This document shows positions 1 through 64,000 of a stretch of DNA of 64,000 nt, piece after piece; position 1 is the stretch's first letter, and the number at the start of each line of letters is the position of its first letter. The stretch is taken from the NCBI RefSeq assembly GCF_032463525.1, contig NZ_CP135971.1:1798001-1862000 (forward strand), written 5' to 3'. The stretch comes from Pseudomonas sp. DTU_2021_1001937_2_SI_NGA_ILE_001. GTDB lineage: Bacteria; Pseudomonadota; Gammaproteobacteria; Pseudomonadales; Pseudomonadaceae. Below the pieces are notes generated by a model, which was given only the letters and a program-made list of their open reading frames with translations, made no database searches and was not told the origin of the DNA. Made by a program: the position numbers and the translations under genes.

Positions 1-892
1 CGCCACCCAGCACCTCGGCATCCTGCTCGCCTACCGCCCCGGCGTGATCGCCCCGCCCCTGGCGGCCCGGCAGCTGGCCACGCTCGACCAGTTCAGCAAC
101 GGCCGCCTGGCCCTCAATGTGATCAGCGGTGGCAGCGACACGGATCAGCAACGCGACGGCGACTGGCTCGACCATGACCAGCGCTACGCGCGTACCGATG
201 AATACCTGCACGCGCTCAAGGCGATCTGGACGGCTGCGGGTCCGGTGGACCACCAGGGCGAGTTCTATCGCTTCAAGGGCGCCTTGCCCAACGTACGCCC
301 GCGGCAAAAGCCACACATCCCCATTTACTTCAGCGGCTCCTCGCCCGCCGCGCTGGAGGTTGCCGCGCGCCATGCCGACACCTACATGCTGTGGGGCGAA
401 CCGTTGGCGGACTTCAGCGAGCACGTACGCCACCTGCAGCGGCTGGCTCAGGCCCAGGGTCGCAACCCGCGCATCTCGGTGTCGTTCCGGCCCATCGTCG
501 CCGACAGCGAAGAAGCCGCCTGGCGCCGCGCCGCCGAGATCCTCGAACGCATCCGCGCCAACCGTGAACGCCTGGGCCTGCCCGTGCATGGCCACACACC
601 GGACAACGCGGGTTCACAACGCCTGTTGGCAGCGGCGCAGCGCGGCGAAGTGCTCGACGAACGGCTGTGGACCGGTGTCGCGCGGTTGACCGGCGCGCAA
701 TGGAACTCCACCGCCCTGGTCGGCACCCCGGAACAGGTCGCCAAAGCCCTGGGCCGCTACTGGCAGGCCGGCGCCAGCACCTTCCTGATTCGCGGCTTCG
801 ATCCTCTGGACGACGCCGAAGCCTACGGCCGGGGCTTGATACCGGCAATTCGTGAACAGATCGCCGCCCTGCAACCGCGCCTGGCCGGCTGA
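1..892 (+). CDS. LLM-class flavin-dependent monooxygenase, alkanesulfonate type (5' end outside window)
   Basis: This is the C-terminal part (about 296 residues) of a luciferase-like FMNH2-dependent monooxygenase. The reading frame is open from base 2, so the start lies upstream of the window. The stretch LNVISGG followed by LDHDQRY matches the SsuD/alkanesulfonate monooxygenase subgroup, which splits C-S bonds of sulfonates to release sulfite. The C-terminal part holds the usual WNSTALVGTPEQVAKAL segment of this family. A periplasmic binding protein follows after 10 bases, so the two were probably transcribed together for organosulfur use; the permease and ATPase are not downstream and would have to lie upstream. 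The exact substrate cannot be told from sequence. Confidence 0.85.
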   Translation, partial: ATQHLGILLAYRPGVIAPPLAARQLATLDQFSNGRLALNVISGGSDTDQQRDGDWLDHDQRYARTDEYLHALKAIWTAAGPVDHQGEFYRFKGALPNVRPRQKPHIPIYFSGSSPAALEVAARHADTYMLWGEPLADFSEHVRHLQRLAQAQGRNPRISVSFRPIVADSEEAAWRRAAEILERIRANRERLGLPVHGHTPDNAGSQRLLAAAQRGEVLDERLWTGVARLTGAQWNSTALVGTPEQVAKALGRYWQAGASTFLIRGFDPLDDAEAYGRGLIPAIREQIAALQPRLAG

Positions 893-902
893 GGAGACCT
901 GC

Positions 903-1856
903 ATGAACCTGCTTCAAGCCCTGCGCAACAGTCTGGCAGCCCTGGCCATCGTCCTTCCCGCCGCCCAGGCGGCTGAGCAGACGGTGCTGCGCATCGGCGA
1001 CCAGAACTACTACAACGTGCGTGCGTCGGTGGAAGCCTCCGGCGTGCTGGAGGGCGCGCCTTACACGGTCGAGTGGAAACATTTCCAGTCTGCCGCACCG
1101 GTGGCCGAAGGCCTGGAAGTCGGCGCCCTGGACCTGGGTTTTCTCGGCGATTCGGGCTTTCTGTTCCTGGCCGCCAAGGGCGCGCCGGTGAAGCTGATCG
1201 GCGTGTCGCGGCAAAACCCGGACACCATTGCCCTGCTGGTGGGCAAGGACTCGCCGATCCAGCGCATCGAAGACCTCAAGGGCAAGAAAGTCGCCTACTG
1301 GCCCGGCGCCTGGAGCCAGCAGCTGACCTTGCGGGCACTGGACAAGGCCGGCCTGCCGCATGACTACGTACAGTTCGTCAAACTGATGCCCATCGACGCG
1401 GCAGCGGCCTTTCCCCAGGGCAGCATCGACGCCTTTCCGGTATGGGAGCCGTACATTTCCCAGCAGGTGGTGCACTCTGGCGCCCGGCCGATCATCACCG
1501 CACGCGGCCTGATGCCCGGTCTGTCGAGCATTGCCGCCAACGCCAGTGCCATCGAGCCCAAGCGCGCAGCCATCAGCGACTTCCTCGGGCGCCTGCAGAA
1601 GGCACGGGAGTGGGTCGAGGCCAACAAGGACAGCTACGCCGACACCTGGGCGAAGAAAGCCAACCTCGACCCGACTGTGTCGCGCCACTGGATCGGCCAG
1701 GCCGACATGAGCGTCGGCCCGGTGGACGAACAGGCCGCCCACGATTACCAGGGCACCGCCGACTTCCTGGTACAGACCGGTGCCCTGCCCAAGGCCTTCG
1801 ACACCCGGGCGGTGATCGACACCTCGTTCAGCCAGGCCTTCAAGCCCCGTCAGTGA
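903..1856 (+). CDS. ABC transporter substrate-binding protein, aliphatic sulfonate/nitrate type
   Basis: A 317-residue periplasmic binding protein of the SsuA/TauA/NrtA kind. Residues 1-23 form a signal peptide ending AAQA. The motif DLKGKKVAYWPG and the following alternating alpha/beta pattern are typical of the two-lobed NMT1/OpuAC fold that captures sulfonates, taurine or nitrate. The ATG at 903 is chosen because GAGGAG lies 7 bases upstream and because it gives a proper signal peptide. The gene follows the monooxygenase closely, so the likely role is import of the sulfonate that enzyme oxidises. No permease or ATPase gene follows; transcription runs into a convergent TonB receptor. Confidence 0.85.
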   Translation: MNLLQALRNSLAALAIVLPAAQAAEQTVLRIGDQNYYNVRASVEASGVLEGAPYTVEWKHFQSAAPVAEGLEVGALDLGFLGDSGFLFLAAKGAPVKLIGVSRQNPDTIALLVGKDSPIQRIEDLKGKKVAYWPGAWSQQLTLRALDKAGLPHDYVQFVKLMPIDAAAAFPQGSIDAFPVWEPYISQQVVHSGARPIITARGLMPGLSSIAANASAIEPKRAAISDFLGRLQKAREWVEANKDSYADTWAKKANLDPTVSRHWIGQADMSVGPVDEQAAHDYQGTADFLVQTGALPKAFDTRAVIDTSFSQAFKPRQ

Positions 1857-1896
1857 GGGGCATGACAACGGCATTGAGCCGCGACGGCGGGGCCTG

Positions 1897-1946
1897 TTTC
1901 GCGGCTGAAGCCACTCCTGTCCTGTAGGACCGGCTTCAGCCGGGAA
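1897..1946. repeat. REP-type inverted repeat between convergent genes
   Basis: Two arms (1897-1918 and 1926-1946) are near-perfect reverse complements around the core GGCTGAAGCC/GGCTTCAGCC, with a 7-base loop. This is the same REP core found at 9551-9789 and 19310-19498. Lying between two converging genes, it can fold in either transcript and may protect or terminate both 3' ends. Confidence 0.7.
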
Positions 1947-1985
1947 GCAATCGCGACCGAAGCCGCTGCGCAGCCTTCCCTCGGG

Positions 1986-4160
1986 TCAGAAATCGATGGT
2001 CCCGGAGAACTTCACCAGCCGCGGCTCGCCCTGGGTCAGGTAGCCGCCATTGGCCGAGGCCCAGTAGTTCTTGTCGGTGATGTTCTCCACGTTGACGCGC
2101 AGGGTCAGGTCTTTCCAGGCCTTGAGCTTGTAGCGCGCGCCGGCGTCGAAGCGGTTCCAGGTCGGCAGGCTCAGGTTGTTCGCCGCGTCGGCGTACTGGC
2201 CGCCGGTGCGCAGGGCGCGCGCGTTGAGGGCCAGGCCTTCGACACCGGGTACGTCCCAGTCGACGCTGGCGTTGAGCTGGAAGGTCGGCACACCGATGGC
2301 GTGGTTACCGTCATTGGTGCCCCCCGAGGTGTTCTTCAGTTCGGAGGTCATGCGCGTGCCGCCGGCCATCAGGCGCAGACCTTCGACAGGCTCGCCGAAC
2401 AGGCTCAGCTCCAGGCCCTTGTTGACCTGCTCGCCGTCGCGCACATAGAGGTTCTGGCGGCTATCCACGTAGCCATCAGACGGCTTTTCGATGCGGAACA
2501 CCGCCAGATTGGCGCCGTAGCTCTGCCGGTCCAGCTTGATACCGGCTTCCAGCTGCTTGGTGCGCCCCGGCGGGAAGGCCTGGCCGAGGTTGGTGATATT
2601 GCTGCCCGACGCCACCGGCCCGGCGGCCAGGCCTTCGATGCGGTTGGCATACAGCGACACGCTCTGCACCGGCTTGTAGACGATGCCGTACACCGGGGTG
2701 GTGATGGATTGGTCGTAGAGCGAAGTACGGCTGCCATCGGCGACCGGGCCATCGTAGCTGTAGTTTTCTACACGCAATTGCTGCCGACGCAGGCCATAGG
2801 TAAGCAGCAGGCTGTCGTCGAACAGCCCGACGGTGTCGGAAATGGCCAGGCTGCGGTTACGAGTCTTGCCGGTCACCCCTGGATCCCCCATTTCTCCACC
2901 GGCAAACGATACATTGGTGGGCTTGGGCAAGGTGACCTTGTCATAGATATTGGTGTTGCCCGCAGTCGAGCGATAGAAGGTGTAGGCATTCTCCTGCTGG
3001 GTCCAGATGGTCGACGCGCCAATCGCGATCTGATGACTGACCGGCCCGGTCTGCATCCGGCCATTGAGGCCGGCAGCGAACGAGGTGTTGTCCTCGTTAT
3101 GGGGAATTTCCGAGCCGCCGATGGTCGCCGTGCCGCTGTTGCCGACCAGGGTCGGGGTGCCGTACACGCCGGTCTCACGGCTGTGCTTGGCGCCGCCGGC
3201 CAGGTAGGCGGTCCAGTTCTCGCTCAGGTCCCAGTCGCCGCGCAGCATGCCGAAGGTGTCTTCGGTCTCGCTGTAGGTCCAGTCCTGGCCATAGTTATGG
3301 CTGGCGCTCGGCGCGGTCGGCACCCGGGTGGCGGTGCCGATCTGCACGGTGTTGCGCAGGTGGTTGATGCGCTCTTTCTGGTAACCGAAATCGCCGGACA
3401 CCCGGAAGTTGTCGCCACGGTAGTCCAGCCCGGCGACGAACAGCTTGGAGCGCTGGTCCTGGTCGTCGATGGCGGTTTCGCCTTCGCGCTGGCTGAGGTT
3501 GACCCGCGCACCGAAACGGTTGTCGGCGCCGAAGCGCTGACCCAGGTCAAGGTGTTCGCCGATGCGTCCGTCGCTGCTGATGTCCTGGGTATAGCGGCGG
3601 GTCGGCGTGTCGCCAGCGCGCTTGGGCTGCAGGTTCACACCGCCACCCAGGCCGCTGCCGGTGGGTGTCACGCCATTGATGAAGGCATTGGGCCCCTTGA
3701 ACACCTCGACCCGCTCCAGCGCGTCGATGGAGAGGATCTGCCGAGGCAGCACGCCATACAGGCCGTTGTACGAAATATCGTCGCCGTTCAGGGGCATGCC
3801 ACGGATCACGAACACTTGGGACTGGTTGCCGAAACCGAACGACTGGCGCACCGAGGGGTCGTTGAGCAGCACGTCGCCGACGTCTTCGGCCTGCTGGTCC
3901 TCGATCAGTTTCGAGGTATAGCTGGTCAGGGTGAACGGCACGTCCATGTTGTCCTGGTTGCCCAGCACACCCATCTGCCCGCCCCTGGCGACCTGGCCGC
4001 CGGCATAGGCGTCCGGCAGGGTGTTGGAGTTGGCCTTGACGGCCGCAGCATTGACATCGATGGCACCCAGTTCGATCACCGGGTCGGCGGCATTCACCGC
4101 GAAACTGGCAGAGCAACACAGCGCGAGCAGGGTCGGGCGAGACGGAAAGCGAAGAGCCAT
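1986..4160 (-). CDS. TonB-dependent outer-membrane receptor, siderophore type
   Basis: A 724-residue outer-membrane gated channel driven by TonB. Residues 1-24 are a signal peptide (cleavage near VNA-ADP). No secretin/TonB short N-terminal signalling domain precedes the plug, so it should not signal to an anti-sigma factor. The plug begins near residue 70, with VFVIRGMPL and the VEVFKGPNAF box typical of siderophore receptors. The rest is a long beta-barrel ending in Phe (TIDF), as expected for Bam-dependent insertion. A Fur-box-like site lies about 75 bases upstream, so iron-dependent control is likely. The adjoining genes are organosulfur genes, so a sulfur-linked ligand cannot be excluded. 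Confidence 0.88.
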   Translation of the reverse strand: MALRFPSRPTLLALCCSASFAVNAADPVIELGAIDVNAAAVKANSNTLPDAYAGGQVARGGQMGVLGNQDNMDVPFTLTSYTSKLIEDQQAEDVGDVLLNDPSVRQSFGFGNQSQVFVIRGMPLNGDDISYNGLYGVLPRQILSIDALERVEVFKGPNAFINGVTPTGSGLGGGVNLQPKRAGDTPTRRYTQDISSDGRIGEHLDLGQRFGADNRFGARVNLSQREGETAIDDQDQRSKLFVAGLDYRGDNFRVSGDFGYQKERINHLRNTVQIGTATRVPTAPSASHNYGQDWTYSETEDTFGMLRGDWDLSENWTAYLAGGAKHSRETGVYGTPTLVGNSGTATIGGSEIPHNEDNTSFAAGLNGRMQTGPVSHQIAIGASTIWTQQENAYTFYRSTAGNTNIYDKVTLPKPTNVSFAGGEMGDPGVTGKTRNRSLAISDTVGLFDDSLLLTYGLRRQQLRVENYSYDGPVADGSRTSLYDQSITTPVYGIVYKPVQSVSLYANRIEGLAAGPVASGSNITNLGQAFPPGRTKQLEAGIKLDRQSYGANLAVFRIEKPSDGYVDSRQNLYVRDGEQVNKGLELSLFGEPVEGLRLMAGGTRMTSELKNTSGGTNDGNHAIGVPTFQLNASVDWDVPGVEGLALNARALRTGGQYADAANNLSLPTWNRFDAGARYKLKAWKDLTLRVNVENITDKNYWASANGGYLTQGEPRLVKFSGTIDF

Positions 4161-4235
4161 GGGGCGGGATACCTGAAAGTGATGGCCCCTCCTTGGCCGA
4201 ACGAAGTCCTTCTGGAACGCGAAGCATCTGCTAAC

Positions 4236-4254
4236 GTTCTTGAGAATCGTTACT
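4236..4254 (-). promoter_or_regulatory. Putative Fur box
   Basis: The 19 bases match the inverted-repeat Fur consensus at about 12 positions, with the best half being GAGAATCGTTA. It sits about 75 bases before the TonB receptor start, in an AT-rich promoter stretch, which is the normal place for iron repression of such genes. Confidence 0.55.
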
Positions 4255-4399
4255 AGTAAATCACAAATTTTTCACAACCTGTAACTACCTTTACAAGATT
4301 TAACAGCGCCCCTGACGAACAGCGCATCACCGCTCTACCCCGCACCTCCTGCCTGACAAGCCCTCCCATCTACGACGATGGCCGTAAGCCATGAAAAAA

Positions 4400-4431
4400 A
4401 TCGTGACCCCCTGCTCAGTTTTGGTCACGAT
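4400..4431. promoter_or_regulatory. Perfect inverted repeat upstream of the chemoreceptor
   Basis: ATCGTGACC (4400-4408) and GGTCACGAT (4423-4431) are exact reverse complements separated by 14 bases, about 90 bases before the chemoreceptor start. Centre-to-centre spacing is about two helical turns, which suits a dimeric repressor or activator. No T-run follows, so a terminator is less likely. Confidence 0.4.
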
Positions 4432-4522
4432 ACGCCGACACGCAGATAAAAGGCGTCGACCCGCCCGCTGGGTCCGAGCCCGACACCCTGCGTGAATAAC
4501 AATAATCATCGAGGGCTGTGCC

Positions 4523-6154
4523 ATGCACATGCGCAATCTTTCCATCAGCCGCCGCCTGTGGCTGATTCTCGTGGTCTGTGTGGTCATGCTGTGCATTCTG
4601 GCCGGCGCCCTGCTCAAGCAGATCCACGACGACCTGTATCAGGCCAAGACCCTCAAGACCATCCATGTGGTGCAGACCGCCAGCGGTATTCTCAAGTACT
4701 ACAACGGCCTGGAAAGCGCTGGCACCCTCACTCGCGAAGCCGCCCAGCAACAAGCGTTGTCGGCGATCCGCGGGCTGCGCTACGACCAGAACGATTACTT
4801 CTGGATCAACGACCTGCGCCCGGTGATGATCATGCATCCCATGAATGCCAAGCTCGAAGGCCAGGATCTCTCGGGGATCAAGGACCCTGACGGTTTCGCC
4901 CTGTTCAACGAGATGGTCGTCATCGCCAAGCGCCAGGGTTCCGGCGTGGTGAATTACCGCTGGCCCCAGCCGGGCGCCAGCGAACCGGTGCCCAAGACGT
5001 CCTATGTGCAACTCTTCGAACCCTGGGGCTGGATCATCGGCTCGGGCGTTTACGTCGACGACGTCGCGGCGGAGTTCAAGGCCCAGATCATCAAGGCCGC
5101 CCTGGTGTGCCTGGCCATCGGCGTGATCATGGCCCTGCTGGTCATCGTCATCCTGCGCAGCATCGTCGTGCCGTTACGCGCAGCCGTACAGGCCATGGCC
5201 AACGTGGCCAGTGGCGAAAGCGACCTGACGCGCACCCTGGAAACCCATGGCAAGGATGAAATCACCCAGCTCGGCCAGCATTTCAATACCTTCATCGCTC
5301 AGTTGCGCGGGGTGATCGGCCAGCTCCAGCAGTCGGCGGTGGCCCTGGGCAACGCCTCGCAGGAGCTGGGCAGCAGCGCCGAGCAGGCCCAGGCGCGCAG
5401 CCAGCGGCAATCGCAACAGATGGAACTGGTGGCCACGGCGGTCAACCAGGTCACCTATGGCGTGCAGGACGTGGCGCGCAACGCCGAACATGCCGCCAGC
5501 GAAATGCGCAACGCCGAGTCCGAAGCGCAGCAGGGCCTGGTCAATATCGACGGCAGCCTGCGGCAGATCCAGCAGCTGTCGGCCACCATCGAGCAGGCCG
5601 TGGCGGTGATCCGCACCCTGTCCAGCGAGACCACCCAGATCGGCAGCGTACTGGAAGTGATCAGCGGCATCGCCGAACAGACCAACCTGCTGGCCCTCAA
5701 CGCCGCCATCGAGGCGGCACGCGCGGGCGAACAGGGCCGCGGCTTCGCCGTGGTCGCCGACGAGGTGCGCCTGCTGGCCCAGCGTACGCAGAAGTCCACG
5801 GCGGAAATCCAGGGCATGATCGAGAGCCTGCAAGGACATTCCGATGCGGCAGTCAAGGTCATCGGCGACAGCAGCCGCGCCTCCCAGGCGACCATCGAGC
5901 AAGCCAATCTGGCTGGCCAGAGTCTCAGCTCGATCAGCCAGGCACTGCGCAACCTCAACGGCCTCAATGCCTCGATCGCCAGCGCCACGCTGCAGCAATC
6001 CCATGTGGTGGATGACATCAACCAGAACGTCACCCAGACCGCGCAGCTGTCGCAGAGCACTACCCTGGCCGCCGAACAGTCCAGCGCCGCGAGCCTGAAT
6101 CTGGCGCGGCTCAGCCAGCAACTCAACGATTGGCTGAGGCCTTTCCGGGTCTGA
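4523..6154 (+). CDS. Methyl-accepting chemotaxis protein with a single periplasmic Cache-type sensor
   Basis: A 543-residue chemoreceptor. Transmembrane segment 1 is at residues 12-31. A periplasmic domain of about 155 residues follows, with [12 protein letters not shown] and [13 protein letters not shown], the signatures of the sCache (Cache_2) fold that binds small organic acids in other Pseudomonas receptors. Transmembrane segment 2 is at 189-213, followed by a HAMP domain. The kinase-signalling hairpin tip lies at about 381-415 ([18 protein letters not shown], then [12 protein letters not shown]). The ligand cannot be read from the sequence. GAGG lies 9 bases before the ATG; an alternative ATG is two codons downstream. 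The gene stands alone. Confidence 0.93.
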
Positions 6155-6217
6155 GGTTGAACCCGCACAGCGTTTTTCCATCAAAGCCCCTTATCCGAAC
6201 TGGCGGGAGCAGACGAA

Positions 6218-7039
6218 ATGCGCACTTTGAAATTGGCGGGCAAGAGCGTCCCGGTCCTTGGCCAGGGCACTTGGCACATGGGTGAGAAAAGCCACCGACG
6301 CTCGGAAGAAATCGCGGCCCTGTGCCTGGGCATCGACCTGGGCCTGACCCTCATCGACACCGCCGAGATGTACGCCGACGGCGGCGCCGAAGAGGTCGTC
6401 GCCCAGGCGATACGCGGCCAGCGCGACCGCGTGTGCCTGGTCAGCAAGGTCTACCCCTTCAACGCCAGCACCCAGGGCGTGCCGCGTGCCTGCGAGGCCA
6501 GCCTGCGGCGCCTGGGCACCGACTACATCGACCTGTACCTACTGCACTGGCGCGGCCAGTACCCCCTGGAAGAAACCGTCGAAGCCTTCGAGCACCTGCG
6601 CGAGCAAGGCAAGATCGGCGCCTGGGGCGTGTCTAACTTCGACGTCCCCGACCTGGTGGAACTGCACGACTCGCGGTGTGCGGCCAATCAGGTGCTGTAC
6701 AACCCCTCGCAGCGGGGCATCGAGTTCGACCTGCTGCCCTGGTCCGCCGAACGCCAGCTGCCGACCATGGCCTACTGCCCCATCGGCCAGGGCGGCGACC
6801 TGCTCTGGCACCCCGCCCTGCAGACCGTGGCCCGCCGCCACAACGCCAGCCCGGCGCAGATCAGCCTGGCCTGGGTGCTGCGCCAGCAGCAACTGGTCGC
6901 CATTCCCAAGGCCGTGGAACCCGGGCACATCCGCGAAAACCTCGCGGCGCTGGACCTGCGTCTCAGCGACCAGGACCTGCTCGACATCGACCGCGCCTGG
7001 CAGCCGCCGACGCGCAAGATGCCGTTGGAAATGGTCTGA
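6218..7039 (+). CDS. Aldo/keto reductase
   Basis: A 273-residue NADPH-dependent oxidoreductase with a TIM-barrel fold. The catalytic tetrad is visible as Asp47, Tyr52, Lys77 and His110 (IDTAEMY, VSKVYP, LLHW). The C-terminal WVLRQQQLVAIPKAVE segment is the conserved cofactor-binding part. Length is normal for the bacterial YeaE-like subgroup. It reduces aldehydes or ketones, but the natural substrate is unknown. A GGGAG ribosome site precedes the ATG at 6218. A rho-independent terminator follows at 7052-7081, so it ends its transcript. Confidence 0.9.
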   Translation: MRTLKLAGKSVPVLGQGTWHMGEKSHRRSEEIAALCLGIDLGLTLIDTAEMYADGGAEEVVAQAIRGQRDRVCLVSKVYPFNASTQGVPRACEASLRRLGTDYIDLYLLHWRGQYPLEETVEAFEHLREQGKIGAWGVSNFDVPDLVELHDSRCAANQVLYNPSQRGIEFDLLPWSAERQLPTMAYCPIGQGGDLLWHPALQTVARRHNASPAQISLAWVLRQQQLVAIPKAVEPGHIRENLAALDLRLSDQDLLDIDRAWQPPTRKMPLEMV

Positions 7040-7051
7040 GGCTCAACGCGG

Positions 7052-7081
7052 GGCGGCACGGGCAGCGCCGCCTCCTTTTTT
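7052..7081 (+). terminator. Rho-independent terminator after the aldo/keto reductase
   Basis: The stem GGCGGC (7052-7057) pairs with GCCGCC (7067-7072) across a 9-base loop and is followed by TCC and six T residues. Confidence 0.7.
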
Positions 7082-7182
7082 CTCCCCTGCAACACCCAGC
7101 CCGACACAGCCGTAACAAATAGAGATGGCAAGTCTCGGATGACTTGACGCAGGGACAGGCGTGTATTTGAAGGAAGCAATCG

Positions 7183-7749
7183 ATGTACAGGATGCAAAAA
7201 ACGCTCGGCATGGGTCTGTCTTTCGCCCTGGTCAGCTCGCTGAGCGCCTGCAGCTGGTCCCCCTCTGGCAAACCCTATGACTTTCCAAAGCCCGGAGAAC
7301 CCTCGGCGAACATTCGCATGAAGCAATCCTCCGACACGAATCTGGCCCTGCTGAACATCGATGACCGGGGTTGCTATCAAGGAGTTTCATCCATGCCTTA
7401 CGCCGATGGCTACCTTAGCGCCGACGTCAGGCCGGACAAGCCATTGGTCCTCAGATATGACGATACCTATGGCAGCCAATACTGCGTGATACATGTCTCC
7501 TTCACCCCCGAGAAGGATGCCTCGTATCTCTTTCAGTCCGATACGTACAACAAGAAGGTGTCCGGTCTGATACCAGGCCTTGAGCGTGACCAGGCATTTT
7601 GTGCCATCGGCGCATTGAAAAAGCAGGGTGACGAATGGGTCGCTCAGCCGTTGGAAAAAGTGCGACCTATGCCAACCAGCCCCATGTGCATACGTTTTCG
7701 TAAAACCGATGCAACGCCCCGCCCTTCTCTGTTCCCATTTGCAAACTGA
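7183..7749 (+). CDS. Predicted lipoprotein of unknown function
   Basis: A 188-residue protein with a lipoprotein signal: a short positive N-terminus, a hydrophobic stretch and the lipobox LSAC with Cys23. After processing it would be anchored to a membrane by that cysteine. The mature part contains several further cysteines (in DRGCYQG, SQYCVIHV, AFCAIG and PMCIRF) that could form disulfides in the periplasm. I do not recognise a known domain. Base composition is clearly less GC-rich than its neighbours, and the codons are less biased, which suggests an accessory or recently gained gene. AGGAAG lies about 8 bases before the ATG; the ATG at codon 4 is an alternative start. Confidence 0.75.
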   Translation: MYRMQKTLGMGLSFALVSSLSACSWSPSGKPYDFPKPGEPSANIRMKQSSDTNLALLNIDDRGCYQGVSSMPYADGYLSADVRPDKPLVLRYDDTYGSQYCVIHVSFTPEKDASYLFQSDTYNKKVSGLIPGLERDQAFCAIGALKKQGDEWVAQPLEKVRPMPTSPMCIRFRKTDATPRPSLFPFAN

Positions 7750-7778
7750 GCCACGTACTGAACGCTTAAGCGAGTCGA

Positions 7779-8753
7779 TCAGTTGGCCTGAGACCTGCCC
7801 TGGCGACCGAGGCGCGGCGCCAGGCGCACATAGACCAGCTCGGCGCACAATTCCACCAGGGTCTGGGTGATGATCACCGCCGGCAGCACCGGAATCGCTC
7901 CCGGCACCGCCAGGGCCAGCGGCAGCACCACCAGGGAATTACGTGTCGCGGCACTGAACAGCACCGCCCTGCCCGCTGCCGCGTCGAGGCGCCAGGCCCG
8001 TGCCACACAGGCGCCGAGCAACGGGGTGATGAGCGCGAACGCCAGGTACACCGGCAACACCGCCAGCGCGCTGGGCAGTGCGGCTTCGATACGCGGCCCG
8101 GTTGCGGCGATCACGATGAGCAGCACCAGCGCCGTGGCGGGTACCGGGCACAGCCCCAGGCCGAGATTGACGCCCGCCATCGCACGGCTGCGCCGGCCCA
8201 GCCATTGCAGGGCGGCGGCCAGCAGCAACGGCAGTGCGATCAGCCAGGCGAAGGCCTGCAGGAACGGCCCGGCATGAATGACTCCGGTGGCCATCTCGCC
8301 CAGCAGGGCCTCCAGGTACAGCGGCAGTGCCAGCATCTGCACCACCAGCAGCACTGGGGTGGCGGCCAGCAGCAGCCGTGCGTCGCCGCGTCCCAGTTGG
8401 GTGAAAGTCACCACATAGTCGATGCACGGTGCCAGTAACACCAGCAGCACACCCAGGCGCACCAGAGGGTCGGCCGGCACCAGCGGCAGCAGCGCCCACA
8501 CCAGCAACGGCACGACGATGAAATTGGCGGTCAGCAGCGCGCCGATGAAGCGCAGCCGAGTAAAGGCCTGGCGCAGTTCGACCAGTGGCACCTGCAGAAA
8601 GGTCACCAGCAGCATGAAGGCCAGTGCCGGCTCGACAGCCGCCTCCAGCGCCTCGGTGCCCGGCAGTTGCCAGGCCAGCACAGCCGCCAGCAGCACGGCG
8701 ACGAAGTAAATGGTGACCTGACGGTTTTCCAGAGCATCCCGGACAGCTTGCAT
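7779..8753 (-). CDS. ACR3/bile acid:sodium symporter family membrane transporter
   Basis: A 324-residue integral membrane protein with about ten hydrophobic segments. The motif LLAPCIDYVVTFTQLG resembles the cysteine-containing segment of ACR3-type arsenite carriers (COG0798), and the later SAATRNSLVVLPLALA segment is also typical. Related Pseudomonas proteins are usually labelled arsenic resistance protein, but there is no arsR, arsC or arsH beside it, so its real substrate is uncertain. GAGGAG precedes the ATG by 7 bases. The short C-terminus is basic. Confidence 0.75.
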   Translation of the reverse strand: MQAVRDALENRQVTIYFVAVLLAAVLAWQLPGTEALEAAVEPALAFMLLVTFLQVPLVELRQAFTRLRFIGALLTANFIVVPLLVWALLPLVPADPLVRLGVLLVLLAPCIDYVVTFTQLGRGDARLLLAATPVLLVVQMLALPLYLEALLGEMATGVIHAGPFLQAFAWLIALPLLLAAALQWLGRRSRAMAGVNLGLGLCPVPATALVLLIVIAATGPRIEAALPSALAVLPVYLAFALITPLLGACVARAWRLDAAAGRAVLFSAATRNSLVVLPLALAVPGAIPVLPAVIITQTLVELCAELVYVRLAPRLGRQGRSQAN

Positions 8754-8946
8754 GCAGCGACTCCTCGTTGCGGACGAAGGCTGGCCAGCCTTCTGGATCA
8801 GGCTGCCGAACCTACAGGGATTTGCTCGTCACTTGAAGCCTGCGGCAGCCCTGCCAGCGGATTGATGGACCTTTTGCCATTACCGGCCACTCCAACCTGC
8901 AGGACGTGCCTCGGCACCTGTATCGCTGTATTGGAGAGGTAAAGCG

Positions 8947-9486
8947 ATGGTCATTGCCTGCCTGGGATGGGGTTCACTGATATGGAAACCGGGCGATCTG
9001 CCTTTGCGCTGCGAGTGGTTCTTCGATGGCCCGAGGCTGCCGGTGGAATTCTGCCGGGTCGGCGACGGCGGCGAACTGGCCACGGCCTTGTGCATGAACG
9101 CGACGCCCAGCCAGGTGCTGTGGTCGGTACTGGATGTGCCTGACCTGGATACGGCCTGCCAGGCGTTGCGCGTGCGCGAGCAGATTCCCGAGCAGCGCGA
9201 CGATGGCGTCGGCCTGTACGTGCCGGCGCGTAACGACCAGGGGGTCCTGGCCGACTGGGCCCTGGAGCGCGGTGTCGACGCCCTGGTGTGGACGGCACTG
9301 CCGCCAAGGATCGACAACCAGGAAGGTCGCCTGCCCAGCCGCAAGCAGGCCATCGATTACTTGCAGGGCCTGCAGGGCGAAACCCGCGAGCACGCCCGCG
9401 ACTACCTGGCCCGCGTGCCGGAACAGATCGCCACGCCCTGGCGGCGTGAGGTCATGCGTGCGCTGGACCTGAACTCAGGCGCCTAG
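8947..9486 (+). CDS. Gamma-glutamylcyclotransferase-like protein
   Basis: A 179-residue protein starting MVIACLGWGSLIW. The GWGSLIW stretch corresponds to the YGSL loop that binds the gamma-glutamyl group in the GGCT/AIG2 fold. Enzymes of this fold release 5-oxoproline from gamma-glutamyl amines; Pseudomonas homologues of this form are mostly uncharacterised. GGAGAGG lies about 9 bases before the ATG. The gene stands alone and is followed by a long repeat-rich region. Confidence 0.65.
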   Translation: MVIACLGWGSLIWKPGDLPLRCEWFFDGPRLPVEFCRVGDGGELATALCMNATPSQVLWSVLDVPDLDTACQALRVREQIPEQRDDGVGLYVPARNDQGVLADWALERGVDALVWTALPPRIDNQEGRLPSRKQAIDYLQGLQGETREHARDYLARVPEQIATPWRREVMRALDLNSGA

Positions 9487-9550
9487 CCGCACGCTGCCGC
9501 TCGCGAACGCAGCATCACGCTTACAGCCACTACTATTCAGTCAGGCCGGG

Positions 9551-9637
9551 TAGGAGCGGCTTCAGCCGCGAAACGACCGCCTATTCACGACAGATGCAGG
9601 GAGTTTCCTGACGCTTTCGCGGCTAAAGCCGCTCCCA
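9551..9637. repeat. 87-bp paired-REP element, copy 1
   Basis: The ends form an imperfect 22-bp inverted repeat (TAGGAGCGGCTTCAGCCGCG at the left, its reverse complement at the right). Each arm is itself a small palindrome around GCGGCT/AGCCGC. The interior contains the conserved spacer TTCACGACAGATGCAG. The same 87-base length and spacer recur at 9703-9789, 19310-19396 and 19412-19498, so this is a defined mobile or duplicated unit of the BIME kind. Confidence 0.8.
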
Positions 9638-9702
9638 CCGGCCACGTAACGACTAACTGAACTGTATTGCGCTTACAGCCAATACTCTTCAGTCAGGCCG
9701 GG

Positions 9703-9789
9703 TAGGAGCGGCTTCAGCCGTGAAACGACCGCCTATTCACGACAGATGCAGTGAATTTCCTGGCGCTTTCGCGGCTAAAGCCGCTCCCA
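9703..9789. repeat. 87-bp paired-REP element, copy 2
   Basis: Nearly identical to copy 1 and exactly 152 bases downstream of it. The flanking GCTTACAGCC and CAGGCCGGG sequences are duplicated too, so the whole 152-base segment was copied in tandem. Confidence 0.8.
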
Positions 9790-9948
9790 CCGGCCACATG
9801 CCGTTTAGGCGAACAGTATTGCCCCTAGCCGCAATACTGATCTTTTAGACCAGAGTAATCTGATTGGCGTCGCTTTTGCTTTTCAAGCACCGCCCTCACA
9901 GACGCCGCAAAACGCGACTTCGGTGCAGGCCGAGTGGAGGTGTCATGG

Positions 9949-10128
9949 AAGGGGGTAAGCCGGCAGGGATGCCGGCTTAGGCGCACTGGGCCAGGGACGG
10001 CCCATTGCGCCGCCCCCCTGGAATGGCGCCGGAAGGAGGGAAGTCTGCCCGCAGGGCAGACCCAAGCCAGGAGCAATGCCTTTTGGTTACTTTTGGCGCG
10101 CAGGGCACCTGGAAACCAAAAGTAACCC
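9949..10128. repeat. Highly structured intergenic element with four hairpins
   Basis: Four stems follow one another: TAAGCCGGC/GCCGGCTTA (9956-9964 with 9971-9979), GCGCACTGGGCC/GGCCCATTGCGC (9981-9992 with 9999-10010), GTCTGCCC/GGGCAGAC (10043-10050 with 10054-10061) and GGTTACTTTTGG/CCAAAAGTAACC (10085-10096 with 10116-10127). A G5 run at 9951-9955 can pair with the C run at 10013-10018 and enclose the first two. I recall similar sequence as a dispersed non-coding repeat in pseudomonads, but cannot check that here. It could be a transcribed RNA or a mobile repeat. Confidence 0.6.
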
Positions 10129-10200
10129 GCCGTCAGGGCGGAAAGGTGACTCAAAGGCACTGGTGCTGCGGCGGGTGTACCCGGTCTAGATAGCCTGCCA

Positions 10201-10223
10201 TTCGCGAGCAAGCTCGCTCCCAC
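10201..10223. repeat. Single REP sequence
   Basis: TTCGCGAGCAAGCTCGCTCC contains the palindrome GCGAGC-AA-GCTCGC, the classical P. putida-type REP core. It lies 30 bases beyond the 3' end of the LysE gene. Confidence 0.7.
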
Positions 10224-10252
10224 GGTCTGAACTGTATTGCCCCTGGCCGTGT

Positions 10253-10882
10253 TCAGGCCGAGCGTTCGAAGAACACCAGGCGTATGGCCAGGGCCGCCAT
10301 GACCCCGGCGAAGCCGTAGTTGGCCAGCCGTGCGCGGCGCGAACCGCCGACCAGGCGGCGCTTGAGCAGCAGCGCGGCGGCGGCCAGCAGCGCATTGAAC
10401 AGCAACGCCATGAGCGACAGCAACGCGCCGAGGACCAGCAGTTGCAGAGCGACGTGGCCATTGCCGAGGGTGACGAACTGCGGCAGGAACACCATGAAGA
10501 ACAGCAGTGCCTTGGGGTTGAGCAGGCTGTTGAGCGCGGCGCGCAGCAGCACCCGGGGCCAGGCGGCCAGTTGTGCCGGTTGCCCGGTTGGCGCCTTGGC
10601 GTCTTTGACCGCCTGCCAGGCCATCCACAGCAGGTAGGCGGCACCGAGCATGCGCAGGATCTCGAACGCTGGCGCCCAGCTCATCACCAGCGCTCCGACA
10701 CCGGCGCTGACCAGCAGGGTCAGTACCAGATCAGCCAGCGCATTACCCAAGGCAGCGGCAAACCCGGCCCGCCAACCATAGGCCAGCGCATGGCTGGTAA
10801 CGAACGCCATGTTCGGGCCGGGCACGACCAGCAGCACAAGTGCGGCGAGGCTGAAGAGGTAGAGGCTGTTCAAGTCCGGCAT
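10253..10882 (-). CDS. LysE/RhtB family amino acid exporter
   Basis: A 209-residue inner-membrane protein with about six hydrophobic segments. The N-terminal VVPGPNMAFV and the following YGWRAGFAAALG segment are signatures of the LysE/RhtB translocator family, which exports amino acids and related small molecules. The start at 10882 is chosen over the longer frame because the upstream extension is hydrophilic and unlike the family, and GGGAG lies about 9 bases before this ATG. It lies 143 bases downstream of the response regulator gene on the same strand and may be read through from that operon. Confidence 0.85.
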   Translation of the reverse strand: MPDLNSLYLFSLAALVLLVVPGPNMAFVTSHALAYGWRAGFAAALGNALADLVLTLLVSAGVGALVMSWAPAFEILRMLGAAYLLWMAWQAVKDAKAPTGQPAQLAAWPRVLLRAALNSLLNPKALLFFMVFLPQFVTLGNGHVALQLLVLGALLSLMALLFNALLAAAALLLKRRLVGGSRRARLANYGFAGVMAALAIRLVFFERSA

Positions 10883-11025
10883 GGGCAACACTCCCTGAGG
10901 TCGAAGCCACACAGTAGAGGCTCGGCGCAGCCGACCATAGATACAGACCGGGGCATTTTCGACCAGACAGTCGCCGCCAGGCTCGATGCCGCGTCTTCGC
11001 TGAAGCCAGCCTGACCGACCGTTTT

Positions 11026-12417
11026 CTAGCGCACGATCCGCTCGACATGGATCTCCAACTTCTTGATCCGGTACCACAGGCTGCGTTCGGAAATGCCCAG
11101 CAGTTGCGCGGCGGCGGCCTGGACGCCCTGGGTGCGCTGCAGGGCAGCGAGGATGCAGGTCTTTTCCACTTGCGCCAGGGCAGCGTCGAGGTCCGAGGGA
11201 ATGTCGCTCACGGCGTCGAGCGGTGCCGCATCCTGGGCCGCGGGAGCGTTGAACAGATAGCCCGGCAGGTCGCTGTCCTGGATCACCGGCCCGCTCGCCA
11301 CGATGGTGGCGCGTTCGACGCAGTTCTGCAGTTCGCGGATATTGCCCGGCCAGGCATAGCGACTCATGGCCAGCAGCGCTTCGGGGCTGAAACCGGTGAT
11401 GCGCTTGCCGGCCTCGGCGCCCAGGCTGTGGGCGAAATGACGCGCCAGCGGGGCGATGTCTTCGACCCGCTCACGCAGCGGCGGCAGCGGAATCGGGAAG
11501 ACGTTGAGGCGGTAGTAGAGGTCTTCGCGAAACTCCTTGTTCGCCACCGCTTCGAGCAGGTCCTTGTTGGTGGCTGCGATGACCCGCACATCCACCTTGC
11601 GCTCGCGCGGATCACCCACCGGCTCGATGATGCGCTCCTGCAGGGCACGCAGGATCTTGGCCTGCAGCGCCAGGGGCATTTCACCGATTTCGTCGAGAAA
11701 CAGCGTGCCCTTGTCGGCTTGCTGGAAGCGCCCTACCCGGTCTGCCACCGCCCCGGTGAAGGCGCCCTTGCGGTGGCCGAACATCTCGCTCTCCAGCAGG
11801 CCTTCGGGAATCGCCGCACAGTTGACCGCCACGAACGGCTGGTCGGCGCGATTACCGTGGCGGTGGATGGCGCGGGCGACCATTTCCTTGCCGGTGCCGC
11901 TCTCCCCGGTCAGCAGAATGGTGGCGCTGCTTTCGCGCACCGATTCCACGGCCTGGATCACCCGGCGGAAGGCCGGGCTCTCGCCCACCAGGCTGTCGAT
12001 CTGCCGGTGCTCGTCGAGTTCGGCGCGCAGGCGATGGTTGTCGCGCAGGATGTCACGGAATTGCAGGGCCTTGCTGACGGTGATGTCCAGCTCGTCGATG
12101 TCGAACGGCTTGGCGATGTAGTCGAAGGCACCGTTGCGCATCGACTGCACGGCGTTCTTCACCGTGCTGTAGGCGGTCATGACGATCACCGGCACCTGCG
12201 GGTAGCGCGTGCGGATTTCCGCCAGCAGTTGCGGACCATCCATGCCAGGCATGCGCCAGTCACTGATCACCAGGTCGATGTCTTCGCGCTCCATGACCGT
12301 CAGGCCATGCAGACCGTTACCGGCGGTGAACACCTGCAGGTTGCTGTGGCTCAGGGCCGAGGCCAGCAGGTCGCAGAGCTTGGGTTCGTCGTCGACCACC
12401 AGCACGTTGTGGCTCAT
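11026..12417 (-). CDS. Sigma-54-dependent response regulator, NtrC family
   Basis: A 463-residue activator. Residues 1-120 are a receiver domain with phospho-acceptor Asp53 (LVISDWRMPG). The central AAA+ domain has Walker A GESGTGKE, the GAFTGA loop that contacts sigma-54, and LFLDEIGEM. The C-terminal end carries a Fis-type helix-turn-helix (AAAAQLLGISERSLWYRIKK). All residues needed for sigma-54 activation are present. Its ATG overlaps the stop of the sensor kinase by four bases, so the two are translationally coupled. It is the last gene of a six-gene operon whose promoter region carries a sigma-54 site and a palindromic enhancer candidate, which suggests it activates its own operon. Confidence 0.93.
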   Translation of the reverse strand: MSHNVLVVDDEPKLCDLLASALSHSNLQVFTAGNGLHGLTVMEREDIDLVISDWRMPGMDGPQLLAEIRTRYPQVPVIVMTAYSTVKNAVQSMRNGAFDYIAKPFDIDELDITVSKALQFRDILRDNHRLRAELDEHRQIDSLVGESPAFRRVIQAVESVRESSATILLTGESGTGKEMVARAIHRHGNRADQPFVAVNCAAIPEGLLESEMFGHRKGAFTGAVADRVGRFQQADKGTLFLDEIGEMPLALQAKILRALQERIIEPVGDPRERKVDVRVIAATNKDLLEAVANKEFREDLYYRLNVFPIPLPPLRERVEDIAPLARHFAHSLGAEAGKRITGFSPEALLAMSRYAWPGNIRELQNCVERATIVASGPVIQDSDLPGYLFNAPAAQDAAPLDAVSDIPSDLDAALAQVEKTCILAALQRTQGVQAAAAQLLGISERSLWYRIKKLEIHVERIVR

Positions 12418-14168
12418 GGCTGCTTTCCTTGATCGCTGTGTTCATGGCTGGGCAGGTACAGGTTGAAGGTCGCCCCGGCGCCTGGTTCGCTGATGCACTC
12501 GATGTGCCCGTCGTGGTTTTCCATGATCGAGTAGACCTTGGCCAGGCCCAGGCCGGTCCCCGAAGCCTTGGTGGTGACGAACGGCGTGAAGATGCGTTCG
12601 AGCATGTCGGCCTCGATACCCTGCCCGGTGTCGCTGACGCTGATCAGCGTCCAAGGCCCTTCGCTGGACAGGCTGAGGGTCAGGGTGCCGCCGTCGGGCA
12701 TCGCGTCGATGGCGTTGAGCACCAGGTTCAGGCACGCCTGGGTCAGTTGGCGGCCATCGGCATAGATACGCGTTTCGGCGTCGCGCTCTTCGATGTGCGC
12801 TTCGATATGCCGGGTCGCCAGCTCCGGCGCGCAGAAACCCAGCAGGTCCTCCAGCAGCGGGCGGGCCGGCTGCAGCGAGCGCAGCGGCGCGCTGGGCCGG
12901 GCGAAATCGAGAAACTCGGTGATCAGGTCGTTGATGCGCGTCACCTCGCTGATCACGTATTCGAGGTGGCGCATGTCGGCTTCCGGCAAGGCCGCGCGGC
13001 GGTGCAGCAACTGCGTGGCGGTCTTGATGATGCCCAGCGGGTTGCGAATCTCGTGGGCCAGGCCCATGGCCACTTCACCCAGGGTGTGCAGGCGGTCGCG
13101 ACGGCGCAACTGGGCTTCGAGGTCCTGCAGCTCGCGCAGGCGCTCGGTCATGTGGTTGAAGGTCACGCTCAGGTCGGCCAGCTCATCGCTGCCGATCACC
13201 TCGACATGCTGCTGATAATCGCCGGCGGTCACCGCCTGCACCCCTGCGGCCAGCCCACGCAGCGGGCGGGTCAGGCGCTGCGAGATGAACCAGCCGACGC
13301 TCAGCGACAGCGCCGAGCCGAACAGCAGGATCAACAGGAACAGGTTGGTCTGGTTGACCAGCCCGACCAGCGTCGAATGGCGCAGCAGGCCGCTGAACAC
13401 CACCCCTTGCATGTCGCCGCCGTCGTTGAAGATCGGCGAATACACGCCGCTGTAGCGCGAATTGGACTGTTCGCTGGGCTCACGGGTCTGGCGCAGCAGC
13501 GTCTCGATACCCGGCGGTACGCGCAACGGGTGGTTCTCGAAGCGCTGAGTGGAAAAGACTTCGGCAAAGCCCTCCTGGTCCTTAAGGTACAGGCGCAGGT
13601 CGAGGGAATGCACGTCGGCGACGCTGGTCAGGAAGCTGCTGTCCAGGTAGGTGGCGATCATCAACTGGCAATCGACCCCGCCCTGGATGGTGTGATAGGT
13701 GGAAACCACCGCCCCCACCGGCGCGCCGCCGTAGCGCACGGTCTGCAGCACTTCATCGGCGCCCAGGCTGATCTGCCCGACCACTGCATCCGGCGCGGTG
13801 GAATACAGCACCTGGTGGTCGCTGCTGCGCACCAGCGCCACCACGTCGATGCCCATGGCATCGGCAATGTCGGCGATGCGCCGGTCAGGCACCTTGCCCG
13901 GTTGCGCGCCGTTGTCCAGGTAGCCGAGGAACAACTGCGCGGCGCGCGCGTTGTCGCGCAGGATCTCGCTGATCTCGTCGTTGACGATGCGCGTCGACTC
14001 CTGCAGCCAGATACGCACGTTGCTGTCGAAGATCTGCGACAGCGTGGTAGCGGCCAGCTCGGCGGCGATCATGGTAGGGATCACACTGACCAACCAGAAC
14101 GCCAGCACCAGCTTGCGCTGCACGGTCCAGCGCGACAGGGAAAACAACCGGGGTTTGGCCTGGGTCAT
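12414..14168 (-). CDS. Sensor histidine kinase of the NtrB class with a large periplasmic domain
   Basis: A 584-residue membrane kinase. Transmembrane segment 1 is at residues 20-40 and segment 2 at about 274-298. The roughly 235-residue periplasmic region between them is probably a double Cache-like sensor. A HAMP domain follows, then the phospho-acceptor His372 in GLAHEIRNPLG, the N box LNLVLNAIDAMPDGG and the ATP lid with DTGQGIE and GTGLGLA. The start at 14168 overlaps the stop of the upstream gene by four bases; the longer frame is not supported. It should phosphorylate the sigma-54 activator encoded next. The signal sensed is unknown. Confidence 0.92.
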   Translation of the reverse strand: MTQAKPRLFSLSRWTVQRKLVLAFWLVSVIPTMIAAELAATTLSQIFDSNVRIWLQESTRIVNDEISEILRDNARAAQLFLGYLDNGAQPGKVPDRRIADIADAMGIDVVALVRSSDHQVLYSTAPDAVVGQISLGADEVLQTVRYGGAPVGAVVSTYHTIQGGVDCQLMIATYLDSSFLTSVADVHSLDLRLYLKDQEGFAEVFSTQRFENHPLRVPPGIETLLRQTREPSEQSNSRYSGVYSPIFNDGGDMQGVVFSGLLRHSTLVGLVNQTNLFLLILLFGSALSLSVGWFISQRLTRPLRGLAAGVQAVTAGDYQQHVEVIGSDELADLSVTFNHMTERLRELQDLEAQLRRRDRLHTLGEVAMGLAHEIRNPLGIIKTATQLLHRRAALPEADMRHLEYVISEVTRINDLITEFLDFARPSAPLRSLQPARPLLEDLLGFCAPELATRHIEAHIEERDAETRIYADGRQLTQACLNLVLNAIDAMPDGGTLTLSLSSEGPWTLISVSDTGQGIEADMLERIFTPFVTTKASGTGLGLAKVYSIMENHDGHIECISEPGAGATFNLYLPSHEHSDQGKQP

Positions 14169-15292
14169 GAATGTTCGCTTATAGCGGCCGCCATGGCGGG
14201 ATCGTGTCGGTCGGGGCGGATGAGCCGTTTCACCAGGCGCAGCAAGGTGTCGATCAACCAGTTGCGATGGCGAAAGAACAGCATATTGCCCTGGAATCGG
14301 CAACCGAAACGCATCTTGCTGGCGTAGCCGGCCTGCCCGCACTCGTAAGTGCTGATGCCCTGACGGATGCAGTATTCGACGTTGGCCAGCCAGCTGCGGG
14401 CGTAAAGGCTGTGCTCGCGGGTGCGTTGCAGGTCATGGGCGAAGAATTTGTCGAGCAGGCGGTGTTCGTCGACCAGCAGCAGATTGAAGGCCGCCAGTTG
14501 CCCGTCGACCCAATACAGCACGCAGGCTGCCCGGCCTGGCAGGCGCTGCAGGACACCGGTGAAGTAATCCGGCCCCAGGCGCTCGAACTGCAGGTCGCTA
14601 CGTGCCAGGGTGGCTTCATACAGGCGCATCATTTCCGGCAGCACGTCGTCGACCTGCTGGCGCCACTCGATCTGCGGCGCCGGGCTGCGCAACAGGCGTC
14701 GCAGGTCCTTGCGGGTGGACTTGCCCAAGGTGCCGACGTAGTCATCCAGGCAGGCGAAGCCCACCGGCAGGCTGGCGCCGGGCAAGCTCGGCAGCGCATG
14801 CAACCCGGCCTGCTCGCAGGCCTGCACCCATTCGCCAGCGGCCAGCGGCGCGTCCTTGACCGCCAGCAGGCCAATCTCGAAACGCTGCGCATCCTCGCGG
14901 GCCAGCGCCAGCAGGCGTTGCAGCAGGTCGGCGCGCTGTACCTGCGGCAGGTGGCGGGCCACCCCCGCTTCACAGCGCTCGGCCACGGGCGAGCCCAGGG
15001 CATACAGCCCCAGTTGCAAGGCACCCGGCCACAGGCGTGCCAGCGCCTGGCTCAGGCGCCTTGCCAGGCCCTGCACCGTGGTGTCCAGGCTGTAGCGGGT
15101 GATGAACGCCGGCACCGCCGCCACGAGTTGCTGGTCTTCATACAGCGCCAGGTAGCGCCATTCGAAACCCTCGATACCGGCTTTCTCCACGGCCAGGTAG
15201 TAGTCCCAGTCTTCCAGCGTGTCGGGGAAACAGGCGTTCCACTGTTCACGCTCGATACGTTCGATGCTGGCGAATGCATGGGCGGTGATCAT
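14165..15292 (-). CDS. GNAT-fold acyl/aminoacyl-transferase-like protein (Acetyltransf_6/FemAB-related)
   Basis: A 375-residue soluble protein. The middle part contains GTLGKSTRKDLRRLLR and the C-terminal half a GNAT-like core (CVLYWVDGQLAAFNLLLVDEH, then STYECGQAGYASKMRFG). This arrangement matches the BioF2-like/Acetyltransf_6 group, related to FemAB transferases that attach acyl or aminoacyl groups to amines. There is no signal peptide, so it acts in the cytoplasm. It overlaps the sensor kinase by four bases and is separated from the hydrolase by 4 bases. With the aminotransferase upstream, a plausible job is acylation of the new amino group; this is inference. Confidence 0.7.
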   Translation of the reverse strand: MITAHAFASIERIEREQWNACFPDTLEDWDYYLAVEKAGIEGFEWRYLALYEDQQLVAAVPAFITRYSLDTTVQGLARRLSQALARLWPGALQLGLYALGSPVAERCEAGVARHLPQVQRADLLQRLLALAREDAQRFEIGLLAVKDAPLAAGEWVQACEQAGLHALPSLPGASLPVGFACLDDYVGTLGKSTRKDLRRLLRSPAPQIEWRQQVDDVLPEMMRLYEATLARSDLQFERLGPDYFTGVLQRLPGRAACVLYWVDGQLAAFNLLLVDEHRLLDKFFAHDLQRTREHSLYARSWLANVEYCIRQGISTYECGQAGYASKMRFGCRFQGNMLFFRHRNWLIDTLLRLVKRLIRPDRHDPAMAAAISEHS

Positions 15293-15296
15293 CGCG

Positions 15297-16166
15297 TCAG
15301 GCCCTGCGTGGCAAGGCAGCCACTGCCGGGGCGATGAGCCCTTCGACACGGGCATCGATGAAGTTGGCACTCAGGTTCACCACCTCGCGGTATTGCAGGT
15401 CGACGGTGATCATGTGGTAGCAGTTGTCGAGCAGCACCTTGAACACCGGGCCGCCGATGTGCCGTTCGATGTAGTCAGCGTTCCAGCGGCTGGTGATGTC
15501 GTCTTCCCGGGAATGCAGCACCAGCGCCGGTGTTCGGATCGACGGCATCCCGCGCTTGGTCCTGGCGATCAGCCGATGCAGCTCGCGCACACTGATGCCC
15601 GACATGGTCAACAACCCGGCATTGCTGCTTTCGCCGTCTTTCATCTGCCGCTCGACGATGGCTCGCAGGCGCGGATTCTTGATGCCGTAGGGCGGCTTTT
15701 CGTTGAAGCGGCAGATGTGCACGCCAAACGGAATGGCCATGAAAATCCGCGTGAAGCGTGCGGCGAACGGCATGTTCCAGCCGTCGTAGCGCAAGGTCGT
15801 GGAATACAGCAGCAGGCCGGCGACCTGGCCGGGGTGTTCGGCGGCCAGGTGCATGGCCATCACCGCGCCCATTGACAGCCCGCCGACGAACACCTGCGCG
15901 TGGCGGGCGCGGATGCCGGCGAACGCGCGCCGGGCGCTTTCATACCAGTCAGTCCAGACCGTGCGACGCAGGTCGTCGTTGTTGCCACAATGGCCGGCCA
16001 GGGTCGGCACGTAGACCGTGCAGCCCCGGTCCGCCAGGCCCTGGGCCACGCGGCGCAGCTCGGCCGGCGTACCGGTCAGGCCGTGGATGAGCAGCACCGC
16101 GACCTCACCGGTGCCGACTGCGAAGCCGGCATCCCCCTCACCCATCTCCACCGCGACGGCGTTCAT
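15297..16166 (-). CDS. Alpha/beta hydrolase, carboxylesterase/monoacylglycerol-lipase type
   Basis: A 289-residue hydrolase. The nucleophile is Ser98 in GGLSMG, the oxyanion loop is HGLTGTP (28-34), and the acid and histidine of the triad are likely in HSREDDIT and NCYHMITVD. The strand-turn order fits small bacterial carboxylesterases of the Est30 kind, which cleave acyl esters or thioesters. No signal peptide is seen. Its ATG overlaps the stop of the aminotransferase by four bases, a sign of coupled translation. In this operon it may hydrolyse or transfer an acyl intermediate. Confidence 0.82.
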   Translation of the reverse strand: MNAVAVEMGEGDAGFAVGTGEVAVLLIHGLTGTPAELRRVAQGLADRGCTVYVPTLAGHCGNNDDLRRTVWTDWYESARRAFAGIRARHAQVFVGGLSMGAVMAMHLAAEHPGQVAGLLLYSTTLRYDGWNMPFAARFTRIFMAIPFGVHICRFNEKPPYGIKNPRLRAIVERQMKDGESSNAGLLTMSGISVRELHRLIARTKRGMPSIRTPALVLHSREDDITSRWNADYIERHIGGPVFKVLLDNCYHMITVDLQYREVVNLSANFIDARVEGLIAPAVAALPRRA

Positions 16167-17557
16167 CGTTTCATGGCCCGATGCAGCAGGCGGTCGAGCA
16201 GGGCCAGGCCCAGGTCGATCTCCTCGTAGGTGATCTCCAGCGACGGTGCCAGGGTGATGACGTTCTTGTAGTAGCCACCCACGTCCAGCACCAGGCCCAG
16301 ACGCCGACCATCGACTTCCAGGTCGCCCTTCATGCCTTCTTCGACCATGAAGTCCAGGGTCGCCTTGTCCGGGGTGAAGCCGTCGGCCGCGCAGATTTCC
16401 GCACGCAAGGCCAGACCCAGGCCGTCGACGTCGCCGATGATCGGATAGCGCTTCTGCAGCTCCTGCAGGCCGGCGAGGAAATACTTGCCCTTGGCCATGA
16501 CCATGGCGCCGTAGTCGACTTCCGAGGTCATCTTCAGCACTTCAACCCCGACGGCCGTGCCTAGCGGGTTGGAGGCGAAGGTCGAGTGGGTCGAACCTGG
16601 CGGGAAGATCCCGGGGTTGATCAGCTCCTCACGGGCCCAGAGGCCGCCCAGCGGGTTGAGGCCGTTGGTCAGTGCCTTGCCGAACACGATGACGTCCGGC
16701 TTGACGTCGAAGTGTTCGATGGACCACAGCTTGCCGGTACGGAAGAAGCCCATCTGGATCTCGTCGACCACCATCAGGATGCCGTGCTGGTCAAGGACCT
16801 TCTTCAGCTCGCTGTAGAAGTTCATCGGCGGGATCACATAGCCGCCGGTGCCCTGGATCGGCTCCACATAGAACGCCGCGTACTCGCTCTGGCCGACCTT
16901 GGGGTCCCAGACACCGTTGTATTCGGTCTCGAACAGCCGGGCGAACTGCTGCACGCAGAGACTGCCGTACTCTTCCTTGCTCATGCCTTTCGGGCCACGG
17001 AAGTGGTACGGGAACGGGATGAACTGCGCACGCTCGCCGAAATGCCCGTAACGGCGGCGGTAGCGGTAACTGGAGGTGATCGACGAGGCGCCCAGGGTGC
17101 GGCCGTGGTAGCCACCTTCGAAGGCGAACATCAGGCTCTTGCCCTGGGTGGCGTTGCGCACCACTTTCAGCGAGTCCTCGATGGACTGCGAACCGCCGAC
17201 GTTGAAATGCACGCGGCCATCGAGGCCGAACTTGTTGCGGGCATCCACGGCGATGCGTTCGGCCAGCTCGATCTTGCCCTTGTGCAGGTACTGGCTGGCG
17301 ATCTGCGGCAGGGTGTCGATCTGCTGCTTGAGGGCGTTGTTCAGGCGCGGGTTGGCATAGCCGAAGTTGACCGCCGAGTACCACATCTGCAGGTCGAGGT
17401 AGGCCTGGTCGCTGGTGTCGAAGACGTAGGAGCCTTCGCAGCGGCTGAAGATGCGCGGGGGTTCGATGTAGTGAACGGTGTCACCGTAGGAGCAGTACTT
17501 GGCTTCCTTGTCGAGAAGGATGCGGTCTTCGGCGGTAGCGATGCGGATATCAGACAT
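16163..17557 (-). CDS. Class III pyridoxal-phosphate aminotransferase
   Basis: A 464-residue omega-type aminotransferase. The cofactor lysine is Lys294 in VFGKALTNGL, and the aspartate that contacts the pyridine ring is Asp265 in VVDEIQMGFFRTGK. GGYHGRTLGA is also typical. Class III enzymes move amino groups to terminal or beta/gamma carbonyls (for example diaminobutyrate, acetylornithine, taurine), rather than to alpha-keto acids. The N-terminal MWYSAVNFGYANPRLNNALK stretch does not match a named enzyme I can assign. Its start overlaps the upstream phosphatase gene by eight bases. It is the most informative enzyme for guessing the pathway. Confidence 0.9.
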   Translation of the reverse strand: MSDIRIATAEDRILLDKEAKYCSYGDTVHYIEPPRIFSRCEGSYVFDTSDQAYLDLQMWYSAVNFGYANPRLNNALKQQIDTLPQIASQYLHKGKIELAERIAVDARNKFGLDGRVHFNVGGSQSIEDSLKVVRNATQGKSLMFAFEGGYHGRTLGASSITSSYRYRRRYGHFGERAQFIPFPYHFRGPKGMSKEEYGSLCVQQFARLFETEYNGVWDPKVGQSEYAAFYVEPIQGTGGYVIPPMNFYSELKKVLDQHGILMVVDEIQMGFFRTGKLWSIEHFDVKPDVIVFGKALTNGLNPLGGLWAREELINPGIFPPGSTHSTFASNPLGTAVGVEVLKMTSEVDYGAMVMAKGKYFLAGLQELQKRYPIIGDVDGLGLALRAEICAADGFTPDKATLDFMVEEGMKGDLEVDGRRLGLVLDVGGYYKNVITLAPSLEITYEEIDLGLALLDRLLHRAMKR

Positions 17558-18248
17558 GATGGAAACGTTCCTGCAGTTCGGGAGTAAGGGTCGGGACGAT
17601 CGGGGTCAGCAGCTGCGGCAGGTTGGCCAGCAGCGCGGGGATTTCGGCAAAGGTGTCGAAGCGTGCATGGGGCAGCCCGAGGCGCACGCAGTGGTCGGCG
17701 AGGCTGCCGCGGGCCAGGACGAAGTCGGCGGTCTCGGCCACGCACATGTCCGAGCGCCCGTCGCCGATCACCAGCACGTGGCGGCCCGCCGGCACCGAGC
17801 GGCACTTGCAGTTGCCGGCAGCGGCGCGGCAGGTGTCACGGGCATAGGGAAAGACGATGCGCCAGCGGTCGTGGTCGACCTGGCGCAGGCCGTTGGCAAC
17901 GATCGGCAGCAGCGGGCAGTCGTTGCGCGACAGGATCCGCGCGATGGCCTGCTCCAGGCCGTCGCTGACGATATCCAGGGTCGCGCCGAGGCTGGTGGCC
18001 AGGTCGACGAAGGCCGGGAAGTCCGGGTCGATGGCCACGCTGTCGAAGTAGCCCAGCAGTTGCGCCGGGGTGGCCCGTACCAGGGCCAGTTGGCGGGTCA
18101 GGCACTCCCGCGAGCCGATCTGGCCGTCGAGCCATTGTTGTTCGATCGCTTCCCAGCCGGGTTCGGCGAAGCGTTCCAGGATGCTGTCGATGACGTCGGT
18201 CCGGGTCACGGTACCGTCGAAGTCACACACGATATGCCAGTGCATCAT
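17550..18248 (-). CDS. HAD-superfamily phosphatase, MtnX/phosphoserine-phosphatase-like
   Basis: A 232-residue HAD subfamily IB hydrolase. Motif I is CDFDGTVT with the nucleophile and acid aspartates at residues 9 and 11. LDIVSDGLEQ fits motif II, and HVLVIGDGRSDMCVAE is motif IV. Relatives dephosphorylate small phosphorylated metabolites, such as phosphoserine or the MtnX substrate in methionine salvage. No other methionine-salvage genes are nearby, so a different substrate is likely. It is the first gene of the six-gene operon; the start is 18248, or 18245 if the second of two adjacent ATGs is used. A sigma-54 promoter lies 54 bases upstream. Confidence 0.85.
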   Translation of the reverse strand: MMHWHIVCDFDGTVTRTDVIDSILERFAEPGWEAIEQQWLDGQIGSRECLTRQLALVRATPAQLLGYFDSVAIDPDFPAFVDLATSLGATLDIVSDGLEQAIARILSRNDCPLLPIVANGLRQVDHDRWRIVFPYARDTCRAAAGNCKCRSVPAGRHVLVIGDGRSDMCVAETADFVLARGSLADHCVRLGLPHARFDTFAEIPALLANLPQLLTPIVPTLTPELQERFHHV

Positions 18249-18301
18249 CTGCGTTTGCCCATGTTGAGTGAAGCGCGCTCGGCGCAGTCGCAAGGGGCTT
18301 G

Positions 18302-18317
18302 AGCAGCAAGCGTGCCA
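18302..18317 (-). promoter_or_regulatory. Sigma-54 promoter (-24/-12) of the six-gene operon
   Basis: On the minus strand the bases read TGGCACG-CTTG-CTGCT, which differs from the consensus TGGCACR-N4-TTGCW at one position. The essential GG and GC are present at the correct spacing. Transcription would start near 18291, giving a leader of about 43 bases before the phosphatase. The operon's last gene is a sigma-54 activator, which supports the call. Confidence 0.8.
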
Positions 18318-18378
18318 ACGCACCACAAGCCCGCAGGACGTGGCCTGCAGCCTGTGCGGGGGTAAAAGGCGGCGGGTG

Positions 18379-18407
18379 GAGCTACAAATTTTGTAGCTCG
18401 CTACAAA
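18379..18407. promoter_or_regulatory. Palindromic enhancer (UAS) candidate for the sigma-54 activator
   Basis: GAGCTACAAA-T-TTTGTAGCTC (18379-18399) is a perfect 10-bp inverted repeat around one base. A third half-site GCTACAAA follows at 18400-18407, 19 bases from the first. The block lies about 90-115 bases upstream of the predicted start site, the normal distance for an NtrC-type activator. It could also influence the divergent MipA-like gene. Confidence 0.7.
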
Positions 18408-18481
18408 CAACATGAGTGCTTGCCGAGCGGCGGCGCGATGGTGATTGATAGCGCCATGTCAATCTGCCCGAGGAATCGCCC

Positions 18482-19285
18482 ATGCCACCGATGCGCAATT
18501 TGCTCTGCGGCGTCGCGCTCTGCGCCACGCTGGTCAGCCCGCCCGGGCGCGCCGCCGAGCCGGACGCCAGCGCCGCCAAGCCGCTGTGGGGCTTGCAGGG
18601 CATGGCCGGAGCGCTGTGGTCGTATCGCCCCTACGACCCCACGGCGAGCAGCTACGAGTTCAAGGCCGTGCCGTACCTGGACCTGAGCCTGGGCGATGTC
18701 GACCTGGACTCCGAAGACGGGCTGTCGTGGAACGCCTTCAAGACCGAAAACGGCTGGAGCGCCGGGCCGTATCTCAACTACCTGCCAGGACGCGACGGCC
18801 AGGGCTCGCTGCGCGGCCTGCGGGATGTCTCGGGCATGGGCGTGGCCGGTGGCTTCGTGGCCTACAGCCCGGTGCAATGGCTGAGCCTGTTCGCTCGCGC
18901 CGGGCGCACCTTCGGCACCGCCGAGAGCCAGGGCGGCGTGTTGGGCCAGGTGGGCGCGGAGGCTGATTATCCATTGGGCGCCGGAGTATTCGGCAGCACC
19001 CGGCTGGTGGCGCACCTGGCCAACCGAGAGCTGAACCAGACGTTCTTCGGGGTCAGTGCGGACGAGTCGCAGGCCTCGGGCATTCGCCCGTACAACGCTG
19101 GCGGTGGCCTGCGTGACCTGACCCTGAGCCAGAGCCTGGCGGTGCCGCTGTCGCCACACTGGTCGCTGCTGGGCAACCTGAGCTGGACCCACCTGACCGG
19201 CTCGGCCGCCGACAGCAGCATCGTCCAGCAACGCGGCCACGCCGAGCAGGGTGAAGTGGACATCGGCGTGGCCTATCACTTCTGA
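18482..19285 (+). CDS. MipA/OmpV family outer-membrane protein
   Basis: A 267-residue outer-membrane barrel protein. It has a signal peptide ending near residue 25 (GRAA-EPD). The motif NQTFFGVSADESQASG and the following GGGLRDLTLSQSL are characteristic of MipA/OmpV proteins, and the chain ends in an aromatic residue (AYHF). Family members scaffold peptidoglycan enzymes or respond to envelope conditions. AGGA lies 7 bases before the ATG; a second ATG three codons on is possible. It diverges from the sigma-54 operon and shares its regulatory region. REP-type repeats follow it. Confidence 0.85.
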   Translation: MPPMRNLLCGVALCATLVSPPGRAAEPDASAAKPLWGLQGMAGALWSYRPYDPTASSYEFKAVPYLDLSLGDVDLDSEDGLSWNAFKTENGWSAGPYLNYLPGRDGQGSLRGLRDVSGMGVAGGFVAYSPVQWLSLFARAGRTFGTAESQGGVLGQVGAEADYPLGAGVFGSTRLVAHLANRELNQTFFGVSADESQASGIRPYNAGGGLRDLTLSQSLAVPLSPHWSLLGNLSWTHLTGSAADSSIVQQRGHAEQGEVDIGVAYHF

Positions 19286-19309
19286 GAGTCCCCCGCTCAA
19301 GCCGACTTG

Positions 19310-19396
19310 CAGAAACGACTACAGCCGCGAAGCGACCGTATGTTCACGACAGATGCACTGATTTTCCTGGCGCTTTCGCCGCTAAAGCCAATACGG
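19310..19396. repeat. 87-bp paired-REP element, copy 3 (degenerate ends)
   Basis: Aligns to the other copies through CAGCCGCGAAGCGACCG, the TTCACGACAGATGCA spacer and CGCTTTCGCCGCTAAAGCC. The outermost arm bases have diverged, so the terminal inverted repeat is incomplete. Confidence 0.7.
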
Positions 19397-19411
19397 CTCA
19401 GTTAGACCGGG

Positions 19412-19498
19412 TAGGAGCGGCTTCAGCCGCGAAGCGATCGCATGTTCACGACAGATGCAGTGAGCTTCCTGGCGCTTTCGCGGCTAAAGCCGCTCCCA
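19412..19498. repeat. 87-bp paired-REP element, copy 4
   Basis: Same length, ends and spacer as copies 1 and 2, including TAGGAGCGGCTTCAGCCGCG and the closing AAAGCCGCTCCCA. Confidence 0.8.
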
Positions 19499-19613
19499 CC
19501 GGGCCACATGCCGCTTAAGCGGACAGTAGTGTGGCTATAGCCGCCTAGCCGACCCCATCGGCGAAATCAGGGGCCGGTAAAGCCCATACCATTTGCGGCT
19601 CTTGATACGCGGT

Positions 19614-20030
19614 TCAACCCTCCCCCTCGGCCATGACCGCGATGCCGCTGATGATGATCGCCACGCCCACCCAGCGCAGCCAGTCGATTTGCTCACCCAG
19701 CCCCAGCCAGGAACCCAGCAGCACGCCGACGAACACCAGCGAGCTCAAGGGAAAGGCCACGCTCACCGGGGCACTGCGCAGAATCAGCATCCACACGAAG
19801 AACGACCCCGCATAGCAGGCCAGCGCCAGCAGCACTGCGGGCGTCAGCAGCGCAGTGCCCAACCAGGCCAGGCCGAATGGCAGATGGGTAAGCGCATCGC
19901 CGCCCACCTTCATGGCGATCTGCGCCGTGCTTTCACTGCCGATCAGCAACAGCCACAGCACCACGGCGGTGACGCGATGCTGCAGCCAGCCAGGCGTGCT
20001 GGAAAGACTCGAAGACGATGTCGTGTTCAT
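19614..20030 (-). CDS. Small multidrug resistance/EamA-like four-helix transporter subunit
   Basis: A 138-residue inner-membrane protein with four predicted helices after a 20-residue polar N-terminus. The first helix contains LLLIGSESTAQIAMKVG with a glutamate (Glu33) where SMR transporters have their essential proton-coupled Glu. The last helix, WVGVAIIISGIAV, is typical of the DMT superfamily. It lies 2 bases downstream of a second four-helix gene, which suggests they form a heterodimer, as paired SMR proteins do. The substrate is unknown. Confidence 0.75.
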   Translation of the reverse strand: MNTTSSSSLSSTPGWLQHRVTAVVLWLLLIGSESTAQIAMKVGGDALTHLPFGLAWLGTALLTPAVLLALACYAGSFFVWMLILRSAPVSVAFPLSSLVFVGVLLGSWLGLGEQIDWLRWVGVAIIISGIAVMAEGEG

Positions 20031-20032
20031 GC

Positions 20033-20407
20033 TCAACCTCCACTGGCGATGACCAGCATCACCCCACCGGTAATGATCAGCGTGCCGAGCCAGCGGCGGC
20101 GGCTCACCGCCTCGCCCAGCACCAGGCGCCCGGCCAGCACCACCCCGCAATAGGCCAGGCTGGCGGCAGGAAAGGCCAGGCTCAAGGGGGCCAGCGACAG
20201 CACCGCCAGCCACACCAGGAACTCCAGGGCATAGGCCAGGATGCCGGCCCACAGCAACGGCGCGCCCAGCAGCTGCCACCAGAAGCCGGCCAGGCGAAAG
20301 CCGCCGTCCATTTCCGGCAGGCGGTCCAGACCCAGCTTGAAGGCGATCTGTCCGGCGACATCGAGACCGATGGACAGCGCGATCAGCGCAATCACCGAGG
20401 GACTCAT
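20033..20407 (-). CDS. Small multidrug resistance/EamA-like four-helix transporter subunit
   Basis: A 124-residue four-helix membrane protein, partner of the gene just downstream. The first helix, LSIGLDVAGQIAFKLGLD, has Asp16 at the position of the usual SMR glutamate. The two partners thus differ at the key acidic site, which points to an asymmetric heterodimer. Its ATG overlaps the stop of the ureohydrolase-like gene by four bases, so all three genes form one translationally coupled unit. Confidence 0.75.
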   Translation of the reverse strand: MSPSVIALIALSIGLDVAGQIAFKLGLDRLPEMDGGFRLAGFWWQLLGAPLLWAGILAYALEFLVWLAVLSLAPLSLAFPAASLAYCGVVLAGRLVLGEAVSRRRWLGTLIITGGVMLVIASGG

Positions 20408-21324
20408 GGGAACACCTCGTCGAACAGCGCCAGCAAGGCCGCGTTGGTCTGCGCATTGCGCTGGATATCCGCAGCGCTCCAGCGTTCGGCGGGTGGCTGG
20501 TCGCTGCGCGCCTCCCAGCGCTTGAACGGGTTGCGATGCGCCGGTGCTGAAAACTCGCCGCATACGTCGATACCCAGCACCCGCTTGCGCGTGGCCAGCA
20601 GGCGCAACGCCTCGAGCAGGTGGCTCAGGCGCATGCCGCCCTGGTCCCAGTTGGTGGCCGCGTCTTCACTGGCCAGCACGTCCTTGTCGATGGTGATCCA
20701 CACCGCTTCGGTGGGCAGCGTCGCCGCCAACTGGGCAAGAAACCGCGACCAGTCCAGCTCGGCCAGGTTGGTCCAGTGCAGGTAGTGGCCGCGCTGCTGG
20801 TGGCCAGGGCCGTCGCCCACATGCCCCCACACCCGCGACGGCGCGTGCTGCCAGGGGAACAGCTGCAGCTGCCCGCTGCGCAGGGCGGCGAAGTTGGCCC
20901 CGCGCAACTGCGGGTTATGCAGGTCGTCGCTGCACGGCCCGAGGGTGATCACGCGGCGAACCAGCGGCAACTGCAACGCCCGGTTGACCCACGAGCCGCA
21001 ATGCCGGCGCGGCGCCAGGCGTACCCAGTCGGGGTGGTTGTCGAAGTGGATCAGGCTGACCGGCTCGGTCAGCCCGGCGAGAAACGCCGGGGTCAGGTGG
21101 TGGTAATCGCCGGAGCCGACGAAATAGATCTGCGGCCGGCGCCCCCTGGGCCGGCTGCTCTGCTGCAGGCGCTGGCTGAAGGTCCGGTAGCGGGCTTCGG
21201 TGGTCCACAGCCGCAGGTGCGGCCCGAGGTCGAGCAGGTCGATATGCGTGGCGCGGCCTTCGGTCAGGCGCCGGGCGATGGGTTCCTGGGCGGTAAGGCT
21301 GTGGTCGAGGTCGAGGATGTTCAA
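20404..21324 (-). CDS. Arginase/ureohydrolase-fold protein
   Basis: A 306-residue protein with the metal-binding motifs of the arginase superfamily: GSGDYHH (70-76) for the first histidine, HFDNHPDW (Asp95, His97, Asp99) and TIDKD (Asp213, Asp215). GIDVCGE near the C-terminal third fits the conserved glutamate region. The sequence around these motifs is unlike arginase, agmatinase or formiminoglutamase, so the substrate is open. The start is a TTG at 21324; there is no in-frame ATG near the N-terminus and only a weak AGGTG upstream. It is coupled to a two-gene SMR transporter, which may move its substrate or product. Confidence 0.75.
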   Translation of the reverse strand: MNILDLDHSLTAQEPIARRLTEGRATHIDLLDLGPHLRLWTTEARYRTFSQRLQQSSRPRGRRPQIYFVGSGDYHHLTPAFLAGLTEPVSLIHFDNHPDWVRLAPRRHCGSWVNRALQLPLVRRVITLGPCSDDLHNPQLRGANFAALRSGQLQLFPWQHAPSRVWGHVGDGPGHQQRGHYLHWTNLAELDWSRFLAQLAATLPTEAVWITIDKDVLASEDAATNWDQGGMRLSHLLEALRLLATRKRVLGIDVCGEFSAPAHRNPFKRWEARSDQPPAERWSAADIQRNAQTNAALLALFDEVFP

Positions 21325-21439
21325 GGCGCGAATTCACCTGTTCACCCCGCCCTGACACCGCCGGTACTGGATGTACGAGGCGGCCGGGCGGGCCTGAAGG
21401 GGGTGAATGCAAGGGGTGGGCCAGCTGTCGGCCGCGCGC

Positions 21440-22603
21440 TCAATCGACGGCGTTGGCCTGGTGCTCGGTGTCTACCGAGGTGTCGATGCTCACCACCACC
21501 GACATGCCTGGCCGCAGCCGCGCGGCCAGCGGCTGGTCGGGGTCGACGCTGATGCGCACCGGGATGCGCTGGGCGATCTTGACGAAGTTGCCGGTGGCGT
21601 TGTCGGCCGGCAACAGGCTGAACTCCGAACCGGTGGCTGGCGAGATGCGCTCGACCCGACCATTGAGCTTCTGATGGTCCAGGGCATCGACGCTGAAGCT
21701 CACCGGCTGGCCGAGGCGCACCTGGGCCATCTGGGTTTCCTTCAGGTTGGCGATGATCCACAGGTTATCGGGAACCAGGGCCATGAGCTGGGCACCGGAA
21801 TTCACGTAGGCACCGAGGCGCACGCCGATCTGCCCCAACTGGCCGTCGCGTGGCGCGGTAATGCGGGTGTTGTCCAGGTCGATACGCGCCAGTTCCACCG
21901 CGGCTTTGGCGTTCTCCACCTGGGCCTGCAGCGAGTCACGGTTGACGATCACCGTCTGCAGGTCTTCCCTGGCGATCTGCAAGGCGGCACGCGCCTCGGC
22001 TTCGGCGGCCTGGGCCTGGGCGTCGGCCGCGCGGGCGACGTCCAGCTCGCTGCGCGACACCGAGCCGTCGGTGACCAGCGCCTGGTTGCGCTTGAGATCG
22101 GCCGCGCTCTTGCGCACCTGTGCCGAGCTGCTCTGCAAGGCGGCCTGGCGCTGGGCGATGGTCGCCTCGGCACTGCGCCGCTGCTGCAGGTTGTTGGCCA
22201 GGGCCGCCTGCTGCACGCCCAGTTGCGCCTCGGCCTGCTCCAGGCGCTGACGGTAAATGCGGTCGTCCAGGCGCACCAGCAGTTGCCCGGCCTTCACATG
22301 CTCGAAGTCCTGCACCGTGACCTCATGCACGTAACCGCTCAGCTGCGGGCCGATCAGCGTGGTCTGGCCATGCACCTGGGCGTTCTCGGTACTCTGGATG
22401 GGGCTGGTGAACGGCGGCAGTTGCCAGGCGTAGAGCACGATGAGGATGCCGCCCAGGGCAATCAAGGCGAACAGCGTGGTGGAAATCACCCGTGCGCGCA
22501 GCGGCCGTGGCTTGCTGGTGGCCGGTGAGGTGAGCGGCGCCGGCGGCGGGTTGCTGGCGACCGGGGCCGCATCGGTGGAATCTTTACGGGTGGTGTCGTT
22601 CAT
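21440..22603 (-). CDS. HlyD/EmrA-type membrane fusion protein
   Basis: A 387-residue periplasmic adaptor of a tripartite efflux pump. One N-terminal membrane helix lies at about residues 43-62. A biotinyl-lipoyl-like half follows (VHGQTTLIGPQLSGYV), then a long alpha-helical hairpin rich in Ala, Gln and Glu (about 110-230), then the returning lipoyl half (NTRITAPRDGQLGQIGVRLG) and a beta-barrel domain. It links the MFS pump to an outer-membrane channel encoded elsewhere. Its ATG overlaps the stop of the pump gene by four bases. Confidence 0.9.
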   Translation of the reverse strand: MNDTTRKDSTDAAPVASNPPPAPLTSPATSKPRPLRARVISTTLFALIALGGILIVLYAWQLPPFTSPIQSTENAQVHGQTTLIGPQLSGYVHEVTVQDFEHVKAGQLLVRLDDRIYRQRLEQAEAQLGVQQAALANNLQQRRSAEATIAQRQAALQSSSAQVRKSAADLKRNQALVTDGSVSRSELDVARAADAQAQAAEAEARAALQIAREDLQTVIVNRDSLQAQVENAKAAVELARIDLDNTRITAPRDGQLGQIGVRLGAYVNSGAQLMALVPDNLWIIANLKETQMAQVRLGQPVSFSVDALDHQKLNGRVERISPATGSEFSLLPADNATGNFVKIAQRIPVRISVDPDQPLAARLRPGMSVVVSIDTSVDTEHQANAVD

Positions 22604-24309
22604 CGAGTCTGCGCACTGCTGGTGGATGGGGAGGCCGCAGACAGCGGCTGGGTGGGCTCGGTGGTCATCTTCAGCCAGATCATCCGCAGGGTGATCCACA
22701 GCATGGTCAGCACGGCGATCAGGGCGATGAGCATGAACACGTCGTTATAGGCCAGCACATTGGCCTCGCGGGTAGCGGTGCTGGCCAGGGCGCGCATGCC
22801 CTGGGCGGTGCGTGCGGCGGGGTCGGCGATCACCCCCCCATAGGCCGCCGCCCCGCTTTGCAGGCGGGCCTGCACCAGCGGGTCGAAGGCGGTGATGTGT
22901 TCCATGAGCTGGCTGGAGTGAAATTTCTCGCGCACGATCTGGAAGGTGCCCAGCGCCGCCGAACCGATCAGCCCGCCGATGTTCTGGGTGATGCCGAACA
23001 GCACCGAGAAGCTGACCATATTACGCGGGTTGGCCAATACGCCGCTGATGCCCAGCACCAGCGTCGGGCCAAGGAAGAAGGTGCCACCGAAGGCCAGCAG
23101 GAACTGGCTGAGGTACATGTTTTCCGGGCGGGTCTGGTAGGTCGAGCCGCTGTCCATCCAGGCCCCGGCGGCCATCATTGCCAGGGAAATCAGCAGCGGT
23201 TTGATCAGGTGCGCCGGGTCGATGGTCAGGGCACTGACCAGCAGGCCTGCGATGCTGCCGAGCAGCATCACCAGGTACAGGCTGTGCAACTGCTCGCTGC
23301 CCAGGTTCAGCGCCTGCAAGAACGCTACCGCGCCCACCGACTGTTCGGACAGCACCACCCGAAACAGAATCACCGCCAGCCCCAGGCGCAGGATCGCCCC
23401 GCTGCCCAGCCAGCGGGTGATCAGCAAAGGGTTGCGGCGGTTGTGCTCGATCGCCAGCCCCGCGCAGATCAGCGCGATGGAGGCCGCCGAGGCGATGCCG
23501 ATCCAGGGCTCTTCCAGCCACCATTCGATGCGCCCCAGTGACAGCACCGCACACAACAAGGCAAAGCCGCTGGCCAGCAGGCCGAAGGTCAGGAAGTCGA
23601 GCTTCTCGAAGGCCTTGAAGCGGTCGCCCGGCGGCAGCTTGAGCATCAGCACGCAGCCCAGCGAGAGCATCGCCATGCCCAGCTCGAACAGGTACAGGCC
23701 GCGCCATTCGGCGATCTGCAACAAGTCTTCGGAAATCAGTCGCGCCATGGGCGTGGCCAGTTGCGCGGTGCCCAGCCCCAGCACCAGGGCCTTGAGCCGC
23801 CACTTCTGTGGAAAAGCCTGGATCATGTAGTAAAGGCCCAGGGTGCTCAGCGCCGCGCCAACCATGCCGTGGGCCGCACGCACGGCCACCGCGGAATCGA
23901 TATCGTTGACGAACAGATGGGCCAGGGTCACCAGCGCGTAAAGCACCAGGAACAGTTCGGTGAACGCGCGCAATCCATACTGCTGGCGGAACTTCACCAG
24001 CAGCAGGTTCATCGAAACGTTGGTCATCACGTACGCGGCCGGCAGCCAGGCGATGTCCTCCGTGGTGGCGCCCAGAGCGCCTTGCAGATACGGCAGGTTG
24101 GCGACCACCAGGGCATTGCCCAGGCCACCGGTCAAGGCCACGATCACTCCGACCAGGGCGAAGGCCAGGCGCTTGGGTGTCGGATGCAGGGGCGTGGACG
24201 GCGAACCCGGCATGGTCGGGCGCTCATGGGGCTGCCACTGGCGCGGGGCGTACTTGTCGGTCATGGATGCAGGTTCATGAGCAGGCCTTGAAAGTCCCTT
24301 GTGTGACAT
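22600..24309 (-). CDS. MFS multidrug efflux transporter, DHA2/EmrB type
   Basis: A 569-residue, 14-helix major-facilitator pump. The hydrophobic part starts at about residue 48 and ends near 550. It has the DHA2-like order, with AWLPAAYVMTNVSMN in helix 2 and FLGPTLVLGISGVL in the later half. Together with the HlyD protein it should expel hydrophobic compounds using proton flow. The start is uncertain: ATGs at 24309, 24264 and 24213 are all possible, and none has a clear ribosome site. No regulator gene lies beside the pair. Confidence 0.88.
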   Translation of the reverse strand: MSHKGLSRPAHEPASMTDKYAPRQWQPHERPTMPGSPSTPLHPTPKRLAFALVGVIVALTGGLGNALVVANLPYLQGALGATTEDIAWLPAAYVMTNVSMNLLLVKFRQQYGLRAFTELFLVLYALVTLAHLFVNDIDSAVAVRAAHGMVGAALSTLGLYYMIQAFPQKWRLKALVLGLGTAQLATPMARLISEDLLQIAEWRGLYLFELGMAMLSLGCVLMLKLPPGDRFKAFEKLDFLTFGLLASGFALLCAVLSLGRIEWWLEEPWIGIASAASIALICAGLAIEHNRRNPLLITRWLGSGAILRLGLAVILFRVVLSEQSVGAVAFLQALNLGSEQLHSLYLVMLLGSIAGLLVSALTIDPAHLIKPLLISLAMMAAGAWMDSGSTYQTRPENMYLSQFLLAFGGTFFLGPTLVLGISGVLANPRNMVSFSVLFGITQNIGGLIGSAALGTFQIVREKFHSSQLMEHITAFDPLVQARLQSGAAAYGGVIADPAARTAQGMRALASTATREANVLAYNDVFMLIALIAVLTMLWITLRMIWLKMTTEPTQPLSAASPSTSSAQTR

Positions 24310-24480
24310 TGGCGGTCGCCGGAATGCTCAGTGCGCCCTGCAATTAACCGGCAACATCGCCAGTGAAGCGCAAAGGACGGTAAAGCTCCAGAGCCGCCTC
24401 GCAGCAAAAGGCTATGCTCTTGGGAAGTGGCGGAACCTTGGCCAGGCCGGCCGCCGGACAAAAACGACAAGGAGTTCGAA

Positions 24481-25575
24481 ATGAGTTCATCGGCTTCACT
24501 CCAGCGCCAGGCTAAGCAAAGCGGCGACAAAGCCATTCTCAGCGACGTGCGCAACCACATCGGCCACTTGATCCTCAACCGCCCCGCCGGACTCAATGCC
24601 CTGGACCTGGACATGGTCCGCCACCTGCAATGGCAGCTCGACGCCTGGGCCAACGACGACGACATTTATGCCGTGGTACTGCGCGGTGCCGGCGACAAAG
24701 CCTTCTGTGCCGGCGGTGACATCCGCGCCCTGTACGACAGCTATCGCGCCGGCCAGGGCCTGCACCTGCGCTTCTTCGAAGAGGAATACGCCCTCGACCA
24801 GACCATCCACGACTACCGCAAGCCGATCCTCGCGCTGATGGACGGGCTGGTGCTGGGCGGGGGCATGGGCCTGGTGCAGAGCGCCGACCTGCGGGTGGTC
24901 ACCGAGCGCAGTTCGCTGGGCATGCCGGAAGTGGCCATCGGCTACTTCCCCGATGTCGGCGCCAGTTACTTCCTGTCGCGCCTGCCCGGCGAGCTGGGCA
25001 TCTACCTGGGCGTGACCGGCAACCGTATCGGCGCTGCCGACGCCTTGTACTGCGGGCTGGCCGACTGGCACATGCCCAGCCAGGCCCTGCCCCGCCTGGA
25101 CCACATGCTCGACCACCTGAAGTGGAAGATCACCCCGCTCAAGGACCTGCAGGGTGTGATGGCGCGCCTGGGCAGCCAGTGCCTGCCAGAGCCACCGCTG
25201 CAGGCCCTGCGCCCGGCCATCGATCACTTCTTTTCCCTGCCGGATGTGCCGAGCATCCTTGAACAGCTGCAGCAGGTCTCGGTGGCCGACAGTCGCGAAT
25301 GGGCGCTGGATACCGCTGCCGCGATGCACAACCGCTCGCCCCTGGCCATGGCGGTGACCCTGGAACTGCTGCGTCGTGGCCGACACCTGTCGCTGCCGGA
25401 ATGCTTCGCCATGGAATTGCAGCTGGACCGCCAATGGTTCGAGCAGGGCGACCTGATCGAAGGCGTGCGCGCCCTGATCATCGACAAGGACAAACGCCCG
25501 CGCTGGAAGCACAGCAAGGCCGCAGGCGTCAGCCAAGAGGATGTGCAGCGTTTCTTCACCCGCCAGGAGAGTTGA
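24481..25575 (+). CDS. Enoyl-CoA hydratase/isomerase family protein, 3-hydroxyisobutyryl-CoA hydrolase type
   Basis: A 364-residue crotonase-fold enzyme. [14 protein letters not shown] and [14 protein letters not shown], followed by [17 protein letters not shown], match the 3-hydroxyisobutyryl-CoA hydrolase subgroup, which is longer than ordinary hydratases and acts in valine breakdown. AAGGAG lies 6 bases before the ATG at 24481, which decides the start. An acyl-CoA dehydrogenase gene follows after one base, so the pair probably acts on branched-chain acyl-CoA. A plain enoyl-CoA hydratase is the alternative. Confidence 0.85.
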
Positions 25576-25576
25576 T

Positions 25577-26728
25577 ATGCACGACATCGAACTGAGCGGA
25601 GAACAGGTGATGATCCGTGATATGGCCCGGGATTTCGCCCGCCATGAAATCGCCCCGCATGCCAGGCGCTGGGAGCAGGAAGGCTGGATTGACGACGCGC
25701 TGGTGGCGCGCATGGGCGAACTCGGCCTGCTGGGCATGATCGTCCCCGAACAATGGGGCGGTTCGTACCTCGACTACGTGGCCTACGCCCTGGCCGTGGA
25801 AGAGATTTCCGCCGCCGACGCGGCCACCGGCACCTTGATGAGCGTGCACAGCTCTGTGGGCTGCGGCCCGCTGCTCAACTACGGCAGCGAACAGCAGAAG
25901 AACACCTGGCTGGCGCGGCTGGCCAGCGGCCAGGCCATCGGTTGCTTCTGCCTCACCGAACCCCATGCCGGTTCCGAAGCGCACAATCTGCGCACCCGCG
26001 CCGAGCTGCACGGCGACCAGTGGGTGCTCAACGGCGCCAAGCAGTTCGTCAGCAATGGCCAGCGCGCGCAACTGGCGATCGTTTTCGCCGTGACCGACCC
26101 GCAGCTGGGCAAGAAAGGTCTTTCGGCCTTCCTGGTGCCCACCGACACCCCCGGTTTCACGGTCGAACGTCGCGAGCACAAGATGGGCATCAAGGCTTCG
26201 GACACTTGCGCCATCAGCCTCGATGACTGCCGCATCCCCGCCGCCAACCTGCTGGGTGAACGCGGCAAGGGCCTGGCCATCGCCCTGTCGAACCTGGAGG
26301 GCGGACGTATCGGCATCGCGGCCCAGGCCCTGGGCATCGCCCGCGCCGCCTTCGAAGCCGCGCTGGCCTACGCCCGCGAGCGGGTGCAGTTTGACAAGCC
26401 GATCATCGAGCACCCCAGCGTCGCCAACCTGCTGGCTGACATGCACACGCGCATCAACGCCGCACGGCTGCTGGTGCTGCATGCGGCGCGTCTGCGCAGC
26501 GCCGCCCTGCCCTGCCTGTCCGAGGCATCGCAGGCCAAGCTGTTCGCCTCGGAAATGGCCGAGCAGGTGTGCTCCAGCGCCGTACAGATCCACGGCGGCT
26601 ACGGTTACCTGGAAGACTACCCGGTGGAGCGGCTGTACCGTGATGCGCGTATCACCCAGATCTACGAAGGCACCAGTGAGATCCAGCGCCTGCTGATCGC
26701 CCGTGAGCTGCGCCACTACTCGCTCTAG
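25577..26728 (+). CDS. Acyl-CoA dehydrogenase, isobutyryl/short-branched-chain type
   Basis: A 383-residue flavoprotein that introduces a double bond into acyl-CoA. Substrate and FAD motifs are visible ([13 protein letters not shown], then [10 protein letters not shown]). The catalytic base is Glu364 in YEGTSEIQ, the position used by short- and branched-chain members. The nearby hydrolase suggests isobutyryl-CoA as substrate, part of valine degradation, though other short chains are possible. AGGAGA lies 6 bases before the ATG. The gene converges on the giant protease-toxin-like gene. Confidence 0.9.
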
Positions 26729-26801
26729 GCGCGTGGCCTGGCCGAACGACCAGCTGCCCGGTACGAACGAAGACAAGGCACTACAGGCTGGGCCATGGTG
26801 A

Positions 26802-29800
26802 TCATGCCGGCACCAGCCTGCGGCGGCCCAGCTGCGTGACCAGCAAGGCGACGGTGTCGGCGTTGGCCAGCATCACATCACTGCGTATCTCGGCATTGGC
26901 ATAGAACTCGACCCGTGCCCCGGCCAAGGTCTTCTGCCCTGTGATGTCGAGGATCTTGCGCAGCGCCTTGCCTTCGCTACGCCCCAGGTCCTGCCAGCTG
27001 CCGTCTTCGTTGTGGCGATGAAACAGGCGGTCGCTGGGCGTGCGATGCGACAGACCGTTCTGATGCACCAGCATGTCGTCACGCAGGCCGCGCCGGTAAG
27101 CCGAGTTGTCATCGAGCAGGTCGACGAAAGGCATGTGCGACTCCACGTAGGCGATGTCTTCGGTAGCGCAGTACAGGTGCGACAGCTCATGCAAGAGTAT
27201 CGCCGCGCGGAAATGCGCACCCAGATTGAACTGACCGTGGCTCTGCACCCTGGGCTTGAGGCGGCACACCGGGTCCATGAAGAAGCGCTCGGTCAGGTAA
27301 AGGCGCTTCTGCTCCTCGCCGGGGAAGGTGAACGCCAGGGTGTTCTCGCCAGCGTGGCGACGAGTGCCCACCACGTAGCGCGACGAATTCCACGGCGAGA
27401 GCGTGCTGTCCATCAATTCCTGATACAGCACACCGACCCTCTGCTCGACCTTTGCGTACAACCCGGCATCGGGCTCGGCCACGCCGAAGAAGTCGGCCAC
27501 CCACGCCTTGACGGCCGGGTGGCGGGCACCCGCAGCGTCGCGGAAGGCAAGGTTGTCCAGGCAGGTTTCCAGGTACTGGCGGGCCTGGGCATGGGCATCG
27601 ACGATGTTCTGGGCGCGGTTGCGAAATCGCTGGCGGATCTCTTGCATGCCACGCGCCTCGACAATCATCGAGCGGTTGACGCCGGCCGCGATAAGGCCGT
27701 TGCTGACCCGCGTCAGCACCCCGCCGCCGCCCTTGAGCCCGGCGCGCAGATCGACCTGCCACTGCTGCTGGTTGTCGAGTACGATCCGTGGGCCGAGACT
27801 GTCGTCCCTGAAGATGTACCAGCTGTTTTCGTCGCGGGCCACCTCGTAGACCGCTCCGGCCAGGCGTACGTACCGCCGATCATCGTCACCCTGGTAGACA
27901 TTCAGCAGTTCGTCATGCTGCAGGTTCTCGAGCACCACGTCATGGATCTGGAAGGGGCGTAAGCGCCCCCACAGTTCCGGGGTCATTCGCCCGTTTCCCC
28001 AGCCAAACTCGGGGAAACCGATAACCCGCGGCAGCTCACTCGCCACCTCACCACCGTTCTGCTCCGGCTCCGGCTCGGGATCGATCGGCTCCTCCTCCCT
28101 GGCGCGCCTGACGGCGATCAACAGCCCCAGCCCGGCCAGCAGCTCAGACGCGGCCTTGCCCCAGCGTTGGCTGATGACGTCAAGGGCCGACTCATGCAGC
28201 AAATGCTGACTCTGCCAGACCCCCACCAGCGCCCCCAGTCGTCCGGGCAGCAGGGCCAGCACCTGTTCGGCGCCCAGGCTCCACAGAAAGCGGGTACTGG
28301 CGCGATCCGCTTCGGCATTGGTCACGCTCGACTGGTCGAACCACCAGCGCAGAACTTCACCCGTACTGTCGAAGAGCGTGCGCAGCGCATTGCCCAGCAC
28401 CGGTTCGACCACCAGGGTCACCGGCCCTGGCACTTGCCAGGGCACGTCCTGATCGGACTCCGTACTGAAGGGTATGTGAGGCTCGAGAAAGCCCCCATGG
28501 TCATAAAGGCGCCGGCCTCTGGAGTCCAGGCGCTCGAGAATGAATTTCTGCAGCTGTGCGTTGCCCCGGATATCGTCCAGCAACGCCTGCTCGTCGGCGT
28601 ATTCCTGAAGCACGAAGTCGGCGTTGAACAGCATGTACAGCAGCCACGGACCAGGCTGTGCGGCACCCGGGGCAATGATGAAGGCACCGGGTACTCGATC
28701 AGGCTGCATGCCGGGGCCGGCGCTGATCTGCAACGGGCTGAAGATCACCTGCCGATCAAGGACCGCCAGGCGGCTGCGGCCGTCGGGCATGTCCAGTACG
28801 CCTTCGATGAACCGGTAACCCTCCTCGCTCAAGCGCCCGGTCACCCGCATCGAGTAGCCACGCAGCAGTTCCAGCGGCGGCACCTGTTCGGCATAGAGCC
28901 GCAAGCGCTCGGCGTACTCGGGGCCTGACGGCGAGAAGTGGGCTTCAAGCAGTTGGCGGTACGTGGCGGCGATGTCCAGTTCGCGCACCATTTCACTGAA
29001 ATAGTCGATCGTCAGACGCTCGTCGACGGGATCACCCTCGCCGGCCAGGACCGATACCAGCGCGCCCTGGGTCGCCGCGAAGCGCTCGATGGCGTAATCG
29101 GTCAGGCTGGCCTGAACCTGGCTGGTGGCGGCCGGCACGCTTGGCGGAATCTCCCCCAGCGTCACCGGCGCTGGCGTGTAGCGGGTGAGGGTCACGACGA
29201 TCCGGTCCGGGTCGAGGTCAAGGTCGGGAAAATCACCCTTGAGCCGCGCCAGCAGCCTGGCATGGGCGAACACCTTGGGCTCCGGAATATCGTGAAGAAA
29301 GTCCTGGTCGGAATGACAGGCCAGGTACCAGCGCAGAACGATGCTCCTGAGGTCTTTCAGTTGCGCGTACGAGGCCTGCTTGACCCATTCGGGAAGCCGG
29401 GTGTCGGCCAGAATCACCTGCATGGTGATGCCGATACGATCGAGCAACTGGCGATTGGCGTCGTCATGCTCGTACGGCTGCAACGCCTCGCGCAGCACGG
29501 GCGCCGCCGCTTGCCAGGCCTGCGCCCGGTGCAAGGCACGCAAGGCACCCGCACACTGAAGCTCGAGCGCATCGCGCTGCAGTGCCTCGATGAAATGGCC
29601 ACTGACCGGTTGTAGCGTGAGTACCAGCTCGGCTGGCCCCGGCACCGTGTCCAGATACGCCTGGAACCGCTGGCGGCTTTCGCCGCCCAGTTGCGCCATC
29701 CACGCGGCCCTGGCCTCGGCCAGGCTCAGGCGTTTAGCCAGGCCTTGTTGCAAGTCCGACAGCGAGGCGTATTCGCTGAATCCTTCGCACAGCGACCAGA

Positions 29801-31976
29801 GGACCAGGCCACTGGCCGGGTTTTCACCGCGCAGGACGATGGCCTCATCGAGCTTAAGGGCTGGCTGCCCTGGGTCATACATCACATGCAGGCGACAGAC
29901 CTCGACACGCTCCGCCCCCAACGACCGCCGTACGGCATCCAGGGGACGCTCCAGCACCTGCCCGGCCATGCTCAGGCTGGCGGGCTTGAGAGCGCCGAGG
30001 CGTGTGGCCATGGCCAGGTCGAGACGCAGCGCACATTCGCGTATCCAGCCGCCCAGCGCCGGCAGCCGCAGTCGCGTGTCGAGCCAGCGCCGGGAACGGC
30101 TGAAGAACTGGCGCAGCGCCTGCAGGTAATGTCCGGCGAACCCTGCGCTGGTCTGCGCCACGATCAGCTCGATCAGCGCCACCGGCAGGCCGCCGACAGG
30201 TTCGACGAAGCGTTCCGAGCCGCCGTGCAACACGCTGACATCGCTGGACAGCGCCCGCGGCGCATGACCGGTGAAATGCTCCAGCGCCCAGTCGATCAGC
30301 CGTACGTTGCCCTCGCCTGGTATCTGAAGCCAGAGATCACGAGCGTCCAGGGCCGGGTTGTCGAACACCGCGAGGTAACGATTCAACGCCAGGCGCATCG
30401 CGCCATAGGCGCCCTCGCCCAGATCGGCCTGGCGCTGCAGCAGCAGATCCAGCCGCTTCATCTGCCCCCCCCAGGTCGGCGGCGTCAGCAACTCGGCAAT
30501 CGACAGGCGTTCACCCCGCGGCAGCCCGGCGCCCCCCGTCCAGCGTGTTTCGAAACGGCCCTTGTCGTTACTCCAGCGCCAGCCGTCATGCAGCGCCAGC
30601 AGACGCCGATCGACCAGATGACGGATATCCAGGGCATCATCCACCCGCACGGCTGCGCGTTCGCTGGCTATCACCGGTAGCCCCAGCACGTGCTGCAGAT
30701 TACGAAACTGAAGGGCGATGAGTGACTCGCACTGCCGCTCGAACAGCGGGTCCTCGACCAGATCCAGACGCAGGCTGCCAACCCTGCCGCGACTCAGCGC
30801 ACCATGCTCGTTGAGCGAGCTGTGCAACAGCAGCTCGTCGCTGCCCTGCGCACTCTGGAAGTGCGCCTGGAGCTGCTGGCGGTTGACGAAGCGACGCACG
30901 CCGTGTGGGGGCGACACCAGGTAGAGTCCCGCCAGTTCGGTGCTGACGGGCTCCAGCAGGAAAATGCCCGACAGTTTGACGACCAGCGAATCCTCTAGCT
31001 GCACGGCGATTTGCCAGGCCTGCCCGGTGGCGTGGCCAGGCTGCAAGGCAAGGTCACGCAGCCGACGAAATTCCAGTTCACTCAAGTGCTGCTCGGTTCT
31101 TGCAGTGATCAAAAGCTGGCGAAATGCATCGGCCAGCGCGCGTTGCAGCCGCTGGCGCCGGGAAACACCGCTCGCCGGCACATCGTCCCAGAACGCCCCC
31201 AACAAGTTGCCGAAGTGCTGCTCCAAGTGGGAGGCGGCGCCTGTCAGGGCCGTGTCCCAGGCCCGAGCCTCTTGCTCGCTGACCGTCCAGCCTTGTCCGT
31301 TGAGAAACCGCCGGCGCACCGACGCATTGTCCAGAGGCTCGAAAGCCGCCTCAGCGAGCGTCTGGGTCCCAAGCACCCGGGGGCCCTCGCCTGGCGAGTC
31401 GGTAATGAGCTGAAGCGGATGCCGGGACACATCGACATTCACCAGGTCCAGACGTCGCGCCAGCTCGTCGCGAAGTTTGTGCGAAATGGCAGCCTGCAGG
31501 TCCGGCAAGTCGTCGAAACACTCCGCCAGCACCTGCAGGCGCGCCGCCTCCTGTTCAAGGATGGCTTTGGATCGTTGCGCGAAGACATTGCCCTCGACAC
31601 GCTCCAGTTCGAGCGCCGCAGCGCGCCCGCCCAGGAATCGCCAGGTGATGGCCTGTTCAAGCGCCCGACGATCAGCGAAGACTTCGGTGCCGAACAGCAG
31701 GGTATTGAGAAACAGCGGCGCCTTGGGGTCGAGCGAGTCGCTGATGACCCAGGCCGCGTCGAGTTCGCTTCCCAGGTCGATGCCCGCGTCGCTGGACAAC
31801 CGATCGATACGCGGCAAGGGCGTTTCGTGCGTAACGGGGTCCGTCTCCAGCAGCCGCTGGAGCCAGGCGTGTTGTTCGGTGGTGATACGCGTGGCGCCCA
31901 AGGCTTCCTTGAGATGCTGGGCAAAGCGCGCTCTGAGCGCTTGCTCATGGAGGTAGGGTGTTGCAAGGGTCGTCAT
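26802..31976 (-). CDS. Giant toxin/effector-like protein with C-terminal aspzincin-type zinc metalloprotease domain
   Basis: A 1,724-residue protein, by far the largest gene here. There is no N-terminal signal peptide. Most of the chain is mixed helical sequence I cannot assign; it resembles the large multidomain dermonecrotic-toxin-like proteins of pseudomonads. A hydrophobic stretch near residues 1267-1285 is followed by an acidic Pro/Glu linker (EEEPIDPEPEPEQ). Near the C-terminus, HELSH (1596-1600) is followed by CATEDIAYVE. That pattern, HExxH plus a T-x-D-x-x-Y box, is the aspzincin (M35-like) zinc site, with the aspartate as third ligand. AAGGAAG precedes the ATG at 31976, favouring it over the one at 31994. 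No obvious immunity gene is adjacent. Confidence 0.75.
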   Translation of the reverse strand: MTTLATPYLHEQALRARFAQHLKEALGATRITTEQHAWLQRLLETDPVTHETPLPRIDRLSSDAGIDLGSELDAAWVISDSLDPKAPLFLNTLLFGTEVFADRRALEQAITWRFLGGRAAALELERVEGNVFAQRSKAILEQEAARLQVLAECFDDLPDLQAAISHKLRDELARRLDLVNVDVSRHPLQLITDSPGEGPRVLGTQTLAEAAFEPLDNASVRRRFLNGQGWTVSEQEARAWDTALTGAASHLEQHFGNLLGAFWDDVPASGVSRRQRLQRALADAFRQLLITARTEQHLSELEFRRLRDLALQPGHATGQAWQIAVQLEDSLVVKLSGIFLLEPVSTELAGLYLVSPPHGVRRFVNRQQLQAHFQSAQGSDELLLHSSLNEHGALSRGRVGSLRLDLVEDPLFERQCESLIALQFRNLQHVLGLPVIASERAAVRVDDALDIRHLVDRRLLALHDGWRWSNDKGRFETRWTGGAGLPRGERLSIAELLTPPTWGGQMKRLDLLLQRQADLGEGAYGAMRLALNRYLAVFDNPALDARDLWLQIPGEGNVRLIDWALEHFTGHAPRALSSDVSVLHGGSERFVEPVGGLPVALIELIVAQTSAGFAGHYLQALRQFFSRSRRWLDTRLRLPALGGWIRECALRLDLAMATRLGALKPASLSMAGQVLERPLDAVRRSLGAERVEVCRLHVMYDPGQPALKLDEAIVLRGENPASGLVLWSLCEGFSEYASLSDLQQGLAKRLSLAEARAAWMAQLGGESRQRFQAYLDTVPGPAELVLTLQPVSGHFIEALQRDALELQCAGALRALHRAQAWQAAAPVLREALQPYEHDDANRQLLDRIGITMQVILADTRLPEWVKQASYAQLKDLRSIVLRWYLACHSDQDFLHDIPEPKVFAHARLLARLKGDFPDLDLDPDRIVVTLTRYTPAPVTLGEIPPSVPAATSQVQASLTDYAIERFAATQGALVSVLAGEGDPVDERLTIDYFSEMVRELDIAATYRQLLEAHFSPSGPEYAERLRLYAEQVPPLELLRGYSMRVTGRLSEEGYRFIEGVLDMPDGRSRLAVLDRQVIFSPLQISAGPGMQPDRVPGAFIIAPGAAQPGPWLLYMLFNADFVLQEYADEQALLDDIRGNAQLQKFILERLDSRGRRLYDHGGFLEPHIPFSTESDQDVPWQVPGPVTLVVEPVLGNALRTLFDSTGEVLRWWFDQSSVTNAEADRASTRFLWSLGAEQVLALLPGRLGALVGVWQSQHLLHESALDVISQRWGKAASELLAGLGLLIAVRRAREEEPIDPEPEPEQNGGEVASELPRVIGFPEFGWGNGRMTPELWGRLRPFQIHDVVLENLQHDELLNVYQGDDDRRYVRLAGAVYEVARDENSWYIFRDDSLGPRIVLDNQQQWQVDLRAGLKGGGGVLTRVSNGLIAAGVNRSMIVEARGMQEIRQRFRNRAQNIVDAHAQARQYLETCLDNLAFRDAAGARHPAVKAWVADFFGVAEPDAGLYAKVEQRVGVLYQELMDSTLSPWNSSRYVVGTRRHAGENTLAFTFPGEEQKRLYLTERFFMDPVCRLKPRVQSHGQFNLGAHFRAAILLHELSHLYCATEDIAYVESHMPFVDLLDDNSAYRRGLRDDMLVHQNGLSHRTPSDRLFHRHNEDGSWQDLGRSEGKALRKILDITGQKTLAGARVEFYANAEIRSDVMLANADTVALLVTQLGRRRLVPA

Positions 31977-32000
31977 GTCAGCTTCCTTTTGCATGGTCGC

Positions 32001-32023
32001 ACCCAGGCGTGCAGCGCCTGGGT
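32001..32023. promoter_or_regulatory. Hairpin in the leader of the giant gene
   Basis: ACCCAGGCG (32001-32009) pairs perfectly with CGCCTGGGT (32015-32023) around a 5-base loop. It ends 25 bases before the toxin-like gene's start. There is no T-run on the minus strand, so a leader structure affecting translation or stability is as likely as a terminator for the FMN reductase. Confidence 0.4.
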
Positions 32024-32156
32024 TGGCGAAAGATGAAAAGGGCAGCTAAAGGCAGTCCGGGCTGGCGCCTGCCGTACATATGGCTATAGGGCTATAAACG
32101 ACGCGGCGCCGGACATGTAGCCGCTCCCGGTTGCGACCGGCAGCGGCTGGGCCGGG

Positions 32157-32717
32157 TCAGAACTTGCGAGTGGTCTGCACCCAGACAGCGAAGGTGTCGA
32201 TGAAGGTCTGCAGGAACGCTTTGGTGCGCTCGTTCACTTGGCCGTTCTCGTCGAAACTGGCGCTGATGTTGCCCAAGTACGACTCTGGCTGCTGCAGGCA
32301 GGCGACGTCGAGGAACACCAGCGACTGGCGCAAGTGATGGTTGGCGCCGAAACCGCCAATGGCACCGGGGGAGGCGCTGATCACCGCACCGGGCTTGCCG
32401 CTCATCTTGCTCTGCCCGTAGGGACGCGAACCAACGTCGATGGCGTTCTTCAGCGCACCGGGCACCGAGCGGTTGTATTCAGGGGTGACGAACAGCAGGC
32501 CATCGGCAGCGGCCAGTTCCTGGCGAAAACGCGTGTAGGCCGCCGGAGCGTCGTCGCCGTCGATGTCCTCGTTGTACAGCGGCAGGTCGCCGATCTCGAC
32601 GATTTTCAAATTCAGGCTTGGCGGCGCCAGTTCTGCGAGGGTGTGCGCGATCTTGCGGTTGATCGAGGCTTTTCTCAAGCTGCCGACCAGAACGGCAATC
32701 GTATGGACCTTGCTCAT
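32157..32717 (-). CDS. NADPH-dependent FMN reductase, ChrR/YieF type
   Basis: A 186-residue flavodoxin-like quinone reductase. GSLRKASINRK binds the FMN phosphate and FVTPEYNRSVPGALKNAIDVGSR is the signature of the ChrR group. The sequence closely follows the known P. putida chromate/quinone reductase ChrR pattern throughout, but differs enough to be a paralogue. Such enzymes reduce quinones by two electrons, limiting oxidative stress, and can reduce chromate. GGAG precedes the ATG. It stands alone between a small protein gene and the giant gene. Confidence 0.9.
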   Translation of the reverse strand: MSKVHTIAVLVGSLRKASINRKIAHTLAELAPPSLNLKIVEIGDLPLYNEDIDGDDAPAAYTRFRQELAAADGLLFVTPEYNRSVPGALKNAIDVGSRPYGQSKMSGKPGAVISASPGAIGGFGANHHLRQSLVFLDVACLQQPESYLGNISASFDENGQVNERTKAFLQTFIDTFAVWVQTTRKF

Positions 32718-32904
32718 GAAGACTCCTGCTGCTCATTGAAGAAAGTGCAGTTATAGACCAGAGGTGGCGCCGGTTGTATGAGGCCTGTGCCTTTTATTGC
32801 GCCAGATCGGCTGCCCGACCTGGCGAACCAGTCACCGCTTTGATGGTCTACCTGTGCGATTGACAGCAATTCCGCGGTTTATTTGCAAAGGTTCAAGGTA
32901 AAAA

Positions 32905-33117
32905 ATGGCTTCAGTTCTGGTCGGGCAGTTTCAAACAAGGGATGCAGAGGGTCGTGTCTACCCGGTACAAGAGTTTCAGGAAGCACAACTCGATGGTGAG
33001 GGCGGCGCCACGGTGGTGACCACCTACCGGCTGGTGATCGGCGACCGCGTCAACCACCTGGGCGGTGATGAATTCGAGCTGGTGCAGACCGGCGTGAAGA
33101 TGACCCGGATCCCCTGA
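32905..33117 (+). CDS. Small conserved protein of unknown function
   Basis: A 70-residue soluble protein, predicted mostly beta-strand (MASVLVGQFQTRDAEGRVYP, then TTYRLVIGDRVNHLG). No membrane segment, cysteine or known domain is seen. Codon use matches the surrounding chromosome, with normal third-position GC, which supports real coding. AAGGT lies about 7 bases before the ATG. It converges on the acetyltransferase gene, with only 6 bases between the stops. Confidence 0.7.
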   Translation: MASVLVGQFQTRDAEGRVYPVQEFQEAQLDGEGGATVVTTYRLVIGDRVNHLGGDEFELVQTGVKMTRIP

Positions 33118-33123
33118 ACAGGC

Positions 33124-33678
33124 TCAGGCGACGGGAAAGATTAGGTACCAGAAAATGGCCACTTCCCGCGTCTGCGGGTCGATGCCGCGGTAGCACAGGT
33201 GATCGACTCCACCGACCACGAAACCGAAATCCTCGTAGAGCCGACAGGCGTCCAGGTTGTTGTTCTGGGTTTCCAGCATGATGCCTGCCAGCCTGCGCGA
33301 CTGGCTCCAGCGACAGGCACTTTCCAGCAGTGACCGGGCTACCCCGTTGCGCCTGGCCGGGATGTCCACGGCCAGCTCATCGATATGCGCGAAACCGTTG
33401 CCATGCGCGCGCAGCACCACATGGCCCACCGCCTCCTCGCCCAACCAGGCGACCAGCACCGTGCTGTCGCCGCTCATGCGCCGTTCGCTGAACTCCAGCG
33501 AGTCGACCCCGTAGTTCTTTTCGTACGGAATCACTTCCGTCACCGGCCAGGCCGCGACCGGCTCGCCCACCCTGACGCTGGCGTAGCCGCGTACCGTGAA
33601 GGTGAATTCGCCGTTGAGGATGTAGTCCTCGAACTGCTCGTCGGCGACACGGATGCTCAGCACAGGACGCGGCGACAT
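33124..33678 (-). CDS. GNAT acetyltransferase resembling streptothricin acetyltransferase
   Basis: A 184-residue N-acetyltransferase. The stretch GIMLETQNNN followed by CRLYEDFGFVVGG and the C-terminal EVAIFWYLIF match the SatA/Sat-type streptothricin acetyltransferases. The acetyl-CoA loop is IPARRNGVARSLLE. Such enzymes acetylate the beta-lysine of streptothricin and inactivate it. Whether this chromosomal copy gives resistance is not known. The start at 33678 is chosen because the longer frame runs through dnaQ. It begins 13 bases after dnaQ on the same strand and is probably co-transcribed with it. Confidence 0.8.
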   Translation of the reverse strand: MSPRPVLSIRVADEQFEDYILNGEFTFTVRGYASVRVGEPVAAWPVTEVIPYEKNYGVDSLEFSERRMSGDSTVLVAWLGEEAVGHVVLRAHGNGFAHIDELAVDIPARRNGVARSLLESACRWSQSRRLAGIMLETQNNNLDACRLYEDFGFVVGGVDHLCYRGIDPQTREVAIFWYLIFPVA

Positions 33679-33691
33679 GGTCGTGGCTGGC

Positions 33692-34462
33692 TCAGGAACT
33701 GGCCGGCTGCCCGGCTTCCTGCAACTGCACCCACAACGCCGGGGCACCGGCGGCCTTGGCGATGATCGCCATGCGTGCTTCGTGCTCGGCCAGCTCTGCC
33801 TCGCTGGCGCGGATGATCCGCCCGGCAGCACGGTCGGCCGCCAGGCGACGGATCTCGCTGGGGCGGCTGGCATCACCGTCGCCGCCGTCGGCGCCCTGGC
33901 CGGACAGCGACAAGGTGGTCTGCCCACCGGTCATCGCCAGGTAGACGTCGGCGAGGATCTCGGAGTCGAGCAAGGCGCCGTGCAGCTCACGGCCGGAGTT
34001 GTCGACCCCGTAGCGTTTGCACAGCGCGTCGAGGCTGTTGCGCTGCCCCGGGTGCCGCTCACGCGCCATCAACAGGGTGTCGAGGACCGTGCAGTACTGG
34101 GTGACGTCGGCGCGATCCTGCTGGCCCAGAAGGGCGAATTCGTTATTGATGAAGCCGACGTCGAACGCCGCGTTGTGGATGATCAACTGCGCGCCGCGGA
34201 TGAATTCGAAGAACTCGTCGGCCACCTCGGCGAAGCGCGGCTTGCCGACCAGGAATTCGTTGGTGATGCCGTGGACGCCAATGGCGCCCTCGTCGCTTTC
34301 GCGATCAGGCTGCAGGTAGACATGGAAATGGCGGCCGGTCAGGCGCCGGCCGATCAGCTCGACACAACCGATCTCGATGATCCGGTGACCTTCGGTCACC
34401 GGCATGCCAGTGGTTTCGGTATCGAGGACGATCGAACGATTATCGGGATTTTGCAGTGACAT
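33692..34462 (-). CDS. dnaQ: DNA polymerase III subunit epsilon (proofreading exonuclease)
   Basis: A 256-residue 3'-5' exonuclease that removes misincorporated bases during replication. Exo I is VLDTETTG with Asp14 and Glu16; Exo II is HNAAFDVGF; Exo III is HGALLDSEILADV. Just after the catalytic domain, GGQTTLSL is a beta-clamp-binding motif. The C-terminal tail that contacts the polymerase subunit is present. It follows rnhA on the same strand with a 56-base gap, the usual arrangement in pseudomonads. Confidence 0.96.
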   Translation of the reverse strand: MSLQNPDNRSIVLDTETTGMPVTEGHRIIEIGCVELIGRRLTGRHFHVYLQPDRESDEGAIGVHGITNEFLVGKPRFAEVADEFFEFIRGAQLIIHNAAFDVGFINNEFALLGQQDRADVTQYCTVLDTLLMARERHPGQRNSLDALCKRYGVDNSGRELHGALLDSEILADVYLAMTGGQTTLSLSGQGADGGDGDASRPSEIRRLAADRAAGRIIRASEAELAEHEARMAIIAKAAGAPALWVQLQEAGQPASS

Positions 34463-34518
34463 GGACGCTTGCCTCTTGTGCAGGCGCGCATGTTAACACG
34501 CCTGCCGCAGGCGTCGCG

Positions 34519-34965
34519 TCAGGCCTTGCGGCGCACTTCGTCGACACCGCGGTTGGCCAGCTGGTCGGCACGCTCGTTGCCCGCATGGCCGATATGCCCG
34601 CGCACCCACTTCCACTCCACCTTGTGACGGCTGACCTGTTCGTCGAGCTGCTGCCAGAGGTCGGCATTCTTTACCGGCTCCTTCGCGGCGGTTTTCCAGC
34701 CGCGCTTCTTCCAGTTCGCCATCCACTCGGTGATGCCTTTCATCACGTACTGCGAGTCGGTGACCAGAGTCACCTCGCAAGGACGGGTGAGGGCCTCCAG
34801 GCCACGAATCGCGCCGAGCAGCTCCATGCGATTGTTGGTGGTGTTGGCTTCGCCCCCCCAGAGTTCCTTCTCCTGGCCCTTGTACACCAGCAACGCGCCC
34901 CAACCGCCAGGCCCGGGATTTCCCTTGCAGGCACCGTCGGTAAAAAGTTCTACGCGTTCACTCAT
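34519..34965 (-). CDS. rnhA: Ribonuclease HI
   Basis: A 148-residue endonuclease that cuts the RNA strand of RNA-DNA hybrids. All four catalytic residues align with the E. coli enzyme: Asp10 ([15 protein letters not shown]), Glu48 (NRMELLGAI), Asp70 (LVTDSQYV) and Asp134 (ERADQLAN), with His124 in the catalytic loop. The length is normal. It lies between a methyltransferase gene and dnaQ. Confidence 0.97.
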
Positions 34966-35000
34966 GGTCGCTTTCCCGGATCAAAGAAACTGCTGACGGC

Positions 35001-35759
35001 TCACGGCTCGCAACCGTCACGGTTGACCTTGGCCAGCGGCAGGGGAATCAGCTTGCCGATAGGCTCGCGCCGCGGCTGGCGCAGCGGCCGCAGCCCCACC
35101 ACCAGCTTGCGCGCAACCAGCAGGTAGAAGCCGCCGCCGACCAGGCCCTGGCCACCGGCCCAGGTTTCGAGCCCCAGCAGGCGTGCCTGCCACTTGGCCG
35201 ATGCAAGCGGCGGACGATAACACCCGAAGCGACGCTTCTCCAGCGCGAAGCCCAACAGGTTGAGCCAGTCGGCCACCCGCGACGGCGAAATGCAGCGCGC
35301 CTTGCGCAGCGCATCGCGGGCGAACACGCGGCGTGCACCCCAGAAGCTCCACGGATTGATACCCACGATCAGCAGATGTCCGCCAGGGCGCACGCTGCTG
35401 GCGGCCTCGCGCAACAGCCCATGGGGCGACACACAGAAATCCAGGCCATGCTGCAGCACCACCACGTCGGCAGCATGCTCGCACAGCGGCCAGGCCTGCT
35501 CCTCGCAGGCGATTTCCATGCCCGGCAGTGGCGCACCGAGGCGCACGCTGCGCTGGATCTGCGGCGCCTGTGGCAGCGCCTGCGCAGATGGCCCGTAGTG
35601 CACCAGAAAGCTACCGAACAGACGCGCCAACTCTTCTTCCAGCAAGCGCCGTTCCTCATCCTGCAGCAGTTGCCCCAGCGGCCCCGAGAGCCACTCGCGG
35701 GCGGCGCAGGTCAACGCCAGCCATTGGGGATCGGCCTGGGCGAAGGCTTCATCGGTCAT
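35001..35759 (-). CDS. Class I SAM-dependent methyltransferase-like protein
   Basis: A 252-residue protein. The segment [42 protein letters not shown] covers the late motifs of the class I methyltransferase fold (given here as one region, about residues 98-140). The N-terminal half is less typical and the glycine-rich SAM loop is not obvious. It is regularly found between gloB and rnhA in pseudomonads. It diverges from gloB across 127 bases. The substrate is unknown. Confidence 0.78.
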
Positions 35760-35886
35760 TGCTGGTTACCTCCAGGACTCAGGGGCGGATCGACGCCCCA
35801 GAGGGACACGGGACAGACATGGCGGTCGACGAGTATGCCGACAGTGCCTAAGATGCACTATCGTTTCTCGCCAGGCGAACTGCGCA

Positions 35887-36666
35887 ATGATACAGATCCA
35901 CGCCCTCCCCGCTTTCAGTGACAACTACATCTGGTTGTTACAAGACCTTTCGACCCGCCACTGCGCCGTGGTCGATCCGGGCGACTCGGCGCCGGTACTG
36001 GCCTGGTTGCAGGACAACCCCGACTGGCAATTGACCGACATCCTCATCACCCACCATCACAACGACCATGTCGGCGGCGTGGTGGCGATCAAACAGGCCA
36101 CCGGCGCCCGGGTGCTGGGCCCGGCCAGGGAGTCGATTCCGGCCCGCGACGTCGCTCTGCAGGACGACGAATGCATCGAAGTGCTGGACCGCCGCTGGCA
36201 GGTCATCGATGTGCCCGGACACACCGCCGGGCACATTGCTTTCTATCATGATGACGCTCAAAGGCCACTGCTGTTCAGCGGCGATACGCTGTTCGCGGCC
36301 GGCTGCGGACGCCTGTTCGAAGGCACGCCACAGCAGATGCACGACTCGCTCAGCCGCCTGGCGGCACTGCCCGACCATACCGCCGTCTACTGCGCCCACG
36401 AATACACCCTGAGCAACCTGCGCTTCGCCCAGGCCGTTGAACCGCAAAACGCCGATATCGCCCGGCGCCTGGCCGAAGTCAGCCAATGGCGGGCCGAGAA
36501 CCGGATCAGCCTGCCTACCGACCTGGCGCTGGAGCGCCGGACCAACCCCTTCCTGCGGGTTCATGAAACATCCGTTAAAGAAAAAGCGGATGAATGGAAT
36601 GGTCGCGACAACCGCTCGCCAGCGGAGATTTTTGCCAGCCTGCGCGACTGGAAAAACAACTTCTGA
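35887..36666 (+). CDS. gloB: Hydroxyacylglutathione hydrolase (glyoxalase II)
   Basis: A 259-residue metallo-beta-lactamase-fold thioesterase that splits S-lactoylglutathione into lactate and glutathione, the second step of methylglyoxal detoxification. The binuclear metal site is seen as THHHNDH, with further ligands in [23 protein letters not shown] and CAHEYT. The C-terminal LRTNPFLR-like segment ([10 protein letters not shown]) that binds glutathione is present. It faces away from the methyltransferase gene and precedes mltD. Confidence 0.96.
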
Positions 36667-36700
36667 TACAGCCGTCCATCTGCGGAAAAAACCTCAAAGG

Positions 36701-36729
36701 TTGACCATCGCCGGGTCCCTTCCTAGAAT
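36701..36729 (+). promoter_or_regulatory. Sigma-70 promoter of mltD
   Basis: TTGACC (36701-36706) and TAGAAT (36724-36729) are separated by 17 bases, five of six matches each. Transcription would start about 28 bases before the mltD ATG. Confidence 0.7.
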
Positions 36730-36763
36730 CGCCCGACATTTTTTCCTGGAAACACCCCAGACA

Positions 36764-38341
36764 ATGTCGTCATCTACTGGAAACCCCGCGAATTCCGAGA
36801 CTTTGACGCGTCTGGCCCAAGCCATCGCGGTGACGGCCAGCGCACTGCTAGCAGGTTGCCAGACCGGCGGTCACGTCCAGCCGGAAAGCACGTATCGCAG
36901 CAAACCCAGCCTGGCTTCCGGCATCAAGCAAAAGCCTCTGTTCGTCACCCCGGCGGCGCAGAGTCAGCCCCAGGATGTCTGGGAGCGCATGCGCCAGGGT
37001 TTCCAGCTGCAGCAGGGCAATGACCTGAACCCGCGCATCGACCAGCAGCGCCTGTGGTTCGCCAACAACCCCACGTTCCTGGAGAGCGCCGGGGAACGCG
37101 GCAGCCTCTATATGCACTACATCGTCGAACGCCTCGAAGAACGCAACATGCCGCTGGAGCTGGCCCTGCTGCCGGTGATCGAGAGCGCCTACAACCCGAT
37201 GGCCATCTCCCGTGCCCAGGCCGTCGGCCTGTGGCAGTTCATCCCGTCCACCGGTCGCTACTACAACCTGCGCCAGACCAGCTTCTACGACGGGCGCCGC
37301 GACATCCAGGCTTCGACCAATGCGGCGCTGGATTACCTGAGCCGCCTGCACGACATGTTCAACGGCGACTGGCTGCTGGCCCTGGCCGCCTACAACGCCG
37401 GCGAAGGCACGGTCAGCCGCGCCATCGAACGCAACGACAAGCTCAACCTGCCGACCGACTACTGGAACCTGCCGCTGCCGCAGGAAACCCGTGACTACGT
37501 ACCCAAGCTGCTGGCCCTGGCCCAGGTGGTACAGACGCCAGCGGCCTACGGGGTGAACCTCACGCCGATCGCCAACGAGCCCTACTTCGAAGTGGTGGAG
37601 CTGAACAAGCGCGTCGATCTGTCCAAGGTCGCCAGCCTGGCCGACATCGACGAAGACGAACTGATCCAGCTCAACCCGGCATTCAAGAAGCGCCTGACCG
37701 TCGATGGTCCGCAGCACCTGCTGGTACCGACCTCCAAGGCGCAACTGCTGGCGGCCAACCTGCCGAACCTGCAGCCGGCCGAGCTGATGCAATGGCAGCA
37801 CTACCGGGTTCGCCGCGGCGATACCCTGGAAAGCCTGGCCAAGCGTTACCAGGTGTCGGTCAGCACCCTCAAGGGCAACAACCAGTTGTCGGGCAACCTG
37901 CTGAAGGTCGGCCAGTCGCTGAGCATCCCGGTGCGACCGGGCGGCGTCGCCCAACCGGCCTTCGAGCTGGTGGCCAGCGAGGACAAACCGGTGCGCTCGC
38001 GCACCTACCGGGTCAAGAGCGGCGACAACCTGTCCAGCATCGCCCAGGCCAACAAGGTCAACGTCGACGAACTGCAGCGCTGGAACAAGCTCTCCGGCAA
38101 CCGCCTGAGCATCGGCCAGACACTGGTCATTCAGGCGCCTGCCAAGGTCAGCAGCAGCGCCGTGGCCAGTAGCACAAACAGCGAAGGCAAGCCGGTGCAG
38201 TACAAGATCCAGAAAGGCGATTCCATGTATGCGGTCGCCAAGCGCTTCAACGTCGAGATGAAACATCTCAAGCGTTGGAACCCGCGCACCGGCCAGGCCC
38301 TCAAGCCCGGCCAGACCCTGACCGTCTACCTGCCCCGTTGA
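36764..38341 (+). CDS. mltD: Membrane-bound lytic murein transglycosylase D
   Basis: A 525-residue lipoprotein that cleaves peptidoglycan glycan strands. A lipobox LLAGC places the lipid-anchored cysteine at residue 32. The transglycosylase domain has the catalytic Glu140 in LLPVIESAYNP, followed by AVGLWQFIPSTG and ALAAYNAGEG. Three LysM repeats that grip peptidoglycan follow (YRVRRGDTLESLAKRY, YRVKSGDNLSSIAQAN, YKIQKGDSMYAVAKRF), one more than in shorter homologues. The ATG at 36764 is chosen because it gives the lipoprotein signal. Confidence 0.95.
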   Translation: MSSSTGNPANSETLTRLAQAIAVTASALLAGCQTGGHVQPESTYRSKPSLASGIKQKPLFVTPAAQSQPQDVWERMRQGFQLQQGNDLNPRIDQQRLWFANNPTFLESAGERGSLYMHYIVERLEERNMPLELALLPVIESAYNPMAISRAQAVGLWQFIPSTGRYYNLRQTSFYDGRRDIQASTNAALDYLSRLHDMFNGDWLLALAAYNAGEGTVSRAIERNDKLNLPTDYWNLPLPQETRDYVPKLLALAQVVQTPAAYGVNLTPIANEPYFEVVELNKRVDLSKVASLADIDEDELIQLNPAFKKRLTVDGPQHLLVPTSKAQLLAANLPNLQPAELMQWQHYRVRRGDTLESLAKRYQVSVSTLKGNNQLSGNLLKVGQSLSIPVRPGGVAQPAFELVASEDKPVRSRTYRVKSGDNLSSIAQANKVNVDELQRWNKLSGNRLSIGQTLVIQAPAKVSSSAVASSTNSEGKPVQYKIQKGDSMYAVAKRFNVEMKHLKRWNPRTGQALKPGQTLTVYLPR

Positions 38342-38416
38342 GCGAGCGGTTTACCGCTCTGCCACGGTCTTTTGTGGTAGCCATCAAGCTGCTACTGTTA
38401 GCGGCCCGATAAAGCC

Positions 38417-40255
38417 GTGCGGATCGTGATACGTCCCTTCCTGTCAGCCCTCATGCTGGGCCTGAGCCTGAACGCCAGCGCAGCCATCAGCGAAAGCCAT
38501 GGCTATGCGCAGTTCGGCACGCTCAAGTACCCGCCCAGCTTCACGCATTTCGACTGGGTCAATCCCGAGGCGCCGAAGGCTGGCACCCTGCGGATCATGG
38601 GCTTCGGCACCTTCGACACGCTCAACCCCTACACCCTCAAGGGCAGCAGCCCGGTGGCGACGGGCAATTTCCTGCAGTACGGGGTCAATGAGCTGAACGA
38701 GCCGCTGATGGTCGGCACCGGTCCCTATGACCCGTCGGGTGACGAACCGGCTTCCAGCTACGGCCTGATCGCGCGCAGCGTCGAGTACAGCGAAGACCGC
38801 AGCTGGGTGGTCTACAACCTGCGCCCCGAGGCCAGGTTCCATGACGGCCAGCCCATCACCGCCTACGACGTGGCGTTTTCCTATCGGACCCTGCTCAAGG
38901 ACGGCCACCCGCAATACCGCACGGCGCTGCAGGAAGTGCAGCGCGTCGACATCCTTGGCCGTCATCGTGTGCGCTTCGTCCTCAAGCGCGTCGGCAACCC
39001 GCTGCTGATCCTGCGCCTGGGCGAGATGCCGGTGCTGCCCCAGCACTATTGGAAAGACCGTGACTTCAAGGCCACGACCTTCGAACCACCTCTGGGCAGC
39101 GGCCCGTATCGCATCACGCGGGTGCAACCGGGCCGCCAGCTGGTGTTCGAGCGGGTCAAGGACTACTGGGGCAAGGACCTGCCGGTCAATCGCGGCAAGT
39201 ACAACTTCGACCGGGTCGAGGTGGAGTTCTACCGCGACAGCGAAGTGGCTTTCGAAGCCTTCAAGGCCGGTGAATTCGACATCTATATCGAGCACCAGGC
39301 AAAGAACTGGGCCAACGGCTACACCTTCGCCGCCGTACAGCGCGGCGAGGTGATCAAGGCCGAGATTGCCCACCAGATTCCGACCCAGACCCAGGGCCTG
39401 TTCATGAACAGCCGACGCGCGACCTTCGCCGATGCGCGGGTGCGTGAAGCCCTGGGCCTGATGTTCAATTTCGAGTGGACCAACCGGGCGCTGTTCAACG
39501 ACGCCTACCAGCGCTCGAACAGCTATTACCCCAATAGCGAGTTCGCGGCCAGCGGCCTGCCCTCCGGCGCCGAATGGCTGTTGCTCAGCCACTATCGCGA
39601 CCAGTTGCCGGCGAGCCTGTTCACCCAGCCACCCAGCCTGCCGCGCAGCGACGGCGGCGGCATTCCCCGGGAAACCCTGCGCCAGGCCCTCGGGTTGCTC
39701 AAGGACGCCGGCTGGCGCTTCGCCGGCCAGCGCCTGGTCGATGCGCAGCAGCAGCCGCTGCGCCTGGAGGTCCTGCTGGTCAACCCCGGGCTGGAGCGTA
39801 TCCTGCAGCCTTACGTCGAGGACCTGCGGCGCATCGGTATCGATGCAGGCCTGCGTACCGTGGACCGCGCGCAGTACCGCCAGCGCCTGGAGCATTTCGA
39901 TTTCGACATGATCCTCATGACCCTGCCGCAGACCCTGAGCCCTGGCCTGGAGCAATGGCAGTACTTCCACTCCAGCCAGGCGGCGATCAGCGGCAGCAAG
40001 AATTACGCCGGGGTCAGTAACCCGGTGGTCGACGGCCTGCTCAATCGCCTGCTGGCCGCCCAGAGCCGTGAAGATCAGGTGGCCGCCGCCCGAGCACTTG
40101 ACCGGGTCCTGCTGTCAGAGCACTACATGATTCCCAACTGGTACCTGAACAACCACCGCCTGGCCTGGCGCAACCGCTTCGCCATGGTCACCACGCCGCC
40201 CTATACCCTGGGCTTGCGCGCGTGGTGGCTCAAGCCTCTGGAGACATCCCGATGA
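38417..40255 (+). CDS. Periplasmic binding protein of a Yej-type peptide ABC importer (first copy)
   Basis: A 612-residue family 5 solute-binding protein. The N-terminus is a signal peptide ending near NASA-AIS. GYAQFGTLKYPPSFTHFDWVNPEAPKGG-type sequence is typical of YejA, which captures oligopeptides and, in E. coli, microcin C. It starts with GTG and lacks a strong ribosome site. The stop overlaps the ATG of a second, similar binding protein by four bases. Having two such proteins before one permease set suggests different peptide preferences. Confidence 0.88.
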   Translation: MRIVIRPFLSALMLGLSLNASAAISESHGYAQFGTLKYPPSFTHFDWVNPEAPKAGTLRIMGFGTFDTLNPYTLKGSSPVATGNFLQYGVNELNEPLMVGTGPYDPSGDEPASSYGLIARSVEYSEDRSWVVYNLRPEARFHDGQPITAYDVAFSYRTLLKDGHPQYRTALQEVQRVDILGRHRVRFVLKRVGNPLLILRLGEMPVLPQHYWKDRDFKATTFEPPLGSGPYRITRVQPGRQLVFERVKDYWGKDLPVNRGKYNFDRVEVEFYRDSEVAFEAFKAGEFDIYIEHQAKNWANGYTFAAVQRGEVIKAEIAHQIPTQTQGLFMNSRRATFADARVREALGLMFNFEWTNRALFNDAYQRSNSYYPNSEFAASGLPSGAEWLLLSHYRDQLPASLFTQPPSLPRSDGGGIPRETLRQALGLLKDAGWRFAGQRLVDAQQQPLRLEVLLVNPGLERILQPYVEDLRRIGIDAGLRTVDRAQYRQRLEHFDFDMILMTLPQTLSPGLEQWQYFHSSQAAISGSKNYAGVSNPVVDGLLNRLLAAQSREDQVAAARALDRVLLSEHYMIPNWYLNNHRLAWRNRFAMVTTPPYTLGLRAWWLKPLETSR

Positions 40256-42099
40256 CCCCCATGCGTTCGCTGCTCGCCGGCGCCTGCGGCCTGATGCTCG
40301 CCGCCCTGGCCGGCACCCTGCAGGCCCAGCCGCAACACGCCGTGACCCTGTATGACGAAGCCCCCAAGTACCCTGCCAACTTCAAGCACTTCGACTACGT
40401 GAATCCCGACGCCCCGAAGGGCGGCACCCTACGCCAGGCCGGCTTCGGCAGTTTCGACAGCCTCAACCCCTTCATCAACAAGGGCACGCCGGCCGAAGAC
40501 GTGGGCATGATCTACGACACCCTGGCACGCGCCAGTCTCGACGAGCCGTTCACTGAATACGGCCTGATCGCCGGCAAGATCGAGAAGGCCCCGGACAACA
40601 CCTGGGTGCGCTTCTATCTGCGCCCCGAAGCGCGCTTCCACGACGGCCACCCGATTCGCGCCGAAGACGTCGAGTTCACCTTCAACACCCTGATCAAGGA
40701 CGGCACGCCCATGTACCGGGCCTACTACGCCGGTGTCGACAAGGTGGTGGTCGAGGACCCGCTGCGGGTCAAGTTCGTGTTCAAGGACAACCACAGCCGC
40801 GAACTGCCGCTGATCCTCGGTCAGCTGCCGGTGCTGCCCAAGCACTTCTGGGCCAGCCGCGACTTCACCAAGAGCAACCTGGAATTCCCGCTGGGCAGCG
40901 GCCCCTACAAGGTGGCGGAGGTCAAGGCCGGGCGCTCGGTGCGCTACGAGCGGGTGAAGGACTACTGGGCCAAGGACCTGGCGGTCAACCGTGGGCAGTA
41001 CAACTTCGACGTCATGGCCTACGACTACTACCGCGACAGCGACGTGGCCCTCGAAGCCCTCAAGGCCGGCCAATACGATTACCGCGAAGAGAACACCGCG
41101 AAGGCCTGGGCCACGGCCTATGACATCCCGGCGGTGCGCGACGGCCGGCTGATCAAGGAAGAACTGCCCAATGGCAACCCGCAGGGCATGCAGGGTTTCA
41201 TCTTCAACCTGCGCAAGCCGGTGTTCCAGGACCCCAGGGTGCGCGAGGCGCTGAGCCTGCTGTTCGACTTCGAATGGACCAACAAGCAGCTGTTCAATGG
41301 TTCCTACACGCGCACCAAGAGCTACTTCGACAATTCGGAAATGGCCTCCAGCGGCCTGCCCTCGCCTGCCGAGCTGAAGCTCCTCGAACCGCTGCGCGGC
41401 AAGGTGCCCGAGCGCGTGTTCACCGAGCCCTTCACACTGCCGGTCACCGATGGCAGCGGCATGATCCGCCCGCAGCTGCGCCGTGCGTACCAACTGCTGC
41501 AGGAAGCCGGCTGGCGCATCAAGGACGACCAGATGACCGATGCCCAGGGCAACCCGGTGAAACTGGAGTTCCTCATGGTGCAGACGGCCTTCGAACGGGT
41601 CATGCTGCCCTACAAGCGCAACCTCAAGGACCTGGGCATCGACCTGTCGATTCGCCGGGTGGACGTGGCCGAATACATCAACCGCCTGCGTTCGCGGGAC
41701 TTCGACCTGATCGTCAGCAGCTTTCCGCAATCCGCCTCGCCGGGCAACGAACAGCGCGAATACTTCCACTCGGTCAGCGCCGATCGCGCGGGCAGCCGCA
41801 ACCTGATGGGCCTCAAGGACCCAGCGGTGGACGCGCTGGTCGACGGCCTGATCCGTGCCGACTCCCGCGAAGAACTGGTCACTTATGCCCGCGCCCTGGA
41901 TCGGGTGCTGCTGTGGGGCTTCTACGTGGTGCCCAACTGGCACATCAAGAGCTGGCGCATCGTCTACTGGGATCACCTGGCTCACCCACAGGCCAAGGCC
42001 CTCACCGATATCGGCCTGAGCAGCTGGTGGGCCAAACCGGGCGTGCAGCCCGCCGCACCGACGCCGCTGCCAGAACCCCAGACCGAGGAGGAGCGCTGA
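40252..42099 (+). CDS. yejA: Periplasmic binding protein of a Yej-type peptide ABC importer (second copy)
   Basis: A 615-residue paralogue of the preceding protein, with a signal peptide ending near LQAQ. Both share the [22 protein letters not shown] start, the LGSGPY segment and the [19 protein letters not shown] ending, so they arose by duplication. It lies 1 base before the permease gene yejB, so I assign it as the main YejA. The C-terminal Pro-rich tail ([16 protein letters not shown]) is extra compared with the first copy. Confidence 0.9.
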
Positions 42100-42100
42100 G

Positions 42101-43174
42101 ATGCTGGCCTACATCCTGCGGCGCCTGCTGCTGATCATTCCGACCCTGTTCGGCATCCTCATCATCAACTTCATCATCATCCAGGCTGCGCCCGGCGGCC
42201 CGGTGGAACAGACGATCGCCAAGCTCGAAGGCTTCGACGGCGCCACCAGCCGCATCGCCGGCGGTGGCTCGGAGGTCGGCGTGGCCGGCTCCAGCTACCG
42301 GGGTGCGCAGGGCCTGGACCCGGCGCTGGTGCAGGAAATCGAGCGTATGTACGGCTTCGACAAGCCCGCTCCGGAACGCCTGTGGATCATGATCAAGAAC
42401 TATGCGCAGCTGGACTTCGGCACCAGCTTCTTCCGTGATGCCAAGGTCACCGACCTGATCATGGAGAAGATGCCGGTTTCCATCTCTCTGGGGTTGTGGA
42501 GCACCCTGATCATGTACCTGGTGTCCATTCCACTGGGCATTGCCAAGGCCACCCGGCATGGCAGCCAGTTCGACGTCTGGACCAGCTCGGCGATCATCGT
42601 CGGTTATGCCATTCCGGCCTTCCTGTTCGCCATCCTGCTGATCGTGCTGTTCGCCGGCGGCAGCTACTTCGACTGGTTCCCGCTGCGCGGCCTGACCTCG
42701 AACAACTTCGACGAGCTGAGCACCACCGGCAAGCTGCTGGACTATTTCTGGCACCTGGTGCTGCCGATCACCGCCCTGGTGATCGGCAACTTCGCCACCC
42801 TGACCCTGCTGACCAAGAACAGCTTCCTCGACGAGATCAGCAAGCAGTACGTGATCACCGCCAAGGCCAAGGGCCTGTCGAACAACCGCGTGCTGTACGG
42901 CCATGTGTTCCGCAACGCCATGCTGCTGGTGATCGCCGGCTTCCCTTCGGCGTTCATTGGCATCTTCTTCACCGGCTCGCTGCTGGTGGAAGTGATCTTC
43001 TCCCTGGACGGCCTGGGCCTGATGAGCTTCGAATCGGCCATCAACCGCGACTACCCGGTGGTGTTCGGCACCCTGTTCATCTTCACCTTGCTGGGCCTGG
43101 TGGTGAAACTGATCGGCGACCTGACCTACACCCTGGTCGACCCGCGTATCGACTTCGAAAGCAGGGAGCATTGA
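42101..43174 (+). CDS. yejB: Peptide ABC transporter permease YejB
   Basis: A 357-residue inner-membrane permease with six helices. The N-terminal [19 protein letters not shown] is typical of DppB/OppB-type permeases. The cytoplasmic loop that docks onto the ATPase is in [19 protein letters not shown]. The long periplasmic stretch between helices 1 and 2 fits YejB. It is flanked by yejA and yejE with spacings of one base, so all are in one operon. Confidence 0.95.
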
Positions 43175-43175
43175 T

Positions 43176-44195
43176 ATGACGCTGTCTCCAATCAATCGCC
43201 GCCGCTTCGAGCGCTTCAAGGCCAACCGCCGAGGCTGGTGGTCGCTGTGGATCTTTCTGGTGCTGTTCGTGCTCAGTCTGGGCGCGGAACTGATCGCCAA
43301 CGACAAGCCTCTGGCCCTGCGCTACGACGGCCAGTGGTACTTCCCGGTGTTCGAGCGCTACCCGGAAACCACCTTCGGCGGCGAATTCCCGCTGGAAGCC
43401 AACTACAAGAGCCCGTATATCCAGGACCTGCTGGCGGCCAAGAACGGCTGGGTGCTGTGGGCGCCCATTCCCTTCAGCTACCAGAGCATCAACTACGACC
43501 TGAAGGTCCCGGCCCCCGCCCCGCCGTCGCGGGACAACCTGCTGGGCACCGACGACCAGGGTCGCGACGTGCTGGCCAGGGTCATCTACGGCTTCCGCAT
43601 CTCGGTACTGTTCGCCCTGACCCTGACCCTGCTCAGTTCGGTGATCGGCGTCGTCGCCGGCGCCCTGCAAGGCTTCTATGGGGGCTGGGTCGACCTGCTC
43701 GGCCAGCGCTTCCTTGAGGTATGGTCCGGGCTGCCGGTGCTGTACCTGCTGATCATCCTGGCCAGTTTCGTGCAGCCCAACTTCTGGTGGCTGCTGGGCA
43801 TCATGCTGCTGTTCTCGTGGATGAGCCTGGTGGACGTGGTGCGTGCCGAGTTCCTGCGTGGCCGCAACCTGGAATATGTGCGCGCCGCCCGGGCACTGGG
43901 CATGCGCAACGGCGAGATCATGTTCCGCCACATCCTGCCCAACGCCATGATCTCGACCCTGACCTTCATGCCGTTTATCCTCACCGGCGCCATCGGCACC
44001 CTCACCGCCCTGGACTTCCTCGGCTTCGGCCTGCCGGCCGGCGCCCCCTCGCTGGGCGAGCTGGTCGCCCAGGGCAAGGCCAACCTGCAGGCGCCCTGGC
44101 TGGGCATCAGTGCCTTCGCGGTACTGGCGATCATGCTGAGCCTGCTGGTGTTCATCGGTGAAGCGGCGCGCGACGCCTTCGACCCAAGGAAATGA
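43176..44195 (+). CDS. yejE: Peptide ABC transporter permease YejE
   Basis: A 339-residue permease of the DppC/OppC type. Its first helix is at about residues 21-43, followed by a roughly 90-residue periplasmic part that includes LLGTDDQGRDVLARVIYG, a family signature. The docking loop is in EYVRAARALGMRNGEIMF. It pairs with YejB to form the channel. The ATPase gene follows after one base. Confidence 0.95.
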   Translation: MTLSPINRRRFERFKANRRGWWSLWIFLVLFVLSLGAELIANDKPLALRYDGQWYFPVFERYPETTFGGEFPLEANYKSPYIQDLLAAKNGWVLWAPIPFSYQSINYDLKVPAPAPPSRDNLLGTDDQGRDVLARVIYGFRISVLFALTLTLLSSVIGVVAGALQGFYGGWVDLLGQRFLEVWSGLPVLYLLIILASFVQPNFWWLLGIMLLFSWMSLVDVVRAEFLRGRNLEYVRAARALGMRNGEIMFRHILPNAMISTLTFMPFILTGAIGTLTALDFLGFGLPAGAPSLGELVAQGKANLQAPWLGISAFAVLAIMLSLLVFIGEAARDAFDPRK

Positions 44196-44196
44196 C

Positions 44197-45807
44197 ATGA
44201 ACCAGGACAATCTGATCGAAATCCGCGATCTGGCGGTCGAGTTCGTCAGCGGCGACAAGCGCCAGCGGGTGGTCGAGGGTGTGAGTTTCGATATCCGCCG
44301 TGGCGAAACCCTGGCCCTGGTCGGCGAAAGCGGCTCCGGCAAGTCGGTGACCGCGCATTCGATCCTGCGCTTGCTGCCCTACCCTTTGGCCAGCCACCCG
44401 CACGGCACCATCCGCTATGCCGGCGAAGACCTGCTGCATCTCAATGAACGACGCATGCGCAGCCTGCGCGGCAATCGCATCGCGATGATCTTCCAGGAGC
44501 CGATGACCTCGCTCAACCCGCTGCACAGCGTGGAAAAGCAGATCAACGAAGTGCTGGCCCTGCACAAGGGCCTGAGCGGCCAGGCGGCCACTGCGCGCAC
44601 GCTGGAACTGCTGGAGCTGGTGGGTATCCCCGAGCCGCGCAAGCGCCTCAAGGCCCTGCCCCATGAGCTCTCCGGCGGCCAGCGGCAGCGGGTGATGATC
44701 GCCATGGCCCTGGCCAACGAGCCGGAGCTGCTGATCGCCGACGAACCAACCACCGCGCTGGACGTCACCGTACAGCTGAAGATCCTCGAACTGCTCAAGC
44801 AACTGCAGGCCCGCCTGGGCATGGCCCTGCTGCTGATCAGCCATGATTTGAACGTGGTCCGGCAAATCGCGCATCGCGTATGTGTCATGCAGCGCGGTTC
44901 CATCGTCGAACAGGCATCGTGCGATGAATTGTTCCGTTCGCCCCGGCATCCGTACACGCGGATGCTGATCAACGCCGAGCCCAGTGGCGCCCCTGCGGGC
45001 AACCCGCCAGGCCCGGCCTTGCTGGAGGTGCAAGACCTGCGCGTGTGGTTCCCGATCAAAAAGGGCCTGTTCAAGCGCACGGTCGACCACGTCAGGGCGG
45101 TGGATGGCGTAGACTTCAGCCTGCCCCGCGGGCAGACGCTGGGTATCGTCGGTGAAAGCGGGTCGGGCAAGTCGACCTTGGGCCTGGCGATTTTGCGTCT
45201 GCTGAGCAGCCAGGGCGAGATCCGCTTCCAGGGGCAGTCGCTGCAGGGCCTGGGGCAGCAGCAGGTGCGCCCGCTGCGTCGGCAGATGCAGGTGGTATTC
45301 CAGGATCCGTTCGGCAGTCTCAGCCCGCGCATGTCGGTGGCGGAGATCGTCGGTGAAGGCCTGCGCATCCATGGCATCGGCACCCCGGCCGAGCAACAGG
45401 CCGCGATTATCGCGGCGCTCGAGGAAGTAGGCCTGGACCCGGAAACCCGGCATCGTTACCCTCACGAGTTTTCCGGGGGACAACGGCAACGTATCGCCAT
45501 CGCCCGAGCGCTGGTGTTGAAGCCGGCGCTGATTCTGCTGGACGAGCCCACTTCGGCGCTCGACCGGACGGTACAGCGCCAGGTAGTCGAGCTGCTACGC
45601 TCGCTGCAAGCCAAGTACAACCTGACGTATCTGTTCATCAGCCATGACCTGGCTGTCGTCAAGGCGCTGAGTCACCAGTTGATGGTGATCAAGCAAGGCA
45701 AAGTGGTCGAACAGGGTGCGGCCGAGGCTGTTTTCGCCGCACCGCAACATCCTTACACACAGCAGCTGCTGGAAGCCGCCTTCATGGCACCAGTGGCTGT
45801 CGATTAA
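44197..45807 (+). CDS. yejF: Peptide ABC transporter ATP-binding protein YejF (two ABC domains)
   Basis: A 536-residue protein with two fused ATPase domains. Each has a Walker A (both GESGSGKS), a signature (LSGGQRQRVMIAMAL and FSGGQRQRIAIARAL) and a Walker B (LLIADEPTTALD and LILLDEPTSALD). Domain one spans about residues 5-255 and domain two 275-530, each closed by an oligopeptide C-terminal extension (HPYTRML and HPYTQQLLEA). It drives the YejBE channel. The next gene, fabI, begins 18 bases on and may be partly co-transcribed. Confidence 0.95.
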   Translation: MNQDNLIEIRDLAVEFVSGDKRQRVVEGVSFDIRRGETLALVGESGSGKSVTAHSILRLLPYPLASHPHGTIRYAGEDLLHLNERRMRSLRGNRIAMIFQEPMTSLNPLHSVEKQINEVLALHKGLSGQAATARTLELLELVGIPEPRKRLKALPHELSGGQRQRVMIAMALANEPELLIADEPTTALDVTVQLKILELLKQLQARLGMALLLISHDLNVVRQIAHRVCVMQRGSIVEQASCDELFRSPRHPYTRMLINAEPSGAPAGNPPGPALLEVQDLRVWFPIKKGLFKRTVDHVRAVDGVDFSLPRGQTLGIVGESGSGKSTLGLAILRLLSSQGEIRFQGQSLQGLGQQQVRPLRRQMQVVFQDPFGSLSPRMSVAEIVGEGLRIHGIGTPAEQQAAIIAALEEVGLDPETRHRYPHEFSGGQRQRIAIARALVLKPALILLDEPTSALDRTVQRQVVELLRSLQAKYNLTYLFISHDLAVVKALSHQLMVIKQGKVVEQGAAEAVFAAPQHPYTQQLLEAAFMAPVAVD

Positions 45808-45825
45808 CCTGAAGAGGAACAACAC

Positions 45826-46620
45826 ATGGGTTTTCTCGCCGGTAAGCGCGTCCTGATCGTCGGTGTCGCCAGTAAACTGTCCATCGCATCCGGCATCGCT
45901 GCCGCCATGCACCGCGAGGGTGCTGAGCTTGCCTTCACCTATCAGAACGACAAGCTCAAGGGCCGTGTCGAAGAGTTCGCGGCAGGCTGGGGTTCGAGCC
46001 CGGAGCTGTGCTTCCCTTGCGACGTGGCCAGTGATGAAGAAATCGCCAAGGTCTTCGAAGCGCTGAGCAAGAAGTGGGACGGCCTGGACGTGATCGTCCA
46101 CTCGGTAGGCTACGCACCGGGCGACCAGCTCGACGGCGACTTCACCGACGCCACCACCCGCGACGGTTTCCGCATCGCTCACGACATCAGCGCCTACAGC
46201 TTCGTAGCCCTGGCCAAGGCCGGTCGCGACATGATGAAAGGCCGCAACGGCAGCCTGCTGACCCTGTCGTACCTGGGCGCCGAGCGCACCATGCCGAACT
46301 ACAACGTGATGGGCATGGCCAAGGCCAGCCTGGAAGCCGGTGTACGTTACCTGGCCGGCAGCCTCGGCCCGGAAGGCACCCGCGTCAACGCCGTATCGGC
46401 CGGTCCGATCCGTACCCTGGCGGCTTCCGGTATCAAGAACTTCCGCAAGATGCTCTCCGCCAACGAGGCCCAGACCCCACTGCGCCGCAACGTGACCATC
46501 GAAGAAGTCGGCAACGCCGCCGCCTTCCTGTGCTCCGACCTGGCTTCGGGTATCAGCGGTGAAATCATGTACGTCGACGGCGGCTTCAACACCACCGCGA
46601 TGGGTAACATCGAGGAATAA
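45826..46620 (+). CDS. fabI: Enoyl-[acyl-carrier-protein] reductase (NADH)
   Basis: A 264-residue short-chain dehydrogenase-like enzyme that reduces enoyl-ACP in the last step of each fatty-acid elongation cycle; it is the triclosan target in many bacteria. The nucleotide site is [20 protein letters not shown]. The catalytic Tyr-x6-Lys is in [14 protein letters not shown], and the C-terminal [15 protein letters not shown] is standard. GAGGAAC precedes the ATG. A strong bidirectional terminator separates it from convergent ppiD. Confidence 0.97.
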
Positions 46621-46641
46621 GCCCAGGCTTTTTCCAGACGC

Positions 46642-46678
46642 AAAAAAAAGGCCGCCCCCAGGGGACGGCCTTTTTTTT
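46642..46678. terminator. Bidirectional rho-independent terminator between fabI and ppiD
   Basis: A8GGCCG (46642-46654) pairs with CGGCCT8 (46666-46678), and the loop can close further through CCCC/GGGG. T-runs occur on both strands, so it can end fabI and ppiD transcripts. Confidence 0.92.
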
Positions 46679-46692
46679 GGCTTCAAGCCATT

Positions 46693-46761
46693 AGCTGTAA
46701 GTGGATCGCGTTGCCGGGAGAAAGTCTTTCAGGCAACGCGATCAGCTTTCCACTTTTAGCT
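46693..46761. repeat. Long imperfect inverted repeat downstream of ppiD
   Basis: GATCGCGTTGCC (46704-46715) and GGCAACGCGATC (46732-46743) are exact complements with a 16-base loop. Flanking AGCTGTAAGTGGA and TCCACTTTTAGCT extend the stem with few mismatches. It lies between ppiD's 3' end and the terminator and could be a transcript-stabilising structure or a small dispersed repeat. Confidence 0.6.
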
Positions 46762-46779
46762 TACGGTTTGTAGCGGTTC

Positions 46780-48663
46780 TCAGTACTTCTCGATCTTGGC
46801 CTTGTGCTCAAGCTCCGCACGGTAAGCCGCGAAGTCCTGCTGCCCGGCACGCGAAGCCAGGAAGCGACGATACTGCGCCTTCTCCTCATCGCTCGGTGCA
46901 GCGGCCTCGTTGACACCCTTCAGGCGCACGATCACGAAGCTGCCGTCGCGCGCGCTCAGGCTGGCGTACTCGGGCTTGTCCTTGCCAGCCGGCTTGGGCA
47001 TGCGGAACAGGGTCTGCAGCACCGCCGGGTCGACACCGTCCTGGGCGCGGCTGACCGCCTCCAGCACCTTCCACTCGACGCCATCCTGACGAGCGGCCAG
47101 CGGCACGCTGCCATCGCGCAGGCCGGCGAGCAGCTTCTCACCCTTGTCCTTGGCCGCAGCACTGGCCTTGTCTTTGACCAGTTGGGTGCGAATCGCGGCA
47201 GCGACCTGCTCCAGCGGCAGCTGCTCTGGCTGGCGGTGCTCTTTCACACGCACCACGACGACCGTGTCAGGGTCCAGTTCCAGGGTGCTGCTGTTGGCGC
47301 CCTCTTCCAGCACTTCAGGGCTGAACGCGGCCTGGATCACCGAACGGTTGGCCGTCAGGCCTTCGCCACCTTCACGCCCGAATGGCGCGGTGGTCTGCAC
47401 CTTCAAACCGAGCTCCTGGGCTGGCTGGGCCAGATCGGACGATTCGAAAGCCGAGTCCTGCAGCTGTTTGGTGGCCTCGACGAACTTCTGCTCGACCTGC
47501 TGCGACTTGAGGTCGGCGGTCAGCTTGTCCTTGAGACTGGCGAAGCTGGGCACCGAGGGTGCTTCGACGCCGAGCAGCTTGATCAGGTGCCAGCCGTAAT
47601 CGCTGCGTACCGGCTGCGAGACCTGGTCCTTGTTCAACGAGTACAGCGCGGTTTCGAACGCCGGGTCGTAGACACCCTTACCGGCATAGCCCAGGTCACC
47701 ACCTTTGGCCGAGGAGCCTGGGTCCTGGGAAAACTCCTTGGCCAGCTTGGCGAAGTCCTCGCCCTTGGCCAGACGCTGCTGGACTTCTTCCAGCTTGGCC
47801 TTGGCCTGCTGATCGCTGACCTTGTCGTTCACCTCGATGAGGATATGCGCGGCGCGACGCTGCTCGGTGAGGTTGGCGATTTCGTGCTCGTACGCTGCCT
47901 GCAGGTCGGCGTCCTTGACCTGGACCTTGTCGAAGAACGACGACTTCTTCAGTTCCACGTAGTCCAGCACCACTTCCTCGGGGCTCATGAACTCCTTGGC
48001 GTGCTGATCGTAGTGGGCCTTGACTTCATCGTCGCTGACCGACACGCCAGCGGTGCTGGCGGGAATGGTCAAGGTCGCGGAATCACGGGTCTGCTTCTCC
48101 AGGCGGGCGAATGCCTCGACCTGAGCGTCAGTGACGAATGCACTGCCCGCAATACCGGCACGAGTCTGGGCGATGAGCATTTCCTGGGTCAGCATCTGCC
48201 GGAATTGCAGGCGGTTATAGCCCAGCTGGCGGATGACCTGGTCGAAGCGATCGGCATTGAACTTGCCGTCGACCTGGAATTCAGGTGTGGCCAGCAGTTG
48301 CTGGTCGATCGCCTGCTCGGAGAAAGCGAACTTGTCGTCGGCAGCAGCCTGAAGCAGCAGCTTGCGATCGATCAGGCCCTTGAGCGCCGACTCACGCAGC
48401 AGCTTCTCGTCCAGCAGCGCGGGATCGAAGTCCCGACCCAGTTGCTGGACCAGTTGCTGGGCCAACTGGCGACGTTGCATGTCGACTGCCTGGCTCAGTT
48501 CGTTCTGGGTCACCTCTTCGCCGTTCACCTCGGCAGCATTCTGCTTGCTGCCATTGTGGGTGAACATCGCTTCGATGCCCGTCAGGGCCATCAGCGCAAC
48601 GATGATCCCGATAATTGTCTTGGCAATCCAGCCTTGTGAATTGTCCCTGATGTTCTGCAGCAT
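46780..48663 (-). CDS. ppiD: Membrane-anchored periplasmic folding factor PpiD
   Basis: A 627-residue chaperone anchored by one N-terminal helix (about residues 14-34) with the rest in the periplasm. The SurA-like N-terminal chaperone region precedes a parvulin domain at about 265-355 (RAAHILIEVND, then FSQDPGSSAKGGDLGY). A second, degenerate parvulin-like region follows. It helps new outer-membrane proteins leave the Sec translocon. GGGGGA precedes the ATG at 48663. It follows hupB, with a terminator between. Confidence 0.94.
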   Translation of the reverse strand: MLQNIRDNSQGWIAKTIIGIIVALMALTGIEAMFTHNGSKQNAAEVNGEEVTQNELSQAVDMQRRQLAQQLVQQLGRDFDPALLDEKLLRESALKGLIDRKLLLQAAADDKFAFSEQAIDQQLLATPEFQVDGKFNADRFDQVIRQLGYNRLQFRQMLTQEMLIAQTRAGIAGSAFVTDAQVEAFARLEKQTRDSATLTIPASTAGVSVSDDEVKAHYDQHAKEFMSPEEVVLDYVELKKSSFFDKVQVKDADLQAAYEHEIANLTEQRRAAHILIEVNDKVSDQQAKAKLEEVQQRLAKGEDFAKLAKEFSQDPGSSAKGGDLGYAGKGVYDPAFETALYSLNKDQVSQPVRSDYGWHLIKLLGVEAPSVPSFASLKDKLTADLKSQQVEQKFVEATKQLQDSAFESSDLAQPAQELGLKVQTTAPFGREGGEGLTANRSVIQAAFSPEVLEEGANSSTLELDPDTVVVVRVKEHRQPEQLPLEQVAAAIRTQLVKDKASAAAKDKGEKLLAGLRDGSVPLAARQDGVEWKVLEAVSRAQDGVDPAVLQTLFRMPKPAGKDKPEYASLSARDGSFVIVRLKGVNEAAAPSDEEKAQYRRFLASRAGQQDFAAYRAELEHKAKIEKY

Positions 48664-48723
48664 GCGTCCCCCAGAACGGTTGAACTCACGAACCAACCGC
48701 GGAGCGTGGGTAGATAGCGGATA

Positions 48724-48750
48724 GAAGAAAGGCGCATCAGAGGATGCGCC
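48724..48750 (-). terminator. Rho-independent terminator after hupB
   Basis: GGCGCATC and GATGCGCC (48731-48738, 48743-48750) form an 8-bp stem with a 4-base loop. On the minus strand it is followed by TTTCTTC. Confidence 0.7.
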
Positions 48751-48766
48751 TTCCCGTAAATCGCGG

Positions 48767-48791
48767 AGCGGAAGGTCTCGAACCTTCCGCT
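48767..48791. repeat. Perfect hairpin downstream of hupB
   Basis: AGCGGAAGGT and ACCTTCCGCT form an exact 10-bp stem around CTCGA. It lies between the hupB stop and the hupB terminator and may be a 3' stabilising structure. Confidence 0.55.
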
Positions 48792-48839
48792 ACCGGCTCG
48801 CGTCTGACGCGAACCGGCGCGCCAAGGCCGAAGAGAAGC

Positions 48840-49112
48840 TTAGTTGACTGCTTCTTTCAGAGCCTTGCCAGCCTTGAATACTGGCTTCTTGGCGGCAGGG
48901 ATTTCCAGGGTCTTGCCAGTCTGTGGGTTACGACCTACGCGAGCAGGACGGTCAGTAACGGAGAACGTACCAAAGCCAACCAACACAACCGAGTCGCCAG
49001 CCTTCAGAGCGCCAGTGACGGATTCGATCACTGCGTCCAGCGCGCGGCCAGCAGCAGCTTTCGGGATATCAGCAGATGCAGCGATAGCATCAATCAGTTC
49101 CGACTTGTTCAC
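48840..49112 (-). CDS. hupB: DNA-binding protein HU, beta subunit
   Basis: A 90-residue nucleoid protein of the HU family. [11 protein letters not shown] and the arm region [45 protein letters not shown] sequence (about residues 43-84) are standard. It bends DNA and compacts the chromosome. The start is GTG, with AAGGGGAC about 6 bases before it. It follows lon but has its own promoter at 49213-49242. Confidence 0.97.
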
Positions 49113-49207
49113 TCTAAGTCCCCTTATCTCTATATGGAGTATGTTTCTAAGTTTTTGGTGTTAAGCAAAACGAGCGCTGAATGGACGGCTATGGCTTGCC
49201 TTAAAGA

Positions 49208-49227
49208 GCCGCTTTATAACAAGCGGC
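49208..49227 (-). terminator. Hairpin at the lon 3' end overlapping the hupB promoter
   Basis: GCCGCTT (49208-49214) pairs with AAGCGGC (49221-49227) around TATAAC. On the minus strand it is followed by TCTTT. It lies 32 bases past the lon stop and its loop contains most of the hupB -10 box. Confidence 0.5.
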
Positions 49228-49242
49228 CCAAAAAGCTGTCAA
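49213..49242 (-). promoter_or_regulatory. Sigma-70 promoter of hupB
   Basis: On the minus strand TTGACA (49242-49237) and TATAAA (49218-49213) are separated by 18 bases, a near-consensus promoter about 100 bases before the GTG start. Confidence 0.8.
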
Positions 49243-49258
49243 GAAAGCCCATTCAGAC

Positions 49259-51655
<2,397 letters not shown>

Positions 51656-51712
51656 GATTTCGCCTCTACAGCGGCCAGACGGCCGTGGACAGATGGAATG
51701 AGCTTGAAACCA

Positions 51713-51741
51713 AGATGGGGGCTGCGCCGCAAAAATACAAG
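51713..51741 (-). promoter_or_regulatory. Sigma-32 (heat-shock) promoter of lon
   Basis: On the minus strand CTTGTAT and CCCCATCT are separated by 14 bases, close to the consensus CTTGAAA-N13-14-CCCCATNT. The -10 box matches exactly. It lies about 58 bases before the lon ATG. Confidence 0.75.
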
Positions 51742-51829
51742 CCTTGGTGTCTCGTTCCGGTAATAGTAACGGTTTAATTTACCGGGCCGGCTTGCTGAAG
51801 CAGATGCCACGAACGGGCACTTCTGAAAA

Positions 51830-51854
51830 GCGAAAGGGGCCAAGCAGGCCCCTT
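51830..51854 (-). terminator. Rho-independent terminator after clpX
   Basis: AAGGGGCC (51834-51841) pairs with GGCCCCTT (51847-51854) around AAGCA. On the minus strand it is followed by TCGCTTTT. Confidence 0.75.
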
Positions 51855-51886
51855 CGCGTCGACGCACAGGTACTTACCCACCCGAC

Positions 51887-53170
51887 TCAGGCGTCGGGTG
51901 CCGCCTTGGCGGTTGGCTCACTGTTCTCATAGATGAGCAGCGGCTTGGACGAACCTTCGATGACACTTTCGTCGATCACCACCTTGCTCACGTCGGTCTG
52001 CGACGGAATTTCGTACATGGTGTCGAGCAGTACGCCTTCGAGAATCGAACGCAGGCCACGAGCACCGGTCTTGCGCTCCAGGGCGCGGCGAGCCACGGCC
52101 TTGAGTGCATCGGTACGGAACTCGAGGTCCACACCCTCCATTTCGAACAGCTTGCCGTATTGCTTGGTCAAGGCGTTCTTAGGCTCGGTGAGGATCTGGA
52201 TCAGCGCCGCTTCATCCAGCTCGTCCAAGGTCGCCAGTACAGGCAGACGGCCGACGAACTCGGGAATCAGGCCGAACTTGACCAGATCGTCCGGCTCGAC
52301 CTCACGCAGCGACTCGCCCACTTTCTTGCCCTCTTCCTTGCTGCGCACTTCGGCATTGAAGCCGATGCCGCCGCGGGTCGAGCGGTTCTGGATGACTTTT
52401 TCCAGCCCCGAGAAAGCACCACCGCAGATGAACAGGATGTTGCGGGTGTCGACCTGCAGGAACTCCTGTTGCGGATGCTTGCGACCACCTTGCGGCGGAA
52501 CCGATGCAACCGTGCCTTCGATGAGCTTCAGCAAGGCCTGCTGAACGCCTTCGCCGGAGACATCCCGAGTGATCGAAGGGTTGTCGGATTTGCGCGAGAT
52601 CTTGTCGATTTCGTCGATATAGACAATGCCCATCTGGGCCTTTTCTACGTCGTAATCACATTTCTGCAACAGCTTCTGAATAATGTTCTCCACGTCCTCG
52701 CCCACATAACCGGCTTCGGTCAGGGTGGTGGCGTCGGCAATGGTGAACGGCACGTTCAGCAGGCGTGCCAGGGTTTCGGCGAGCAGGGTCTTGCCCGAGC
52801 CGGTAGGCCCGATCAGCAGGATGTTGCTCTTGCCCAGTTCGACGTCGTCGTTCTTCTTGTCGCGCTGGTTCAGACGCTTGTAGTGGTTGTAAACCGCTAC
52901 CGCGAGCACCTTCTTGGCTCGCTCCTGACCAATCACGTACTGGTCGAGGATACCGCTGATTTCTTTAGGCGAAGGCAGTTTATGCGCGCTGCTCTCGGCC
53001 TGGGCTTCCTGCACCTCCTCACGGATGATGTCATTGCACAGGTCGACGCACTCGTCGCAGATGAAGACCGAGGGGCCGGCAATCAATTTGCGCACTTCAT
53101 GCTGGCTTTTGCCGCAGAAGGAGCAATAGAGCAATTTACCGTTGTCCTCGCCGTTGCGGGTGTCAGTCAT
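51887..53170 (-). CDS. clpX: ATP-dependent Clp protease ATP-binding subunit ClpX
   Basis: A 427-residue unfoldase that feeds ClpP. The N-terminal zinc finger is CSFCGKSQ followed by CDECVDLC. Walker A is GPTGSGKT, Walker B is VYIDEIDKI, and the pore loop and sensor regions follow. An IGF-type loop that docks on ClpP is in the segment around [11 protein letters not shown]. It lies 105 bases after clpP; the gap holds GC-rich hairpins that could attenuate readthrough. Confidence 0.97.
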
Positions 53171-53275
53171 TCGATCGATCCAATCCGATAGGCTTGCAAC
53201 ACAAGATGAAGGCTCTTGCGGGCTTTTTCAAGTCCGCAGGCGGTCAGTTCCCGGACCGCCCACATCCCATGCTGC

Positions 53276-53926
53276 TCAGGCAGGCATTTCACGCTTGGTG
53301 ATGACGGAGTCGATCAGGCCGTATTCGGCTGCGCGCTCCGCACTCATGAAGTTGTCGCGCTCGGTGTCGCGCTCGATGGTTTCCAGGCTCTGACCGGTGT
53401 GCTCGGCCAGCAGGGTGTTCAGGCGGTGACGAATGTGCAGGATCTCGCGGGCGTGGATATCGATGTCCGACGCCTGGCCCTGGAAACCGCCCAGGGGCTG
53501 GTGAATCATCATCCGCGAGTTCGGCAGGCAGTGACGCTTGCCCTTGGCACCACCGGCGAGCAGGAAGGCGCCCATGCTGCAGGCCTGGCCGATGCAGATG
53601 GTCGACACGTCCGGCTTGATGAACTGCATGGTGTCGTAGATCGACATGCCCGCAGTCACCGACCCGCCAGGGGAGTTGATGTACAGATGGATATCCTTGT
53701 CCGGGTTTTCCGCTTCCAGGAACAGCAGCTGAGCAGCGATCAGGTTGGCCATGTAGTCTTCGACCGGCCCGACCATGAAGATCACCCGCTCCTTCAGAAG
53801 GCGCGAGTAGATGTCATATGCACGCTCGCCACGGGCGGACTGCTCGATAACCATCGGGACCAGGCCGCCAGCGGCCTGGATGTCAGAGTTGTGCTGAAAA
53901 TAAGAATTGCGGGACATGTCCTGCAT
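53276..53926 (-). CDS. clpP: ATP-dependent Clp protease proteolytic subunit ClpP
   Basis: A 216-residue serine protease that forms a double heptameric ring. The catalytic serine is Ser117 in GQACSMGAF, the histidine is in MMIHQPLGG and the aspartate in [11 protein letters not shown]. The start is ambiguous: GGGAG lies 3 bases before the ATG at 53926, but the ATG three codons later (53917) gives the more usual MSRNSYF N-terminus of 213 residues. A cleaved propeptide is expected in either case. Confidence 0.96.
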
Positions 53927-53956
53927 TCACTCCCAAATAGTCGAGTCTTGAATACG

Positions 53957-53984
53957 CACAAGCCAGCGCGAAGGCTGGCTTGTG
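53957..53984 (-). terminator. Hairpin between tig and clpP
   Basis: CACAAGCCAGC (53957-53967) and GCTGGCTTGTG (53974-53984) form a perfect 11-bp stem with a 6-base loop. It lacks a T-run, so it may only partly stop tig transcripts before clpP. Confidence 0.5.
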
Positions 53985-54009
53985 AGTGTGTTCGCACGAA
54001 AGAGAGAAA

Positions 54010-55320
54010 TCAGTCGGCTTTTGGAGCTTCCACCGGCTTGACCGCTTCTTCGTAGGAGACCGCTTTGTCGGTCACGCTAGCTTTCTGCAAAACAGTATCT
54101 ACAACTTGCTCTTCCAGCACAACCGAACGAACTTCGTTCATCTGCTGTTCGTTCTTCTGGTACCAGGCGACGACCTGCTCTGGCTCCTGGTAGGCCGAAG
54201 CCATTTCCTGGATCATTTCCTGTACGCGGGCTTCGTCAGGCTTGAGGTCGAACTGCTTGACCACTTCAGCAACGATCAGGCCCAGCTCGACGCGGCGCTT
54301 GGCCTGCTCTTCGAACAGCTCGGCTGGCAGTTGGTCCGGCTTGATGTTGCCGCCGAACTGCTGAACGGCCTGCACGCGCAGACGGTTGACTTCGTTGTCC
54401 AGCAGCGCCTTTGGCACTTCGATCGGGTTGGCGGCCAGCAGACCGTCCATGACCTGGTTCTTGACCTTGGACTTGATCGCCTGACGCAGCTCGCGCTCCA
54501 TGTTCTTGCGAACTTCGGCGCGGAAGCCTTCCAGACCGGTTTCCTTGATACCGAACAGCTTGAAGAACTCTTCGTTCAGTTCAGGCAGCTTGGGCTCGGA
54601 AACGCTGTTGACCTTGACGGTGAACTCGGCAGCCTTGCCGGCCAGCTCGAGGTTCTGATAGTCCTCTGGGAAGGTCACGTTCAGAACGCGCTCTTCACCG
54701 GCCTTGGCGCCTACCAGGCCGTCTTCGAAACCTGGGATCATGCGGCCGGAACCCAGAACCAGCTGGGTACCGTTGGCCGAACCGCCGGCGAAGGCTTCGC
54801 CGTCGATCTTGCCGACGAAGTCGATGTTGACCTGATCGTCGTTCTGCGCAGCGCGCTCGACTTCTTCGAAACGGACGTTCTGCTTGCGCAGGATGTCCAG
54901 CATGTTGTCCAGGTCGCTATCAGCGACTTCAGCCGACAGGCGCTCTACGGCGATGGAATCGAAGCCCGACACGGTGAACTCGGGGAAAACCTCGAAAGTG
55001 GCGACGTATTCCAGGTCCTTGCCCTTCTCGAAGGACTTGGGCTCTACGGACGGCGCACCCGCCGGGTTCAGCTTCTGCTCGACGACAGCTTCATAGAAGG
55101 TGGCCTGGATCAGGTCGCCCAGCGCTTCCTGGCGAGCGCCATCTTCGAAGCGCTGACGGATCACGCTCATTGGCACCTTGCCTGGGCGGAAGCCCGGGAT
55201 CTTGGCCCTGCGTGCAGTCTGTTGCAGACGCTTGTTGACTTCGGTCTCGACGCGCTCGGCAGGCACGCCAATGGTCATGCGACGCTCGAGAGCAGAAGTG
55301 TTTTCAACAGAAACTTGCAT
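54010..55320 (-). CDS. tig: Trigger factor (ribosome-bound chaperone and prolyl isomerase)
   Basis: A 436-residue chaperone that binds the ribosome exit tunnel. The N-terminal ribosome-docking signature is GFRPGKVP. The middle FKBP-type domain has [14 protein letters not shown] and [16 protein letters not shown], and a long helical C-terminal arm follows. GAGGAA lies about 7 bases before the ATG at 55320. It heads the tig-clpP-clpX order typical of proteobacteria. Confidence 0.97.
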
Positions 55321-55689
55321 GGATATTCCTCGTTGCACAGACGTTAGCCGGCGTTTCCGACCCCAGAATCAAGGGCATGCATTCTAGTGGGTCGAACTCA
55401 AGAAGTCACCCTAGTGAAAAAGGGCAATTGAAGAGGATCGAAATCGGTTGCCAGGCAGGAAAAGCCAAATAGCGGCCACCTCCCCCGGCAACCTGTCTAC
55501 CTCGGCCCCCATGGCAAAGGGGGCAACGACACCCGGGCACCATCGATTCCATCGGATGGCCCGCCCTCCGTGACCGACGGCATCGGCACGGGAAGCAGAA
55601 ACCCGTCTCCTGAAACAAAAAAAGCCGCTCCAGGGCGACTTAGTTTGCTTGCAGGCAGAACCCAATAGGATTCCGGACTGCATGTATCG
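55321..55689. other. Intergenic region between tig and tRNA-Leu
   Basis: 369 bases. It holds the tRNA-cluster terminator at 55617-55641. The rest should contain the tig promoter, but I see no strong box. A 90-codon open frame here has no ribosome site or recognisable protein and is probably chance. Confidence 0.6.
55617..55641 (-). terminator. Rho-independent terminator of the tRNA cluster
   Basis: On the minus strand AAGTCGC-CCTGGA-GCGGCTT forms a 7-bp stem with one G-U pair, followed by seven T residues in total. It lies about 50 bases past tRNA-Leu. Confidence 0.7.
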
Positions 55690-55774
55690 TGGTGCGGAAG
55701 AAGAGACTCGAACTCTTACGCCTCGCGGCGCTGGAACCTAAATCCAGTGCGTCTACCAATTTCGCCACTTCCGC
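55690..55774 (-). tRNA. tRNA-Leu (anticodon UAG)
   Basis: 85 bases including the encoded CCA. The acceptor stem GCGGAAG/CTTCCGC, the long variable arm of class II tRNAs and the loop TTTAGGT with anticodon TAG are all seen. It reads CUA leucine codons. Confidence 0.95.
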
Positions 55775-55791
55775 GCGACCGGTCTTAAAGC

Positions 55792-55823
55792 AAAGGCGCC
55801 AGACCATTTGATCTGGCGCCTTT
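55792..55823. terminator. Strong hairpin between tRNA-His and tRNA-Leu
   Basis: AAAGGCGCCAGA (55792-55803) and TCTGGCGCCTTT (55812-55823) form a perfect 12-bp stem around CATTTGAT. It has A and T runs on both sides, like a terminator, yet lies inside the tRNA cluster. Confidence 0.65.
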
Positions 55824-55831
55824 TCTGAATA

Positions 55832-55908
55832 TGGGGTGGACGATGGGGATCGAACCCACGACAACAGGAGTCACAATCCTGTGCTCTACCAACTGAGCTA
55901 CGCCCACC
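55832..55908 (-). tRNA. tRNA-His (anticodon GUG)
   Basis: 77 bases including the extra 5' G typical of tRNA-His and the encoded CCA. The loop TTGTGAC contains anticodon GTG, and the T arm is GTGGGTTCGATCCCCAT. Confidence 0.95.
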
Positions 55909-55943
55909 ATATTGCATTTACTTGTGCCAAAGCTGCCTTCATA

Positions 55944-56020
55944 TGGCGCACCCGGCAGGACTCGAACCTGCGACCATCCGCTTAGAAGGCGGATGCTCTA
56001 TCCAGCTGAGCTACGGGCAC
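55944..56020 (-). tRNA. tRNA-Arg (anticodon UCU)
   Basis: 77 bases with encoded CCA. The loop CTTCTAA contains anticodon TCT, reading AGA, a rare codon in this GC-rich genome. It is the first tRNA of the minus-strand cluster. Confidence 0.95.
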
Positions 56021-56161
56021 TTATATAATCTGCATCTTGAACGACGACAAATTAAAGGCTTCAAGCCATCTCGGTCCAGCATCTAACTTGACCGATCTGA
56101 CCAGCATTAACCAGTTCCGATCTTCATCAGCGCTGGGCTCTGCCCGACAAGTGCGACGAAT

Positions 56162-56188
56162 CTTATAGACGCCCCTGAGACCCGTCAA
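56162..56188 (-). promoter_or_regulatory. Probable promoter of the tRNA cluster
   Basis: On the minus strand TTGACG (56188-56183) and TATAAG (56167-56162) are separated by 15 bases, slightly short. It lies about 140 bases before tRNA-Arg. An AT-rich stretch upstream (56189-56210) may act as an UP element. Confidence 0.5.
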
Positions 56189-56318
56189 CTCTTTTTTAAA
56201 AAAAATTCAGTCAGATAAAGGAGTTAGCTGAATATGCCAGCCGAGCGCCTTTGCCCTGACGCGATGGCGTGAGAGAATGCGCGCTCATTTTTTCCCCTAC
56301 GATGGTTAATCACCCGTC

Positions 56319-57173
56319 ATGACTGCAAAACTAATCGACGGCAAAGCGATCGCCGCCGGCCTGCGCCAGCAGATCGCCCAACGTGTCGCCGAACGCCGCC
56401 AGCAGGGCCTGCGCACGCCGGGCCTTGCGGTGATCCTGGTGGGCAGCGATCCCGCCTCCCAGGTCTACGTCTCGCACAAGCGCAAGGACTGTGAAGAAGT
56501 AGGCTTCCTCTCCCAGGCTTATGACCTGCCCGCCAGCACCAGCCAGGCCGAGCTGAGCGACCTGATCGACCGTCTGAACGACGACGCTGCGGTCGACGGC
56601 ATTCTGCTTCAGTTGCCGCTGCCCGCCCACCTGGACGCTTCGCTGCTGCTCGAGCGCATCCGCCCGGACAAGGACGTCGATGGCTTCCATCCTTATAACA
56701 TCGGCCGCCTGGCACAGCGCATCCCACTGCTGCGCCCCTGCACGCCAAAGGGCATCATGACCCTGCTGGAAAGCACCGGTGTCGATCTCTACGGTCTGGA
56801 TGCCGTGGTGGTAGGTGCGTCGAACATCGTCGGTCGGCCGATGGCCATGGAACTGCTGCTCGGCGGCTGCACCGTGACCGTGACCCACCGCTTCACCCAG
56901 GACCTGGCCAGCCACGTGGCGCGAGCCGACCTGGTGGTGGTGGCCGCCGGCAAGCCAGGCCTGGTCAAGGGCGAATGGATCAAGCCAGGTGCCATCGTCA
57001 TCGACGTCGGCATCAACCGCCAGGAAGATGGCAAGCTGGTCGGCGACGTGGTCTACGAGACCGCCCTGCCCCGCGCCGGCTGGATCACTCCGGTACCCGG
57101 CGGCGTTGGCCCGATGACCCGCGCCTGCCTGCTGGAGAACACTCTGTACGCGGCGGAAACCCTGCACGACTGA
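56319..57173 (+). CDS. folD: Bifunctional methylenetetrahydrofolate dehydrogenase/methenyltetrahydrofolate cyclohydrolase
   Basis: A 284-residue enzyme of one-carbon metabolism that interconverts methylene-, methenyl- and formyl-tetrahydrofolate with NADP. Tyr50 and Lys54 in [15 protein letters not shown] form the active site. The NADP-binding segment is [18 protein letters not shown], and the C-terminal [19 protein letters not shown] is standard. The ribosome site is weak. A bidirectional terminator separates it from cysS. Confidence 0.97.
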
Positions 57174-57186
57174 GTGTTACAGGCAT

Positions 57187-57215
57187 AAAAAACGGCACCT
57201 TCGGGTGCCGTTTTT
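57187..57215. terminator. Bidirectional terminator between folD and cysS
   Basis: AAAACGGCACC and GGTGCCGTTTT form an 11-bp stem capped by the stable TTCG tetraloop, with A and T runs on both sides. Confidence 0.92.
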
Positions 57216-57231
57216 CGTTCATGCCGCTGCG

Positions 57232-58614
57232 TCAGTCAGCCAGACGCCAAGTCGTACCGCCCTTGCCATCTTCCAGCACCACGCCCATGGCCGTCAGCTG
57301 GTCGCGGATACGGTCGGACTCGGCCCAGTTCTTCTCTGCACGTGCTGTCAGGCGTGCCTGGATCAGCGCTTCCACCTGCGTCGCATCCACCTTGCCTTCG
57401 GCACCGGCACGCAGGAACTCGTCGGCATCCAGCTGCAGCACACCCAGTACGCTGGCCAGCTGCTTCAGGCGCGCCGCCAGCCCCGCCGCCGCAGCCGGAT
57501 CGCTATCACGCAGGCGGTTGATCTCACGCACCAGGTCGAACAGCACGGCACAGGCCTCGGGAGTACCGAAGTCGTCGTCCATCGCCGCCTTGAAGCGCTC
57601 GACGAAGGCTTCGCCGCCAGCCGGCTCGGCACTCGGTAATCCTTTGAGGGCGTGATAGAAACGCTCCAGCGCACCCTTGGACTCGCGCAGGCTGTCTTCG
57701 GAATAGTTGATGGCGCTGCGGTAGTGGCTGGATACCAGCAGGTAGCGCACCACCTCGGGGTGGTATTTTTCCAGCACGTCGCGGATGGTGAAGAAGTTGT
57801 TCAATGACTTGGACATCTTTTCGCCATTGATACGGATCATCCCGCAGTGCATCCAGGCATTGGCGTAGGTCTTGCCGGTCGCCGCCTCGCTCTGCGCGAT
57901 CTCGTTCTCGTGGTGCGGAAACTCCAGGTCGCTGCCACCACCGTGAATGTCGAAGGTCTCGCCCAGGCAGCAGGTCGACATCACCGAGCATTCGATATGC
58001 CAGCCCGGCCGACCCGCGCCCCAGGGCGAATCCCAACTCGGCTCGCCCGGCTTGGCGCCCTTCCAGAGCACGAAGTCCAGCGGATCTTCCTTGGATTCGT
58101 CGACCTCGATCCGCGCACCGATACGCAGGTCTTCGATCTTCTTGCGCGACAGCTTGCCGTAGCCCTGGAATTTGCCGACCCGGTAGTACACGTCGCCGTT
58201 GCCCGGGGCGTAGGCGAAGCCCTTGTCGATCAGGGTCTGGATCATCGCGTGCATGCCGGGAATATGCTCGGTGGCACGCGGCTCCATGTCCGGTTTGAGG
58301 ATATTCAGGCGCGCCTCGTCCTCGTGCATCGCGGCAATCATGCGCTCGGTCAGCTGGTCGAACGCCTCGCCATTGTCACGCGCCCGACGGATGATCTTGT
58401 CGTCGATGTCGGTGATGTTGCGCACATAGGTCAGGTCGTAGCCGCTGAAACGCAGCCAGCGGGTGACCAGGTCGAAGGCCACCATACTACGGCCATGCCC
58501 GAGGTGGCAGTAGTCGTACACGGTCATACCGCAGACATACATGCGCACCTTGTTGCCATCCAGCGGCTTGAAGACTTCTTTGCTCTTGGTGAGCGTGTTG
58601 TAGATCGAAAGCAC
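57232..58614 (-). CDS. cysS: Cysteinyl-tRNA synthetase
   Basis: A 460-residue class I synthetase. The HIGH-like motif is HLGHGRS; the zinc ligands include the cysteine in YVCGMTVYD and the HCGMI and WHIECS segments; KMSKSLNNF is the KMSKS loop. It charges tRNA-Cys in the cytoplasm. The start is GTG at 58614, with TAGGAAC just upstream. glnS precedes it on the same strand, with a 34-base gap. Confidence 0.97.
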
Positions 58615-58648
58615 GTTGTTCCTACCTCAAGTGGCGTAAAGCCGTACC

Positions 58649-60343
58649 TCAGTTCCAGGAGTCGCGGAGCGTCACGGTACGGTTGAAGACGGGACGGCCC
58701 GGTTTCGAATCCTTGATGTCGGCGCAGAAATAGCCTTCGCGCTCGAACTGGAAACGATCCTCCGGCTGCGCCTGGGCGAGCGAAGGTTCGGCACGACAAC
58801 CGGTCAGCACTTGCAGGGAGTCGGGATTGATGTTGTCCAGGAAGCTTGCGCCCTCCTCGGCCTTTTCTGGCGTCGGGGAGCGGAACAGACGGTCATAGAG
58901 ACGGACTTCGCACTCGACGCTCTCGGCGGCCGGCACCCAGTGGATCACGCCCTTGACCTTGCGACCCTCGGGGTTCTTGCCCAGGGTGTCAGGGTCGTAG
59001 GAGCAGCGCAGCTCGACGATATTGCCGTCAGCGTCCTTGATCGCCTCGTCGGCGCGGATCACATAGCTGCCGCGCAGGCGCACTTCGCCGTTGGGTTCCA
59101 GGCGCTTGTAGCCCTTGGGCGGCTCTTCCATGTAGTCGTCGCGGTCGATGTACAGCTCGCGGGAAAACGGCAGCTCGCGCATGCCCATGTCTTCCTTGGG
59201 GTGACGCGGCAGCTCCAGCGTCTCGACCTGCCCCTCGGGGTAGTTGGTGATCACCACCTTGAGCGGGCGCAGCACGCACATGGCACGCGGTGCGTTGCGG
59301 TCCAGATCGTCACGGATACTGAATTCGAGCATGGCGAAGTCGACCACACCGTCGGAACGGTTGGTGCCGATCATCTCGCAGAAGTTGCGGATCGACGCCG
59401 GCGTGTAGCCGCGGCGGCGGAAGCCCGAGAGCGTCGACATGCGCGGGTCGTCCCAGCCGTTGACGTGCTTCTCGTCCACCAGTTGCTTGAGCTTGCGCTT
59501 GCTGGTCACGGTGTAGCTGAGGTTCAGGCGCGAGAATTCGTACTGACGTGGCTTGCACGGCACCGGCAGGTTGTTCAGGAACCAGTCGTACAGCGGACGA
59601 TGGCCTTCGAATTCCAGGGTGCAGATCGAATGGGTGATGCCTTCGATGGCATCCGACTGCCCGTGGGTGAAGTCGTAGTTGGGGTAGATGCACCACTTGT
59701 CACCGGTCTGGTGGTGGTGGGCATGGCGGATGCGGTAGAGGATCGGGTCGCGCAGGTTCATGTTCGGCGAGGCCATGTCGATCTTGGCGCGCAATACCCG
59801 GGCGCCATCCTCGAACTCACCGGCCTTCATGCGCGCGAACAGGTCGAGGTTCTCTTCGACGCTGCGCTCGCGAAACGGGCTGTTGCGTCCTGGCTCGGTC
59901 AGGGTGCCGCGGTATTCGCGGGCCTGCTCGGGGGTCAGGTCATCGACATAGGCCTTGCCGGCCTTGATCAGCTCCACCGCCCAGTCGTGCAACTGGTCGA
60001 AGTACTGCGACGCATAGCGAACTTCGCCGGCCCACTCGAAGCCCAGCCACTTGACGTCGCTCATGATGGCATCGATGTACTCCTGGTCTTCCTTGGCCGG
60101 GTTGGTGTCATCGAAGCGCAGGTGGGTCACGCCGCCGAATTCCTGGGCCAGACCGAAGTTCACGCAGATCGACTTGGCATGGCCGATGTGCAGGTAACCA
60201 TTGGGCTCTGGCGGGAAACGCGTCACGATCTGACTGTGCTTGCCCGAATCCAGGTCGGCCTGCACGATCGGGCGCAGGAAATTGGTGGGAGCGACAGGGG
60301 CTGCCTTGGCGTTCGCGGCGGACTCGGGGGTGGGCTTGCTCAT
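58649..60343 (-). CDS. glnS: Glutaminyl-tRNA synthetase
   Basis: A 564-residue class I synthetase. [17 protein letters not shown] carries the HIGH motif at 52-55, and VTSKRKL is the KMSKS equivalent. The C-terminal anticodon-binding beta-barrels are complete. The first 23 residues are an Ala/Pro-rich extension. The start at 60343 is chosen because the upstream extension of the frame is unlike the family; the AGGATCC stretch lies just before it. Confidence 0.97.
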
Positions 60344-60561
60344 AGGATCCTTGGACTTCAGGCGCACGGCCAGGAGGGGCCGGCAAATCAAAGCGTCTAT
60401 CATAGCCGATGCTGTCAAGCCCCTGACAACAGGCAGTGCGAAAACACGACGCACAAGGATCGATGCGCATTAAAAACCCTGAAATATGTAACCAGCACGT
60501 TAAACTGCGCGTCAGGGTGGAATCGCACCTGTCCATGCATACACCAAGAGAGCGACTTTTT

Positions 60562-61065
60562 ATGTCCAAAGTGAAACTGACCACCAACCACGGCGAGATC
60601 GTCCTGCAGCTCAACGCCGAAAAGGCGCCGCTGACCGTAGCGAACTTCCTGGAATACGTGAGTGCCGGTCACTACAGCAATGTCATCTTCCACCGCGTCA
60701 TCGGCAACTTCATGATCCAGGGCGGCGGTTTCGAACCTGGCATGAAAGAGAAGAAAGACAAGCGCCCAAGCATCCAGAACGAAGCCGACAACGGCCTGCC
60801 GAACAAGAAGTACAGCATCGCCATGGCCCGTACCATGGACCCGCATTCGGCCTCGGCACAGTTCTTCATCAACGTGGCCGACAACAGCTTCCTCAACCAC
60901 ACCGGCAAGACCACCCAGGGCTGGGGCTACGCAGTATTCGGTGAAGTGATCGAAGGCCAGGACGTCGTCGACAAGATCAAAGGCGTGGCCACCACCAGCA
61001 AGGCCGGCCACCAGGACGTACCGGTCGATGACGTGATCATCGAAAAAGCCGAGACCGTTGAGTGA
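60562..61065 (+). CDS. ppiB: Peptidyl-prolyl cis-trans isomerase B (cyclophilin)
   Basis: A 167-residue cytoplasmic cyclophilin with no signal peptide. The active-site arginine is in [14 protein letters not shown], and [16 protein letters not shown] is the second signature. It speeds proline isomerisation in folding proteins. AAGAGAG lies about 8 bases before the ATG. Its stop overlaps the GTG start of lpxH by four bases, so the two are coupled. Confidence 0.96.
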
Positions 61066-61814
61066 TTCTGCTGATCTCCGATCTGCATCTGGAAGAAGAG
61101 CGCCCGGACATCACCCGGGCGTTTCTGGATCTGCTGGCCGGCCCGGCTCGCCAGGCCCAGGCACTGTATATCCTCGGGGATTTCTTCGAAGTCTGGATAG
61201 GCGACGATGCCATGTCGCCCTTCCAGGCGTCGATCTGTGCAGCACTGCGCCAGCTCAGCGACGCCGGCACGCGGATCTTCCTGATGCACGGCAACCGCGA
61301 CTTCATGATCGGCCGACGATTCTGCAAGGCCGCCGGCTGCACCCTGCTCAATGACCCCACGGTGGTGGCCCTCAATGGCCAGCCCGTGCTGCTGATGCAC
61401 GGCGACAGCCTGTGCACCCGCGACGTCGGCTACCAGAAGATGCGTCGCCTGCTGCGCAACCCGCTGAGCCTGTTCATCCTCCGTCACCTGCCACTCAAGA
61501 CCCGCCAGAAGCTGGCCCGCCGGCTGCGCAACGAAAGCCAGGCCAAAACGCGCATGAAGGCCAATGACATCGTCGATGTCACGCCCGAAGAAGTGCCACG
61601 CATCATGCGTGCCTTCGGAGTCCGTACGCTGATCCACGGCCACACTCACCGCCCGGCGATCCACAAGCTGCAGATCGACGAGCACACCGGCCAGCGCATC
61701 GTGCTGGGCGACTGGGATCGCCAGGGTTGGGTCCTGCAGGCCGATGGCCAGGAATTTGCCCTGCACACCCTGGACTTCAGCGCCCAAACCCCGCTGCGTC
61801 TCGCCTGCCAATAG
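61062..61814 (+). CDS. lpxH: UDP-2,3-diacylglucosamine diphosphatase
   Basis: A 250-residue calcineurin-like metallophosphoesterase that releases UMP from UDP-diacylglucosamine to give lipid X in lipid A synthesis. Metal motifs are [29 protein letters not shown] and HGHTHRP. The start is GTG inside the ppiB stop (GTGA). It acts at the inner face of the inner membrane. It ends 10 bases before the convergent hmgB stop. Confidence 0.96.
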
Positions 61815-61824
61815 CCGCGCTGGC

Positions 61825-63120
61825 TCACGGCAGGCTGTCCACGACCCGTCCGCGACACTCACCAAAGCCGATCGATACCACTCCCGGTGCGCGACAGCGC
61901 GCGCGCAAGATCACCTCATCGCCGTGTTCGAGAAACAGCCGTTGCTCGCCATTGCCCAGCACCAGCGGCACCTTGCCGCCCTGGGTCATCTCCAGCAGGC
62001 TGCCATGCTGGCCCACCTGTGGCCCGGACAGCGTACCGGTGCCGAACAGGTCGCCAGGCCGCAGGCTGCAACCGTTTACCGTGTGGTGCGCAACCATCTG
62101 CGCCAGCGTCCAGTACATGTACAGGGTATTGCTCAGTGCAACGCGCTGCGCGGCCAGCCCATCGCGGCGCATCCGTTCGGTGTGCAGCAGCACCTCCAGT
62201 TCGATATCCAGTGCTCCCGTGCGCTGGTCCGCCGGGTCGTCAAGGTACGCCAACAGTGGCGGGTCGCCCTCAGGGCGGGACGGCTGTGGGCGCCGGAAGG
62301 GCTCCAGCGCCTGCGGGCTGACCACCCAGGGCGACAGGCTGGTGGTGAAGCTTTTCGACAGAAACGGCCCCAGCGGCTGGTACTCCCAGGCCTGGATATC
62401 ACGCGCCGACCAATCGTTGAGCAGGCACAGCCCGGCGATGTGTCGGCCGGCATCGGCCAGCGCAATGGGCTGGCCGGTGGCATTGCCAGGGCCGATCCAG
62501 ACCCCGGCCTCCAGTTCGAAATCCAGGCGTCGCGAGGGGCCGAACAGCGGGGCCTGGCCTTCGCCGTTGGGCAACTGACCACAGGGCCGCCGCACCTCGG
62601 TGCCGGACACGCAGAGGGTCGAAGCGCGGCCATGGTAGGCGACCGGCAGGTACTTGTAGTTGGGCAGCAACGGGTTGTCGGGGCGAAACAGCCGACCGAC
62701 GTTCAGGGCGTGATGGATACCGGCATAGAAGTCGGTGTAGTCGCCGACCCGGGCTGGCAGATGCATCCGGCACTGGCTCATTGGCAGCAACAGCGGCTCC
62801 AGCCTGGAACGCTGCGGGCTGGCCTCGTCCAGCAATTGCATGAGTGCAGTGCGCAAGGCCTGGTGCGCATCGGCCCCCAGGGCGAAATAGGCATTGAGCG
62901 ATTCGCCTGCGGCGGCCTCGGCGGCCTGACCTGCCAAGCCGGCGAACAGACCGGCGGCGAGTACCGCTTGCAGGTCGAGGACCCAGTCACCGATCGCCAC
63001 GCCGCCCCGGCGCCTGTCGTCACCGTGACTGAAGATGCCCAGGGGCAGGTTCTGCAAGGGAAAGTCCGGATGACCGTTGGCCGACTCCACCCAACTCAGG
63101 CGGCAGGATGCTGCGTTCAT
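61825..63120 (-). CDS. hmgB: Fumarylacetoacetase
   Basis: A 431-residue hydrolase that splits fumarylacetoacetate into fumarate and acetoacetate, the last step of tyrosine and phenylalanine breakdown. Metal- and substrate-binding segments are [35 protein letters not shown] and [20 protein letters not shown] (about residues 230-250). Its ATG overlaps the stop of hmgA by four bases. No maleylacetoacetate isomerase gene follows; lpxH converges instead. In other bacteria the gene is called fahA. Confidence 0.95.
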
Positions 63121-64000
63121 GAAGCGGCCTCCGGTTTGAAGGTACGGGCCATGCCCTCCCAGCAACGGTCGTAGTCCATCTGCCGCTGCGGGCACTGCAG
63201 CGCCTCGCCGGTGGGCCGTAGCACCTGCCCGGTCTCGAACATGAAGGCCAGGGTACCGTCGATCTTGTGCGGCTGCAGGTGCGCGGCCATGGCCACCTGC
63301 ACCGTGGCGTTGTCCGGCCCATGGGCGCTCATGCGGTTGTGCAGGGACGCACCGCCGGGCAGGAAGCCGTCGGCCTTGGCATCGTAGACCCCTTCGATCA
63401 GGCCCATGAACTCGTTCATCAGGTTGCGGTGGAACCACGGCGGGCGAAAAGTGTGTTCCGCCACCATCCAACGGGGTGGAAAGATCACGAAGTCCACATT
63501 GGCCTGCCCCGTCACGCTGCCCGGCGAGGTCAGAACCGTGAAGATCGACGGATCCGGATGATCGAAGCTCACCGTACCCAAGGTGTTGAAACGCCGCAGG
63601 TCGTACAGGTACGGCACCAGATTGCCATGCCAGCCCACCACATCGAACGGCGAGTGATCCAGCTCGGTGGCCCACAGCTGGCCCATGAACTTCTGCACCA
63701 GTTGCATGGGTTGCTGGCAATCCTCGAACCAGGCGCAGGGCGCGAGGAAATCACGCGGACTGGCCAGGCCATTGCTGCCGATGGGGCCGAGATCCGGCAG
63801 ACGCAGCGGGCTGCCGTGATTTTCGCAGAGGTAACCGCGAGCGCTGCCGTCGGGCAGCTCGATGCGAAACTTCAGCCCTCTGGGCAACAGCACAATCTGC
63901 CAGGGCGCGGCTTCCAGCACGCCCAGTTCGGTGATGATGCGCAAGCGGCCTTGCTGCGGCACCAGCAGCCACTCACCGTCGGCATCGAAGAATGCCCTGT
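63117..64000 (-). CDS. hmgA: Homogentisate 1,2-dioxygenase (5' end outside window)
   Basis: The C-terminal 294 residues of the iron enzyme that opens the ring of homogentisate. The frame is open to the window edge ([17 protein letters not shown]), so the start lies outside. Iron and substrate ligands are expected in [11 protein letters not shown] and in [15 protein letters not shown], both intact. With hmgB it forms the core of the homogentisate pathway. The regulator HmgR, if present, would lie upstream outside the window. Confidence 0.95.

Follow-up and report, generated by a model that had tools for sequence, protein, structure and literature searches.

A two-operon Pseudomonas gene cluster with sigma-54-type promoters that may build an amine-bearing envelope compound

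The window analyzed here is a 64,000-nucleotide stretch of a Pseudomonas genome. Between positions 11026 and 18248, six intact genes follow one another on the minus strand, at the positions given in an earlier note on this DNA. In order of transcription, they encode an MtnX-like HAD-IB phosphatase (17550..18248; PF12710, 38.6 bits), a class III PLP aminotransferase (16163..17557), a monoacylglycerol-lipase-like alpha/beta hydrolase (15297..16166; PF12146, 73.3 bits), a FemAB/GNAT protein (14165..15292), a sensor histidine kinase with HAMP, HisKA and HATPase_c domains (12414..14168) and a sigma-54 NtrC-type response regulator (11026..12417). The first three are core genes. The tight junctions that had been claimed are present in the sequence: four pairs of genes overlap by 8, 4, 4 and 4 bases, and the hydrolase and FemAB/GNAT genes are separated by 4 bases.

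The earlier note described this set as self-contained, which it is not. The same conserved neighborhood includes three further minus-strand genes (21324-19614), encoding an arginase-family hydrolase with a TTG start (20404..21324) and two small EamA-type membrane proteins, termed 1 (20033..20407) and 2 (19614..20030), as well as a divergent plus-strand gene for a MipA/OmpV-family outer-membrane protein (18482..19285; PF06629, 120.4 bits against a cut-off of 24.2). The gene for EamA-type protein 1 begins within the end of the arginase-like gene, with 4 bases in common. The proposal of one functional unit stands, with the unit extended from a six-gene operon to two operons plus the MipA gene. 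An HlyD/MFS pair (21440-24309) and a LysE gene (10253-10882) were rejected as members, because elsewhere they are not consistently next to the cluster.

The regulator combines a receiver, a sigma-54 AAA+ domain and a Fis-type HTH in one protein (Response_reg, 107.7; Sigma54_activat, 246.2; HTH_8, 53.2 bits; all above the Pfam cut-offs), and the kinase gene is adjacent. Candidate promoters were scored by the number of matches to the 14 specified positions of the sigma-54 consensus. On the minus strand, TTGGCACGCTTGCTGCT (18302..18318) precedes the phosphatase gene and matches at 12 of the 14, and CTGGCCCACCCCTTGCA (21408..21424) precedes the arginase/EamA operon with a score of 11. Sites scoring at least 11 are found 65-88 bases before the phosphatase match in 70 of 71 Pseudomonas loci (reversed control, 1/71), and before the arginase/EamA operon in 49 of 52 (reversed control, 1/52). 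Such sites are present at control positions before the MipA gene in 2/70 loci, before the aminotransferase gene in 1/71 (reversed, 5/71) and before the hydrolase gene in 6/71 (reversed, 1/71).

A palindrome, TTTGTAGC-N3-CTACAAA (18390..18407, no strand assigned), is presumed to be the enhancer. Of 71 Pseudomonas loci, 70 have exactly one copy, ahead of the phosphatase gene. At up to two mismatches the pattern occurs in a single place in the 5.66-Mb genome of this strain, where a reversed control pattern also has one match. The only locus that lacks the kinase and regulator (L077) lacks the enhancer and promoter too. The suggestion of NtrC-type control is supported by the domains and by this sequence conservation. 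Given one palindrome and sigma-54-type promoters before both operons, the regulator probably drives both from one presumed enhancer. A conserved enhancer half-site was not found for the arginase/EamA operon itself, so enhancer control across ~3 kb is an assumption.

Genes of the cluster were sought across the genus in 149 genomes (148 for the FemAB/GNAT protein), with E-value limits chosen by us. Those for the phosphatase, aminotransferase, hydrolase and kinase occur in an identical set of 46 genomes, about one third of the Pseudomonas species sampled, and in 46/46 the kinase gene lies 0.9-2.4 kb from the aminotransferase gene on the same contig. Hence, the enzymes are not scattered among Pseudomonas relatives; scattering is what the earlier note had said would refute its proposal. 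The other genes are strictly nested within this core: FemAB/GNAT is found in 37/148 genomes, all of them core-positive, and the arginase-like gene in 28/149, all of them FemAB/GNAT-positive (Fisher p 4e-5 within the 46 genomes, with shared ancestry not corrected for). The FemAB/GNAT gene is at most 1.3 kb from the aminotransferase gene, on the same contig, in 37/37 genomes; the arginase-like gene is at most 3.9 kb away in 27 of 28 and on a different contig in the remaining one. Nine of the 46 genomes carry the core without FemAB/GNAT.

Locus by locus, 80 neighborhoods were compared, which are the best-scoring of 580 and are skewed to close relatives. Among the 60 full-length Pseudomonas loci (11 short ones were excluded), the kinase and regulator are both present in 59, as is the MipA gene in 59, and all 38 arginase-like-positive loci also carry FemAB/GNAT; EamA genes were not found within the fetched flanks of 10. 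One locus with the complete set (L042) is from a P. protegens genome. In a class-wide search, 3 of 274 genomes, this one included, have the aminotransferase at E <=1e-170.

Relatives of the cluster occur in Rhizobium, Agrobacterium, Xanthomonas, Nevskia and other genera. The aminotransferase is the best conserved protein, with 74-78% identity in 14 non-Pseudomonas loci, where its partners average 28-44%; the regulator has 59.7% identity outside Pseudomonas (n=2). The phosphatase gene is not adjacent in a Bartonella plasmid copy. The earlier note asked whether the enzymes always travel with the kinase and regulator; both are there in 59 of the 60 full-length Pseudomonas loci, and in rhizobial relatives other two-component systems accompany the enzymes. 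Several relatives adjoin acyl-chain genes (fatty acid desaturase, cyclopropane synthase, ketosynthase plus ACP). These relatives lie outside Pseudomonas, and no such genes are in the window or beside the Agrobacterium copy. Two relatives adjoin ABC, TolC and HlyD-type export genes. Database names of the cluster genes, for example "GNAT family N-acetyltransferase" and "arginase", are uninformative about the pathway, and the small membrane proteins of relatives are annotated as EamA.

None of the cluster enzymes reaches an NCBIfam equivalog cut-off among the matches listed (for the aminotransferase, the best 25 of 69). The phosphatase has a conserved DFDGT motif and belongs to the broad HAD-IB subfamily (58.5 bits against a cut-off of 45). 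A role as MtnX in methionine salvage was rejected, as the MtnX models score 100.8 and 82.2 bits against cut-offs of 292 and 303.2. Class III membership of the aminotransferase is clear (PF00202, 244.8 bits against 30.5), and the lysine of its FGKAL motif, which we take to be the PLP lysine, aligns with that of solved relatives. In class III aminotransferases that use glutamate/2-oxoglutarate, a C-terminal Arg binds the alpha-carboxylate. This position is Thr in 12/12 aligned family members and Arg in both best solved relatives. Three of five usable aminotransferase paralogues from the same genome have the Arg and two (L005 and L006) do not, with three more (L001, L002 and L008) left out as read in the wrong frame; because of these two, the argument from its loss only weakens the case for glutamate/2-oxoglutarate use. 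As judged by these alignments, the loss is not unique to the cluster's family. For the hydrolase, monoacylglycerol lipases are the nearest solved relatives, and the nucleophile is Ser here and Cys in four aligned Rhizobiales relatives.

The 375-residue FemAB/GNAT protein matches PF04339 (FemAB_like) above the cut-off over residues 10-329 of the reading used. A Pfam search found no membrane-domain family in it, and a sequence search found no solved relative. Its predicted model has the tandem-GNAT fold of the FemABX/MprF group, and the closest folds are FemX, FemA and Sbb17. Sbb17 and Sba18 are among the best Foldseek and VIA matches and superpose more closely than the other top rows (rmsd 3.0-3.1 A across 272-274 residues, 13-14% identity). 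Acetyl-CoA-type tandem GNATs (18.3 and 17.5) and N-myristoyltransferases (17.0) score slightly below the top matches and overlap with MprF-type domains, so the fold does not prove tRNA use. We predict from the model that this protein is an aminoacyl-tRNA-dependent transferase-like enzyme that constitutes an optional module. The earlier note had it acylate an amine. That step is optional (37/46 genomes) and, because the nearest folds are aminoacyl-tRNA-dependent transferases, "acylate" should probably be read as "aminoacylate."

The other optional module, the arginase-like protein, falls in the arginase/ureohydrolase family (PF00491, 34.3 bits against 22) and retains DNHPD, HCGSW and DKD motifs, the first and last of which presumably supply binuclear metal ligands. 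No NCBIfam family comes near its cut-off for this protein, and agmatinase models score at most 13 bits. EamA-type proteins 1 and 2 score 23.5 and 26.8 bits with Pfam EamA (cut-off 28.2). Their best NCBIfam matches are ArnF for protein 1 (51.1 bits, cut-off 99; second Arn score, 39.6) and ArnE for protein 2 (42.5 bits, cut-off 92; second Arn score, 39.7). These scores are about half the equivalog cut-offs, neither of which is reached. Qac-type SMR pumps fall behind ArnE for protein 2, at 29.7 bits or less.

The periplasmic part of the kinase (residues ~40-275) was modeled by AlphaFold with a pLDDT of 81.2. Structurally, it comes closest to Cache-type ligand-binding domains, and the sensor is therefore predicted to be dCache-like; LuxQ is also among its structural matches. 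Cache domains usually bind small molecules. On this model, a nutrient-type cue would fit as well as envelope stress.

We tentatively propose, at somewhat less than even confidence, that the NtrC-type regulator switches on the two operons, each with a sigma-54-type promoter, from one palindromic site, and that their enzymes build a probably lipid-linked compound of the envelope. This compound would bear an amine and, in some strains, would be aminoacylated before being flipped across the membrane. The starting point is the observed gene content, its nested co-occurrence and the conserved promoters and palindrome, to which fold and profile comparisons add the predicted likenesses to a transferase, a sensor and a flippase. 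The aminotransferase and phosphatase would make the amine, and the hydrolase would transfer or remove an acyl group. Where present, the FemX-like enzyme would add an amino acid. The arginase-like enzyme, which occurs only where the FemX-like one does, may act on the aminoacylated product, for example by converting arginyl to ornithyl. The EamA pair would move the product outward, and MipA and the kinase would report the cue, in line with the polymyxin-binding MipA described from P. aeruginosa (PMC10936184).

A product close to the one first envisaged, a small soluble amino-acyl metabolite (a signal or antibiotic-like compound), is a rather unlikely alternative that still explains several observations. 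It would arise by transamination and dephosphorylation, FemX-like aminoacylation and export by the EamA pair. The presence of Sbb17 and Sba18 among the best fold matches, the export genes beside two relatives and the appearance of LuxQ among the matches to the sensor all agree with it. However, desaturase, cyclopropane synthase and ketosynthase/ACP genes near several relatives, the monoacylglycerol-lipase-like hydrolase and the ArnE/ArnF-like membrane proteins suggest that acyl chains or a lipid carrier are involved. The fatty-acyl neighbors and the ArnE/ArnF likeness, together with the two-component company of the rhizobial relatives, favor a lipid-linked product over a small soluble one.

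NtrC-type systems frequently regulate catabolism, and the closest model for the regulator is AtoC (498.7 bits against a cut-off of 714). Both facts, along with the Cache-like sensor, could mean that the cluster breaks down or detoxifies an amine- or guanidine-bearing compound that induces it through that sensor: the aminotransferase would deaminate, the arginase-like enzyme would cut off urea, and the hydrolase would remove an acyl group. We consider this improbable, since the aminoacyltransferase-like step present in some strains is anabolic, the acyl-chain neighbors of relatives do not suit such a role, and the conserved cluster genes include no dehydrogenase or uptake transporter. Least probable of all is that the target of the FemAB-like protein is peptidoglycan or a lipid-linked wall precursor, with the other genes supplying an unusual amino acid for it; the PF04339 match, the FemX and FemA folds and the possibility that ArnE/ArnF-like proteins flip an undecaprenyl-linked unit speak for this, but the core lacks the FemAB-like protein in 9/46 genomes, no wall-synthesis family is found among the cluster proteins, and the acyl-chain neighbors of relatives argue against it.

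If the envelope-compound reading is right, the cluster represents an unrecognized way of putting amino acids on an envelope compound. A more specific version, which we regard as a long shot, is a new tRNA-dependent envelope pathway in which a transaminase-made aminolipid head is charged by the FemX/MprF-like enzyme (possibly with arginine), trimmed on the lipid from arginyl to ornithyl by the arginase-like enzyme, and flipped by the ArnE/ArnF-like pair, with one enhancer firing two sigma-54 promoters ~3 kb apart. The natural series of core, core plus transferase, and core plus transferase and arginase-like enzyme makes the order of steps testable through the products of existing strains, and the single presumed enhancer in this genome offers a clean reporter for tracing the signal.

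The earlier note could not match this gene set to a named pathway, and we too matched none; a search of the open-access literature, judged by titles and the starts of abstracts, found no paper on it. The arn operon, which adds aminoarabinose to lipid A, places an aminotransferase and a small membrane-protein pair under a two-component system. The cluster resembles it in these three features, whereas its regulator is sigma-54-type, its remaining enzymes come from other families, and no other Arn-named family is among the matches listed for its proteins. Sbb17 and Sba18, aminoacyl-tRNA-dependent peptide synthases with the fold likeness described above, were solved with the small molecule streptothrisamine, an antibiotic precursor. 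The MprF and LpiA aminoacyl-phosphatidylglycerol synthases (with AcvB-type hydrolase) differ in that the cluster's transferase has no flippase domain, for which the separate small membrane proteins would stand in, and in that the cluster has its own dedicated aminotransferase, phosphatase and arginase-like enzyme. In P. aeruginosa, MipA is reported to bind polymyxins and to work together with a two-component system, and most mipA homologues are reported to have such a system as a neighbor (PMC10936184). What the cluster shares with this MipA/MipB-ParRS polymyxin sensing is a MipA-family barrel gene adjoining a two-component system (PMC10936184). It differs in that no beta-lactamase-like MipB is among the cluster genes examined and in that its kinase carries a Cache-like sensor and is paired with an NtrC-type regulator.

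The six-gene operon (18248-11026, minus strand) encodes proteins of the HAD, class III aminotransferase, alpha/beta hydrolase and FemAB/GNAT families, a histidine kinase with a HAMP domain and an NtrC-type regulator. The tight junctions described in the earlier note were confirmed from the sequence: four overlap, by 8, 4, 4 and 4 bases, and the fifth is a 4-base gap. An NCBIfam search gave no operon enzyme a specific name, as no equivalog cut-off was reached among the matches listed (for the aminotransferase, the best 25 of 69 were examined). The phosphatase exceeds the cut-off for the broad HAD-IB subfamily only, and the GNAT protein has zero NCBIfam matches. Hydrolases from four Rhizobiales loci (L114, L121, L122 and L123) carry the nucleophile motif GICxGG (Cys) rather than GLSMG (Ser), hinting at acyltransferase chemistry in these sequences.

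The operon had been regarded as self-contained, a boundary that proves too narrow. An arginase-like gene (21324-20404) and two EamA-type genes (20407-20033, which overlaps the arginase-like gene by 4 bases, and 20030-19614) form a second minus-strand operon 1-3 kb upstream, and this operon, together with the divergent MipA gene (18482-19285), belongs to the unit. Between the MipA and EamA genes, at 19300-19545, lie GC-rich repeats, agcggctttagccgcgaaagcg and variants, which we take to resemble REP elements of pseudomonads. Adjoining HlyD and MFS-like genes (21440-24309) look like an EmrAB-type efflux pair; they were rejected as cluster genes because their neighbourhood with the cluster is inconsistent elsewhere.

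Three of the enzymes do travel with the kinase, a linkage that the earlier note suggested checking: the phosphatase, aminotransferase, hydrolase and kinase are each found in 46 of 149 Pseudomonas genomes, and these 46 are identical. The kinase is always on the contig of the aminotransferase, at most 2.4 kb away (46/46). GNAT is found in 37 of 148 genomes, all within the 46 and always on the same contig, at most 1.3 kb away (37/37). The arginase-like gene occurs in 28 of 149, all within the GNAT-positive 37, and is within 3.9 kb on the same contig in 27 of the 28 (it is on a different contig in genome G079). This nesting, in raw genome counts that ignore kinship, suggests that the arginase-like enzyme may depend on the product of GNAT. 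In another genome (G140:C32:30284-31680), the aminotransferase match is split over two frames (95% and 85% identity), possibly a pseudogene or sequencing error.

Among 60 full-length Pseudomonas loci (11 shorter loci were omitted), the phosphatase, aminotransferase, hydrolase, kinase, regulator and MipA are present in 59, both EamA genes in 50, GNAT in 45 and the arginase-like gene in 38. One locus, L041, has two GNAT paralogues (3550-4707 and 10304-11428; 38-39% and 66% identity to that of the window), one of them inserted so that it separates the EamA genes; two aminoacylations may follow one another there.

A strongly conserved block upstream of the phosphatase gene contains the palindrome TTTGTAGC-N3-CTACAAA, present exactly once per locus in 70 of 71 Pseudomonas loci and in 0 of 14 others. 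At two or fewer mismatches it is the single site in its own genome (a reversed control pattern gave one match). A sigma-54-type site follows the palindrome, 65-88 bases before the phosphatase match, again in 70 of 71 loci. The sole exception is L077 (Pseudomonas libanensis; 7232-10261), a second phosphatase-aminotransferase-hydrolase copy that lacks the kinase, regulator and MipA as well as both sites; the full cluster of that strain is on a different contig (L103). In 49 of 52 loci, including some that lack the arginase-like gene, a second sigma-54-type site lies ahead of the arginase/EamA operon. Reversed controls gave 1/71 and 1/52, respectively, and the same scan upstream of other genes gave 2/70 for MipA, 1/71 for the aminotransferase and 6/71 for the hydrolase. 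Because no conserved half-sites of its own were found for the second operon, the simplest inference is that one predicted enhancer would act on both promoters, ~3 kb apart in the window. In L071, a locus where the EamA operon is inverted, the palindrome lies ~860 bases upstream of that operon.

Plasmid-borne relatives of the aminotransferase occur in Xanthomonas, Sinorhizobium, two Rhizobium and Agrobacterium, with phosphatase, arginase-family, two small EamA-type, alpha/beta hydrolase and GNAT genes as partners; a two-component system immediately adjoins the cluster in the four rhizobial records. The Bartonella copy has the aminotransferase, GNAT and a weak arginase-like match only; an MBOAT-family O-acyltransferase gene (13568-14950 in L119, a plasmid of Bartonella sp. 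HY406) lies ~3 kb from its paired aminotransferase and GNAT genes. Two Nevskia loci (L109 and L110) combine the phosphatase, aminotransferase and hydrolase with the same kinase and NtrC regulator types (40% and 59-60% identity); in L109 a cyclopropane-synthase gene is next in line.

We tentatively favor a sigma-54 regulon of two operons under one predicted enhancer, with enzymes that would make an envelope compound, probably aminoacylated and probably linked to a lipid. The interpretation offered in the earlier note holds in part. The main alternative, judged less likely, is that the cluster makes a soluble aminoacyl metabolite.

Among the open-access papers searched, none dealt with this gene set. 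According to excerpts of a 2010 comparative study, other tRNA- or synthetase-linked peptide clusters include arginase and acyl-handling enzymes; a word search of that study gave neither "FemAB" nor "aminotransferase" (PMC2922099). Excerpts of a review of aminoacyl-tRNA-dependent enzymes contain neither "arginase" nor "aminotransferase" (PMC12945691). Lysyl-phosphatidylglycerol is hydrolysed by AcvB and VirJ (PMC13135905). In a study of P. aeruginosa MipA, the protein binds polymyxins and is proposed to aid the ParS kinase, and the authors state that mipA homologues in most cases have an adjacent two-component system (PMC10936184).
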